Assembly: GCF_029168945.1 (NCBI RefSeq)
Contig: NC_083601.1
Location: forward strand, 21,294,160-21,358,159
From: Cannabis sativa
Lineage: Eukaryota; Streptophyta; Magnoliopsida; Rosales; Cannabaceae
Reading direction: 5' to 3'
DNA length: 64,000 nt
Shown: one piece after another, positions 1 through 64,000 of the stretch
How positions within the stretch are numbered: position 1 is the first letter of the stretch
Layout of the letters: each line of letters opens with the position of its first letter
Notes under the pieces: generated by a model
The model's database searches: none
Told to the model about the DNA's origin: nothing
The model's input: only the letters and a program-made list of their open reading frames with translations
Position numbers and translations under genes: made by a program

Positions 1-314
1 AATCGTGGGCAGTAACTACAACTTTCCTTTTATAGAAAAGGAAAGTTTAGCTCCGGTTTTCTCTTCAAGAAACCTGATCTAAGAAAATGGGAAACTCAAC
101 ACAAGATCAGATTACACAGCTGGTTAGATAAAAACGAAATGGGTAACCAAACTTACCATTTTTACCTTTTTTCCAAAAATAGGAAAGCTAGAAAACTTTC
201 CTTTCAAGTTTGAATACACCAAATAGGAAACCATATTAATGTATACCAGCCGAAAATATACAATAAATAATAAAATATTTTTGTCAATTAAATATGCCAA
301 AAATGGAATTAACA
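1..314 (-). repeat. Partial 3' LTR of the Sirevirus-type element
   Basis: This matches 9789-10099 almost base for base. It ends in CA at 313-314 on the plus strand, immediately followed by the polypurine tract complement. The rest of this LTR, about 900 bases, lies left of the window. Confidence 0.92.
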
Positions 315-818
315 ATCTCCCCCTTTGGCACTTTGATTGACAAAACATTTTATTATGAGAAAACCTGCATCAAGTGTTAGAAACCAAAGCAAATAGCTTT
401 TTAAAGATACAAGAGTATAAAAAATACTCCCCCTGCATGAAAGCTCTCTAACACATAAAACAAAGAACTTTTTTTGGACGGAAAAGCTTGCAAAGCGAAG
501 AACACAACTTTTTAAATGGAAAAGTGTTAAACCACAAACAACTTTTTAAACGGAAAAGTGTTAAACCACAAACAAGCAACTCCCCCTAAAACCAAGGGTC
601 CAGAGTTGTAACAAAGAGTTCAATGAATCCAAAAAAAATATGACTACTCCCCCTTTTTGTCTATCAAGGAGCCAAAGATAACAAAAACAAACATGAACAA
701 AGTCATAAATTCAAATAAACATTAATAAAAAGCAAAAGATAAAAGATTGAACCACTTATTCATCATCATTGGGTCGGAAGTATTTCATGATGCTGTCCAT
801 CTTCCTAAGAAGCAAGGC
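315..818 (-). other. Multiplied polypurine tract region before the 3' LTR
   Basis: There is no gene here. On the minus strand an AAAGGGGGAGA tract lies directly against the LTR (316-326). Further AGGGGGAGT copies occur at about 426-434, 579-587 and 646-654. A 34-bp unit containing AACTTTTTAAA is repeated in tandem at 506-539 and 540-573, with a decayed third copy near 464. The tract beside the LTR is the likely plus-strand primer; the role of the others is unknown. Confidence 0.8.
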
Positions 819-2444
819 CTAACTTGTCTCCATTCTTCCCAAACGCAAGTTGAATTCTGCCATTTCTGTAGGAGCAGAAGTGGAAGCAGATCCAGCAGCA
901 GGATCAGTTGTAAGACCAGGGGAAGCAGACCGAGCCTTTCTTTGAGCAACTTTTCCTTGAGGAGGCTTCTCAGGAATTTTGAAAGTGGTTCCAACAGCAG
1001 GCATCTCAATTGATTCATTCTCAAGAATCAATTCCTCTTGATCAGATAAAATTTTATAGATTAAGTGAGGAAAAATGAGATTGAGCCTAGGTTTCTTACC
1101 CTTTCGAAGAGAGACAATTTGCTCCCAAATCATGTCAGCCAAATCAATTTTAGCACCAATTGAAACTTTATACAAAAAGAAAGCAAGTTCATTTGAAACA
1201 TTTACCGGATTGGAGCAAAGAAACCAATTGGATAGGGCAAACCTCATGAGAGCAGCATGTTGATAGGTGAGTTGAGACATATGCATGGTGTCGGAGAGTT
1301 TAATTTCATTATCACCAGAGAGATAACCGAACACCTTTTGACGATCAAACTCCTCATCAGTTGGCTCAATTCCCATAGGCAAATTGAGAGCCTCAGCAAC
1401 ATCCTTCACAGTAAAGGAATACCAGTGTCCTCTGACAAAAACTTTGCCAAACATGAAAGAGTCCTCATCGAGAAACTCATCAGTGATGTTAGCATAAAAT
1501 TCCTTCACAATTCTATCCACATACCCATCAAAACCGATCAAGGTATCTACCCATTGTCTTTCTTTCAACATGTTATACACTCCAAAAGGCTTATGAGCAA
1601 TAACATTACAATTTTTCTCCACAGTAAAATTCCTATTCTCATAGAATTTCATATCTCTAGCATGATCATTATAACAAAAATAATGAGAGTGGGGCTTGAA
1701 GTTATCAAGAGAAATACCAGAGGGCCTCTTTCTTTTCTGTGGAAGAATAGGATTTGTAGAGACAATGGGCCTTTTTCCTTTGTCCTTCTTTGGAACAGCA
1801 GGAGGGACTGGAACAGATTCTGTAGTGACAGGCTCAGTTTCTGGTTCTTCACTCTCGGATCCAGAATCATCAATAACAGGAAGATCTTTGGGCACAAATT
1901 CTTCACTTGAATCGGACAAGCCCTCTGAATCATGATCCTCCTCACTTTCTTCTGGTTCAGAATCTGAGGAAGAGACCGAAGGGGGATTCTCCTTGAGATT
2001 TTTGCCCTTTGAAGATGAAGAAACCACCTTTTTCCCTTTGGATGCAATTTTAGGTTTAACCACTTCAAGCTTTTTAGGAGTGGAAACCTTGGACCTAGTT
2101 CGAGAACTCACCGTGGGCAAAGTCACCAAAGTTTGGTCGACATTAGGAGCACCATTCGAAGAAGAGGACTTCGACAATGTGTGATCGGATGAATGGGATT
2201 CATCATGATCACCCAACCCAGGTGTTGGAGAGGCAATAGGTGAGGCACCAACAAGAGGAGATGAGAAATTTGCCACTGATTTTCGAGCTTGGGTCTTCGA
2301 TTTCTTGGCAAACTTCGTCGGAGCAGAAGACGAACCAGAAGCTCCAGTTGCTGGTGCAGGCGGCGCAGGCGGAGTCACCGGTGAAGCAGAAGCAGATCCA
2401 CGAGTGGGCTTCTTGGATGGTTGGGCATTCTTAGTTTTGGCCAT
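819..2444 (-). CDS. Extra (envelope-position) ORF of the Sirevirus-type element
   Basis: This is an intact 541-residue ORF between pol and the 3' LTR. Residues about 1-230 are low-complexity, rich in Ser, Pro and Thr, with a strongly acidic stretch (SDSEPEESEEDHDSEG) and basic patches such as KKDKGKR and QKRKRP that could be nuclear signals. Residues about 240-420 resemble the domain catalogued as 'putative plant transposon protein' (VYNMLKERQWVDTLIGF, FVRGHWYSFTVKDVAEALNL). No signal peptide or membrane segment is visible, so despite its position it does not look like a fusion glycoprotein. It is a known type of accessory ORF in plant LTR elements, with no established function. It is the only undamaged ORF of this copy. 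Confidence 0.85.
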   Translation of the reverse strand: MAKTKNAQPSKKPTRGSASASPVTPPAPPAPATGASGSSSAPTKFAKKSKTQARKSVANFSSPLVGASPIASPTPGLGDHDESHSSDHTLSKSSSSNGAPNVDQTLVTLPTVSSRTRSKVSTPKKLEVVKPKIASKGKKVVSSSSKGKNLKENPPSVSSSDSEPEESEEDHDSEGLSDSSEEFVPKDLPVIDDSGSESEEPETEPVTTESVPVPPAVPKKDKGKRPIVSTNPILPQKRKRPSGISLDNFKPHSHYFCYNDHARDMKFYENRNFTVEKNCNVIAHKPFGVYNMLKERQWVDTLIGFDGYVDRIVKEFYANITDEFLDEDSFMFGKVFVRGHWYSFTVKDVAEALNLPMGIEPTDEEFDRQKVFGYLSGDNEIKLSDTMHMSQLTYQHAALMRFALSNWFLCSNPVNVSNELAFFLYKVSIGAKIDLADMIWEQIVSLRKGKKPRLNLIFPHLIYKILSDQEELILENESIEMPAVGTTFKIPEKPPQGKVAQRKARSASPGLTTDPAAGSASTSAPTEMAEFNLRLGRMETS

Positions 2445-3237
2445 TTTTTCTTTGAAACCCTAGAACACAAACCCTCTTACACTTTGAACAATGTTAGACC
2501 TTTGAGAAAAAAAAAAGAAGGAGAAGAGAGAGTGGTGATCGTGGGTTTATGGGTAGTTGAGAATATATAACTTTCAATTTTAAATACCCAATTAAAGAAA
2601 AAAAACTTAAAAGGAAGGTAACTTCCTTACCTTTGACCCACGTGTGGAGAGGAAAAAGGAAACCAAAAAAGGTTTTTCAAAATTTTGGTCAATGTTTCCT
2701 TAAATGGAAAAAGGAAACCTACAATCCCCACAAAATCTAAGAATTTAAAAACTCTTACCAAAACCGAAATTGCCACCAAAAAGGAAACAAAAAAATAATT
2801 AATTATTTAATTACAAGTTTCCTATACACACCAAAAAGACCCAATCTCCACAAATAAAGGAAACATTCTAAAATAAATACAATTAAAACATGTTTCCATA
2901 AAATGAAAAAATAAAAGAAAAAAATATTTACAAGGATTCGAAAATGAATTCGACAAAGAAAAAAAATATGCCCCCCTTTTTCTTTTATTTTTTCAAGCAA
3001 TGCCCCCCAAAGAAAAATTGCACATAAAGAACAAGAGAACACACCAAGACACAAAAAGCACTAATCACCACTTAAGAGCAAAAATTGTGTCTAAGAACAT
3101 GATGAAACATAACAAAAAATAACAAAATTTTTAACAAAGCTCACTTGACAACTCGATCACGAACCTTTTTTTTATTTTTTTTATTATTATTTATTATTTA
3201 TTTATTTTTTTGAATAAAAGACAGAAAAATAAAATAA
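2445..3237. other. Non-coding spacer between extra ORF and foldback
   Basis: AT-rich DNA with A and T homopolymers and a TTATT-rich stretch at 3170-3215. I see no gene in it. It would serve as the leader of the extra ORF on the minus strand. Confidence 0.6.
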
Positions 3238-3932
3238 CCTTGATATTTTTGCAACTAGAATTCACAATGTCCATTTGTCTTTGTCCCTGATGAAAAAATC
3301 AAACTCATAAGAATAATCAGAAATTATTTTATCAAACTAATGAAGTAATAGAATGAGGTCATACCGGTTCACAGGAAAAATTGACTCCATCACCAAGAAT
3401 ATTAAAGCACATCAAACAGTATGTAATAGCTTTATAACACCATTTTCGAGAATAAACAAATTTTACCACAAACTGTGTCAAGCATTAGTGTGTGAAAGTG
3501 TAAGCAGGGAACATTGCCCAATTTGTCAAAAAGACTTTTTCTGATAAATTGTACCCATAGGAGACGCTGTCACACTACCTCAATGGTAGCCCTTTTCAAT
3601 GGTAGCGTATCTTCTACATAACTCCTAATTACATAGTTCCAACTTACTCAGAGATGGCTTTCACACATTGAGATAGGTAGCTCTATTCATCCAATGGAGC
3701 TTGAACACACAGTTTTTGAACAACATTATTCGAAAATGGTAGCTTACATAACACTGTTTGATGAACCTGAATATTCCTGTGAGGAGTGGACAATTTTCCT
3801 GACAAACCTGTATGACATCATAATATTACAACATTAGCAATAAAATAATGACTGAAATTCTTATAAGGTTGAAATTTTCTTCTAGGACAAAGACAAGACA
3901 TTATGAACTCTAAGACAACTCAAATATCAAGG
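3238..3932. repeat. About 700-bp imperfect foldback directly after pol
   Basis: Two arms, about 3238-3500 and 3658-3932, are reverse complements with small indels. Clear pairs are CCTTGATATTT (3238-3248) with AAATATCAAGG (3922-3932); TTGTCTTTGTCC (3275-3286) with GGACAAAGACAA (3885-3896); CATCAAACAGT (3410-3420) with ACTGTTTGATG (3753-3763); ACCATTTTCG (3439-3448) with CGAAAATGGT (3731-3740); and GTGTGAAAG (3490-3498) with CTTTCACAC (3658-3666). The arm edge lies 20 bases from the pol stop codon. No protein is encoded. It could be a structural RNA element of the retrotransposon or an old foldback insertion. Confidence 0.82.
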
Positions 3933-3952
3933 ACTATGAAAAAATAAAAGCA

Positions 3953-5686
3953 TTAAACAGTACAAACCCCTAAGGACTTCCTTAGAGACATAAATCGGAC
4001 CGAGTCAAGAGCTTTAGTAAAAATATCTGCAATTTGTTTGCTAGTTTCAACATATTCTAAGACAAGAATTTTATTTTCCACAAGCTCTCTAATAAAGTGA
4101 TGACGAATGTCTATGTGCTTTGTGCGAGAGTGTTGAACAGGATTCTTCGAAATGTTTATAGCACTAGTGTTATCACAAAAGATGGTTAAAGTTTTCAAAT
4201 CAAACCCATAATCAGCCATCATTTGTTTCATCCATAACAATTGGGTACAACAACTACCCGCAGCAATGTACTCAGCCTCTGCTGTGGACAGAGAGATTGA
4301 GTTTTGCTTCTTGCTATGCCATGAAACCAAATTGTTTCCAAGATAGAAACATCCACCACCAGTACTTTTTCTATCATCAGCATTACCTGCCCAATCAGCA
4401 TCACTAAAGCAAACAAGGTTAGAATTAGTGTCTTTTGAAAACCAAATCCCAAAATCAATAGTGCTATTTACATAGCGAATGATTCTTTTCACAGTAGAAA
4501 GATGGGATTCCATGGGATTTGCCTGATAACGTGCACAAACACCAACACTATAACAAATGTCAGGACGACTAGCAGTAAGATAAAGCAAACTTCCTATCAT
4601 ACTTCGATACAAAGTTTGATCTACCTTTACTCCTTGTTCATCTTTGCTTAATTTCAAAGTTGTGCTCATGGGAGTGTTGGTATGTTTGGCTTTCTCAAGA
4701 CCAAACTTTTTCACCAAGTTCTTTGCATACTTGCTTTGAGGGACAAAAGTTCCCTCATCTGATTGCTTTACTTGAAGACCGAGAAAATAAGTGAGTTCAC
4801 CTACCATACTCATTTCGAACTCCTTTTGCATTTGGGAAACAAAAACCTGCACTTCAGAGTTAGAGGTAGAGCCAAACACAATATCATCAACATATATTTG
4901 AGCAACAATCACATCAGAATTAATGTTTTTGATGAAAAGTGTTTTATCAACATTTCCTCTCTTGTAATCATGAGAAAGCAAGAATTCAGTTAGACGCTCA
5001 TACCAAGCACGTGGTGCTTGTTTTAGACCATACAATGCCTTGTCTAACTTATAAACATGATTAGGAAAATGTGGATCCTCAAACCCTTTAGGTTGTTCCA
5101 CATACACTTCTTCTTTTAACAGTCCATTCAAAAAAGCGGATTTGACATCCATTTGATACAATTTAATACCAAGAATGCAAGCTATGGAAAGAAGTAACCT
5201 GATCGATTCCAGTCTAGCTACTGGAGCAAATGTTTCATCAAAGTCAATACCCTCAACTTGAGTGTATCCTTGGGCAACCAACCTTGCCTTGTTTTGAATG
5301 ATAGTGTCAAACTCATCACTCTTATTTTTGAAGATCCACTTGGTTCCAATGATGTTCACAAACGGTGGTCTTGGAATCATTTTCCAGACTTTGTTTCGAA
5401 CAAACTGATGAAGCTCATCCTGCATAGCTAAAAACCAATCTTCATCCATTAAAGCTTCTTTTACAGATTTAGGTTCTAAAGAAGAAATAAAACATAAAAA
5501 TTGAATTATATTGGCATATTTTCTTCTTGTAACCATGCTCTCATCCAAGTTTCTGAGGATGAGATCTGAAGGATGATTCTTTTTAACCCTGGAGGATGGT
5601 TCCTTCTGTATTGGATCAGTGATTGAATTTAAAGGATACTCGGATTCTTTTGTTGTTGGATTTTCTGTAGCAATGCATTCTCGCAC
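3953..5686 (-). pseudogene. Copia reverse transcriptase and RNase H segment of pol
   Basis: An open stretch of 577 residues. The RT core has [31 protein letters not shown], the [11 protein letters not shown] motif and the catalytic YVDD at about residue 265. RNase H has [18 protein letters not shown] and CDNTSAI. The ORF ends in VCTV just before the foldback. Its frame differs from the integrase segment upstream, so a one-base-scale frameshift lies at about 5686-5720 and the segment cannot be made as part of the polyprotein. The RT and RNase H motifs themselves look complete. Confidence 0.92.
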
Positions 5687-6230
5687 AAGAACCTCGACGA
5701 TCGCTTCGAAGCTTCGTCAGTTCCTTTTCCTCGACAAAGAGCTTTTCAAGCAAATCTTCAATCTGTTCTTCTGTGGAAAACTCAGAAAAATATTTTAGAT
5801 CATCAACAACAACATTAGCAGATTCCATAAAAGTTTGGGTTCTCATGTTATACACACGATATGCCCTACTATTTGTGGAATATCCTAAGAAAACACCTTC
5901 ATCACTTTTGGAATCAAATTTACCAATGTAATCACGATCTCGTAAAATATAACACTTACATCCGAACACATGAAAGTGACTTACATTTGGTTTCTTACAT
6001 TTCCAGATTTCATATGGTGTTTTGTGAGTACCTGGACGCAAGAATACTCTGTTGATGGTATAGCAAGCAGTGTTAATGGCTTCGGCCCAAAGGCGCTTTG
6101 TGAGCTTCTTGTTATTCAACATTACTCTAGCCATTTCTGTTAGAGTACGATTCTTTCTTTCAACCACTCCATTTTGTGGAGGAGTTTTAGGAGCAGAAAA
6201 TTCATGAGAAATACCGTTAGCTTTACAAAA
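5616..6230 (-). pseudogene. Integrase C-terminal half of pol, cut off by an in-frame stop
   Basis: This continues the integrase frame after the TAA at 6231-6233. It contains the integrase end around the catalytic Glu (NGVVERKNRT), the ETINT-like stretch (WAEAINTACYTINR) and the copia GKFDSKSDEGVFLGYS motif. It runs out of frame shortly after 5700, where the reverse transcriptase frame takes over. It has no ATG of its own at the true domain start, so it is only a displaced part of pol. Confidence 0.88.
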
Positions 6231-7835
6231 TTAATCATATACGGTTTTTTCAAATTCCTTACCATGATCACTCCTAATCCAAACAATTTTGCCAATGTTA
6301 CAATCTTTTTCAACTCGTAATTTCAAACACAGAGATTGGAAAGCTTCAAAAGTATCAGATTTTTCTCTCAAAAAATCCACCCATGAGAATCGAGAAAAAT
6401 CATCAACACAAACAAAAATATACCTTTTACCATTTAAGCTTTCTACCTGGATTGGACCCATTAAGTCCATGTGCAAGAGTTCGAGAACTCTAGAAGTATT
6501 CACATCTGGGACACTCTTGTGAGAAATTTTCAGTTGCTTACCTAACTGGCATGGACCACATTTTCCCAATGACGCTTTACCTAATTTAGGTAATCCTCGA
6601 ACAATCCCTGAAACAGATAATTTTTTCAGATTTTTAAAGTGAATGTGACCAAGTTTTTCATGCCATAGGTCAGTAACATTTTCAATGACAGAATGACAAG
6701 TGGCATGCGTAGTGAGTGTATAACAATTATCACTAGATCGCAGCCCTTGTAACACAATTTCATCAAGAATATTGTATACATAGCAATGATTGCTATCAAA
6801 GCTCACAGTATAACCCTGATCACAAATCTGACTAATGCTAAGTAGATTAGCTTTTAGTCCTTCAACCAACATGACATTTTTTAGTTTAGGAAGCCCTTCG
6901 AACTTGAGAGTTCCCATTCCTATGACTTTACCAGTAAGACCGTTACCAAATGTAACTTCTCCACAGTGCATTGGTCTTATGTTCACAAGAAATTCTTTTT
7001 CACCTGTCATGTGTTTGGAACAACCACTATCAAAATACCACATGTTAGAAGCAACAGTTTTAAAACAAGTAGAACCTACCAAGCATTTGTTTTTGACAAC
7101 CCATTTTTGTTTTTGTAAAACATGTTTATTTCCAATGTAATTAGATTTAAACATGTTATGCATGATTATGCATTTAGGTCGAATGTGACCTTTTACTCCA
7201 CAAAAATGGCAAATAGGAATGAAACGTCTTCCTTTCCCTTTGAAATTGTCAAACTTACCGTGCTGCTTCTTTTCTGTAACAACAGAGTGCTTTGCTGTCG
7301 AGACAGAAACCTGCGAGGTAGAAACAGTTCTTCCAGAAACAAAACTATTAGTGGTATTAGACACAGGTTGATTTGGAACATAACCCAGCCCAGCATGATT
7401 GGTTTGGCCAGATTTTTGAATTTTTTTAAAGATGGTGGAACCTGGATTTAACATTTTAACATTCTTTTTAATGTTATCAATTTCCTTGGTTAAAGAAATA
7501 ATTTTTGACTCTTTTAAAGACAATTCAGATTCACAACATTTGAGTTTATCTTCCAACTCATTAATGTTGTTACACAAAATTTTATTATCTTTAACCAGGG
7601 AGCGATTTTCAGCACTAGTTTCCAACCACTTACCAAACATTACCTTGTAGGATTCAACCATGGACTCCTCATCAATTTCTGACTCATCTGATTCTGCTCT
7701 GGCTTCGTCCGTGTTGTCATTGATCAGGATATTGTTCAAGCAAATGCTTTTTCCTTTTTCCTGCAAATTTCTTGACAAAATACTTGTTAGGACAACTTTT
7801 TCTTTTTCATCCTCACTACTCTCAGAATCATCACT
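6231..7835 (-). pseudogene. Second zinc knuckle, protease and integrase N-terminal half of pol
   Basis: This lies in the same frame as gag, separated by the TAG at 7836-7838. In order it shows an acidic, coiled-coil-like stretch, a CCHC knuckle (CHFCGVKGHIRPKC), the aspartic protease active site (WYFDSGCSKHMTG), a GAG-pre-integrase zinc region (LWHEKLGHIHF, CGPCQLGK) and the integrase core with its first two acidic residues (LLHMDLMGP, RSDHGKEFE). A TAA at 6231-6233 interrupts the integrase catalytic core. A second knuckle between gag and protease is uncommon in copia outside the Sirevirus lineage, as I recall. Confidence 0.9.
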
Positions 7836-8762
7836 CTAAGTAACATTCAATCCCTTTTTATTTTTCTTTAAGGTATTAGCACATTCGGATTGAGTGTGAC
7901 CAAAACCTTCACATTCTCTGCATTTAATACCTTTTTTATTGTTAGATGAAAAAGGTTTAGAGGGAATGTTACCAGAAATGTTACCTTTTGGGTTCTTTGA
8001 AAAGAACTTTTTATTTCCACCAGATTTCATGAATTTTTGGAAATTTTTTGCCAATAGAACCATTTCATCATCATTTTCATCATCAGAAACAATATTTTCA
8101 GAAGCATTAAAGGCAATACCTTTGCTTTTCTCATTCGAGAGATTTTGCTTACTCTTTTTCTTGATTTGTTGATTCAACTCAAAGGTTCTTAAAGATCCCA
8201 TGAGTTCCTCAACCTTCATCTTGCCAAAATCTTTTGCCTCTTCCATTGCAAGCAATTTTGTATCAAACCTGTCAGGAAGAACTCGAACAATTTTTCGAAC
8301 CAAGACAGATTCATCTAGTTTTTCTCCCAAGGCAAAAAACTCATTAGAAATATCAGATAATCTTTCATAGAAATCATTTAAAGTTTCAGTATCTGACATT
8401 CTCAATTCATCAAATCTAGTTTGTAGCATGGTAAATCGTGATCTCTTTACATCAGCAGTACCTTCAAATTGAATTTGAAGGATTTCCCATGCTTCTTTTG
8501 CAGATTCACAAGATGAGATTAATTTAATAAAACCTTCACCAACACCATTAAAAATAGCATGTAAAGCCTTATTATTATAACTGCGATGCTTTTCATCTTC
8601 GGTGGTCCAACCGAGTTCGCATTTTACCCGAGTATTACCTTTTTCATCATTTTCAGTAGGTTGAGACCAACCTGTAAGAATAGCTCTCCATGCTTTCTCA
8701 TCTTGCGATTTGATGAAAGCTCTCATCCTGACCTTCCAATAAGGATAATTCGACTCATTCAA
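7836..8762 (-). pseudogene. Copia gag, ended early by TAG
   Basis: 308 residues with the copia gag core (NYPYWKVRMRAFI, GWTTEDEKH, AKEAWEILQIQFEG, LNDFYERL) and a CCHC zinc knuckle near the C terminus (CRECEGFGHTQSEC). The TAG at 7836-7838 is in frame with the protease-integrase segment, and the reading continues sensibly past it (SDDSESSEDEKEK), so it is probably a point mutation in a continuous gag-pol frame. The first Met (8762) lies a little inside the usual domain start. Another ATG at 8806 is in a different frame, so a small indel near the start is possible. Confidence 0.87.
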
Positions 8763-8861
8763 TAGAGGAGGTCTAGAGATGGAACTTCCTTTGCAAACAA
8801 AGACATCTCACACAAAACAAGTTAAACTAATAACCTCAAGATCTCACTAAGAATTTAGTGA

Positions 8862-8875
8862 CTTGCTCGATACCA
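8862..8875 (-). promoter_or_regulatory. Primer binding site, initiator tRNA-Met type
   Basis: The minus strand reads TGGTATCGAGCAAG two bases after the CA end of the 5' LTR. TGGTATC is the usual start of the tRNA-iMet complement in plant copia elements. This fixes the LTR edge and the transcription direction. Confidence 0.85.
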
Positions 8876-9238
8876 ATTGAAATTCCGTATTTTAATATTC
8901 CTAGTTTGATTATTTAATTAAATGATTAATTAAATGCGGAATAATAAAACTGGTACTGAAAACAGTTTTCTGTAGTTACAGAATGCAACTCTGTAACTCC
9001 AGAGAAACCCGTAAAAACAAACGATGCATAAAAGTAAAAACACACAAGATTTTTGTACGTGGTTTCAACAATCCTTTCGCATTGTTACTAGTCCACGGGG
9101 CCACGCCCAGAGATAAGATTCATTAGATCGGTATCAAAAATACAAAGTAATTGACTTATGCATAAATAGACTCCCTCTTATTGTATGCCGCAAGCTTGAT
9201 GTATTCCACCTACTAACCGAATCTTGATAAAACTCCAA

Positions 9239-9417
9239 GATCTCGAACTCCCTTCGATCACCTTGAAGAGTGCTTGAATCCTCCCGATTCAAGGCTTAAA
9301 GGCTATCTCCCGAAAGCCTATACAACCATCTCCCGAAGGTTGTGTGCTTGTATCCTCCCGATGCAAGACTTCAAAAGCAATCTCCCGAAAGCTTGTAAAT
9401 ACCCTTCTCCCGAAGGT
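9239..9417. repeat. Array of seven small hairpins with a common CTCCCGA loop inside the LTR
   Basis: Each unit is a short inverted repeat around CTCCC(GA). Arms are GAT-CGAA/TTCGATC (9239-9259); CTTGAATC/GATTCAAG (9273-9293, 8 bp); AGGCT/AGCCT (9300-9319); CAACC/GGTTG (9323-9342); CTTG.ATC/GAT.CAAG (9347-9367); AAGC/GCTT (9375-9394); CCTTC/GAAGG (9403-9416). The loops are nearly identical and the arms are unrelated to one another but always complementary. Palindromic motifs have, as I recall, been reported in Sirevirus LTRs. Confidence 0.85.
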
Positions 9418-9666
9418 GCACTGATGTTCTTCTTCGTTGTAGACTTGAATACAGACTCAAGACAATACAAACAACAAATAAACAGAGTAAGAGTAGAACG
9501 ACTCTTCTCTACAAATCAAAGACTCTCTTTTCTAAAGATATGAATGGAATTCAAAGATACAAGAGAGGTACCAAGAGAGGTACTAAACAAAGACACTCTT
9601 TCCTTAAGATATGAAAGCAATTCTAAGTGTATGAAAGAGATACAAAACTTCCATGCCTATAAGATG

Positions 9667-9674
9667 TATTTATA
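9667..9674 (-). promoter_or_regulatory. TATA box of the Sirevirus-type 5' LTR
   Basis: TATAAATA on the minus strand, inside the LTR and upstream of gag in the correct orientation. Assigned by sequence only. Confidence 0.6.
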
Positions 9675-10703
9675 ATGAATATACATCTCATAGACGGCTT
9701 ACATTCGGTACGAACAAGACCTCAACCCACTAGAAACTTCCCTAAAATAATTCTTCAATCAGTCCAGAATTTCCGTTTCGTACCTACGAATCGTGCGTAA
9801 CTACAACTTTCCTTTTATAGAAAAGGAAAGTTTAGCTCCGGTTTTCTCTTCAAGAAACCTGATCTAAGAAAATGGGAAACTCAACACAAGATCAGATTAC
9901 ACAGCTGGTTAGATAAAAACGAAATGGGTAACCAAACTTACCATTTTTACCTTTTTTCCAAAAATAGGAAAGTTAGACAACTTTCCTTTCAAGTTTGAAT
10001 ACACCAAATAGGAAACCATATTAATGTATACCAGCCGAAAATATACAATAAATAATAAAATATTTTTGTCAATTAAATATGCCAAAAATGGAATTAACAA
10101 GATATTCCTAGGCCGATTGGGAAGGTTGCCAAGGTACCGCTTCGTCCCACACTTTACTAGAACTCCCCGGGGTTGCTAGAAAGTGTAGAGGGTACTCTAC
10201 CACAAACCTTTAAAGTCAATCTTTCTTAGACAGAATATTCTCAATTTTACCACTTTTATCATTACACATTTGTTTTCAACACTAATTTTTTTATTTTAAT
10301 TTTTTTTTAAGAAAGGAAATAAATAAAATAAATAAATAAATCTAAACTAAGAAATTAATTCTAAACTTTAAAAATAATTTACTTAAGAATAAAAAAAAAC
10401 TAACACAAACTAACGTTTATTTTTTTTTCATTTTTTTTAACTATAATAAATGTATTAAACAAAAAGAAATAAACTAATTTATAATGTGTACAATCTAAAC
10501 TTTAAAAAAAAAAAATAGAACAAGGTTTTTTTTTTTTTTAAGGAAACAAAAGGAAAAAAACTATATATTCTAAAAAAAACTATGAACAGGATAAAAGATT
10601 GGTTTTTTTTTAATATATATTTTTTTTAAAAAAAATAAATAAACAAAGTAACAAATCAATTATAAAAAAAACTACTTTACTAACCTCTTGGAGCGCAGAA
10701 ACC

Positions 10704-10721
10704 TCCCCGGCAACGGCGCCA
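10704..10721 (-). promoter_or_regulatory. Primer binding site matching tRNA-Asp, 18 of 18
   Basis: The minus strand reads TGGCGCCGTTGCCGGGGA, complementary to the acceptor end of plant tRNA-Asp. It lies 5 bases inside the LTR edge. Confidence 0.9.
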
Positions 10722-10726
10722 AAAAT

Positions 10727-12152
10727 TGATGTCGCCCAATTAGTTACACTGCGGTCGCGGTAGTAAACGGGCTATATGTCGTATCCACAGGGAGGTAAAT
10801 TACCACTAAAGATTAGTATAAATAGAAAATGATAGAAATGTGAATGACGTAAAAATAATAAAATGATGAGTGAAAGAGTGTGATCAGATAAAGAGTTTGG
10901 TAAGGTAGAAATATAGTTATGCAAATCCTATTCTAATACCGATATTAATTCAAAATACAGTTGTAATTCTACACCATTAATTACAACCGGAAGATATATA
11001 TGTTATGAGCACAAATTAAATAATCTTGAATAAATTGAATCTCACCTCTAACTTAACAGCTTATCATATTATATATCAAAAATCGACAAAATACCACTAT
11101 TGGCAGAATGCAGTAAACGACATAAAATATAATAAATATACCAAAATATTAATAGCCTAACTTACATAAGAAAAACATGACTGAACTTATATAAAAGATA
11201 CTATTAACTTTGGAAGAAAAATTAGAAGATGAAGAACAATTTAATTAAAATGGGATATGGAGATGAAACACAAAAGAATCAATATCAATAATAGAAATGA
11301 GAATTACAAAAGCTACACTCTAACCTCACCAATATTTCTAAAATAGTTCACTCATTTTTGTCACTAAAATAAGTAAAATAAAATAATAATAAGAGAGAAC
11401 AAGATGAAAAAGTGTATTTCTCCTCTAAAATCTGATGCCTTTTACACTCTTATGGACTCTTATTTATAGAGAAACTTTACTCCAAGATCCATATATTTCG
11501 TGTATAAAAAAAGGTGGAGAAAGTGGCATGAAAAGTTGATGAAATGGTGTTATAGGCATCAGGCGGAGTGGGGACTAGCTCAAACACGTGGAGCTCTTAA
11601 AAAGCTTCAACAGTTGTGTCAGGCAAGTGGAAAAATGCTGGAGGAAGTGGCTTCATGAGCTACACGCTGGAAAGATATATGTATATCAATTCAGTTGTTG
11701 TTATGATTTGGACTGAGGCATGGGCCTTTTGCATTGAGTGAAGCCCAAAATATATTAAAATCATAGCTAGTGAATGTTGGTTGGCCGTACATAACGAAAA
11801 CATGTTCCATTGACATGATAAATGATAAATGAAAGATGGTGGTGGGCTTGTTTATGACTTTTATGTCATTCCTTTTTGGTCTTCCATGTTGGGCTTTTTC
11901 TCTTTTGTGATTCACTTTGAGCCACTAGATTTTAACCTTATTTTCTTTTCTTTTTCTTTGCAAGAATACCACTTTTCAAGAATTCCAATATTTTATCATT
12001 TTGCTCAAATCTGAAAAATAACACAAAAATTAAAATAAATTAAATATTTCAAACTAAAATAAATTTATTATTAAAACCATGGAATACTTAATTTATATTA
12101 ATTGCATATGCATAAATAAATGCTTAAAATGTACAAATTTGAGCTTTAATCA
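10727..12152 (-). repeat. 5' LTR of the Tat-type element (outer edge approximate)
   Basis: The inner edge TGATGTCG is fixed by the primer site. The outer edge is placed at the CA at 12151-12152, just before the first unit of the 367-bp tandem repeat begins, which is an inference. There is no second LTR copy in the window for comparison. It contains no supported ORF. Confidence 0.7.
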
Positions 12153-12154
12153 AT

Positions 12155-13008
12155 GTGACATATATATATATTTAAAACTCAGCCAAGTACGGTTTTATAA
12201 TAAAATAATAATTTGAACACTTAAAGTAAATAACAAATCCTTCAAAACCCTAAAGAACCATTTTAAATAATTTTTATTAGTTTGTATTGGAATACTAATT
12301 TCCAACAATCAGTTGACATCTGTAGGATGTACTACCTTCTTTAAAAACATAAAAAATACAAATTTAGGGATATTATTATAACACAAACCTTTGAAGTCAA
12401 TATGAAAGAAAATAATGTTTTAATTTAAATATACATTTTGACTGGGTTAATATCAATAAAACTTAAATTACCTTTGTTTAATTTTTGTCTTTTGTTAATA
12501 AAAACTCCTACAGTACGTATGATGTGACATATATATATTTAAAACTCAGCCAAGTACGGTTTTATAATAAAATAATAATTTGAACACTTAAAGTAAATAA
12601 CAAATCTTTCAAAACCCTAAAGAACGATTTTAAATAATTGTTATTAGTTTGTATTGGAATACTAATTTCCAATAATCAGTTGACATCTGTAGGATGTACT
12701 ACCTTCTTTAAAAACATAAAAAATACAAATTTAGGGATATTATTATAACACGAACCTTTGAAGTCAATATGAAAGAAAATAATGTTTTAATTTAAATATA
12801 CATTTTGACTGGGTTAATATCAATAAAACTTAAATTACCTTTGTTTAATTTTTGTCTTTTGTTAATAAAAACTCCTACAGTACGTATGATGTGACATATA
12901 TATATATTTAAAACTCAGCCAAGTACGGTTTTATAATAGAATAATAATTTGAACACTTAAAGTAAATAACAAATCCTTCAAAACCCTAAGGAACGATTTT
13001 AAATAAAT
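12155..13008. repeat. Tandem repeat, unit about 367 bp, two full copies and a partial third
   Basis: Units start at 12155, 12524 and 12891 (each at GTGACATATAT) and are nearly identical. They include the landmark runs AACTCAGCCAAGTACGG and CAGTTGACATCTGTAGG. The third unit breaks off after about 118 bases into different sequence. The DNA is AT-rich and non-coding. Confidence 0.9.
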
Positions 13009-13574
13009 GAGGAGGATTTTTTTTTGTATTTTAAAATAATAAATATTTTAGTAATATTTTTCCATCAATCCATATACGGTCAAATCAGTAGGTTGTACTA
13101 TCTACTTGGCTATATATAGTACTTGTGGATGTGATTGTGTTGTGTAGTCTTTTCAAAAATTAAGAAATAATAATTAATACAAACTGGTACAGCTAAAGAT
13201 GGGGTGATATAACACCAATATAAATCTGATTTTGTCAATGCATTGAAAACCGTAAGTTCAACATACCCAACCAACTAATAAATTTTCCTTGAAAGACGTA
13301 ATTTGAACCAACCTAATAACCGGTTTTGTTATGGTTTGGTTGAGTTTGGTTAGAAAAATCAAATATTTAAATAAGTGAAATGTTGTCCCATCCCTAAAAT
13401 TGTCACATGTAGCAACAAATATGCCCATATTATGTCCAAATAAACATGTGTGGCCAAATGAATAAGAAATTAAATTATGATGTTTACTAATAATCAAAAC
13501 TCAATTTGTGAGTACTACAAACCAGCTCAGTTAATAATGGGTACGTGTAAGAAATTAGTACAATTTGTGAGAAA
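13009..13574. other. Non-coding AT-rich spacer between repeat blocks
   Basis: It contains a tail (about 13009-13115) that recurs at 13945-14055. From 13116 to 13574 there is unique AT-rich DNA with no supported gene. Confidence 0.6.
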
Positions 13575-14055
13575 AATAATTGTTATTAGTTTGTATTGGA
13601 ATACTAATTTCAAATAATCAGTTGACATCTGTAGGATGTACTACCTTCTTTAAAAAACATAAAAAATACAAATTTAGGGATATTATTATAACACAAACCT
13701 TTGTAGTAAATATGAAAGAAAATAATATTTTAATTTAAATATACATTTTGACTGGGTTAATATCAATAAAACTTAAATTACCTTTGTTTAATTTTTGTCT
13801 TTTGTTAATAAAAACTCCTACAGTACATATGATGTGACACATATATATATATATTTAAAACTCAACCAAGTACGGTTTTATAATAAAATAATAATTTGAA
13901 CACTTAAAGTAAATAACAAATCCTTCAAAACCCTAAAGAACGATTTTAAATAAATGAGGAGGACCTTTTTTGTATTTTAAAATAATAAATATTTTAGTAA
14001 TATTTTCCCATCAATCCATATACGGTCAAATCAGTAGGTTGTACTATCTACTTGA
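13575..14055. repeat. Displaced copy of 12640-13115
   Basis: It reproduces the second part of the 367-bp unit, then the first part and its AATGAGGAGGA tail, in the same order as 12640-13115. It was therefore duplicated as one block of about 475 bp after the tandem array formed. Confidence 0.85.
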
Positions 14056-14689
14056 ATAACTTAAAAAAAATAATTACGTAGAAATATGTTATTACTATAA
14101 AGATACCTTCATTATTTGTTAATTAATTATGATAAACTATTTTTTAAATGATACATGTATATTTTTTGTGTACCGAAGGGTGCAAAGTTAGTTAATATTT
14201 TTTTCATCTCATTTTATTTTTATCTGTTTTTGTCAAATTAAATAGATTATTTAACTTATTCTGCTAATTTTGTTCTTAATAAAAGTGCAGAATTTATTAA
14301 AAAGAAAATCAAGTAATATAGTAGTATTATGGAACCAATTAATTATTATTATTATTTTAGTACGTAAATTGATTAATTATCATTATTATTTGATACTGTA
14401 AATATACATTGTATTGAGATGAATTTGTACATATACTATAACATCGGGACTCTTATTACATGAGGAAGCAATTTGACCTAAGAATGTAAAAAATGCTGAC
14501 ATTTGCCTCCCGCGTATCATTTTGTTCGAGAGTCTGGCGCACCGTTGTGTCAAATATGATAACACTCATTCCAAAGTGGCCTTGTCGACTCGGGAGGTTG
14601 AGGTTCGGTAGGATGACATCTTTGGGTGGCCGTATTGGAAGTAGTTCCGTCCACCCTACTCCACCCATCCGAAACCTTCGTCAACCGTA
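14056..14689. other. Intergenic DNA leading into the satellite
   Basis: AT-rich and featureless to about 14440, then about 250 bases of balanced composition immediately before the satellite. No protein similarity was recognised. Confidence 0.5.
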
Positions 14690-15860
14690 GTGACTCCGGT
14701 ACCCCAAAGCTAACTTGACTACATAGTGTGTATTACTGGGCCCGTAAACACCGCAAGTCACAGTGTGAGTAGTACGAATGGTTGAGTGTCACTCTGTACA
14801 ACCCTAGGTTGAACTGGATTAGGTGAGTTCGTTGGAAGAGTAGTGAGTCCAGTACCCCACATCTAACTTGACTACATACTGTGTGTCACCAGGCCCGTAA
14901 ACACCGCAAGTCACAGTGTGAGTAGTACGAATGGTTGAGTGTCACTCTGTACAACCCTAGGTCGAACTGGATTCGGTGAGTTCGTTGGGAGAGTAGTGAG
15001 TCCGGTACCCCAAAGCTAACTTCACTACATACTGTGTGTCACCGGGCCCGTAAACACCGCAAGTCACAGTGTGAGTAGTACGAATGGTCGAGTGTCACTC
15101 CGTACCACCCTAGGTCGAACTGGATTCGGTGAGTTCGTTAGGAGAGTAGTGACTCTGGTACCCTAAAGATGAGTTGACTACATTCTCTGTGTCAACGGGC
15201 CCGTAAACACCGCAAGTCACAGCGTCAGTACTACGAATGGTTGAGTGTCACTCCGGTCAACCCTAGGTTGAACTGGATTCGGTGAGTTCCGCTCAGTAGA
15301 ACCCTAGCCGGAGAGGATGTTCAGTGAGTTCGTGAGGAGGATAGTGACTCCGGTACACCAATGGTAACCTGAGTACTTACTGTGTGTCACATTAACCAAA
15401 AAACACCGCCAGTAATAGTGTGAGTACTATGAACGGTTGACTGCCGCTCAGTAGAACCCTAGCCGGAGATGATGTTCAGTGAGTTCGTGAGGAGGATAGT
15501 GACTCCGGTAGACCAATGGTAACCTGAGTACTTACTGTGTGTCACATTAACCAAAAAACACCGCCAGTAATAATGTGAGTACTATGAACGGTTGACTGCC
15601 GCTCAGTAGAACCCTAGCCGGAGAGGATGTTCAGTGAGTTCGTGAGGAGGATAGTGACTCCGGTACACCAATGGTAACCTGAGTACTTACTGTGTGTCAC
15701 ATTAACCAAAAAACACCGCCAGTAATAGTGTGAGTACTATGAACGGTTGACTGCCGCTCAGTAGAACCCTAGCCGGAGAGGATGTTCAGTGAGTTCGTGA
15801 GGAGGATAGTGATTCCGGTACACCAATGGTAACCTGAGTACTTACTGTGTGTCAGAGATA
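14690..15860. repeat. Satellite-like array, 153/155-bp unit, about 8 copies in two subfamilies
   Basis: Units begin at GTGA(C/G)TCCGGTA-like sites at 14690, 14843, 14996, 15149, 15344, 15499, 15654 and 15809. The first four are 153 bp apart and share GGGCCCGTAAACACCGCAAG. The last four are 155 bp apart and share ATTAACCAAAAAACACCGCC. The junction unit (15149-15343) is 195 bp, a fusion of both types. Subfamily 1 can fold on itself (ACTAC..ACTGTG with CACAGT..GTAGT). GC content is higher than in the flanks. No ORF crosses the array. Confidence 0.92.
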
Positions 15861-17176
15861 CAGATAGTAATAGGATGTTCATTGTTACCTGTTCGAATAT
15901 TTTTGAAACAAGGATGACATTGTTACCATAACGAACCCCTCGTGAAAAATTGTAATTTTTAAAAAAATATTCTGACATGTAATTTTCGGCTTCACGATGG
16001 AGACAGAGATAGAAACAGGATGTTCACTGTATCAGTCCCACAGAGACAAGTGTATCCCAGTGTAAGGCCATCTCCAATGGGCCTGCATAAACCAAAAAAT
16101 AGGGTGATATTACACTAAAAGCATGTCCAACCGGACGGCATTTGCAACATCAATTTTGGGTTTGTCTACAGTGTCCCACCATATTTAGGTTGGCACTGTA
16201 GACAACACTAAACGTTTTTTTTTTACTTTTTAATAATTATATAATATTAAAAAAAAACTAAATAATTATCAAGAAATATTAATCAAAACTTTTATAAATG
16301 TATTTGTTTATATTTTTATATTTTTAAGTGTGCTAAAAATATATTAGGGTGTTTGCAGTGTGGGTAGTGTAGTTTTTAACCTTTTTTTTTAAACCAATCC
16401 ATACATGCGGTTTTTCCAATTTCTCAAACCGCACTCGCACCGCGAAACTAAAATCGCAGAAATCGCACCGCGAAAATGGGTGCGATGCGGTACAGTTTTT
16501 ACGATTTGGACTATTACCAATAATTAAAGTATCACAAATACAACAAAACTTGAACAACATTTGTCAAAAATACCATAAGGATTGAAAATAAATATAAAAA
16601 AAAATTCAATAAATGTAAATTAAAATATTTAATATTTACTAATATTATTTAATGGATTTAACAAATATTTAGTATTAAAATATTCTTATTATATTAATAA
16701 AATAATAGAATAATAAAGAATATAATATTTGGTGTAATTTTTAGTGTTGTGGTTGGAATTGAAAAAAAAAAAATTAGTGTTGAAATATTAGATTTTTGGT
16801 GTTAATATGGGACGTACACTGTTCACTCGAGGGACCTTGTCAATTCACACAACACTAAAATATTATTTTAAAAGAAAGGACTGCTTGTGACATGACATGA
16901 TACGCTTCCCAACGAAACAATCAGCCATGCCCTATTATGTTGTACGAATTAGGTTTCGAAATTGGGGTTTATTTTGGCACCAAGATTGATCAAGTTAAAG
17001 GTGAATGTGAGAAAGTTTTAAAAAATATATTCATTTTCCCACCACTAACTCATTTAGAATGTAATTTCCCATATATAAACAGGTGCCCCCTTTCCTTGTG
17101 AGTAACACACATTATCTCCACCATAGTTAGAACAAAAAAAAAATTTGTATACCTCACAAATTATAATACATCGAAC
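15861..17176. other. Spacer with transposon-like sequence and a GCGGTGCGAT-type patch
   Basis: At 16075 AGGCCATCTCCAATGGGCC resembles the ends of plant DNA transposons but has no partner that I found. At 16400-16500 there is a run of GCGGT/ACCGC words of the kind seen in plant MITEs. A TATATAAAC motif near 17073 could serve the GRF gene that follows. No coding region is supported. Confidence 0.45.
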
Positions 17177-17645
17177 ATGGTGGCTGGTGGTGGAGAAGAA
17201 TCATGCGGGTTCGATGGGGGTGGTCCGCCTTAGAGAAATTCACTTCAGGGACACCCCATTGCTACTGTGGTGATCTAGCTTATGTTTGGACTTCTAGTAG
17301 TAGAGCAAATCCTGGTCGTCGATTCTTCGGATGTCCACACTATGTAAGAGTTTTGTCTTTTTAGATTCAAAAGTACTTCTCATTTATGTTTTCTGTACTT
17401 AGGCAGCCATGATAAACTAATAGGGTTATTTTCAACTCAGGAGAACGAAAAGTCGAGGATGTGATTACTTTTGTTGGATCGATAAATCACATGTTAAGAG
17501 AAGTACAGATGCTACACCTGGATTGCGAAACCAAATCAAGATTTTGGAAGAAGATAAGAAACGCAATGAGAATGTTATTAGAAAATTAATTTTTATCATT
17601 TTTATTTGCCTTTTCATCATTTTCCAACTTATATTGCGTTAAAGA
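17177..17645 (+). pseudogene. GRF-type zinc finger gene, degenerate
   Basis: From the ATG at 17177 the frame meets TAG after about 18 codons. In another frame a GRF-type zinc finger is recognisable: HCYCGDLAYVWTSSS, NPGRRFFGCPHY, then after an intron (about 17343-17441, GTAAGAG..CTCAG) CDYFCWIDKS. A short coiled coil and a C-terminal hydrophobic segment (FIIFICLFIIFQLIL) follow, ending at 17645. The two exons do not join in one frame. Such short GRF proteins with a tail anchor are common in plant genomes and often linked to transposons. It converges on the Ulp1-like gene. Confidence 0.65.
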
Positions 17646-17702
17646 TATGAGTTGTCGCAAAATGAGTATGTTTTGTATATCTTATGTTCTCAAAACTAAT
17701 GT

Positions 17703-20700
17703 TTAACTTAATTGTGTAGAACTTAATAGATACGTGTGGATGATGACGAAAATTACATTTGGTATGAAGTACCCGCGATCTTTCCTATCAATTCCGAAAT
17801 CCACGAAAGTCACATTCTTCGACCTATTCTCCTCAAACAAAAGGTCCAACGTCGACAACTGCAAACATATACAATTAGTTAGATTCAATGAAGAATGAGT
17901 TCACATCAAACAATGAAACTTTGCAACTTTACCATTTCTTTCGTAGCGTCCACACGATACTTCTCATCCATTGCGGTGTGTAGGGAGTCCAGAAATGAGA
18001 CAACCTTGGACTTCATATTAACTTCGGCATCAAACCAATGTGGTGCACCTTCTAGAGTCAACACCGGCACAAACATCTACAATTGAATAGAGGAACAATA
18101 AAGTCAAAAATAAATTGAAATTACAGACCATATAGATATTCGACACTACAATGACCAATATGCATCGCTAACATATCTCAGTTTTCAAAATTACAATTAA
18201 GAACGACCATGTGTATATGATGAAGTACCTTGACGCATTTTTAGAAGTTGTCTTCGTAAAACAGTTTTGACCATTCCCGGTCTTTCGCAATCCTCTTCAC
18301 ATTAAACGAACCGAGAGTTTTTTGCTGCAAAAGCATTGTTCATCTTGTCAAGTAACAGAAATTACAACCAAACTGAAGAATTACAAAATTTAAAATAAGT
18401 TGTACAGCAAAGCAATTACCGAGATGCGAGTGGGCATGTACCAAACACGAGGTTGGTCAGCTAATCGACTATCACGTTCGTACTTGTTCATTAGTATAGA
18501 AAAACAGTCAATGATCTGCAACAAAATGAAATATGATTTACACATGTACAATAAATGATACATATTTAGTAACTACTTTGACACTTACGAATCCCTCAAC
18601 TTCTTGCAAGGGTCGCAACGATGCCATGCACCTCCTATCCACTTCAAACTTTTGAAATTTTGCAAGCACATATTTGATTCAATTGTAATCAATGTAACTG
18701 TTATTAAAAATTTCTACAAGTATATGATAATGAGAGATACGAAAATAACATTTACTTACCCCGGATCTAATGTGTTGCTAAAAACAAACTTGTAAAACCC
18801 ATATTGGTTACGGGGGATCGCTTCCTTCGTCTTGAAAGGCCCGACAACAGTTCTGCCCGACTCAATAAATTGCTCGTAGGCCTTATCGTTGAAGTCATCC
18901 TCAATTAAAGGCACATTCTCCGAATGTGTCTTCTTTGATTTGACGAGGGCTTTGCCTTTATTCCAGAAAGACGCCACTTCGACTATATCAAAGTCCTCAT
19001 CGTCGAAGGTCTTATGTGCAGCACCTTCATCTTCAACAGATTTTGTAGCAGATAGTGAAGGCGTACTTACAGATTCCACCACATTTTCCTCGGATAGACC
19101 AACAACATTAGTCTTCGAACGGACAGGGGACTTCAACGGGGACTCCTCCACGGCCTGGCTGCACTCTGCCTTCTTCCACACTTCCGCAGCAGCATCCTCC
19201 TCCAACTCTCGGTCAATACCACCTACACCTTCTCCTTTGTCCATAAATTTCAAAGAAAATGATCTCAACTGAGACTTTAACTCATTGGAGAAGTACTCCT
19301 TCAACTCGTTCATAGAGCTGACAAAGTGGTCACTGCTCTTTCTTCCTTCCGAGTCGGAGTAGTAGTTGGGCAGTATTACGGGATTCGAAGTGAGCGTTAT
19401 CTGTTAAACATAACAAATTAAACAAATTTAATTTTTCAAACCCAAAATAATTAATATCAACTGAAATCACATTACCACATTATAACCAAAATTCGATGTA
19501 CCTTGTCGTTGTTGGGACCCCCATTGTCTTTCACAAATTTGTAAGCGGACTTACATTGTTTACTATCCCGAAAATCAACGGGGAGCACTGTTCGGTCGAC
19601 ATATCCAAAGTTCCACTCCACGTGAGTCAAGTACACCAACTGTGACAAACAAACAATGTATTAGGAATACATTCGACTAATAAATTACAATATTATATTA
19701 TAAACTTAATAAACACATTTACATAAATGAAAGATAACAAAATCAATGTACCTGGAGGAATAAGGTGCAGCCAGACACATTCTTCGTGGCCTTATTTCGG
19801 AATCTGAAAATTGAGTTCATCAGATACCTGAACTCGGCAGTTGCCCAGTTCTTGTGGCGAATGTCCCTGGTAACCTTAAGGGAGTGCAAGTACCCCGAAG
19901 TGATATCGCAGCCCGTTTTTGGTGCAAGGACTGTACCTATGACCACCAAAGAAAATTTAATCAGAAATAGGCTGTCTGCCTCAACGCACTCCAACAAAGA
20001 TTTCTCCAACCCTGTCAACGACACGGTGTACTCGACAACGTTCAATATCTCCTACAGATATCGAGTGTCACAATCACCCTCGGTGACTACAGGATCCCCT
20101 CCGTCGTCCACCCCATAACATCTCCGAACATCGCGGTAGATAAGTGAATTTTCCTCCCATACAAATCCAGTATGCTACTAGTTGGTTCAACATGTTTGAT
20201 TAACCAACTCACTAGTCGGGTGTCAATGTATGGTGCATCCTCTCTGATGAATGATCCAAATCCAGCATTTTGGATCACATCTTTCTGCTCCAGGTTCAGG
20301 TTCTTGCAAATCCTAATTAAACGGTTGAAGGAGCATCGACCGTACACAGATGCTTCTTCACTTTCAGGAGCAACCTCTTCCTCATCCACCTGCACTTTCT
20401 TCCCCTTGCCATCAGCTGCCTTTGGTTTCCTCCCCCTTGTTGGCACTGCCTTCTTAGCGGGAGTAGGGTTAGGGTCATAGCTTCTCCACTCAGACTTCTC
20501 CTCGTTGGTGAAACCTTTATATTGCACTTTCAATTTGTCGGTATCCTGTAATATGAGGCAAACTTACATCAACTACAGAGTACATGGAAAGAATCTTAAA
20601 GTATGTCAAACAATTACGATGAATTACGGACAATTGACATAAAAAAATTGAGTGACATCAAACCTCTTTCTCAGTTAATCCCTTCTCAGCTACTCGAAGG

Positions 20701-20910
20701 GCTTTGTAGTTCGCATTGCTACATATGGACATAATTTCAATCAAATATATAATAAAATAAATGTTAAACATCATTCACACGAGTAAACAACTATCCATCA
20801 TTCAAAACTTAGAAGAAATTTCTCCAAGCAACCGCATTATCGTTCGGCTCGGGAGTGACATCCTTCTTTACGGGTTCATTTCCCCATTTCCTTTTGCGTT
20901 TCCCAGCCAT
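17703..20910 (-). pseudogene. Ulp1/DUF1985-like transposon-associated gene, degenerate and truncated
   Basis: The start is ATG at 20910 (MAGKRKRKWGN). Plausible exons follow: 20087-20547 (basic, acidic, then FNRLIRICKNLNLEQKDV and a DUF1985-like HVEPTSSILDLYGRKI stretch), 19745-20045 (EYTVSLTGLEKSLLECVEAD), about 19500-19640, 18756-19400 (long acidic linker), and 17703-18500 with Ulp1-like pieces (APHWFDAEVNMKSKVVSFLD). Near 20100 a one-base deletion and an in-frame TAG break the frame, and another TAG occurs near 18245. The usual Ulp1 ending with the catalytic Cys (DCGV-type) is absent. This class of gene is usually carried by plant DNA transposons. Exon edges are approximate. Confidence 0.55.
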
Positions 20911-23900
20911 GTATGATGAACCTAACCAAATTAAAGATAAACAAATTTAAACGTTAAGGACTACATATTTCAGCAAATACACTATATAAAAAAAAAATAA
21001 TTGACCAAAACACAATGAAAATCGTGCATTGTAATCACCTAAAATCACATAAAATCAACTTAACCATTTGGCATTGAAAAAATTCAGATTTCAAACACAC
21101 ATTTCATGCTTCTTGCATGTTACACATTAAAGTACATTAAAATGATGTGAAACTCTTTTTAACTAAATGATTTCCAATACTTAAAAATTATACGAAACAA
21201 AAAGCATTCCCAGAATTCAGACTTCAAACACACCATGCACATCAGATAAAAACATATGATGTTTGACACACAAAAAAGTTTGCTTCCAAGCAATTGATGA
21301 ACTACTCCAAAGAATCTACACCTTGCACAACCAAAACAATGAACAAAATAAAACTTAACCAACAACTGCCATACACAATAATGAACAGAACCATATTTGT
21401 GAAATAGGTCTAAACGGGCTTATAAAAAAAATTCTCAAACAAGAATTAAATGAGGTAAAATCCAAGTTTTTTTACACACAAAATGGACTGAATTGAACAA
21501 CAATTACTAAATCCATGAAATTGTAATACTTAATTGGCCATGAATTAAACCTTTTTGGCTAACACTTAAATCATCAAGATCAGAGCCAAGAGGGGTCAAT
21601 GACATGTACTATGAATATAATCACGGGTTTCCCTCTCTTTGTACGACCAAAGCCAAAAAAAAAAAACTCAACAATGCTTAACCAATCTCGGTACCTTGTA
21701 CCTCTTAATTCATAATGAACAGAGAACAAAACAAGTTCGAAAACATTTAATATCAGAATTAACAAAACAATGCTTAACTACTAACTGTCATAACCAATTT
21801 CAATAAATTCTCCGATAATTGATTTACACAAAAAAAATCAAAACTGTCATATTTTTTATCAATACTGTATCTCATTAACTCATGAATCTTATGTCTAAAC
21901 AATCAAATTTTTCAAAACGAATTTATGACAATAGGAAAATCCAAACTAAAACTTGTAATTACATTACAACAATCACTCACTACCCAACAGATAACAAAAA
22001 AAATCACATTCCATTGTTTCTTTACCTAACTCAACACATGACAACCATCACCATTCCATTGTTTTCCTTACTTTCAAAAAAAAAAAAAAAATTGGGTCAA
22101 TATAGGGCAGCCGAGGGTAAAACATTTGGGTAAAATAAATACACACCAAAATGACCAAACACGTGAATCCAAAATACTTTCACAATAAAATTACCAAATT
22201 ACCAAACAAAATTGATTTTCGAAAACAATTATATTTCAGCAACACTGTACATACCAATGTTTACATAGCTTTTCTTTCTTTCATTACATTCTTTTGTTAA
22301 AATTGTTTCACTGTATTAGGATTGTTAATCCTTCTGTTCATGATTCAAGAATCATGGCAGTGACAATGGTGAAAACAGAGAATGAAATCCAATCTTCAAT
22401 AACTGAATATATTGAGTATTATTGCATATATTCAGAGTACAATAGAAGAGTACTTTATATAATGACTACACACCATAACCAAAAAAAATTAAATGCAATC
22501 TTCACTAACTGAAAAATAACAACCACTTACAGTGATGAACTAACTCTAACACACTCTGAACAAAGACCCCTAAATACACAGGGTATAAATTAATCCAAAA
22601 CACTTTCACAATAAAAAAACAAACAAAAAGGGTACACACATGTACCTTCGATTTTCAGAAATCTGAGAATCAAACCTTGTTCACGAAGCAGATTTAATGC
22701 ATGTACAAAGGATTAAAATTACTCAATAAACCAAAAATGGAACACAAAAACAAAATTAAATGCACATACACGGTTGAAGAACAACACTTCTCTTTACAAA
22801 AGTTTAAATCTTTCTTTAACAATGTTAGACAATTTTTCACATCCCCAAACTAAAGAACGAACAAACATGCAAAAGAAGAATAAAATTGCTACATTCGGAG
22901 AAACTTACTTGTACACCGAGGTCGGAGACGGAGCCGGAGAACCAGAAAACGAAGTACAGTAACTCCGAACGTACTGCAGTTTCCCCCCCAAACTTTAAAA
23001 TAATTTTAATCACTACAACAAAATGTGAAGAAGAAGAAGGAACTGTGAAGAAGAAGAAGAAGGAAATGTGAAGAAGAAGACGAAGAAGGCAATGTGAAGA
23101 AGAAGAAGAACGAAATGTGCCCTAATAACCCATGAACCCACTATTTAGAGTATTTTCAAAATTGGTAACTGTCACCCGTACATCAAACGTCAAACGTCAA
23201 ATGTCAATCGGTGTCAGTTTTTAAAAAATTAATTAATTAAAATTAAAAAAAAAAAAACAAACCGGTTACCATTTTCCCCCCTAAATACCCCTACTTTAAC
23301 CCCAGCCATTAGATCATGCCCCAATTCAATCCAACGGCTACAGTACAATCAGGGATTGTATTCCTTATTTTGGCATAACGGGACCAAATCCTATCCCTAT
23401 ATTATATATGCATTTAGTTTGCACACAAAACTATGGAACTATTCCTAATATAAATTTGTATGAAACAATTAAAATCGTAAAAGTAAAAAATACAACAAAA
23501 ATCCCAATCAATTACTAAAATTCATATTTTAGTAAAATGTATATAAATACACATTTTTAAAAAAATAAAATGTATATTTTACTAGAAGTCTCTTTTCTTT
23601 CTTCTTTTCCTTTTGTTTTGAAAGAGCCTCTCTTATCTTAACTTTTTTATTTTTAGAAGTGTCAACTAATGATATGAAATTATGTGACTTTAAAATGTTC
23701 CCAAAAGGAAAATAAGAAATAATGTGAGGAGAAGTGCACTTGGAGTTGGAGTGGTGTTTATTTGTGATTGAAATTAAGATGGTAAATCGGTTGGAGTTGG
23801 AGTTGGAGTGGTGTTTAATTGTTAACTCATTTATTGGTTTGGTTGAGTTAACCCTCTTTTTTAACGCATATATATTGCATATACATTTATGAAAGCATAT

Positions 23901-23995
23901 GTAAAAAATGAAATAATAAAAAATTTAATTTTTAATGAAAAAAATAAAAGTAAAGAAAAGCTAAAAAGAACAGAGAAAATAAAATTATACATAGT
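20911..23995. other. Non-coding DNA upstream of the Ulp1-like gene and left flank of the LINE
   Basis: AT-rich. A GAAGAA-rich stretch at 23015-23115 may be the untranslated first exon or promoter of the minus-strand Ulp1-like gene. A GC-containing patch lies at 22910-22990. Several short ORFs are present but none resembles a protein I know. At 23270-23370 the run CCCCTACTTTAACCCC with AATCCAACGGCTACAG looks like a transposon edge; I could not find a matching inverted end. Confidence 0.45.
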
Positions 23996-24025
23996 GTGAT
24001 CTAGTTATTTTTCTTCTCTTTCAAG
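23996..24025. repeat. Left target-site duplication of the LINE, 30 bp
   Basis: Begins GTGATCTAGTTATTTTTC and ends CTTTCAAG. It is identical to 30435-30464. Both copies are followed by a T run, so the duplication could be up to about 45 bp with one extra G. Confidence 0.92.
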
Positions 24026-24400
24026 GTTTTTTTTTTTTTTACAAACTTCCCATGAGCAACCCAACACGTTAATAGAGAGAATGGTCATCTACTACTCTCT
24101 CATAGCTATCTTCCTTATCCCTTCTTTCTTTTCTTCCTATTTCTTTTCAGAGTTGGTGGTTGTGTAAGTGTCTTTGGGGTTTGGTTGTGTCGTTGACTTC
24201 CCTTGGTATTGTGTGTTTGTGTCTAATTCTGCCCTGGGTCTTAGGTTCTCTGCCCTTTTCTTTGGTTTATTTTTCATTTGTTTCCTTCTTGTTGTCGTGG
24301 TTGTGGGGTATCCCTGGTTTGTGGGGTAGGGGTTGGTAAGGGTGTGAGGGAGTTGGTGAGGTTGGTTGTTTGGTGGCTTGTCTTTCATTGTTTGCTTTCA

Positions 24401-26347
24401 ATGGCTTTAGTTAATGCCACCAACATTTCTACTAATGGAAGGTGTTATTCCTTTGAGGAAGCTTCAGTCAAGATCAGTCCGTGTGCCTCTTCTCAGCAAG
24501 CTTTATCCACCTTTTGTCTTCTTGGGAAAGTTGTGGCCCCAATGGTAATTAATGAGGCCACTATCATTGACTTTGTGGAAAAGGTTTGGAAGTTTAATGT
24601 GACTGTTGTAGCTTTGAATGATGGTGCTAACAACCATAACTGTTTTGAGTTAGGTTTTTTAAGCACTGAAAATCGCTCATGGGCACTTGAACGTGGTCCT
24701 TGGTGTATACGTGGATACACTTTTATCTTGAAAGCTTGGGCACCTAAGAAGGAACATTTTGACATGTTTGAAAATGTTAGAATTTGGTTACACATTTTTA
24801 ATCTCCCGAGAGACTATTTCTCCATTGATAATGGTAAAATCTTGGGGACTAAAGCCGGTTCAGTGATTAAGGTCGATTTAGACAAAGGCAATCCGGCCCT
24901 ATGGAGCAAGTCTCTCAGAGTTTTGATTAACCTCAATGTTAACCTACCCTTGTTTTCAGGTTGTTATTTTGATCTGGAATCGGGCATCCAAAGGTGGGTT
25001 CAATTCAAGTATGAGAGATTGGGGATCTTTTGTTATAACTGTGGCAAGTTAGGTCATCAAAGAAGAGGTTGTCACCTTGCTTCTCCAGTTACGGTTTCAA
25101 GCCTGAAGGGGGTTCCTTTCCCTTTGTTTGGGCCATGGCTGTCTATGGATTCTTCTTACCTGGATGTCTTTTCGGGTGCAAAGTCCTTCAATCCAGCTTC
25201 GTCGTCGTCGGCACAGGTGGCTTCTGGTTCGGTTCGTGGGGGAAGTCGACCGTTGGCCTTGGTCTCTGGTGCGAAGGGAGCGGTTCGACGGACCCCTGTT
25301 TCTCGGTTAGCGAGTCGCACAGTGATGGCGGCGGGTCGGAGCTCGCTGGGCGAGGGGAAGGCTCGATACAAGATGTGGGTTCCCAAAGCTGGCTCTGCCT
25401 CGTGCATGCCAGAATTTGCCATTACGGGTAATATGGCTTCTGGTCGTACTCTGCGTGATGGAAAGTCGACTGAAATGTTGCCTTTTATTAATTCAAAATC
25501 AGTTGACCTAAGGAAGATGAGTGGGAAAGAGAAAGACTTTCTAAAGGGAGCTATTGGGCCGGCTTTCTCTTCTATTGGGACGGGTTCAAAAGTGGATCAT
25601 TTTAGAGATGGAGCTTTTTCTGGTGGGCCTATTAATAGGTGCAATGAGTCCATTTTAGCTCTTAATGGAGCCGAGCCCACTATGGAGAACCAAAAATCAC
25701 CTTTGCCTTTGCTAAAGGCTCAGAGGCCGTGTATTACCTATGGGCCGGGTGGGCTCCCTGATTTTAAAAATAATATTAATTTTGCTAGTTGTGAAACACC
25801 AAACAAGACCATTTCCATTGAGAGTTCTACTTGTGGCCAAGAAGTTAATTTTCATAATGATGAAACTCTTGCCTTATCCTATTTTTTTCAAGCTCAAGAA
25901 ACGCTTCTTCATGACCTCAAGAAGTTTGGAAACCTGGACTTATATGAGATTAAAACCATAGGTGGTGACATTGGGGTCCCTACTCCTTCGGAGGTTAATG
26001 AAAGAACCACTCCTTTCAAAAAGAGAAAGTTTGACGGGGCGTCGGCGTCTCTTTGTTCTCGGCCATGGAAGATCCCTCGCCACCATCCAGGGGTTGTCAG
26101 GGACTTTCCCTGGGACTCAGACGTCAAGGCTATTGCTACTAATGATGTGGAGGAGGAGCCAACGGAGGATGCCTCCTTATCCAACAGTGACTTCTTGGGA
26201 TCGGATGAGTGGTGCTCAAAAGGAAAAAATGTGATCTCAGCTAGGCCGATGGTCGGTACTTTTGTGGTTGATGATTCTGGATCATTTGGGTCTGCCCATT
26301 CTCATACCCCTGTGGAGGAGGCTCCTACTCCTCCACAGGAGCCATGA
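24401..26347 (+). CDS. LINE ORF1 protein: DUF4283 domain and CCHC knuckle
   Basis: The frame is open from 24278, but the Met at 24401 (MALVNATNIS) is a more likely start because the preceding 41 residues are leader-like. A DUF4283 domain covers roughly residues 30-190 (RSWALERGPWCIRGYTFIL, WLHIFNLPRDYFS). A CCHC zinc knuckle follows (CYNCGKLGHQRRGC), then a long, poorly conserved Ser/Gly-rich tail with a basic KKRKFDG patch. In L1-type elements this protein binds the element RNA. The stop codon overlaps the ORF2 start (ATGA at 26344-26347), suggesting coupled re-initiation. Confidence 0.9.
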   Translation: MALVNATNISTNGRCYSFEEASVKISPCASSQQALSTFCLLGKVVAPMVINEATIIDFVEKVWKFNVTVVALNDGANNHNCFELGFLSTENRSWALERGPWCIRGYTFILKAWAPKKEHFDMFENVRIWLHIFNLPRDYFSIDNGKILGTKAGSVIKVDLDKGNPALWSKSLRVLINLNVNLPLFSGCYFDLESGIQRWVQFKYERLGIFCYNCGKLGHQRRGCHLASPVTVSSLKGVPFPLFGPWLSMDSSYLDVFSGAKSFNPASSSSAQVASGSVRGGSRPLALVSGAKGAVRRTPVSRLASRTVMAAGRSSLGEGKARYKMWVPKAGSASCMPEFAITGNMASGRTLRDGKSTEMLPFINSKSVDLRKMSGKEKDFLKGAIGPAFSSIGTGSKVDHFRDGAFSGGPINRCNESILALNGAEPTMENQKSPLPLLKAQRPCITYGPGGLPDFKNNINFASCETPNKTISIESSTCGQEVNFHNDETLALSYFFQAQETLLHDLKKFGNLDLYEIKTIGGDIGVPTPSEVNERTTPFKKRKFDGASASLCSRPWKIPRHHPGVVRDFPWDSDVKAIATNDVEEEPTEDASLSNSDFLGSDEWCSKGKNVISARPMVGTFVVDDSGSFGSAHSHTPVEEAPTPPQEP

Positions 26348-29300
26348 GAGGAATCGCTTGGAACTGTAGAGGGTTAGGGCAGACCTCTACAGTTCGGGAG
26401 TTGAAGTCCCTGATTCGGTTGCGCTCCCCAGATTTCATCTTTCTGACCGAACTCAAAGTAGATGCTACTTCTTTGGTACGTACACTTCACTCGCTACATT
26501 TTTACTTTCATATTGCTGTTCCAGCTATTGGTAGTGCGGGAGGTATTATTTTGGCCTGGAAAATAGGGTTTGAGTTTGAATGTATTGCCTACTCCCAAAA
26601 TCATATTTCGGGTATTGTCTATTCGGATCCCCCAGCTCATCCATGGCTTCTGTCATGTGTTTATGGTCCCCCTTACTTCCATGCTAAGAAATCCTTTTGG
26701 GAGAGCTGTATGAAAATAGGGGACAGATTTGGTGGTCCTTGGCTCATATTGGGTGATACGAACTTTGTCCTGAGTGAATATGAACGAGTTGGATCTAAAG
26801 GAAGAGACCAATTCATTCCGGTTATTTCCAGCTTGGTGAATTCCAGGGGTCTGGTCAATATGGCTATCCAGGGAGACTGTCTGACCTGGGATAACCACCG
26901 CTCCGGATCCAACCATGTCAAATCGGCCCTGGATAAAGGGCTTGCGAATGGAGCGTGGATTAGTCTTTTCCCAAAGGCGGCTCTCTGCTCTTACCAGACC
27001 TCAAATTCAGATCACCGTCCTCTGTGCCTACTCTCTGGGGGTTTGGAGGACAAAATCCGAAGGAGTTTTAAGTTTGAGGAAGCCTGGACTAGGGACGAAA
27101 GGAGTCGGCTAGTGGTGGACTCCGCTTGGAAGTCGGTTAGTTACAACTGGGCACCGGCCCGGATCTTCAAGAAAATTGGGGCTACTAGAGTCGCTCTCTT
27201 ACACTGGAACAGGTCCCAATTTGGAAAAATTGACACTATGATTCGTGATCTGGAAAGGAGACTGGATCATATTCAAAAGCTCCCGGTGGGCTCTAGAGAT
27301 TGGGAGACTGAAAGAAATCTCAGGAGCTCTCTTAATGAGGCCCGTGTTCGGAAGGACCTAACTGGAAGCAAAGGGCCAGGGTCTCTTGGCTGAAAGAAGG
27401 TGATAAGTGTTCTAAGTTCTTCTTTCTTTCTGCCTCTATCAGAGGGAGAAGGAATGCCATTGAGTGCATTCTCAACAAAAACAATATGTGGATCAATAAG
27501 AGATTGGATATAGGCAATGAATTCATGGAATTTTTCCAAGGAATTTTCACGGGGTTGGAAACTAACATTGAGATGAATTGCACTGACTTAATCCACGATA
27601 GACTTTCTTTGGAAGACCATTCTGAGCTCATTAGACAACCCTCTCGCGAGGAAATTAAGGCCACTCTGTTTTCCATGAGTAATAACAAAGCCCCGGGACC
27701 AGATGGAATGTCTGTATTGTTCTTCAAACACTATTGGGGATCTGTTGAGAATGATTTCTATGAAGCGGTCTTGGATTTCTTCCATTCAGGACGTATGCAT
27801 AAAGGTGTTAATGCTACCAATATTGTCCTTATCCCTAAGGTTCAGAACCCGAAGAGACCAAGCCAGTATCGTCCAATCTCTCTCTGCAATGTGGTTTACA
27901 AGGTAATATCCAAGATTATTGCTAACAGAATCAAACCAGTGTTACCTAAACTCATCTGCCCTACTCAAGCAGCTTTTGTTCCTGGGAGGAATATCCAAGA
28001 TAATAATGTGATTGCCCAGGAAATTATTCACTCATTTAATAGGAAGAGAGGAAGAGAAGGTCTGTTTGCTATTAAGATTGACCTTATGAAAGCCTATGAT
28101 AAGATGAGTTGGAGATTTATTGATCATGTTATAGACTGTTTTGGGGTGCCATCGGAATTTCGGAATTGGGTTTCTCAGTGTATATCTACCACCACTCTCA
28201 ACATTTGCATTAATGGAGGCCAATTTGGAAAGATTATCCCCTCGCGTGGTCTTCGCCAAGGGGACCCCCTTTCTCCCTACCTCTTTATTTGGGCGGCGGA
28301 CATATTATCTAGGCTTCTGGAAGATGCCCAAGCTAAGAAATCTATTAGTGGCATCAGGCTGAGTAGGGGAGGCCCTTTGATATCTCATATTTTCTTCGCT
28401 GATGACCTCATTCTGGTTGGTAAAGCCAATCTTGAGGAGGCCAAAGGATACTGGGATTGTCTTGAGAAGTTTTGCTCCTGGTCTGGTCAGAAGGTGAATA
28501 AAATGAAGACTTCCATTTTCTTGAGTAAGAATACCCCCAATAACATGAAGCAAGGGATCAAGGCTATGCTGGGTATTGGATCTCCGGAAGGAAATGTCAG
28601 GTATTTAGGCCTCCCTCTTTTCAGATCGAGACAAAAGGATGCTGATTTTAACTTCATACTAGATAACCTGACTTCAAAATTACACGGTTGGAAAGCTAAG
28701 ACTCTTTCAAAAGCGGGAAGAGCGACGCTTATCAAATCCGTAGGCCTTTCTCTACCTATGTATGCAATGCAAACTACTAAGCTTTCCAACCGTCTAGCTA
28801 CGAAGATTGACAGTTTGGTCCGTGACTTCTGGTGGGGCTCTGAGAAGGGTAATCATGGGCTATACCTGAAAGCTTGGGACAAACTGTGCCTCCCCAAGTC
28901 TTTAGGGGGGCTGGGGTTCCGGAAATCAAAAGAAATGAACCAGGCTTTCCTGGCTAAATGGGGGTGGAACCTTCTGACAGGAAACCAATCCTTATGTTGT
29001 CGGATTTTGGAAGCCAAATATCTTAAGGGCCGACACTTTTTGGACTGTAAGCCGAAAGCTTCGGACTCGTGGTTTTGGAAGAATGTGACTAAAGCAAGAT
29101 CTATTATTCGCAAAGGGGCCTGTAAGCGAATAAAGGATGGCAAGGATACTAAGGTTTGGCATGACCCTTGGATAGGCCATTTGAAAGGCTTTTTACCCCG
29201 GCCAAGAGGCCCCTTACTGAAGGAGGATTTAAGAGTCGCTGATCTCCTGCTACCGGATGGGGGTTGGGATATCCAAAAGCTTAACAGCTTATTTGATAAT

Positions 29301-30384
29301 GAGATTATTTCGGCTATCTTGAAAGAAGGTAGTCCTTCAGGCATAGGAGAGAACAATTGGTGCTGGACCTTAGAATCTAATGGCTACTTTTCTAGCAAAT
29401 CAGTCTATAGGGCCCAAGCTGCAGATCGCGCGAGTTCTTGTGAGGTTGCCCCAGCCTTATGGAACAAACTGTGGAATAGTAAAATCCCTGAGCGGCTCAA
29501 GGTTCTTTGGTGGTGTATCCTCTCTAAGGCTCTCCCTGTCCGTGAGATCATAGCAAGAAAATTTCCTATTGAGGATGACAGATGCCCGTTGTGTGGAGCA
29601 ACAATCGAAACCATGGAGCATCTTTTCCTGTCTTGTGACTTTGCCTCCCGTTTATGGAGGTCAACCCCTTGGGGTATCTATTAGAATGTGGGATTGGGTC
29701 AAGTTTTTATGGGACCTAAAAAGCAAAGGCGTTAATGCTGACGAGGCTTTCCTGTATGCTTCAATAATAATTGATAAGATTTGGCAAACGCGGAATGATA
29801 AGGTACACAACAATAGCTCTGTTGATATTTTTAAATGCATTGACTCTATCCGTTTTTCCTTTGCAGATCACCAAGCTTACTTACTCCCTTGCCCCAAGTT
29901 GTGACCGTCCGATGTTTGGTGTCCTCCCCCTCAGGATTGGTTGAAGTTGAACTGTGACATCAGAGTAGGAATGGATAGCATGTGTGCAGCTGTGGTTGCA
30001 AGGGATCATGTTGGCAAGGTGATCGAGGTGACTACTTCTAAGTTGGAGTTTGCTGATGCTCTCTGCGGGGAAGCTGCGGCGTGCTGCTTGGCCTTAGAGG
30101 CGGCTAGGACTCTTGGTTTCCATTATATTATTGTTGAGAGTGATTCGAGGGTAGTGATCAACGCCCTCAATGGGAAAGATTCCCCTTGGGAGCTTGAGAA
30201 CTACGTCTCCTTTTGTAATAGAATTGCTCCCTCCTTTATCGGTTGTAGTTATGAACATGTGAGTAGACTTTGTAATTTTGCGGCCCATAATGTGGCCAAG
30301 TGGGCTTTTTCCCTTCAGAGGTTTGGTACTTTGCTGCCGACCTCCTTGCCCGACTATATTTTCTGTAATGACCGACAGGTCTAA
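26344..30384 (+). pseudogene. LINE ORF2: endonuclease, reverse transcriptase, zf-RVT and RNase H, with three lesions
   Basis: The APE-type endonuclease (26344 to about 27350) has WNCRGLG, LTELKVD, LILGDTNFV and SDHRPL. A frameshift at about 27355-27362 moves reading to the frame that ends at 29684. That part holds the RT with NNKAPGPDGM, SQYRPISLCNV, KIDLMKAYDK, GLRQGDPLSPYLF, the catalytic FADD and YLGLPL, then the zf-RVT (CPLCGATIETMEHLFLSC). A second frameshift lies near 29660-29685. TGA at 29902-29904 then interrupts the linker before an RNase H domain (ESDSRVVINALNG, CNFAAHNVAKWA) that ends at 30384. All catalytic motifs I looked for are present, so the lesions look like few and late events. 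Confidence 0.93.
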
Positions 30385-30434
30385 CTGTTTTATGCTTATA
30401 TATTGCACGCTTTTCTTCAAAAAAAAAAAAAAAA

Positions 30435-30464
30435 GTGATCTAGTTATTTTTCTTCTCTTTCAAG
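30435..30464. repeat. Right target-site duplication of the LINE, 30 bp
   Basis: Identical to 23996-24025 and immediately after the poly(A) tail. Confidence 0.92.
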
Positions 30465-30532
30465 TTTTTTTTTTTTTTTGACAGAAAGTTTAAATATAAT
30501 ATAATTTCTTTATAAAATAAAAATATGATTTA

Positions 30533-30795
30533 TGTTATAAATATTAATAATTATGTGGATGTCCAAATCTTTTATTTATTACCATTAATTGTAATCAACA
30601 TTCATCTTTTTCTTAGTTTCCCTTTTCCTTAGTTTCTTAATATCTCACTCTTGTATTTGTATAAATAGGGGTTCACCCCATTGGAATAAACAACTCAGAA
30701 ATTCTCATTCACTTTCTCTTTCTCTCTTCATCTTCTTCTTCTTTCTTCTCATCTACTTTATATTATTTTATATTATTTTATATTATTTCATAACA
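30533..30795 (+). repeat. Left LTR, 263 bp
   Basis: TGTTATAAATATT to TTTCATAACA. A TATAAATA box at 30660-30667 lies mid-LTR, followed by a pyrimidine-rich CTTCATCTTCTTC stretch. It differs from the right copy at one position (GTGGATG against GTGAATG). Confidence 0.95.
30660..30667 (+). promoter_or_regulatory. TATA box of the non-autonomous LTR element
   Basis: TATAAATA followed by GGGG inside the left LTR; the same box is present in the right LTR. The LTRs being nearly identical suggests the promoter was recently functional. Confidence 0.65.
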
Positions 30796-30811
30796 CGTTA
30801 TCAGCACGAGT
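30796..30811 (+). promoter_or_regulatory. Probable primer binding site
   Basis: CGTTATCAGCACGAGT directly after the left LTR. It shares TATCAG with the tRNA-Met complement used by copia elements, but the match is partial. Confidence 0.5.
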
Positions 30812-31120
30812 CTCTGCCCAAGCTTCAAGCATGAATCTCTGCCTAAGACCCAATGTAAGTATTTTGTTAAAGTTCTTGAATTATTTCAAAGTCACGATAC
30901 ACTAAATATATATTTATATATATACTCATCTGACTGAAACAATTTCAAGAATCATTTGGTTTCCTTTTTCTTTTTTATCTATATATCTATATATTATATA
31001 TGTATGTATATGTTTTTATATATTTATTATTAATTTCATATATATATATTATGTTCTTACCATTCATAATATTTACAATATATGTGTGCCTATGATATGA
31101 TAGAGAAAATCTATATAAAT

Positions 31121-31422
31121 TATACATATATCCAAAAGATTATGTATTATCGATAAAATATTGCATATATCCTAAAGATTATGCATCATCGATAAAATAT
31201 TGCATATATCCTAAAGATTATGCATCATCGATAAAATATTGCATATATCCTGAAGATTATGCATCATCGATAAAATATTGCATATATCCTGAAGATTATG
31301 CATCATCGATAAAAAAAAATTGTATATATCCTGAAGATTATGCATCCTCGATAAAATATTGCATATATCTTGATGATTATGCGTCCTCAATAAAATCTTG
31401 CATATATTCTGAAGATTATGCA
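31121..31422. repeat. Tandem array of a 39-bp unit, each unit a hairpin with TCCTGAAGA loop
   Basis: Eight hairpins at about 39-bp spacing: TGCATA..TATGCA arms at 31162/31180, 31201/31219, 31240/31258, 31279/31297, 31321/31339 (TGTATA), 31360/31378 (TATGCG) and 31399/31417, preceded by TACATA..TATGTA at 31123/31141. The loop is TATCCTGAAGAT or a near variant. Units are joined by a CATCGATAAAATAT-like linker. The first hairpin has a different arm pair that is still complementary. Confidence 0.9.
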
Positions 31423-34400
31423 AACGTAATATTCATTATATAGTTGATGGATATATAATGAAAGAGATGAATACATATTTATATATATGTTCTTGTATTC
31501 TTTGAGGACAATGAAAAGTAATCTAATATCGATATAGATTTTGACAAACATTTCCTGAAGTAAATGTTTTATATTTGTCAAAAAAAAATGATTGTATTTA
31601 TGTAAATACAACTAAAGAATCATTAAAAATGATTATTATTGATGCAATTTTATAGTGGGTTTTGAATACCTAAAAAGAATGTTAAGAAAATTGCATTGAA
31701 ACATCAAAGTATAAGAATAACAATGAGCATGACTAATGTTATTTAAATACATGAGACATGTATTTATTGTTCATCATTCCCTGCAGAGAATGATACGAAT
31801 TGAATTCAATTACTTTTAAAGGTTACTCGTATTAGTCATGTTATTATACATTGTTATTACTTGCAATGTTGGAAATTATTGAATCTGACATATATTAAAG
31901 ATTAAATTTTGCATACATCTTGGAGACTATGTAAAAATTGCATTCATATATTCTTTGAAATATTGTTAAAGAAATTGCTGAGTAATTTCTTTTTATATAT
32001 GAACAAGTAATAAATTTTTAAGAAATTTATAATAATGTTCTACTTGTTCAACGTCATTCCCCGAAGTGAATGTAATGATTTTAAATAATCAATGACATTG
32101 TTTGCTACTCAAATATTTCCAGAAGAAATTGGAAACAACCAAAAGATGAACTACCACACACAATCAAAGTGCATAAAATCTATATATCATGTGTGGAATT
32201 GAATAATAGTAGTCGCGTACCTGTAGTACGGACACACTTATAATCAAGATAAAAGTATACTTGATTATTTAATAGAATGTGAATTGTACAAACTTATTGT
32301 ACATTTAGAATATTTAAATATCATTACCTAAAGAGAATGAATAGGCATGAAATTCTATTTCAAAGAATATAGATTTCACATATATTGGTAATGCCAGAAG
32401 CAAATTAATATATACATATTTTATTATTTCTTAAAATCAATAGTTTCAAACTATTGTTGGTACAGAATATGTATATATAGTTACTATTTAATTCAGTTTG
32501 CATATTCCCAAAAGTGGATATATAATTTACTAATATTCGTTAGTGATTTAATATAATCAAAGTGATAAAGAATCACAAAATGATTATTTGAAAAGCTTCC
32601 TGAAGAAGTCTTACATACAATTGCTACTTGGAGTAGTAAAATATATTTGTACGTACCTGATGTATAACTTTTATCTAGTTATGAAAGTAATAAGAAATAG
32701 CTTATTGTATGTACTGGTTGTACATTTAAATATATAATATACCAAGTCATGATAATTAGACTGATGAATAGTCTATTAATAAATTAGACGACTTGTTAAA
32801 AAGATACCAGGAAAAATGAATGATATATTATGGTTATATCTATTTAACCATTACAATAACATGATGAAGTTGTCATGTATCTTTAAATTATACACATCAT
32901 TGAATTGATGATAGTGATTCCTGAAGAAATATAAAGTTTGATAAACATAATAGTGACTCCTGAAGAGTGTATATGTTTTGGAGAATAATATAATTATATT
33001 ATTCGTGTATATAAAAATGAAACTTGTAATGATTATGTTGTAATGAATTTACATTACCTTTTGAAAGTTTCATTGAAATACAAATTATAGTGAACTTGAA
33101 GTTCATGAATTGAATTTTTTGACATGATCAATCATATGCAATAAATTGTCAAAGAATTTGACTAAATTTTGTTGAAGAACCAGAAGATTCTTCTCATTGT
33201 TAATTTATAAGGCTCAAAAGAAGAATGTGCATATATTTGCACATAGAAAATATTTAAATTATATTTCTTTAACAGTCTTAAGCCATTATTAGATTTTTAT
33301 TGCATAGTTTCTTATCGATGTGATAAGATTATATGATCATGCATTTACAAAATGTGTAATTTATGTATTTCTAATTATACACGTATGACTCATTCTTAGA
33401 AATGAATTAAGTTCATAAGTATTGAACTTGAAACTGAAGTTATTGAACCTGAAGTTCAATGTCATATAATATATATGAGTTTAAATAGATATTGATTCAT
33501 TGTGATATATTGAAATCCCTACAGGTGTATTAATATTATTAGATATCACAATTTCTTAAAATTCTCTCGATCAGGGGGAGAGAAGCAGTTGGGATCGATG
33601 ATAATTTTTGAAAAATGATCCTTGCACAAAGTTATAAGAACGATATAGTTCAAAATGATATATACCAACTGCAAATCAATATTACTCAAAGTTGAGATAG
33701 AATGAGTTGAAAACGCCTGAAGCGTAAATGAACAATATAGAAATTATTAGTAAATGTTCATTTGATTTGCCCTGAAGTTGTTAAATCTAGAGGTACTCAT
33801 GGAGATACCTTAATGTTATAAAGCATTAAAATGATAACCGTGATGAAAACGGTACTCGAAAAGACTCCCAAGAGAAGTTAGACATAACACATTTGATCAT
33901 AATTGAATCCCTGAAGTGATTCTATATAGGTACCTATAAATGATAAACATATTTGAAAAATATGTAATTTAAAGAGATCTCTATAAGTTATGTCAATATG
34001 GGAGGAAATTATCATTTATTAAAAATTTTGTCGACAATAAATATTGAATGTTTGCATATGCAATAAACTAACATGAGATAGCAAGGATCATGGTATTAGA
34101 TTTGTCGAGAATCATCGACATACATTTTGATTTTTGGCCAAAATATTATGACGCAATCCAGGCAAATTTACTCACATAAAGTGAAGTAAGACCTGTAGGG
34201 TGTGCAAATAAATATTTCTAATGAGAAATTTGCATATATGTATTTGTACATAATGAATTGTTGTACAAAGTTTGCATAGACATGAGATTGATTGAAGTAA
34301 GGCTTAAATATTGAGAAAATATAATCATGATTTGATTATAGCCTGGAATATATTTTATGAGGATTTATAAGCGTCACATAAATGTTGCAACAAAAGGTTA

Positions 34401-35424
34401 TTTATTTGGAGCTCCTAATATAGTGAGAATGTGAAATAAGCCTTATCTAAAAATTCTAGAAGAATTTAATACATGTCTTAAGTGATATAAATTCAAAGTC
34501 GCGCGCACTATATGACAAAGATCTTTGTATGAAATAAAGACATGTAAGTAAATTATTATTTGAAAAATACCTATGGTTGTCTATGCAATATAAATACGTA
34601 AATTATACGTTGTGATAGACTCTTTAAGAGTTTTTGATTAATTGAAGAACAAACTTTTATTTCTTTTGTATTTCGAGAAATATTAATGTATAAAGTTTGT
34701 TCATTAGTATTGAAGTCCTGAAGTACTTCATATGTATTAAGAATTATAGATATATGATCATTTGATATGGAAATTAAGATCATAAAACAAGATGGAATAA
34801 ATATATGGTCTTGGAGTACCATCATTGTCACAAATGAAAATTTGTAGTACCATTAATGTGTTATGTTCATATCTACTTAAAATTTTAAATTTTCGTATGA
34901 ACAAAGTTGTGTACACACATGAATGATACAATTAGTTGGATAAAGACTAATGTTCCACGAACCCCTCATCTATAATTTAGAAGTCCATGCATACTCTGGA
35001 AGAGTTATAAAAAAATATATGATCAAAGATTGTATATGGTGATATTTTAAAAGTGATAACAATAATCTTATGAGATCTATTATCACCAAAAGAATTATGG
35101 ATCATATGTGCATGAGGGGGAGACATATTCATGTTGCACTCTTTTTCCCTTAGCTTAGGTTTTGTCCCAATGGGTTTTCCTGGCAAGGTTTTTAACGAGG
35201 CAACTTGCAAATAATTATGAATATGAAATATATATTGTACTCTTTTCCCTAGCTCAGATTTTATCCCACTGGGTTTTTCTGGCAAGGTTTTTAACGAGGC
35301 AACTATAAATCATGTTAACATACTTGCATTTTATGAAGCAAGTAGAGAATGTGTGTGAGTGAGAACATTGACATAGCATATTCGGGAAACATATGGATTG
35401 CACTCAATAAAGAAGTATCTACCC
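31423..35424. other. Non-coding interior with dispersed CCTGAAG-type hairpins
   Basis: No ORF resembles a protein. Clear hairpins with a 7-8-base centre are AAACATTT/AAATGTTT around CCTGAAGT (31546-31569), ATCATTC/GAATGAT around CCTGCAGA (31773-31794), CATTC/GAATG around CCCGAAGT (32055-32072), GAAGAA/TTCTTC around CCAGAAGA (33174-33193), ATTGAA/TTCAAT around CCTGAAG (33442-33460), GAATC/GATTC around CCTGAAGT (33905-33922), TGAAGT/ACTTCA around CCTGAAGT (34711-34730) and ATGGT/ACCAT around CTTGGAGT (34805-34822). Other loops occur too, for example AAATGAACA/TGTTCATTT at 33726-33763. A TTTTTAACGAGGCAACT phrase typical of copia 3' regions appears near 35190 and 35290. Confidence 0.8.
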
Positions 35425-35700
35425 AAGCAATTCTCTATGGATAATACTGCTTGCATCGTTCAACTAAAAGGAGGTACATTGAAGGAGATAGAGTTAGAAC
35501 ACATTTCACGAAATTCTTCTTTATACGCTTCAAGAAAATGCATATTGGTGTTCAGCATATTCAATCAAGTGTCAATCTTACAAACTTATTCACAAAGTTA
35601 TTACCAACATCAACATTTGAGAAGACGGCAGACAAGATCGAAATTCGTCGATTAGAAGATCTCCACAAATGCCTAAATAAGGGGGAGGGAGTTAGTTTAC
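35425..35700 (+). pseudogene. Copia RNase H C-terminal remnant
   Basis: Two overlapping frames hold pieces of the copia RNase H end: MDNTACIVQLKGG in one, then HIGVQHIQSSVNLTNLFTKL and PTSTFEKTADKIEIRRLEDL in the other. This is the only recognisable coding relic of the element and shows that it derives from a Ty1/copia ancestor. Frame changes between the pieces make it non-functional. Confidence 0.8.
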
Positions 35701-35768
35701 ACTATACTCTTTTTCCTTTGACCAAGTTTTCAGCAAGATTTTTAATAAGGCAGCTATTATGGACATCC

Positions 35769-35777
35769 AAGGGGGAG
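35769..35777 (+). promoter_or_regulatory. Polypurine tract of the non-autonomous LTR element
   Basis: AAGGGGGAG directly before the TG of the right LTR. A second similar tract (CAGGGGGAGAG) lies inside the element near 33574. Confidence 0.85.
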
Positions 35778-36040
35778 TGTTATAAATATTAATAATTATG
35801 TGAATGTCCAAATCTTTTATTTATTACCATTAATTGTAATCAACATTCATCTTTTTCTTAGTTTCCCTTTTCCTTAGTTTCTTAATATCTCACTCTTGTA
35901 TTTGTATAAATAGGGGTTCACCCCATTGGAATAAACAACTCAGAAATTCTCATTCACTTTCTCTTTCTCTCTTCATCTTCTTCTTCTTTCTTCTCATCTA
36001 CTTTATATTATTTTATATTATTTTATATTATTTCATAACA
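35778..36040 (+). repeat. Right LTR, 263 bp
   Basis: Same length as the left copy with one substitution. It is followed by ATTTA, the second copy of the target duplication. Confidence 0.95.
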
Positions 36041-36045
36041 ATTTA

Positions 36046-36733
36046 AAAATATTGGTCGATTTAATTCAGCGGTTTAATTTTATTTTTAACCGATCCAATA
36101 TATAAATTTGACGAGTTATATTTTTATGAAGTTTTTCAACTGTTTAGTTAGAACAGCTTATTCGAGTTAACAGTTTACGAAAATTTATATACTAAATCAA
36201 ACCAAACAAATCCTAAATATTCTTCACATAAAAATAAACTTGAGAAATAATAAGTACAAAAGCAACCCAAAAATAAACCACACGTTATTCCCCATATTAA
36301 CCCTGCATTCCCTACTTTCTTTCTCTTTGTCTTTACAAAAAGTCAAAGGGATGGCAAAGTGGGACCCAATGCTTCCATTTAGGTTCTTACAAATGTCATC
36401 GTCACACAACACACTCAGAAAGAGTTGAGGATTTTACATCATTATTGTACATTCTACATTTTTATTTGGTACATTTTTTAAATGAAAAATGCAATAAATA
36501 TATTTTGTTGAGCAAATAACAAGTCTCAATCTTTCTTTCAAAAAAAAAAATAAATAACAAGTCTCAATCTGAGTCTTTGCTTTCATATTTCATTTTTTTT
36601 CTTCTTTCTGTGGATTGTAGTAAAATTTGTGTTAGAGAGAAAAGCCGGCAAATGCTTATGCCATTGGAGGTGGTTTTGGATGGTTTTTGGTGGCTTTTTT
36701 CAGTACCTAAATAGAAAGATTATAGCTCCATCC
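36046..36733. other. LSM1 upstream region
   Basis: No gene. AT-rich to about 36600, followed by the presumed 5' untranslated region. The copia insertion ends some 690 bases before the LSM1 start codon, so its right LTR is close enough to affect LSM1 expression; this is inference. Confidence 0.5.
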
Positions 36734-36794
36734 ATGTCTTTGGCTGCCTCCGACGACATTTTCCTTTCCACTTCACTCGCAAGCTATCTTGATA

Positions 36795-36860
<66 letters not shown>

Positions 36861-38018
36861 GTTATTTGCCCATGTTATTGATCTGTGTGTTAGATGAGAG
36901 GTTTAGAACTACAAACAATGCAAAAGGGTATTTTTTTTCAAAAACAGAAACTAAAAGTAATACGTTTTAATTAATTAATTTTTTTGGTACAATTGCTTTA
37001 AGGATGGTTTATTTAGATGTTAGATTTAAAATGAACTAGTTAAACCAATTAAGGGATAGGATGAAGCTATGCCACTTGTTGGTTGATTATTACAAAATCT
37101 TTGATTTGGTGTTTCTGAACTGATTTGAGTGTCAAAATTTGAGTCTTTTGTTTTTTACGTTGCCCAGTTGTGGAAATGGATTTAGGAGAATGGGAATGGA
37201 GTTAGTGGCAGGGCTTTTTTGGTGTTTGCATTTTGTTTTTGGGGCCTCAAATACAAACACCAAAACAATCAAAATGACAACATTAGAAGAGTACCTAGAG
37301 TTGTATGTGAACAGTGAACTAGTAGATCTTAGTGTTTTAGTTTTGCTTTATGACAATACTGTTCTACTTCTTGCAGAGAAACTTCTTGTGTTGTTGAGAG
37401 ATGGGAGAAAGCTTTTGGGTTTACTGAGATCTTTTGATCAGTTTGGTAATGTATTCATCCCACATTGTCATGCTTTCTTTTGTTATTCTTTACTTATTTG
37501 CTGATTTTGCAGTTTTCTTCTTCATGGACAGCTAATGTAATTCTTGAAGGTGCTTGTGAACGAGCTATTGTGGGTGATATTTACTGTGATATCCCATTAG
37601 GTCTATATGTAATTCGAGGTGAAAATGTGGTGTTGATTGGAGAGCTGGTATGGGCAATTTATCTTTCTTTCTTACTTTTTTTTAATCAGTTTTAGAAACT
37701 TTTAAACCTTGTCAATAGTTAAGTTAGTATCCTATTCACAGGACTTGGATAGGGAGGAGCTTCCTCCACATATGACTCAGGTCTCAGAAGAAGAGATAAA
37801 AAGGGTAAGATTCACTGTACATTTAAGCTTGAATGTCCCATTGATATTCATGGAATGTGCTCTTTTAGAATATGAGCAGTCTTTCTTGCTACTTTTGTTT
37901 TCAAACTCTTAAGTGCAATATTTTGTTTCTCCTCAATCAGGCTCAGAAAGTAGAAAAGGATGCTAGTGATCTTAAGGGTACCATGAGAAAGAGAATGGAG
38001 TTTCTTGATTTTGATTAA
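36734..38018 (+). CDS. LSM1: LSM1, Sm-like protein of the cytoplasmic LSM1-7 mRNA decay complex
   Basis: Five coding exons: 36734-36794, 37377-37445, 37532-37647, 37742-37804 and 37941-38018, all with GT..AG introns, giving 128 residues, the normal size. It starts MSLAASDDIFLSTSLASYLD. The Sm1 motif follows (KLLVLLRDGRKLLGLLRSFDQF) and Sm2 is IPLGLYVIRGENVVLIGEL. The C-terminal tail (LPPHMTQVSEEEIKRAQ, MRKRMEFLDFD) is typical of LSM1 and not of other LSM proteins. LSM1 forms the ring that binds oligoadenylated mRNA 3' ends and promotes decapping in P-bodies. Intron 1 begins with a long CT microsatellite straight after the donor site. Confidence 0.95.
36799..36858 (+). repeat. (CT)n microsatellite at the start of LSM1 intron 1
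   Basis: About 30 CT units beginning four bases after the GT donor. Length variation is likely between individuals. Confidence 0.95.
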
Positions 38019-38846
38019 TTCTATTATGGGTAACTATTGTATTTTTCATACATGGGTGAAATGGTCAGTGAGAGTCTGAGACTAAGCAGATCAATTTCAC
38101 TTCAAGAGGAGGGGTTTCAGAACAAAGCTGCAACAGCATTGGGGACTCGATTTACAGATGATGGGGAAAAGTATGCAAATTTTGTACCTCTTGGAGGCAA
38201 TTTGTGGTGTCTATTTCCTCTATTGCATGTTATTTTTTACTTGATACATGCCATTCATGTAATTGGGTCTAAATGCTCTGTTTTATTTCTTTTTCTTTCT
38301 GTTTGTATTGTTTGAATTGTCCAGCTTACCTTGATGGGGTTGTGGGATGGTTTTATTTCTGGCACTCAACCCAGAGTTGTTATGGGAACTTAAATTTTAC
38401 TACTATGTAGCCAGATCTTTTACGCCAGACTCAGATACCAACCCATTTATGTTTTGTGATCTGGGTTTTATTTCCACGGAGATGACAAGCTTCTGAAATG
38501 GATGGTTCCCTCTTTGGGTTTAGAATTGTTTTCGTTTGCAAGTTATGAACTGCCCTCGTCTCCTAATTAAAGTACAGTAAACAAATATATTAACTTCAAG
38601 TAATGATTGTCACCAAGGAATGCAACGCATCAAACTCTAATACAACTTTCTTAACATTTCAATCAATAATTCACTTGTCACAACAATTGAGCAATATGTA
38701 TATTGTATATTTTATATTGGTACAATAGTTCAGATAGGTTTTATTCCTCTTGGGACATACCACCAAGGAAGCATAGCGTAGCATCACCCAATGCAACCCA
38801 ACAAAGAGAGGTGCTGGTGCATTCTTCAATGAAGAAAAACTTCAGC
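38019..38846. other. Convergent 3' region of LSM1 and cupin A
   Basis: It holds the 3' untranslated parts of both genes. From about 38623 it is duplicated at 44116 together with cupin A. Confidence 0.6.
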
Positions 38847-39800
38847 TCATTCAGGAAAGGTAAGCAAAGAAATGAGAGGCTCACTCTTGGGAAAGCGCGC
38901 CACAAGCTCGGAACGTTTGGCTAGCTCAAAATCATCAAACTGGAAGGCAGGTGCGCAGGTGCAGCCCACGAGAGAGTAGTGGCTCTCCCCATCTCTTGTA
39001 GCAGCTTTGAGCAGAGTTCCATCTGTACCAATGCTAAAGTCTTTAGTTGGAAATGCACCAAACCACACATTAGGAGGCACTGTACACTGAGGTTGCTGAT
39101 TATCTCCAATCAAATCTGGTCCAAGGCAAGTTAATTTGACCTCTCCATCTTCCTCATTCATTTCCACTATCTGAAACCAAATCATCATGGGTGTTAAAGA
39201 AGTTCATAGTCTCTAAATGCTTAGATGCATAAGTTATGGAGAAGCAAGTATGCCACTTTACTAACCGTAATAGGCTCTCCCAAGTAGAAATGCCAAGTTT
39301 CTGCACATGGGATTCGATGAAGTTTTGACACATTCCCAGATGGTAATAAGAAGTAAATGCATGAGTTCACAGCCCGTTCTACCTTATCTATTAATAGACA
39401 TTAAGATACTATCCATAACACATTCATAGTTCATACTACTAAGAAAACTGAAGACCAACAAATAAGACAAATGGATTATGTGATTGTCAATAACATTAAT
39501 AAACTATCGAATAAAAAACTATACGTAACAAAAACACAACTTAAAGCAGAATCATAAGAATCAATTTTATAAAAATAAATGAAAACCAACATAAGAAATT
39601 GTGGAAATAAATTCAAAACGATTTAGTTAGATGGTAAAGATGAATACAAGAAAGAGAGAAGAGTGACTAACATTGGGGTGGGAGTTGAGACTTTGAGAGC
39701 ATAACAGAATTGTCTCTGAAAGTTTCGAAGTAGAATCCACCTTCTTCTGGGTGTGGAGCCAGATTCAATTTGGCCATAATTTGTGAAGCAGTAGCCATCG
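38623..39800. repeat. Left copy of a tandem segmental duplication (partner 44116-45380)
   Basis: The whole cupin gene with introns and about 220 bases of 3' flank is shared. Exons are nearly identical. Introns are alignable with indels (the second copy has a longer stretch near 44700 and in intron 1). Confidence 0.88.
38847..39798 (-). CDS. DUF985/Cupin_5 family protein, copy A
   Basis: Three exons: 39672-39798, 39266-39387 and 38847-39170, giving 190 residues. It starts MATASQIMAKLNLAPHPEEGG and continues through the family landmarks GGFYFETFR, SCIYFLLPSG and the cupin metal-site-like LHRIPCAETWHFYLGEP. It ends with VPPNVWFGAF, VGCTCAPAFQFDDFELA and LISLLTFPE. The family (related to yeast YML079W) has a cupin barrel; its substrate is unknown. 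There is no targeting peptide, so the protein is probably cytosolic. It lies tail to tail with LSM1 and has a near-identical copy at 44340-45377. Confidence 0.92.
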
Positions 39801-42800
39801 ATATTCTCTCTAATTTCTAGGAATGAAAATATTCTGTCACTAATATTATGCCTACCTAACACACCCTCTCTTCTTTCTGTCTTTTTTTTTTTTTCTTTTT
39901 GAAAATTGACTTCATCAAGTTAACGTCCAAGCCTGCAAGGAAGAAATCCACGTGTTAACGCTATATATCCTAATCCACGTGGCTTCACTACAGTACCCTT
40001 GTATAATTGAAAAAGAAACTTTTTTTTAGTGCTAGTATTGACCTGTCAAGATATGCTAGTGGAAGCATCTCTAATTCATGTGTCAAGATATAGACTATGA
40101 AGGATTATAAAATATTATGTATTACATAAAAATTACAAAATAATTAGAGAAGAACAAGAACAAAAACACTTAATAACACACAATGAAATCTTTTTCCTAA
40201 TAATCATATAAACCTTAGGGAAATTTTAGATATGCTCTTAAAATTTGTGAAGCTTCATACATTTAATCTAGTGTCTAAAAATAAATATATCCTCGGATTT
40301 TTATGTTTCAACATTATATTGTAACTAGTATGTTTTCAACTTGTCTGCTAAGTGAATAATATAACTTTAATTTATTAATAAGATTTTCACACTTATATAA
40401 ACATGAATAAAGTGTTTAACTGTTATCAATGTTAAATTGCATTTAATGATCACCAATACAAAGGATTTATTTATTCATACATTTGTAATTTTATATTTGT
40501 CTTTTATAATTTAACGAATTTACACTAAATTATTTATGATTTAAAATTATATTATAAAAATCACACATTCCATTTAAGACTAATTTTAACAGCATAACAA
40601 TAAATAGTCTTAAAAGCTATTCAAATCTAGTCTTATCTATGCTAACATTTTGGTACATTCAAAATCTTATTAGATAATTTCCTAATGAAAAATTTCGACA
40701 ATAATTCAGTCATCAAGATTCATTATTTTTTAATTACAAAACTCAAAAAATATACCAAAAATCTTAATTAAAATCTATTATATATACAGTATACTCGAAA
40801 CTACGATAGAGATGATGATTAATACTTTATATACGGACTTTCAAATTCTAAGAAAGAGAATCTTTCGAAGACAACGTTGTATTAAACTTTAACAACAAAA
40901 CTTTTCAAATTGTATTTCTGAAAATTTATTACTTTACGATCAAAAGTGTTATTATATATTTTATTACATATAAAAGAAACTTAATTATTTAAAATATATT
41001 TTATATTTCTCACCTATCCATTATAATCGTTTTTTGATAACCTTAATGTCATAATCATGCAAAAATTCTTTTGAAAAAAATAGAAAGCTCATGCAAACTT
41101 TTTTTTTTCTTTTTAAGAAATTCACTATATATGATGGTAGTTGATAAAACTATATATTCCAAAATCTCAATCAAAAGCACATCAAATTAAAAGTACATTA
41201 GGAACACATCTAAAAGCAATTAAACATATGGAACTCCCACACTAGGCTTCCTTTTATTGTACGTCGTTATCGTTTGTATGGGTTCGATTCAAATAGAGTT
41301 TTCAATACCACTCTCAATTGCTTTTATTATTTCCTTGAAGTTTTCTTCGAAACTAAAATCAAATGTAAATGCCCGCTAGATTTTTAATGCTCGCTTGCAA
41401 CTGGTTTGGAAGAAAACTGGTAACCGATATATATATATTTATTTTATATGTACGTTTTATGTACGTTTTTCACATGCCACATTTTTAATTCTTTGTGTAT
41501 TAATGTGTTATTATGATTTACAGTTGCTTGCTATAGCTGCAGCTAAAAATATCGTTGGATGGTGTATTATCTCACTGTTTGATCGTAAAGTAATAAATTT
41601 TTAGAAATACATTTATAACATACATAGATAACACCTTAGGTATTTTTAAACCATGTGGGACTTTAAGTTTATATTTGTAGTAGTTTATTTCTAAAAATAT
41701 GAAAATGACACAAAATTTTAAAAATACAATGAAAAAATATTGATATCACCTAAATTTTTTTGTGTTTTTCTTTATATTTATACAGAGATAATATACTCGT
41801 GCACATGAATTAGAGATTCTTAAACTTAAACTGGATGAAAAATTAGTTTAAATGGATGATTTATCATTTTTTTTCTATAATTAATTAAACTCTAATTATT
41901 TTTAATGAATAATCATTGTTAAAATAACACATGAAAAAATTGAAGAACACTAATTACAAATAAAATCTAAAAACTTTTAAAGGCAATAACGAGGATGAAC
42001 TAAAATTTTAAACAAGGAATAAACATTGGAAGCTCAATGATATTCAAACAAAAAATTTCTATTTTTTTTCCTGCAAAGTATATAAAAATTCTAAAATTTT
42101 AATAAAGAATATATATAATATGGTAGGCTAGATAGAAAATGCGTGTTAAGAATGTGGAAGTGTGAAGTAAGTAAGATAGAGTAAGTGTATAAGATGTATG
42201 GATTTCTAACTACAAATTAATTAATTATCATATTTTTTACTACAAGCCGCAAAAATAAACATATTTGTAGTTTCTAAAGCTAAAAGTGTCACAAATATAA
42301 ACTTAAGAGTATATCTAATAAAGTATTAAATTGGTAAAATATTGCTATATTTTAATACTTTTCAACAAAAGACTATGCAATGGTTGTTGTATATTGTGTC
42401 AAATTTGACCAATGATATAAAACATTTATAATGGAGTGCTAAAAAGGGAAATTTGATTTTTTATGCTTACATATGGTTAAAATTTTTTTACGGAATATGA
42501 ATGAAGGATTGAAGCATCTGACCGGGCTCTGGAGATGAATACCGAAAGAGCTTACCGGATGCACCATCGACCTCAGATAGCTGGACCGGGCGGTGGAAGA
42601 ACTAAAAAGAAAAAACGTAGTAGCCTAACCGAAGTTTTTATTCCAGCCAACTATATAGAGTTGAAAATAGAGTGGAAAACTACGCTTCAAAATCAAGAAT
42701 TTTTTTTTCTAAACAAATAATAACTAATATTTGTAGGATATGACAACTTTTATGATATCCCTGAAATACTCCTATTTACATCACCCCCATTTACACCATC

Positions 42801-43932
42801 GGACCACCCATCGGGCCACCCATCGGACCCATCGGACCACCATCGGATCAGATCTGTTATCATTTTTTTTTTTTTTATGTTTTTGTACATACAAAAGTAG
42901 CATCAGGTGACCATCGGACCCCATCGAACTACCAATTTTTTTTTTCTTTTTTTATGTTTTTGTACTAAAAAAAAGTATGGGGAAATTTGAGAGGGGTATT
43001 TTTGGGTTTTAAATAAAGTGGTCATATATTTTCAATGGTGATATGTATTAGTTTAGAAATAAAATATTAGGTATATGTAATTATAGAAAATCAAATTTTC
43101 CGCTAAAAAAGTAGTATATTATTATATTTTGGTCGTTTTAAAAAATACTACTGTTATTTTAAAAAGTATAAAAATATTCCTAAAATATTTGGCGTTTGGT
43201 AACTCTTTCGTTTTTAAATTTTTTAATCACAAAAATAAAAATTTTTATTTTTATTTTTTAATTTTTTTTAAAAAAATAAAAATATATTCTATAACTACTT
43301 TTGTTTTTTTTAATTTTAAAAACAAAAACTCAAAGTGTAAATTTTATTTTATTTTCATTTGTGAATTTTATTTAAGTCGGATCCAATCCAAAATATTAAT
43401 TAAAAAAAATGTTTACAAAAATTTTGAAACTTATTTTTTTTTTTTGTTTTTAAAATTTAGATTCTTAATTAAAAAATTGAAAAATAAAAAATAATTTTAT
43501 AAAACATGATTTAGAAAAATATTTTTACTTTTTCAATTTTAAAAACAAAAAATTAATTAAAAATGTATTACTAAACGCGCCCTTAATAATCAATAATTTT
43601 ACATTTGATTATCTCGTGTAGAGGCACGAGGAGAAGTAGTAGTGCAGCAAGAAAATTCAGCATGGAAAAGAGGAAGTGAATGATGGGCTGGATTGGTGGC
43701 AATTGGTACACTAGGACATATTGACATCAATAAAGATCTCCATTAAAAAATCATCATCATCTTTATTAAGACCCAATATTTGAGGCTGATGATGAGGAGG
43801 AAGATGGAAGCTTAGAAGCTAGAGCTACAGATTGATACCAAGTCATTAATATTGTTGCATGACAAGTAAGCAGGTGAAGTACTACCTCCCTCCTTGAATG
43901 GTTTCTAAGTAGACAACGATTAATTTTAGAAC
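39799..43932. other. Intergenic, AT-rich, about 4.1 kb between the cupin copies
   Basis: No gene is supported. Long stretches are nearly pure A/T. At 42785-42850 CATCGGACC-type words repeat several times. Segments at 42434-42475 and 43060-43105 are roughly inverted (AAATTTGATTTT..TTACATAT) and may bound a small AT-rich transposon. From 43200 to 43560 A and T runs dominate. Confidence 0.5.
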
Positions 43933-44133
43933 ATGAAAAATCAATTAATTATGATGATATTGCTCACTCTAAAACTAGTACTACTAGCGCTTCTCTTCAG
44001 CACAGCATTAGCTCTCACCAAAGGAAAAGATGTACTGTGGACGACACTACAAAATAATGCAATTGTTGGCAAGAAATCCTCTTCGTTTTCTCTTAAGACA
44101 AGTGATGAATCAGTACAACGCATCAAACTTTAA
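43933..44133 (+). CDS. Possible small secreted peptide gene, chimeric at its 3' end
   Basis: 66 codons with a convincing signal peptide (MILLTLKLVLLALLFSTALAL) followed by a short basic, Ser-rich tail (GKKSSSFSLKTSDES). The last codons (from about 44116) lie in DNA shared with the 3' flank of cupin A, so the reading frame ends inside the duplicated segment. It may be a truncated gene of a secreted peptide or a chance ORF. No family was recognised. Confidence 0.35.
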   Translation: MKNQLIMMILLTLKLVLLALLFSTALALTKGKDVLWTTLQNNAIVGKKSSSFSLKTSDESVQRIKL

Positions 44134-45380
44134 TACAACTTTCTTAACTTTTCAATCAATAATTCACTTGCCACAACAATTGAGCAATATGTATATTGTA
44201 TATTTTATATTGGTACAATAGTTCAGATAGGTTTTATTCCTCTTGGGACATACCACCAAGGAAGCATAGCGTAGCATCACCCAATGCAACCCAACAAAGA
44301 GAGGTGCTGGTGCATTCTTCAATGAAGAAAAACTTCAGCTCATTCAGGAAAGGTAAGCAAAGAAATGAGAGGCTCACTCTTGGGAAAGCACGCCACAAGC
44401 TTGGAACGTTTGGCGAGCTCAAAATCATCAAACTGGAAGGCAGGTGCGCAGGTGCAGCCCACGAGAGAGTAGTGGCTCTCCCCATCTCTTGTAGCAGCTT
44501 TGAGCAGAGTTCCATCTGTACCAATATTAAAGTCTTTAGTTGGAAATGCACCAAACCACACATTAGGAGGCACTGTATACTGAGGTTGCTGATTATCTCC
44601 AATCAAATCTGGTCCAAGGCAAGTTAATTTGACCTCTCCATCTTCCTCATTCATCTCCACTATCTGAAACCAAATCATCATGGGTGTTAAAGAAGATCAG
44701 AGTTTTCTCATGAAGGAGTTCTCTTTCAAATCAAATGCTTAGATGTATAAATTATGGAGAAGCAAGTATGCCACTTTACTTACCGTAATAGGCTCTCCCA
44801 AGTAGAAATGCCAAGTTTCTGCACATGGGATTCGATGAAGGTTTGACACATTCCCAGATGGCAATAAGAAGTAAATGCATGAATTCACAGCCCGCTCTAC
44901 CTTATCTATTAATACATTATTAAGATTAGTATCAATTCACAAGTTCATACTACTAAGAAAACAGAAGACTAACAAATGAGATATCAATTTAACATTCTGG
45001 TCTTAGAAAACAAAACATTAAACTTAATAAGATAAGAATCAGATTATGGCAAAAAGGAGTATATGATTCTCCAATGTAAGTCAATAACATTAAACATTTG
45101 ACAAGAAAAAATAAAAAAAAAACCCAATCTAAGGCAGATCATATGAATAAATTTTTTAAAAAAATAAATAAAAACCCAGATAAGATATTGTGGGAATAAA
45201 ATCAAAACGATCTAGTTAGATGGTAAAGATGAATATAAGAAAGAGTGACTAACATTGGGGTGGGAGTTGAGACTTTGAGAGCATAACAGAGTTGTCTCTT
45301 AAAGTTTCGAAGTAGAATCCACCCTCTGGATGTGGATTGAGATTCAATTTCGCCACAATTTGTGAAGCAGTAGCCATCGG
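44116..45380. repeat. Right copy of the tandem segmental duplication
   Basis: The junction is sharp: CAACGCATCAAACT is common to both copies, and the sequence to its left differs. Confidence 0.88.
44340..45377 (-). CDS. DUF985/Cupin_5 family protein, copy B
   Basis: Exons 45254-45377, 44784-44905 and 44340-44663 give 189 residues. It is one residue shorter than copy A in the first exon (PHPEGG against PHPEEGG) and otherwise differs at a few positions, for example NIGTDG against SIGTDG and VACFPK against VARFPK. The cupin His and Glu residues (LHRIPCAETWH) are kept. All splice sites are sound, and the intron 2 donor here is the stronger GTAAGT. Both copies therefore look functional, with the same unknown enzymatic role. 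Confidence 0.92.
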
Positions 45381-46708
45381 TATTCTCTATTAATCTCTAT
45401 CACTCGCTCAAATTTTCACCCTCCCCTCGTCTACCTAACACACCTTTCTATTCTCCTGTTAAAAATTTATTATATATTATATTATTTGGAAAGTATAGTA
45501 TAATAAATGGCATAGGCTGGCTGCTCAACTAGAACATAACTCATGGAGTATGACAGAGTACAGTCGTGGTAGACTTTTTCTTTGGTCAATCAACATTAGG
45601 CTGTCAAACCCCAACTTTTTTTTTTTTTTTTTTTTTTTGAGATAAATAAAATAGCACACTTTCATAACCCAATTTGAGATAAAGGTAACAACAATTTTTA
45701 TTTAGAGTGGATAGCAATGGGAACTATATATATGACTTTGGTAGTTTGTTTTGTGGTGAAAAACGAAAATAGGTAATTAACTGTGGTAGAACAAAAATGA
45801 AGAGATATGCCAAAGGGTCATGGAGGGTCAAATCCATTTATAAACGGACCGGATTTGAACTGAATTTAAATTTTTGACATGATGAATAAATAAGTCGGTT
45901 TACTTAAATTTTAAGCGACATCAACACAAATTGTCCCAACCCTAAACATTTTTTTTTTAAGTAGTGACAAATAAACCAAATAATATCACATTGATTAAAG
46001 GACTATACATTCCATAAGAACAAAAGAAAGTATCTAAATCATGTGATTGCCTTGTACATAAAACACTGGATTTCTTTGGTAATTGGGTACGCGATTATTT
46101 TATCATGTCACTGAAATTGATAATTTCATGCATTCTTTTCAACTTCTATTTTAGATTTCTTGAAGAAAAAAAAAACTAATCCTTAGATCGATGTTAGTTT
46201 TCTATTTGATGGTCATTCGTTGCTAAGCTTTTCCGAGCTAGTATTCTCTAATTTATCTCATTAAGCAAACATTAATTTTTGCATAAAAAAAATTAAGAGC
46301 AAACATTGACTGGAAGTCCTAATGAATGCTTCCATATATATGCTTGATTAGGACAATGGAGCAAGCAACACGATGACCTTATGTGGTTGAAATTTTTCCT
46401 CATCCAACTTTTTTTCTCCCCAAGTAATATTTGTTGGTGTAATAAAACTCACTTTTTCTCATCAATGTGACTTTACAACCCAAAGATTATTGAAAGAGAA
46501 AAGCCACTAACACAACATGTAAGCCCGTACTCTGACAAAAAGAAATAAAAAAACATGTAAGCCAATACGGTTAAAGAAAACTGAAAATTTATAAAGAATG
46601 GTGTTAAGATTGCCAACATTCCCCTTCATGCATAATTTGTCCAACACAATTCACACTCAATAAGATAAGAACTTTCTGATCATGAAAATGCTCACTTTTG
46701 TCCACAAC
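45381..46708. other. Intergenic region between cupin B and COQ9
   Basis: Promoter side of cupin B and 3' side of COQ9. A run of more than 20 T occurs at about 45619. Nothing else is recognised. Confidence 0.55.
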
Positions 46709-48846
46709 TCAAGCCCGAAAAACTCCCTTCATAAATCCTTGCAAAGAACTCCCCATCCCAGCTCCAACGGTTTCAGCCAAGTATTTTGCCTGCAAAATTT
46801 CAACATAGGGCTTTTATGGATTACAACTTCTAAAAGGCAGCATAGTTAGTGAGTAAACATTATAGTTTTTGTGTATAGACCTCTTGCATGGTTTTCTTGA
46901 AATCAAAGGCATCTTTGACACGACCATTCAAGAAAGCCCAAGTATCACGAAAATCTGTCAGAATCAGCAAACTGTCAAATTAGTATATTGCAGAGGAGTG
47001 GAACTAACCAATCCGAAACTAATGTATAGGCCAACAGAACAAGGTATCCAAGAGGACCTTGTGAAAATCACACATACCAGTGGAACTATCAGTAAGCATG
47101 TAGATCTCAGTTGTCGAGTATATTCCTCCAAGAACAGTGCGCTTTACATACCAATCAATATCAGAGGCCTCATCACCAGCGGCATGCCAGATTTCATCGA
47201 CAAGCATAGCTCGCTGCTTAAAACTCGTTGGAACATTCATTGGTTGTGCCTATACAAGAAATCTTAAAAAATAAATTTTGTGCCTATCATATTAGTCTCT
47301 TTTTTCTTTTTCTTTTTCTGGTGTGTGTGTAGAGTATCATTAATTTATTGAATGAACACCACAACACTAAAAGAAGATCATAAGCAAGGTGATACCTGGA
47401 TACTAAGAGCCTGAGGCCATTTTGTTATGTATGGAGCTTGCATTTCCAAGCGAATTCTAACAAGCTTGGAGATACGCTCACTAGGTATCAAACTTTTCAA
47501 GTCCTCTCCGGAGTCAATTCTATCAATAAGTCTTTGTAAACAATCATCCATGAAAAACTGTAAGAAATAGATGAAATGATATTCAAATTAGTAATGTGGG
47601 GAAAATAACACAAGATAAAACTTACAGCAAGCAAGACTACACAATACCGAAAAATGTTCTGTTAAAATTAAGCTTTCAATACATTAGTTCAAAATTGCAT
47701 GACTAAATAGATGGAAAATAGTATGTATCACTGACTTCCCAATAAAAACACCCATAATTCAGTCTTTATCTTTCATTCTAATTAGCAAAAAGACTCTCTA
47801 GTCATTTTTCTTTCTATTTCGCCTCAGCAAGGTTCTGAGAAGACCTTAAAGTTAATAATAGATAATATACACAGGTACTTTGAAGTTGTAGTTTATAATC
47901 ACAGATAATTAAAAGCGTATTTCAGCATTAGAAGACGAACAAAACTCTCGTAAAATCTAACATTATAGTAAATAGCTAACATAAGAGTACGTATAGCTAT
48001 AACATTTTACTAGATAACTGTAATAATAGTATGTAATTTATGTACAGAGAAAACAGAAGAGAAATAATCATAATACTAGTATAACACGGATGGGTCATAA
48101 TTAATCAAATTATATACAAATATAACGAATAGTTAGTGCCTAAACATAACTACCAAGAAAAATTCTTACAACTAAGGGAAAAAGTGAATTCAACCAGTAA
48201 AGTAACACAAAATGAAATTTGGCAAATGGGATGCGTGGATGCTATACAATATACATACATACATACACAAATAAATAATTATAAATAGTAATACCTCCAC
48301 TAGAGCAGCCTCTTTCCTGGGAAGTGACCCAATTATAGCGGGAGACACACCGGCGTCTCTGGCACCTGCAACCATTGCAGCTTCGGTCCACCCCAACTTA
48401 AGCTGCACCAACTCATCCCAAACGCTACAATTAAAAATTCACCCCCAATTTTGACTTTACATATACAAGATCCCATTTCCAAATTCGAAAATGCATAATA
48501 ATAATAATAAATGAATAAAAGAATTACGGACCACATGGAAAAGGGAAGCACGAAGCACCCTAGCTTGCTCCTCTTGGTAATCCGGTATCGGGTTCTGGCT
48601 GCGATGGTGGGAAGCATCCTGAGCAGACCAATCCGAAGAAGAGGAGGTGGAGGAAGCTGAATCTGAAGAGTTAGTGTTTTGAAACTTATGGTGATGGTGG
48701 TGTTGGTGTTGATTAGGGGTTTGATTGGGGAACGATAGAGAATCTACGGAGGAGAAACAACGAAAGGGAGGGAATCGATAACGGGAGGTGCCATTGCCGG
48801 AAGCAGAAGAAGCGAGAAGTAATCGCTTGGCTGCCGTACGATACAT
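46709..48846 (-). CDS. COQ9: COQ9, mitochondrial ubiquinone biosynthesis protein
   Basis: Six exons: 48532-48846, 48295-48402, 47396-47557, 47078-47249, 46881-46954 and 46709-46789, giving 303 residues. The N terminus (MYRTAAKRLLLASSASG) is Arg- and Ser-rich with no acidic residues, fitting a mitochondrial presequence. Then come a low-complexity His/Ser linker and the COQ9 domain: EEQARVLRASLFHV, LGWTEAAMVAGARDAGVSP, FFMDDCLQRLIDRIDSG, VPTSFKQRAMLVDEIWHAAGD and STTEIYMLTDSS. COQ9 is a lipid-binding TetR-fold protein that presents ubiquinone precursors to COQ7 in the inner-membrane CoQ complex. All intron borders obey GT-AG. Confidence 0.95.
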
Positions 48847-50003
48847 TAAAACGACGTCGGTTAGAGAAGTGGAATGAGATGTGAAGTGTGCAGTAGTGAG
48901 GTTTTGGAAAGAAAAAGATGATTAATAGGATCCTTGGTAATTATAAGGCGTTTCCTCCACGTAGCCTAGTTTCTGTGCTTCCACTTGTACTCTCATTTGG
49001 CCGCAGGCCAAGTCTAATATACCGTGATCAATTTATGATGTCCCCAAAAAAATATTAATGCATATACTATTTTTTTAAAAAAAAATTGCTGCATTAATTT
49101 TTCTGTTTTTTTTTTTTTTTTGAAAGACATTAATTTTTCTGTTAGTTTTTATGCAAATTGCTATAAGAATTTTAATTACAATTTAAATTACTTTGTCAGT
49201 TGTTATAGAGTTTTTTTTATGTAAAATTTTGTAAAAAAAAAATAATAAAAAAAAAAAACTCTAAAAAATTTTTCATGATACTAGATTATGTTGCAAAATG
49301 TTTTTTTTTTTTTTTGAATGGAATATGTTGCAAAATAGTTGTTGTATTGGAATAATATTGAAGGCATGTTCTCCAAATAAACAATTTGACATTCCTTGGA
49401 AATTCAAGAGATCAAAGGTTTTTCCACCAAATTAAGAGGGTGGAGTTAGAAGAAGAAGATAGGTCTATCTCATGAAGAAACAACCACATAACATGACTTA
49501 TTACAAATACATATAGATTCTACCAAACTTATGATAGGCTGTGAATTACAGTAATTATTGTTTGAATTAGTTATCTTGCCCACTTGACCAATTAACCATA
49601 TGTAAAATTAATTCCAAAATGAAAAAACAAAAATTCAAGCTTTACAATTTTGAAGAAAGGTCCACACTCCACAAAATCCCAACCTACAAAAATTAACTAT
49701 ACATCTAGCTACTAATTAAATAGTTAAAATTATTTCCCCTCTCTCCAATTGAAAATCTTGAAAATGATAACCAATAAGATTCCACAGCCTCAACACCAAT
49801 TGGGTCAGCCATAGCTTCAATTACCTAACTTATATAATAAACAAGAATCATGTACTTTCTTTCAAAAAAAAAAAAAATCAAAATTCAAAACTATATATGC
49901 ACAATAAAAAGAAAGAAAAAAAATGTTCATCATCATCATTATGATCACATGGATAATGCATACCATAGAAATGAACAACTAGATCTTCTTTGATCATTGA
50001 AGA
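48847..50003. other. COQ9 promoter and 3' side of the receptor kinase
   Basis: No gene. Several A and T homopolymers at 49080-49320. Confidence 0.55.
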
Positions 50004-52887
50004 TCAAACTTGTACTTCTTCTATCCTTCTAATGGCTTCTTTCATATCAATTCGTTCTTGTGGATTACTCTCTACACAATCAGCTCCAACATGAAGGAGT
50101 TCAATCATTTGGTTAACCGCATTGGAATTAGCAGCATTCCCAGAAGCGATTTCCGGGTCAAGCAACTCTGTCTCCCTCTCCACAGTCTTGTCTGCCGAAG
50201 AAACCCACTGAACGATGTCAATTCCGCCTTTGCCTTTGTTGAGATACTGAGAAGGGAATTTCCCAGTAAGGATTTCGAGAATGAGAATGCCGAGGCAGTA
50301 TACATCGGTCTTTTGTGAGACTCTCTGGTACTTGACGTAGTCTGGGGTTTTGTAGGCGAACATGGATTGAGCTGCGTTGGTGGGACTCATCAAGGGGTGA
50401 AACGCATAGTCGCTTAGGACTGGTTCGTGGTCGTGGTTCAAAAGGACATTGCTGGACTTGAGATTCCCATGGGGAAGGTCGTAGTTTGAAAACTCTGTAT
50501 ACAGAAATCCCATTCCCCTTGCGATTCCTTGGATTATCTTTAGACGAGTTGGCCAGTTGAGCTCTGCATGACTGGTTCCCCGGTCTCCTAAATTTTATAA
50601 ATTGTTAGTAAATTATGATTACTCTAATTAACTTTCACACGACACACCAACACCACTTTGATTTTGCCTATATTTTAAGGAGTTCAAAACACAATAGTTA
50701 TAGTGATTTTTAATATCATTATGAAACTTTCATATGATATTGAGTTTGCACTACTCATTTAGTATTATTTTGTTTAATTTCAATATTCTTACTAGTTATT
50801 TTAATATCAAAATTATATATTTTAGTTTAATAAATCATATTGATTGTCTAGTTGTCTTTTTTTTCTATAAGATATTGGATCAGGGATGTTTCCTTAATCT
50901 CGATAATAAACTTGTAATATTAGCTAACAATGATATTTAAATATTACAAGTTTGTTATTAAATTTTGATGAGCCATTTTAATCACACACAAAAAATCAGA
51001 AGAGTGTTATGAGATTAAAACCCATGACCTTAGACATTATGTCATCTACCTCAACCAACTAAACTATGAATATTTGTTGTTTATAATACACTTAAATTTT
51101 AGTTAAATAAAAGTTTAATAATTTTTTTTATTTTTTTATTTTGGTTTCTCGAAAAGTGTGGGCCCTAGGTGCGTGCCTAGCCCGCCTATGCCTAAAGCCA
51201 ACCCTGTATATAGATTAGTTTCTTATACTTTCGGATGGATGAAGAATATTGAAATACTTTTCATATTCTATTTAAGATTCTTAATTTTTGTAATTCATGT
51301 TAAATTGTTGGATATTGTTATATAAGGGAATCATTTTTTTATAATATTTTTTCAATTTTTATAATTTGTGATAATTTAGTAGTTGCTCCAATCATTTCTA
51401 TTTCACTTATGTAAATTTGGATTATGATTTAAATTTTTTGATTGATTGCTATGTGAGCAATTTTTAAGTGTAAAAATTAAAAAACCTTAATTGAATATTC
51501 ATTACTCCGAAAATCTTTGGAGTAATGATTATGTGAAATAATATGATATTATGTGAAGATATCTCTTACCATGCATAACGTATAAGAGGCTGCCTTTAGG
51601 AATGTACTCGGAGACTAACAATTTCTCTTCTCTCCGGTAATGGTAAGCCAACGGAGTCAATATATTCCGGTGGCGGAGTCCACCGAACCGCCTCATCTCG
51701 GCATCAAACCCGTCTCTTCCTAATCTATTCATCTCCCTCATCCGCTTCACCGCCACAGACAGCCCGAACGACATGACAGCCTTATAGGCCGACCCTAACC
51801 CGCCATTACCAAGAACCTCCGCCGCGGCTTTCATCAAGTCAGATAACCCGAAAGTGCCCTTTTCGTCGTTCACCATTATCAAATCAGTCATGGACCCGCT
51901 CTTCCCGTGTTGCGAATCTCCACCATCACCACCACCACCACCACCACTAGCAGATCTCTTGGAATCGCTGCCCTTTTGGGTGGATGAATCCAAATTCCTT
52001 CGGTTAGAGCTGGGCACGTGAACTTCGACCACGTCGTCCGTGGTTTCCCTCCCTAGCTGACTAAAATCGTCTTCAATATTGTTCTTTGAGCTAAGCAGAG
52101 CATATATTAAGACAATGACCATTGCAGCCACGACTCCGCCGACGACTAATTTGTTGTCATTTGAGTAATTTTCGGTAGCTGGCAGAGCCGGCGATTGGGT
52201 TGGTACCGTGGAGCAAACTGTGTCCAATGGTTTACCGCAAAGACCATTATTTCCAGCGAAAGCACTAGCATTGTAAGAGGAAAAGATGGCCGGGATTTCA
52301 CCCTCGAGCTTGTTATTGGATAAGTCAAGTGAATTAATGCTCTGTTTAAAGACAGGAATCGAGCCTGTGAATTGGTTGTTCTCCAAATGAAGTTCTATGA
52401 GATGAGTTAATTGTCCAAGAGATTCCGGCACGTTTCCGGTGAATTGATTCTCGTTAAGCCAAACTTTCTTAAGCGAATTTAAATGGGAGAAGAAATCAGA
52501 AGGAATATCACCGGAAAAAGCATTCCCGCTAAGTAACAGAGATTTCAAAACTCCAAGCTTGCTGAACTCCGGTATTGGACCGGAGAAGTTATTATTCATG
52601 AAACTAATTGTTCTAAGGCCCGAAATCTGATTCAAGGCATCAATATCGATTTTCCCAGAAAGACCCATGTTAGTGAGATGGAGACCGGTAATGATTCCGT
52701 CAAAACACATTACCCCTGCCCACCGAGACGAACAAGGGGAAGAGTTAGGAACCCATGAAGCGAGAGCATTGGTTTGTGTAAAGGAGTTTTTGAGTTTGAG
52801 AAGGGAATCACCTTCAGAAAGTGAATGGGAGAAAGGAATGAAATAGAAAAGAGGAATGAGGAAGAGGAGAGAAGGAACAGCGGCCAT
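50004..52887 (-). CDS. Pollen receptor-like kinase (PRK3-like), LRR receptor pseudokinase
   Basis: Two exons, 51570-52887 and 50004-50587, giving 633 residues. It has a signal peptide (LLFLIPLFYFIPFSHSLS), an LRR N-cap (LLKLKNSFTQTNALASW, WAGVMCF), about five to six leucine-rich repeats, a transmembrane helix (VVGGVVAAMVIVLIYALL) and an acidic juxtamembrane part with a Gly run. The kinase domain has the glycine loop LGNGGLGSAYKA and VAVKRM. The catalytic loop reads HGNLKSSNVL instead of HRDLK, and the metal motif is DYA instead of DFG. PRK proteins are pollen-tube plasma-membrane receptors that act with ROP-GEFs and sense LURE peptides. The altered motifs are common in this family and suggest signalling by binding rather than catalysis. 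Confidence 0.9.
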
Positions 52888-53577
52888 TGATGAGCTGAGC
52901 CGGTAATGGTGACACAGCTCGAGATAGAAACGGAGCCGCTGTTCGTAGATAATGCTTGGTGGTGAGTATGTTTTGGTGATTTTTGCTTAGACTGTTTTTG
53001 TTGGATAATCGAAATGTGTGTCATTTTTGGTGAAAGAGGAATGTGATTGAGGAGTCTTGGCTTTGAGAAAAGGGAGTTGGTCAGGAAACTACCCTCAATT
53101 TCATGCCTTATTCTAATAATAGATTTCTTTTGATAAGTACTCTAATAATAGATTTTGGAAAGAGAAAGACATTAGATTCTTGGGTTGATAACTCTCGTTG
53201 ACCAATTCAACCTCATTAGAGACCTTTCCTTTTATTAACAATGTGTCTCAATCTCCTTCAATTCTGCAACTCATTTTATCAAATCTCAAGCTCAGATGAA
53301 AGCCTCTTCTTTTGGTGTCCAAACTATAATTAAGATCCTTAAAAAGAACCAATAAAAAAACAAATATGCAAGGCTTGAAGAAAAGGGTGAAGCCAAGACT
53401 CAAGACTAAGGCATTGTCTTAGATGCTTCGGTATTTAGTATTTACAATTACAATTTACTCTGTAATCTGTATGCTTTGATTGAGAGAAAAAAAAAATGAT
53501 TAAAAGTTAAAAATTACATACATACAACTTAACTTAGGCAAAAACACTGAGTTTTCTTCTATGATTCAACATGCCAT
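52888..53577. other. Receptor kinase promoter and LHCA6 3' region
   Basis: No gene is supported; this is the 5' region of the receptor kinase and the 3' untranslated region of LHCA6. Confidence 0.55.
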
Positions 53578-54732
53578 CTACTGTGAAGTGAAAGCCTGCC
53601 CAAAAGAATAGTTATTAATTTTAGAACAACACAAACACTAAATACAAGCCAAAACAATAGTTAACGATTGTTACCGAAAATATGTTGCAGTGACCAGGAT
53701 CAGCAATGTGAGCCATCAAATTGTCAATGGGATCTTTACCAGTATAAATAGCTTGGAACCAAAAACCCACAAAAGCCAGCATGGCAAGACGCCCATTCTT
53801 GATCTCTTTGGTTCTCAAAACCATGACAGGCTCCGGAGACCCTCTTCCCCACATAAACGGGTCAAACCAAAGCCCACCCGGGTACCCAACATCGGGCTTT
53901 GGGTTCTTCTTGTGGGGCATTTTGGGCTCAATATCAACGCAGCCTGGGTTGAGCATGTCAGCCCATCTTCGACCCTCAACCCAGCCCATTAGTACTAATT
54001 GAACCACAAACAAAGTGGTTTGGTCCGCAAAATATTCTCTGGCTCCAGCTTCGTACCATGAGAAGTCTTTGATGAATCCTAATCTTTCAAACCACTCAGG
54101 GATAAGGATTCCAGACACACCCAGCATTGCCCACCTGGCGTGCATCAGTTCAGCTTGTGCGAACCATTTTAGTAGTTCTGGATCAGACCCTGCAAATTAA
54201 ACCAATTTCACCACTATTTTTCTATCAAAAAATTAAATAAAATTATGGGGAAATTTTCACTCAAATTTACGGTTGAGAAGAATATATGAGTACCTAATCC
54301 AAGTGGGTCAAAGCCAAAGTCCCCAGGAAGGCTTTACAAAAAAAATAACAAAATTAAAGAAAAAAGTGAGAATTATGGCAAATGTGATAAATTTTTTTGA
54401 ATATGTTATAAGGAGAAACTTGGTGACCTTCCATCGAGCCATTCAGGAGGTGAGCTACCAGGGAACCATAATGGCCTATCTGGAGGAAGTGGTTCACAAA
54501 CACTCGATACTCCTTTTGTTGCATTAACCCTAGTTGTCCCTAACAACGATTTGGAAGTGATTTTTGGTGAGGAAATTTTCAATGGAGTTCCCCTGTTTCC
54601 AAACAGAAAGTAAATATGGTAAAGATTATAGAGAAGTGTACTTGAAAAAGTGAGACAAAGTTAGTGTTGTGTAGAAAAATGTGACCTTTTTGAGACGATT
54701 GAGAGAGCAGTAGAAGCTATTGCCAGGGCCAT
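53578..54732 (-). CDS. LHCA6: LHCA6-type photosystem I light-harvesting chlorophyll a/b protein
   Basis: Five exons: 54686-54732, 54428-54592, 54294-54331, 53675-54189 and 53578-53595, giving 260 residues. The N terminus ([16 protein letters not shown]) is a chloroplast transit peptide. Landmarks are [27 protein letters not shown], the first chlorophyll-binding helix [25 protein letters not shown] and the third helix [16 protein letters not shown]. The last exon is only six codons (AFTSQ and stop). LHCA2 and LHCA6 are close relatives; the [13 protein letters not shown] stretch and [15 protein letters not shown] favour LHCA6. LHCA6 acts in thylakoids as a linker between PSI and the NDH complex rather than as a bulk antenna. 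Confidence 0.9.
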
Positions 54733-56028
54733 GTTCTTAAGCAATAATGATTATTGAGGATTTGAACTTCGAACTTTGAAGGAAGATTGGATAATTCATG
54801 ATAGGGTGTGTGTAGTGTAGTAAGGTAACGTGTACGTGGCACAACTTGTGGAATGAAAGGAGAAGAACCGTTGGGTTTCTGATTGGGCCAACGGCCCAAA
54901 TCTTTGCTGCCTATTACATTGATTTTGGGCCCAACTCAACTTCTCATGTAAAAAAGTTAGATCCATTGATTCAAATACTATATTTTTGCTGCCTATTACA
55001 TTATTAACGTTATTTTTGTAAAAACTTACCTAATATAGTATATTCCTAAAAAAATCCCTATATTTTTTCTTAATTGTTTATATATAAAATTCTCTCTTCA
55101 GTTTTAATTGCAACATGATTTATTTAATTAAGTTTCCCAATGATTCATATTGTATGAACTACTTGGAAAATGATTGGCTTCACTTAGAAATGAAAACCAC
55201 AGTGGTTATATTAAATAAGTGAACTATGATGGAAAATGTGGAGATGGAGTTGGATTTGGTCGTAGAATATTTTAAATTTTATTTGAATAAGTGAAATTGA
55301 GTTAGTTGGGTTATATATGTAGGTAGCTAATCCACTGCTTTCTTTCAAATTAATGATAAGATTGGAGATGGAGATGGTAACCTCTCACCAGTCACCACTC
55401 TCCCCCACTTCTCTAATTTGATGTTTCAATAGTTTTACTATTATGTCACCTTTCTTCACCAAACATCACACGTATATCCTAATTAATAATTCTAATCAAA
55501 ATTAACTATTTAAAGATAATCAAACCCTTATCTTCAGATATGACCATCTAGGTCAACGTTTATTTAAGCAACTATAATCAATGACTATTCAGCAAAAGTA
55601 AAAAAATAAAAGTCTACCAATGACTAAGGATAAGTAGCACAATCCATCAAAACCAACACACATACAATTTGAAATCTCTTGATTTTTTTTTTTTATATAT
55701 ATATACATATAAAAGAAAGAAAGAAAAATAAGAGGTTTTCATCCATGGAAAGCAAAATAAATTAATATGATTATGTTGGAATTTAATGGTCTAACATGAG
55801 AAAGGATACCTTAGTTGGAGTAGTTCCTATTCAATTATACATATTCTTAGTTTTGGAATAAAATAGACAACTCACCCGTAAAAGCATTATTCAAATCAAG
55901 AATCAAATCAAAGTATTATGTATTTTTTTTCTTATATCAAAATATATTATTATTGTTTGGGTGATTTTTTTTAAATGCTTAATTATTAAAAAAAAATGCT
56001 AACCTCAATTTTTTTTTGGTAGTTTTTT
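54733..56028. other. LHCA6 promoter and intergenic DNA
   Basis: GCCAACGGCCCAAA at 54886-54900 and GGGCCCAAC at 54927-54935 contain plant GCCCA elements (site II-like) common in promoters of nuclear photosynthesis and housekeeping genes; both lie within 210 bases of the LHCA6 start. The rest is AT-rich with no gene. Confidence 0.45.
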
Positions 56029-56405
56029 AGGGTAAATATCATTTTGGACTCTGTGTTTTGTAAAAGTTATCAATTGGACCCTCTATTTTGTTGAATGACA
56101 AAATAGACCCTATATTTTCCAAAATAGTAAAAATAAGATGTTGAACTCAATTTTCAACAATTTTATTTTTTTAATATAACTAACTTTAAGACAATTTCTA
56201 ACACGAATAGATATAGAAAATATAATTATTTTTGCCATAATATCTTTAGATCAGATTATTATTAAGTTTTATTTTGACAAAAAATTAGTTCAGGGTCCTA
56301 TTTGTACAATTTTAAAAAATATAGGGTCTATTTTGTCATTTAACAAAACAGAGAGTCTAATTGGTAACTTTTACAAAACACATGGTCCAAAATAGTATTT
56401 ACCCT
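56029..56405. mobile_element. Foldback MITE, 377 bp with about 86-bp inverted ends
   Basis: AGGGTAAATATCATTTTGGA at 56029 is inverted at the other end (..AATAGTATTTACCCT, 56405). The arms run to about 56114 and from about 56320, with some 10-15 percent mismatch. No target duplication could be made out. It sits directly at the truncated end of the LINE remnant. Confidence 0.85.
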
Positions 56406-57515
56406 TTGTGTGGGCGGGAGGAGGAATCTTTTGAACACTTATTTCTTACCTGTGATGTGGCTTACCATGCCTGGAGATCTTCTCCTTGGGTATTTATCCA
56501 ATTTGTGACACTGGTATCCGTACGTGGAATTGAGTCAAATTCATTTGGGACCTTAAACACAAGGGGATTGCGGCGGAGGAGGTTTTCCTGTATGCATCTC
56601 TGGTGGTTGATACAATCTGGCGCACCTGAAACGACAAGGTACATAATAACATTATAGTAGGCGGGAGGAGGAACCTTTTGAACACTTATTTCTTACCTGT
56701 GATGTGGCTTACCATGCCTGGAGATCTTCTCCTTGGGTATTTATCCAATTTGTGACACTGGTATCCGTACGTGGAATTGAGTCAAATTCATTTGGGACCT
56801 TAAACACAAGGGGATTGCGGCGGAGGAGGTTTTCCTGTATGCATCTCTGGTGGTTGATACAATCTGGCGCACCTGAAACGACAAGGTACATAATAACATT
56901 ATAGTAGACGTGAAGAAGTGTATTGACTCTATTCGATTCTCTTTTGCATATCTACATGCTACTATTTTTCCTACCCCTATTTCTTCCCTGAAGGAGAGCT
57001 GGTCTCCCCCCCCCCCCCCCCTCAAGATTGGATCAAACAGAATTGCGATGTTAAAGTGGGGCTTGATAGCATATGTACATCGGTTGTAGCCAGAAACCAT
57101 CTTGGTAAGGTTGTTTGGGTTCAAACGGCTAGAGTTGTTTTTTCTGATGTGATGTGTGGGGAAGCGGCGGCCTGCTGTTTGGCCATTTCTGCAGTGTTGG
57201 ATGTAGAAGCCAAGTTTGTTATTGTGGAGAGCGACTCGAGGGTAGTTATCAATGCTCTTATAATGGGAAAGAGACTCATTAAGCTATTGAAAACTATGTC
57301 TCTTTTTGTAATAGCTACTCTCATTTATTTACTAGTTATATTTTCTCGAATATTAGCCGGACATGTAATTTTGCTGCTCATAATGTAGCTAAGTGAGCGT
57401 TTACCCACAAAAAATTAGAGTTATTCCGATATCTACTATTCCAATTAACATATTGACCGCGAGGTCTATTTTTCTATTAATCAAACTCAAAGTACGCTTT
57501 ATTTTAAAAAAAAAC
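56406..57515 (+). mobile_element. 5'-truncated LINE remnant related to the 24-30 kb LINE
   Basis: It begins within the zf-RVT (CGREEESFEHLFLTCDVAYHAW), equivalent to CGATIETMEHLFLSCDFASRLW in the larger LINE. An RNase H remnant at 57056-57388 (GLDSICTSVVARNHLGKVV, CGEAAACCLAISAV, ESDSRVVINAL) follows. The end has a short A run near 57506. Stops and frame changes abound. A run of about 17 C lies at 57005-57021. Confidence 0.85.
56414..56907. repeat. Direct tandem duplication of 247 bp inside the LINE remnant
   Basis: 56414-56660 and 56661-56907 appear identical except for one base (GGAATCTTTT against GGAACCTTTT). It must be younger than the insertion. Confidence 0.93.
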
Positions 57516-57938
57516 ACACTCAAGAACTCAGATCAATGATAACAATTTGCAACAAACACAGTTCGAATTAATGAAATATAAACAAAATGGATCAAAAATA
57601 AAAAACAATTTGAATTGTACGTTCAATGCAGTAGTAGAGAAACCTTTGCTACTGGATTTAATTTACAAAAAAAACTTACTCTTTAATGGTGAAAACACTA
57701 ACTCGAACTACTTACAAGACTATATACTCTCATTATATTTAATTCTCACAGTTGAGTTAACCATCAATACACTTCTATAATTGTAGTAAGAACTAAGTAA
57801 TTTTGAATCTAAGAGATTTATATAGATATCTTAAGATGTGGTGAGAAGGAATGTGAAAATAGAAAATAACTAACTTGACGTCTTATTAACCTTATTGCAT
57901 TAACTAATTGTTCAATTCGAGTGGTCAAATCACACAAC

Positions 57939-57997
<59 letters not shown>

Positions 57998-59744
57998 TTT
58001 TTATTAGTATTGTAGTAGGAATGAAAAATAAAATAATGTTAAAATTAGTTATAATTCAAAATAATTTAGTTTGGAGTTTGTCTTACTAGATAAACCTAAC
58101 GTAAATAGTCCAAGAGCTAATACTTTGAAATAATAGTAATATTTCACTTAAAATTATGTGCCTATTAAATTATATAACTATTAAGTTACTTTTGGATTAA
58201 AAAACAAAACATATATTTTTTAAATTTTTAGAATAAAAAAAATTACAACGAAGGTTTATTGATTTTCTAACCAACCAAATAAAATATGTTACTTTGCTAA
58301 TAAAAACAGAACAAATGAAATATGTTTTTCTTGTTTAGTCAAAATGTTAATTTATATTTTTTTATGTTAATTACGATTTTTGCTCTTTAAATTTTAATAT
58401 ATATTAAATCTTACTTTTAAAATTTTCAATGTCATTAAAAACTTTCTCCAAATTTTTGGATTATTGGATTATATAAATTCTATTCAATTTTACTAGTAGA
58501 CGATTAACTTGGACAAAAATTCTATTAAAGTTAGAGTTTACGATATCATGTCAAAGTTTCAAGAGTATAATTTAATACTAGATAATCATTACGTTAGACG
58601 ACTATTAGTAGAATTGAATTAGTTCTTGAATTCAATAATTTTAATAATTTAATTAGGAGAAACTTTTTATGATTTAAAAGTTTGGAGATTGTAATTTAAT
58701 ACATGTAAAATTTTGAAGGATGGAAATTCTAATTCTATTTAGTTATAAATATACAAGTCATTAATTTTTCTTTTTGCTTTTGATTCTCATATGAATTAAA
58801 ATTCTTGCTTTAAAAAACAAATTACATAAATTGTTAGTTTTTGTAAAGTTTTCACATTTTACATTCAAAGTTTTTTTTTAATTTTTTTTTTATTTTTACA
58901 TTTTAAAATATATACTTTTTTTTTGTATTTTTATGAATTTCCACATATAACAACTCGCATAGTAATTTAAATCGCAACTAAAATCTACATAACAACCCAC
59001 ATAGAAATTATCGGAACAACCACCAAAGCAACCTAAATCATAAATTTTTTTAAAAAAATTAAAAAATAGTATGTGATGTATTCTATAAAAATACAATAAA
59101 ATCAAATGAAAGTGAGAAAAGCAATATCAAAATAACCAAACAAATTATATATAAATAATAAAAAATTAACAACAAAATAAGGAGAGTACAACATAAAAAA
59201 AAATATTTAAAGACTTTATTTTATGTAAATAAAATTTTAAAAACCTTACAAATATTTAAAATTCTATATTTTTTTTTGAAATAATCTCCAAAAAAAAAAA
59301 AAATCAAAATCAATTTTTTTCATGTAAAGGTGGCATAACATATGACAAAGGTCATGAAATTTTGATGGGACCCGCTATGACTAACCACTGTTAATCCATC
59401 CGAGTCTCTAAACAAAAAAATCTTGGCCAAGTCTCAATCTTGATTAGAGAAGAGAAGAGCCTTCCCTTTAAAAACACTCAAATTTTCAGTAAGAATCTAA
59501 ACTCTACCACACTCTGATCATTAACACCTCACCCACCAATTTTACGAAACTATTACTATTTCTTAACAATTCCCATCAATCTTTTCTATTTGCAAACAAA
59601 AAAATTGGATCCCCAGATCCCATATTCTCAATATCTTACTCACCCAGATCGTAAATCACCATTTTTCTTGTCTTGTCAAGCATCGACTGACCCCATTAAG
59701 TTTCTCAGGACGGAATCCGTTTTCAAACTTTCGGTCTTTTCATC
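57516..59744. other. Intergenic region upstream of the polygalacturonase gene
   Basis: AT-rich, no gene supported. Contains the ATA/TAA microsatellite at 57941-57995. Transcribed leader probably begins near 59460. Confidence 0.55.
57941..57995. repeat. (ATA)n microsatellite
   Basis: About 18 trinucleotide units without interruption. Confidence 0.95.
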
Positions 59745-62700
59745 ATGGTAGAGACCGTACCTGCAGGGCGGTTCCACCACCAGAGGTTGGACATCCGACG
59801 ATGGATTCCGGCGTTCGTATCCTCGCATAGGACCCTCTTCACTACACTCTGGGTCTTCGTTTTTTTGTCACTTTTCGTTTGGCAGAGGAATTTGATTGAT
59901 GGGTTTTCGTTATTCGGACGAACCGTGACGAAACCCATGCCTAAGCTTCGACCGGTGGCATTCAATTTGACGGATTTTGGGGCTGTGGGTGATGGGGTTA
60001 CTGTGAACACTGAGGCCTTTGAGAGGGCTGTTTTGGCTATTTCTAAGCTTGGCAAGAAAGGAGGAGGCCAGCTTAATGTGCCGCCTGGTCGGTGGCTTAC
60101 TGCCCCTTTTAATCTAACTAGTCATATGACTCTTTTCCTTGCCGAAGATGCTGAAATACTTGGAATTCAGGTGAGTTCTTGTTCTTGTATTTAAATGTTT
60201 TTCTTTATTTTAGTAAAGTTTGCCTTTTTTGGGGGGCAATGTTATGCAAATGCCCCTAGTGATTATTAGTAGCATTTACCATGTTCGCGCTATTGTTGGC
60301 TAATGTTGCTTTGTAAAACTCTCTGATAACATATCGGTTTAGCTTTTTTCAAACAAACATGTAGTTCTAGCTTTGTTAAACACTTTGAGAATATTTAAGT
60401 TATAATGCTTGCTATAATACAGTTGTGAAACTGTTGTTGAATAGAAAATATTACCAAATAACGAAAAATTATGTATAGTTTTATATGTGTTAGTGGAACT
60501 GCTCATATAGTAGTGTAAGTAATGGGATTCACTCTTTGTGCAAAATGACTGAAAGTGTGAAGTTTCAATACACAAGTTTCATTATGCTGAAGTTTCCAAT
60601 TGTACATCTTTTTTCGTTCCAGTTGATGAGATTTCTATCTCTTTCTCTTATTCTTTTTTTCCTGATCAATACACATTGTTAGAGTTGGTACTGATGTTAC
60701 AAGTGTTCTCTCGTATTATATGTGAAGGATGAGAAGTATTGGCCACTTATGCCTCCACTGCCTTCATATGGGTATGGGAGAGAGCACCCTGGGCCTCGAT
60801 ATGGGAGTTTGATTCATGGCCAAAATCTTAAAGACCTTGTTATTACAGGTAACATATATTTCTCTTTTTTGGGGCATACAGTTTTTTACTTCTGGACTTC
60901 TAGTACCTTTTTAAGCAAAAAAGGAAAAAGAAAGAAAAGGCTTGTAGTACCAAAAATGAGTTACATAGTAAGCTGATCGTATGAACATTGATTTGATGAG
61001 AAGTTCATCACTTCCAACATAGTAAGCTGATCATATTATATTTTGTAAGCATATTTCATATATGTTTGACATCAGATTTTGGCATTCTATTTGAGTTTGT
61101 GGATAGAGGTAACCTATTTGTTTGGTTGTGGAGTGTCGCAAATACTTGCATCCATTGAACCATCATTTCTTTTTCTTTAGCCTAATGAAAGCCGAATAAA
61201 TATTTTCTGAAAATGAAATTATGGTCTTTTACCAGTTTCCTCACTCCACCCCTACTCATAAGTCTTAGTAGCAAGAAGTAGGGAAAAGCTGTCATCTTGC
61301 ATTTGACTATCATGTATCAGGCATTGATTAATTTCTTATATATGTTATACCCTTTATTAGGAAGGTAGGCAAATATTTTTCTGTAAACACTTTTATTAGG
61401 AAGGTAGGCAAATATTTTTCTGTAAACACTTTTATTAGGAAGGTAGGCAAATTCAGCGTACTGAAAAAAAAACCCCTTTATTATTGCTCTGAAATATAAA
61501 AATGCAAGATAAGATGGGAAAATTCATCCACCAAAACAGCCCCCTGGCAGAAAGCAAAAATTACAGTAAAAAAACTGTGAAATATAAAATGAACTTCTTA
61601 TCATTGTGCAGCCATAATACCAGATACTCAGCTTGAAATTATTCCACCCGCCGCCTCTCTACCTTCTTTTCTCTATTCTCAAAAATCCTTCCATTTTGTT
61701 CCAGCTATTATACCCCAAAAAAAAGACAGCTGCTGAAACAAGTTGCCTTTAATCTGAAGCAACCATACTTCCAAACACTGAACTGAAATGCACCAAAATA
61801 ACCTGAACTCCTTCGGACTGTATACCAAATGTGCAATGAAATTGAACAGCACTGAGAAGTATGATCCACCAACTCGACATATTAATTCTTAAAAATTAAG
61901 TTTGCCATTTTCCTGTTCCCTATATGTGTCTTTAAATCTTTGATTTATGAAATTTTCTGATTTTGGCTTATATTCATTGACCAACAGGGCATAACGGTAC
62001 CATAAATGGGCAGGGTCAAACATGGTGGAAGAAGTATCGCCAAAAGCTGCTCAACCACACTAGGGGACCACTTGTACAGATCATGTGGTCAAGTGATATT
62101 GTAATTACTAATATAACATTGCGTGATTCTCCATTTTGGACACTTCATCCTTATGACTGCAAAAATGTAACCATTAGAAATGTTACTATTTTGGCCCCGG
62201 TATATGAAGCTCCAAACACTGATGGGATTGATCCTGGTAAGCTGGCTTCTGCTTCTTAATTCAGTTTCATGTAACATAAGCTTAGCATTAGTCCTATCGC
62301 CAGTGGTATTATACAAGCACTCAAAAGTCAAAACTTCTTCATTCCTCTGTTTGGGATGATATTACCAAATACACTTATAGTAATGTTACAGTGGTATGTC
62401 TATCTAATGTATCTATTGACTATTGCGTATTAATTAGCTCCAAATTTGCATGGCAAACAGATTCTTGTGAGGATATGGTAATTGAGGATTGTTATATTAG
62501 CGTTGGAGATGATGCAATTGCTATAAAGAGCGGCTGGGATCAATATGGAATTTCTTATGGACGGCCTTCAAGGAACATACTCATCAGGAATCTTGTTGTT
62601 CGCTCCATGGTCAGGTCAGTTTTATATTTTCCCTTGTCCTGTCTCTGTCCAAATGCTGTTACACTGAGGGAAAATGTCATAAAATGACTTGTACTTTTTC

Positions 62701-63961
62701 TTCTCCTAACGAAATCCACGGTATGTTAAGAAACATAGGCGAACTCCCTTAAATTTGATTTTCCTTATTACAGATTGACTGATCTTTTCATTCAATCTAA
62801 TCCCCAAAAAGAAATGTCTGCCTTAGTGGTTTAAATGAGATTTTACTGTTTTTCGGTAGCCGATAGCTGTTTAAAATTAATATATCACTCGTTAGATCAT
62901 TTTAATTCTAAAAAATATTGTTTGAGAACTAGTAATAGGTCAATGCTAAATTGAATACAAGTATAATCTACCCTTCAATAAGAGCAATTATTTTAATGAG
63001 ATCTTGGGAAGTCAAATTACAAGCTTCTTATAAGTAAAAAAACAATCATGAAATACCAAGTTATTTTAGGCCAATATATATGATGAAACTCTTGTTTTTC
63101 CCTTTTCACTTATTAAAGAATTTTTAAGTAAACATATGACTTCTTCATTTTAACTTGTAATGCATGTTCTATATTCTTTTTTTAGCAATTTTTTTATTTC
63201 TTGACTAGAACATTGCCACGCCTTCTCCTTGGATGTCTTTTAGGTCAAGTCTCTTGAAGCCAATATTTATCTTTAATTAAATGCAGTTTGGGCCATGTTT
63301 TACATCCCCTAATACACGAAATGTTTCACTATAAGAGAAGTTTGAACTTTGAACTAAAAAAATTGGTGGATTAATCCAACTTTCATATTTATAACAAGAG
63401 AATAACTTGAATCCGTTTTGGCAACAATGCAACAGTGCTGGCGTATCAATAGGCAGTGAGATGTCTGGTGGGGTTTCAAATGTGACAGTGGAGAATCTCC
63501 TCGTGTGGAGCTCAAGGCGCGCTGTCCGCATCAAAACAGCTCCAGGAAGAGGTGGATATGTCCGCCACATAACCTACCGCAACCTAACATTCGACAATGT
63601 TCGCGTGGGAATTGTTATAAAGACAGACTACAACGAACACCCCGACGACAACTACGATCGGAAAGCTTTCCCAATTCTCGAGGACATAAGCTTCACAGGT
63701 GTCCACGGACAGGGTGTTCGAGTTCCTGTGCGTATCCATGGAAGCTCAGAAATTCCAGTGAGAAATGTGACTTTCCGGGATATGTCAGTGGGACTGACCT
63801 ACAAGAAGAAGCATATTTTCCAGTGTGCCTTTGTGTACGGGCGAGTAATAGGAACCGTCTTCCCTGCCCCTTGTGAGAATCTCGATAGGTACGATGAGCA
63901 AGAACGGTTGGTTAAGCGCTCTGCCTCCCAGAACTTGACAGACATAGATTATGATTTTTGA
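59745..63961 (+). CDS. Family 28 polygalacturonase-like protein with an N-terminal membrane anchor
   Basis: Five exons: 59745-60170, 60728-60848, 61988-62236, 62461-62614 and 63436-63961, giving 491 residues. A single hydrophobic helix (TLFTTLWVFVFLSLFVW) after a basic N terminus suggests a type II anchor, as in a group of Golgi or wall-bound plant polygalacturonases. GH28 landmarks are FNLTDFGAVGDGVTVNTEAF, the catalytic motifs APNTDGID and SVGDDAIAIKSG, and RIKTAPGRGGY. The usual GHG motif is replaced by SAGVSIGSEMSGG, which I believe is shared by this clade. The predicted role is hydrolysis of cell-wall homogalacturonan, but the missing His makes activity uncertain. Intron 2 exceeds 1.1 kb and holds a 39-bp tandem repeat. 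Confidence 0.92.
61354..61450. repeat. 39-bp tandem repeat in polygalacturonase intron 2
   Basis: About 2.5 copies of a unit containing TTATTAGGAAGGTAGGCAAA. Probably replication slippage. Confidence 0.9.
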
Positions 63962-64000
63962 CATGACACAGAGCCTTAAGACAAAGCACAACATGAGCAT
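63962..64000 (+). other. Start of the polygalacturonase 3' untranslated region
   Basis: The sequence after the TGA; it runs off the window. Confidence 0.7.

What the first reader, a model, noticed from the sequence alone, without database searches (positions are those of the whole stretch)
30796..35777. A young LTR element whose interior is an array of loop-conserved, stem-covarying mini-hairpins
Seen directly: more than a dozen short inverted repeats are scattered over about 4 kb. Their centres are CCTGAAGT, CCTGAAGA, CCTGCAGA, CCCGAAGT, CCAGAAGA or CTTGGAGT. The arms differ (AAACATTT, ATCATTC, CATTC, GAAGAA, ATTGAA, GAATC, TGAAGT, ATGGT) but are complementary in each case. Ordinary repeats would conserve the whole unit. 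A conserved centre with different but always complementary arms is what selection on structure, or an unusual template-switch process, would leave. The element has nearly identical LTRs and no proteins of its own, so the hairpins could be what makes its RNA a substrate for packaging or priming by another element. Function is inference; the pattern is visible.
Basis: partly seen in the sequence, partly recalled or inferred. Interest (0 to 1): 0.87.

Follow-up and report, generated by a model that had tools for sequence, protein, structure and literature searches.

The report
Protein-less retrotransposon preserved as RNA hairpins
A multi-copy jumping element in the Cannabis genome has lost its genes but keeps about twenty small RNA hairpins with matching loops, some of them also present in a gene-bearing relative, which suggests that RNA shape is what evolution has been preserving.

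Summary
The pattern is real. Window 30533-36040 is a complete young LTR element: LTRs 99.6% alike, TSD ATTTA, half-tRNA-Ile PBS of the Bianca lineage of Ty1/copia, no ORF of 150 aa or more. Its 3.7-kb middle carries sense-strand hairpins with loop C[CU]NRNAG and varied but complementary arms: 11 of 29 sites have >=5 Watson-Crick pairs, against 1 of 285 outside the element. Swapping flanks never restores this (0 of 5000). In 37 aligned copies, variants shared by >=3 copies avoid positions paired in the sense RNA while rare variants do not (p=5e-7); the antisense fold adds nothing. So sense-RNA structure is under selection. A coding partner in the same genome shares PBS, related LTRs and UTRs. 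The hairpin zone is its gag-pol, decayed beyond coding yet collinear (strongest block z=13, weakest not significant). The partner's coding RNA has the same loop class, some hairpins at aligned places with compensatory arm changes. Best reading: dispersed recognition hairpins, probably for the partner's Gag, kept by a parasite without proteins. Selection on structure is shown; packaging is inferred, and Ty1's tolerance of internal deletions counts against it.

The parts
30528..30532 (.). target-site duplication ATTTA, left copy
   Evidence: sequence; matches 36041-36045
30533..30795 (+). 5' LTR (TGTT...AACA), 263 bp
   Evidence: 99.6% to 35778-36040; about 87% over 199 bases to LTR of coding partner
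30796..30810 (+). primer binding site CGTTATCAGCACGAG, complementary to anticodon arm of tRNA-Ile(AAU) with C opposite the edited base 34
   Evidence: tRNA-Ile genes with the matching arm in the same genome; Bianca PBS type, PMC6317226 passages
30811..31024 (+). leader shared with the coding partner
   Evidence: blastn L089:624-1069 to element 1-492, 73% over LTR plus leader
31125..31422 (+). 39-nt tandem array, 7.6 copies; three units have the centre CCTGAAG exactly, the others differ by one or two bases
   Evidence: listing
31441..35120 (+). hairpin zone: non-coding, decayed gag-pol, sense-RNA structure under selection
   Evidence: no Pfam hit in six frames
31546..31569 (+). hairpin AAACATTT-CCTGAAGT-AAATGTTT
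31773..31794 (+). hairpin ATCATTC-CCTGCAGA-GAATGAT
32055..32072 (+). hairpin CATTC-CCCGAAGT-GAATG, aligned with an identical-armed hairpin in the partner's gag
32116..32135 (+). hairpin holding CCAGAAG; two alternative stems are possible (TTTCCA/TGGAAA, or ATTT/AAAT closer to the motif)
32216..32230 (+). hairpin CGTAC-CTGTA-GTACG
33091..33105 (+). hairpin with centre CTTGAAG
33174..33193 (+). hairpin GAAGAA-CCAGAAGA-TTCTTC, aligned with a partner pol hairpin
33442..33460 (+). hairpin ATTGAA-CCTGAAG-TTCAAT
33713..33725 (+). hairpin ACG-CCTGAAG-CGT; partner has GTC-CCAGAAG-GAC at the aligned place (three double changes)
33905..33922 (+). hairpin GAATC-CCTGAAGT-GATTC; partner hairpin at the aligned place in another register
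34451..34467 (+). hairpin AAATT-CTAGAAG-AATTT; partner GATC-CCTGAAG-GATT (one double, one single change)
34711..34730 (+). hairpin TGAAGT-CCTGAAGT-ACTTCA
34805..34822 (+). hairpin ATGGT-CTTGGAGT-ACCAT
35141..35205 (+). 3' UTR repeat, copy 1 (copy 2 at 35240-35304)
   Evidence: 82% and 77% to partner 3' UTR
35308..35663 (+). frameshifted relic of copia RNase H
   Evidence: tblastn, two frames, 43% and 40% to Azolla-contig relative, E 1e-12 and 7e-12
35769..35777 (+). polypurine tract before the 3' LTR
   Evidence: sequence
35778..36040 (+). 3' LTR
36041..36045 (.). target-site duplication ATTTA, right copy
   Evidence: sequence

Best explanation
A non-autonomous Bianca-lineage Ty1/copia retrotransposon of Cannabis. 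It descends from a coding element by loss of gag-pol coding, but its sense RNA has kept, and probably elaborated, a set of dispersed hairpins with loop C[CU]NRNAG that a coding relative also has. Shown: young complete element; multi-copy family; coding partner with same PBS and related LTR; collinear homology of the zone to gag-pol; selection on the sense-RNA fold; shared loop class; hairpins at aligned places with compensatory arms. Inferred: the loops are a recognition element for a trans-acting protein of the partner, most likely Gag, so that many weak sites together recruit the RNA into the partner's particles, as multiple dispersed packaging signals do in some RNA viruses. Free of coding constraint, the parasite can carry more such hairpins, which may help explain why it is common.
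For: Loop/arm pattern. Sense-strand selection: columns with shared variants fall from 9.0% (pairing probability <0.2) to 3.8% (>0.95), columns with rare ones do not (13.4% to 16.4%); Fisher on pairing >=0.8 against <0.5, p=5e-7. Sense fold p=7e-6 given antisense, antisense p=0.67 given sense. 0 of 3580 circular shifts reach it, and 1 of 3580 with another copy's fold. Pairing-keeping single changes: shared 31 kept/29 broken, rare 95/178, p=0.012 at pair probability >0.5; p=0.047 and 0.078 at >0.8 and >0.95. G.T against A.C interruptions of stems, six settings: 17/5 (shuffles 8.1/6.9) at the clearest, others 9/3, 7/2, 3/1, 28/15, 9/2. Partner: 150 RNase H matches scored of 6670 candidates; one coding copy read: LTR 87%, PBS identical. 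Its sense sites with >=4 WC pairs 8 of 27 (4 of the 27 lie in flanking DNA), antisense 0 of 16. Flank swap on the 23 within the element: 0 of 5000; CC...AG ranks first there too. Collinearity: chain 252 against 94+-27 in 30 shuffles; z=13.1 for the L091 block. Seven aligned motif pairs; in the four that keep a stem in the same register, 4 double and 2 single changes, all pairing. Of the first 10 listed PBS sites 8 carry the zone throughout the 801 bases read.
Against: No protein binding, packaging or expression was tested. In Ty1 up to 5 kb of internal sequence can be deleted and the minimal element keeps 380 nt plus 357 nt (PMC4974528 passages), so internal hairpins are not needed there. MFE z-scores are more negative for the antisense strand in 10 of 12 zone windows. 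Loop bases are not more conserved among siblings than other unpaired columns. G in arms is not less variable than G elsewhere (informative 17 of 116 against 46 of 447). The strand subtest on new G.U against A.C pairs stays above 0.05 at all three cut-offs (0.053, 0.12, 0.34). Coding subfamily B alone is not significant (368 of 5000). The Azolla-contig relative has none (0 of 14 sense, 0 of 12 antisense sites). L090 does not align above shuffles on its own (z=1.5), and one of the seven aligned hairpins (34192) has lost its stem in the zone. An alignment can be drawn to the motif itself, so the count of seven has no independent null.
Confidence: 0.5

Rival explanations
1. The sense RNA is selected to be folded as such (stability, export, protection from decay or from small-RNA pathways). 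The C[CU]NRNAG loop is merely a favourable loop, not a protein site.
For: The depletion of shared variants follows pairing across the whole zone, not only motif hairpins. Hairpins without the motif are also in excess. Loop bases are not specially conserved among siblings. One coding stretch (L091) also has a general hairpin excess, 13 against 7.0.
Against: One loop class stands out in the zone and in coding copy A. It is tied to one strand. It occurs in partner gag, which has no general hairpin excess (2 against 2.4). SIRE copia and the LINE of the window lack it (0 of 25 and 0 of 22; 1 of 22 and 0 of 31).
Confidence: 0.27
2. The hairpins act in another step of the element's cycle or with a host factor: RNA dimerisation, nuclear export, localisation, or pausing of reverse transcription.
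For: Known LTR elements use cis RNA structures for dimerisation and priming (PMC5454406, start of abstract in the listing; PMC4974528 passages). Many sites and flexible positions would also suit a host RNA-binding protein.
Against: The main Ty1 signals lie near the 5' end. The consensus loop is not self-complementary, which speaks against kissing loops in general (reasoning).
Confidence: 0.15
3. A DNA-level or reverse-transcription process (hairpin-templated correction of imperfect palindromes) keeps arms complementary without selection.
For: Could keep arms perfect while sequence drifts; general hairpin excess.
Against: It predicts no dependence on the sense fold; the sense fold explains variant sharing and the antisense fold adds nothing. 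Stem interruptions favour G.T over A.C. It does not explain a fixed loop class in one orientation.
Confidence: 0.05
4. The hairpins are chance products of an AT-rich sequence, or a passively inherited tandem repeat.
For: The zone is about 26% G+C; a 39-nt tandem array with the same type of centre lies beside it.
Against: Shuffle, swap and strand controls. Arms are unlike each other, so no unit was copied whole. Hairpins at aligned places exist in coding RNA.
Confidence: 0.02

Closest known systems
Bianca lineage of plant Ty1/copia (REXdb, PMC6317226)
   Same: PBS for edited half-tRNA-Ile; copia RNase H tail; 5-bp TSD; coding partner in the same genome
   Different: no coding capacity; gag-pol replaced by its own decayed, hairpin-rich remains; no such hairpins in the passages of that paper that I saw
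LARD (large retrotransposon derivative, e.g. Sukkula) and TRIM/Cassandra
   Same: non-autonomous LTR element with a long or short non-coding interior; LARDs and TRIMs are said to specify well-conserved RNA structures (PMC7215508 passages)
   Different: here the interior is traced to gag-pol of a partner; structure consists of many hairpins with one loop class, also in the partner's coding RNA; strand-specific selection shown
Dasheng/RIRE2 and other non-autonomous/autonomous partner pairs
   Same: defective element with a coding partner (mention and reference title seen in PMC3701649 passages; the rest recalled)
   Different: no retained RNA hairpin set known to me for these (recalled, not searched singly)
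Multiple dispersed packaging signals of RNA viruses and HBV (MS2 loop (x)xYA; HBV loop RGAG)
   Same: many stem-loops with varied stems and a short shared loop motif along the genome RNA (PMC6281560 and PMC7612645 passages)
   Different: there the coat or core protein contact was shown; here no protein contact was tested, and the carrier is an LTR retrotransposon family
Ty1 cis-acting packaging and dimerisation region
   Same: Gag recognises cis sequences in the genomic RNA; the review calls scattered further sites likely (PMC4974528 passages)
   Different: Ty1 signals lie near the 5' end, up to 5 kb of the interior dispensable; here hairpins are spread over 3.7 kb
Retrozymes
   Same: non-autonomous plant retroelement with a functional RNA structure (PMC4918200, search listing only)
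   Different: no hammerhead ribozyme found by Rfam here

Membership tests
LTR retrotransposon | two LTRs, TSD, PBS, polypurine tract | tested here: met
Bianca lineage (Ty1/copia) | PBS complementary to edited half-tRNA-Ile | tested here: met
   PBS pairs with the anticodon arm; 41 exact genomic matches of the arm, 0 in the reversed control; 3 of 4 fetched called tRNA-Ile(AAT) by ARAGORN; lineage rule from PMC6317226 passages
Bianca lineage (Ty1/copia) | polyprotein phylogeny (RT/INT/RH) in the Bianca clade | tested here: inconclusive
   only an RNase H relic, similar to a copia element with the same PBS; no tree built
Bianca lineage (Ty1/copia) | autonomous: coding gag and pol | tested here: not met
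   no ORF >=150 aa in the element, no Pfam match in six frames of the zone; this copy is a non-autonomous derivative
LARD | LTR element with long non-coding interior, multi-copy, no protein | tested here: met
   36 of 39 fetched siblings carry the zone with under 700 gap columns; L083 carries part, L053 and L073 do not
LARD | sequence relation to the described LARD families (Sukkula) | not tested
   no such sequence at hand; LARD is a structural label, not a clade (recalled)
Dispersed packaging signals | many stem-loops, shared loop motif, varied stems in the genomic sense RNA | tested here: met
Dispersed packaging signals | specific contact with the capsid-forming protein and effect on assembly | not testable with these tools
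   needs Gag binding and particle RNA data
Dispersed packaging signals | present in the genome RNA of the element that encodes the capsid protein | tested here: met
   coding copy A 8 of 27 sense, 0 of 16 antisense; subfamily B 4 of 17 and 0 of 5, weaker
Retrozyme | hammerhead ribozyme (place in the LTRs recalled) | tested here: not met
   Rfam at E<=1 over the element: one hit, mir-2851, E=0.7, not a ribozyme

The most novel reading that the evidence does not exclude
LTR retrotransposon genomes carry a dispersed, degenerate hairpin code (loop C[CU]NRNAG) read by Gag. It is hidden in coding RNA of the autonomous element and laid bare in its non-autonomous derivative, where gag-pol has decayed but the code has been kept and densified, so the parasite competes for particles by RNA shape alone.
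Probability: 0.38. Interest if true: 0.92.

Novelty: new variant of a known kind. Interest (0 to 1): 0.82.

Why it matters
How an LTR retrotransposon's Gag picks its own RNA is poorly defined; [quoted passage not shown] Here a natural experiment separates coding from RNA-level constraint: one family lost its proteins, kept multiplying, and what survived includes a set of hairpins of a class also found in its coding relative. That turns a vague question into a concrete motif, C[CU]NRNAG on a short stem, that can be tested by binding and probing. It could also help explain how non-autonomous elements become more common than their helpers, and gives a way to read functional RNA structure in other LARD-like families.

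Tried and rejected
Chance or AT-rich artefact: rejected by shuffles, flank swap and strand counts. MITE or foldback origin: arms unlike each other, no shared unit. Hammerhead or other known RNA family: none (mir-2851 at E=0.7 taken as chance). Coding remains in the zone: none by Pfam or with Azolla-contig pieces (best E=0.024); the link to gag-pol appeared only at DNA level with the Cannabis partner. MFE z-score as a strand test: uninformative, leans to antisense. Viral contigs: 38 stretches with the PBS 15-mer, none with the 18-base LTR-PBS junction; other viral scans gave nothing. tRNA-Phe anticodon-loop mimicry of CUGAAG: considered from recall, dropped, because the loop varies (CCAGAAG, CTTGGAG). 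TGTT/AACA Rosaceae families: different ends, Ale lineage (PMC5659011 passages). New G.U against new A.C pairs, shared against rare: above 0.05 at all three cut-offs. The conservation of the gag hairpin in 20 of 20 pieces says little, since I took 20 of the 40 listed places, all 98-100% alike. None of the papers seen describes such hairpins in LTR elements; the searches were made, in one open-licence library only, and most papers were seen as listings.

Rows dropped: L053; L053, L073 and L083 from the counts (37 of 40 rows kept, window included). LTR pairs were measurable in 35 of 39 copies. L093 is 97-99% like copy A, and L092 and L094 share hairpins, so they are not independent.

Full report
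What it is. The window lies in Cannabis sativa: its receptor-like kinase frame is 99% identical over 92% to a Cannabis pollen receptor-like kinase, and the window maps to contig C1 of the held genome. The element runs from 30533 to 36040: LTRs of 263 bp, 99.6% alike, flanked by ATTTA on both sides, so it is a complete and recent insertion. The finding's coordinates are exactly its interior.

Primer and lineage. Directly after the 5' LTR stands CGTTATCAGCACGAG. It is complementary to the anticodon arm of tRNA-Ile(AAU), with a C opposite the first anticodon base, the base edited to inosine. The arm TCGTGCTAATAACG occurs 41 times in the genome and 0 times in the reversed control; of 4 places fetched ARAGORN as tRNA-Ile(AAT). 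Neumann et al. (PMC6317226, passages seen) report this edited half-tRNA-Ile PBS for the Bianca lineage of Ty1/copia. A frameshifted RNase H relic at 35308-35663 resembles a copia element with the same PBS on an Azolla-associated contig. Otherwise no ORF of 150 aa or more lies in the element and no Pfam family matches the zone.

The hairpins. In 31441-35120, hairpins with arms >=8 number 11 against 2.1 expected. The motif is C[CU]NRNAG, the outer C and G able to form the closing pair. Of 29 such sites on the + strand 20, 14 and 11 have at least 3, 4 and 5 Watson-Crick flanking pairs (up to two G.U allowed in the run); on the - strand 1, 0 and 0 of 5; outside the element, both strands, 28, 8 and 1 of 285. 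When 3' flanks are exchanged among all 32 C[CT]...AG sites, none of 5000 permutations reaches the observed mean stem (3.09 against 1.22). Without choosing a motif, CC...AG ranks first among loop classes (9 of 22, p=1.6e-7). The middle four loop positions are much less paired in the sense ensemble than the zone average (0.19-0.34 against 0.60). Twelve of the 32 sites have stems of 0-2 bp, and plain hairpin excess also occurs elsewhere in the window.

The family. A leader probe found 1119 candidate places, of which 40 were scored; full-length matches other than the window itself are 95-98% alike. I fetched 39 siblings. Thirty-six carry the zone, 96.6-98.5% identical to the window copy, with LTR divergence median 0.4% in the 35 pairs measurable. 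The LTR-PBS junction occurs 639 times exactly in the genome. Of the first 10 listed, 8 carry the hairpin zone throughout the 801 bases read, 1 only for 66 bases, 1 not at all. So several hundred copies is a fair inference from a small sample.

Selection on sense-RNA structure. The reasoning: variants shared by at least 3 of 37 copies must have passed through replication; rarer ones are a mixture richer in recent, untested changes. Columns with shared variants fall steadily with predicted pairing, from 9.0% to 3.8%, while those with rare ones go from 13.4% to 16.4% (pairing >=0.8 against <0.5, p=5e-7). The sense fold accounts for this (p=7e-6 given antisense); the antisense fold adds nothing (p=0.67). 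No circular shift of the sense pairing profile does as well (0 of 3580; antisense 57 of 3580), and the fold of another copy agrees (1 of 3580). Among shared single changes in predicted pairs 31 keep and 29 break pairing, against 95 and 178 among rare ones (p=0.012; 0.047 and 0.078 at stricter pair probabilities). Stem interruptions lean to G.T over A.C in all six settings tried, clearest 17 against 5 with shuffles at 8.1 and 6.9. Against: MFE z-scores lean to the antisense strand in 10 of 12 windows; new G.U against new A.C pairs stay above p=0.05; G in arms is not less variable than G elsewhere; and loop bases as such are not more conserved than other unpaired bases.

The coding partner. The RNase H of the Azolla-contig relative gives 150 scored matches of 6670 candidates in Cannabis, many with long open frames. 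One coding copy, read in separate stretches, has the same PBS, an LTR about 87% alike, and matching leader and 3' UTR. Its sense strand has 27 motif sites in the stretches read (4 of them in flanking DNA), 8 with >=4 flanking pairs; its antisense strand 16 sites, none paired. CC...AG again ranks first (5 of 13, p=3.6e-6); flank swap on the 23 sites inside the element 0 of 5000. A second coding subfamily, 73% alike, has 4 of 17 sense and 0 of 5 antisense, mostly at other places, but is not significant alone (368 of 5000). Controls: SIRE copia 0 of 25 and 0 of 22, LINE 1 of 22 and 0 of 31, Azolla-contig copia 0 of 14 and 0 of 12. A gag hairpin CATTC-CCTGAAGT-GAATG is the same in 20 of 20 pieces read, but those copies are 98-100% alike.

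The zone is decayed gag-pol. HSPs of about 60-66% identity lie largely in order along the partner (best collinear chain 252 against 94+-27 in 30 shuffles; some weaker HSPs are off the line). Block alignments give z=3.5 (gag), 1.5 (first pol stretch, not significant) and 13.1 (second). Of the 20 partner motif sites that the alignment places, 7 fall on a motif site of the zone. Six of these 7 keep a stem of at least 4 pairs there, counting the C-G at the loop; the seventh (34192) has lost it. In the four that keep a stem in the same register the changes are 4 double and 2 single, all pairing. An example is partner GTC-CCAGAAG-GAC against zone ACG-CCTGAAG-CGT. The alignment may be drawn to the motif, so this is illustration, not an independent test.

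How it works. Shown: RNA shape, read on the sense strand, has been preserved in a family without genes, and its coding relative carries the same hairpin class. Inferred: the hairpins are contact sites for the partner's Gag, many weak sites acting together, as in RNA viruses with dispersed packaging signals (PMC6281560, PMC7612645, passages). The chief objection is Ty1, of whose interior up to 5 kb is dispensable (PMC4974528 passages). General RNA stability or a host factor remain rivals.

Known or new. Non-autonomous LARD-like elements with conserved RNA structure are known (PMC7215508 passages), and partner pairs are known. A loop-defined hairpin set shared with the partner's coding RNA, and a zone traced to decayed gag-pol under strand-specific structural selection, I did not find in the ten paper searches made, which cover one open-licence library only and were mostly seen as listings.

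Noticed in passing
window 31125-31422: A 39-nt tandem array with CCTGAAG-type centres beside the zone; two zone hairpins at 32920 and 32959 are also 39 nt apart, and 7 of 21 rows lack the stretch between them.
   Followed up: partly
L040 (genome contigs, record labelled uncultured Trichormus MAG): A contig of a cyanobacterial MAG carries a copia element with the half-tRNA-Ile PBS, probably DNA of the Azolla host (the host is inferred).
   Followed up: partly
window 819-8807: SIRE-like copia frames (gag, pol and a further ORF) on the minus strand; no paired motif sites (the lineage name is from recall).
   Followed up: partly
window 24245-30384: LINE-type element with endonuclease, reverse transcriptase and RNase H-like frames (read by eye).
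   Followed up: no
window 12153-15854: Long tandem arrays with periods 367, 153 and 155 bp.
   Followed up: no
L053, L073, L120, L122: PBS-bearing copies in which all or most of the hairpin zone is missing; what stands in its place was not identified.
   Followed up: partly
window 32327 and 32508; L115, L116, L119: Some siblings have the fully paired form (CATTC/GAATG; ATATTC/GAATAT in L115) where the window copy has a mismatch or wobble.
   Followed up: no
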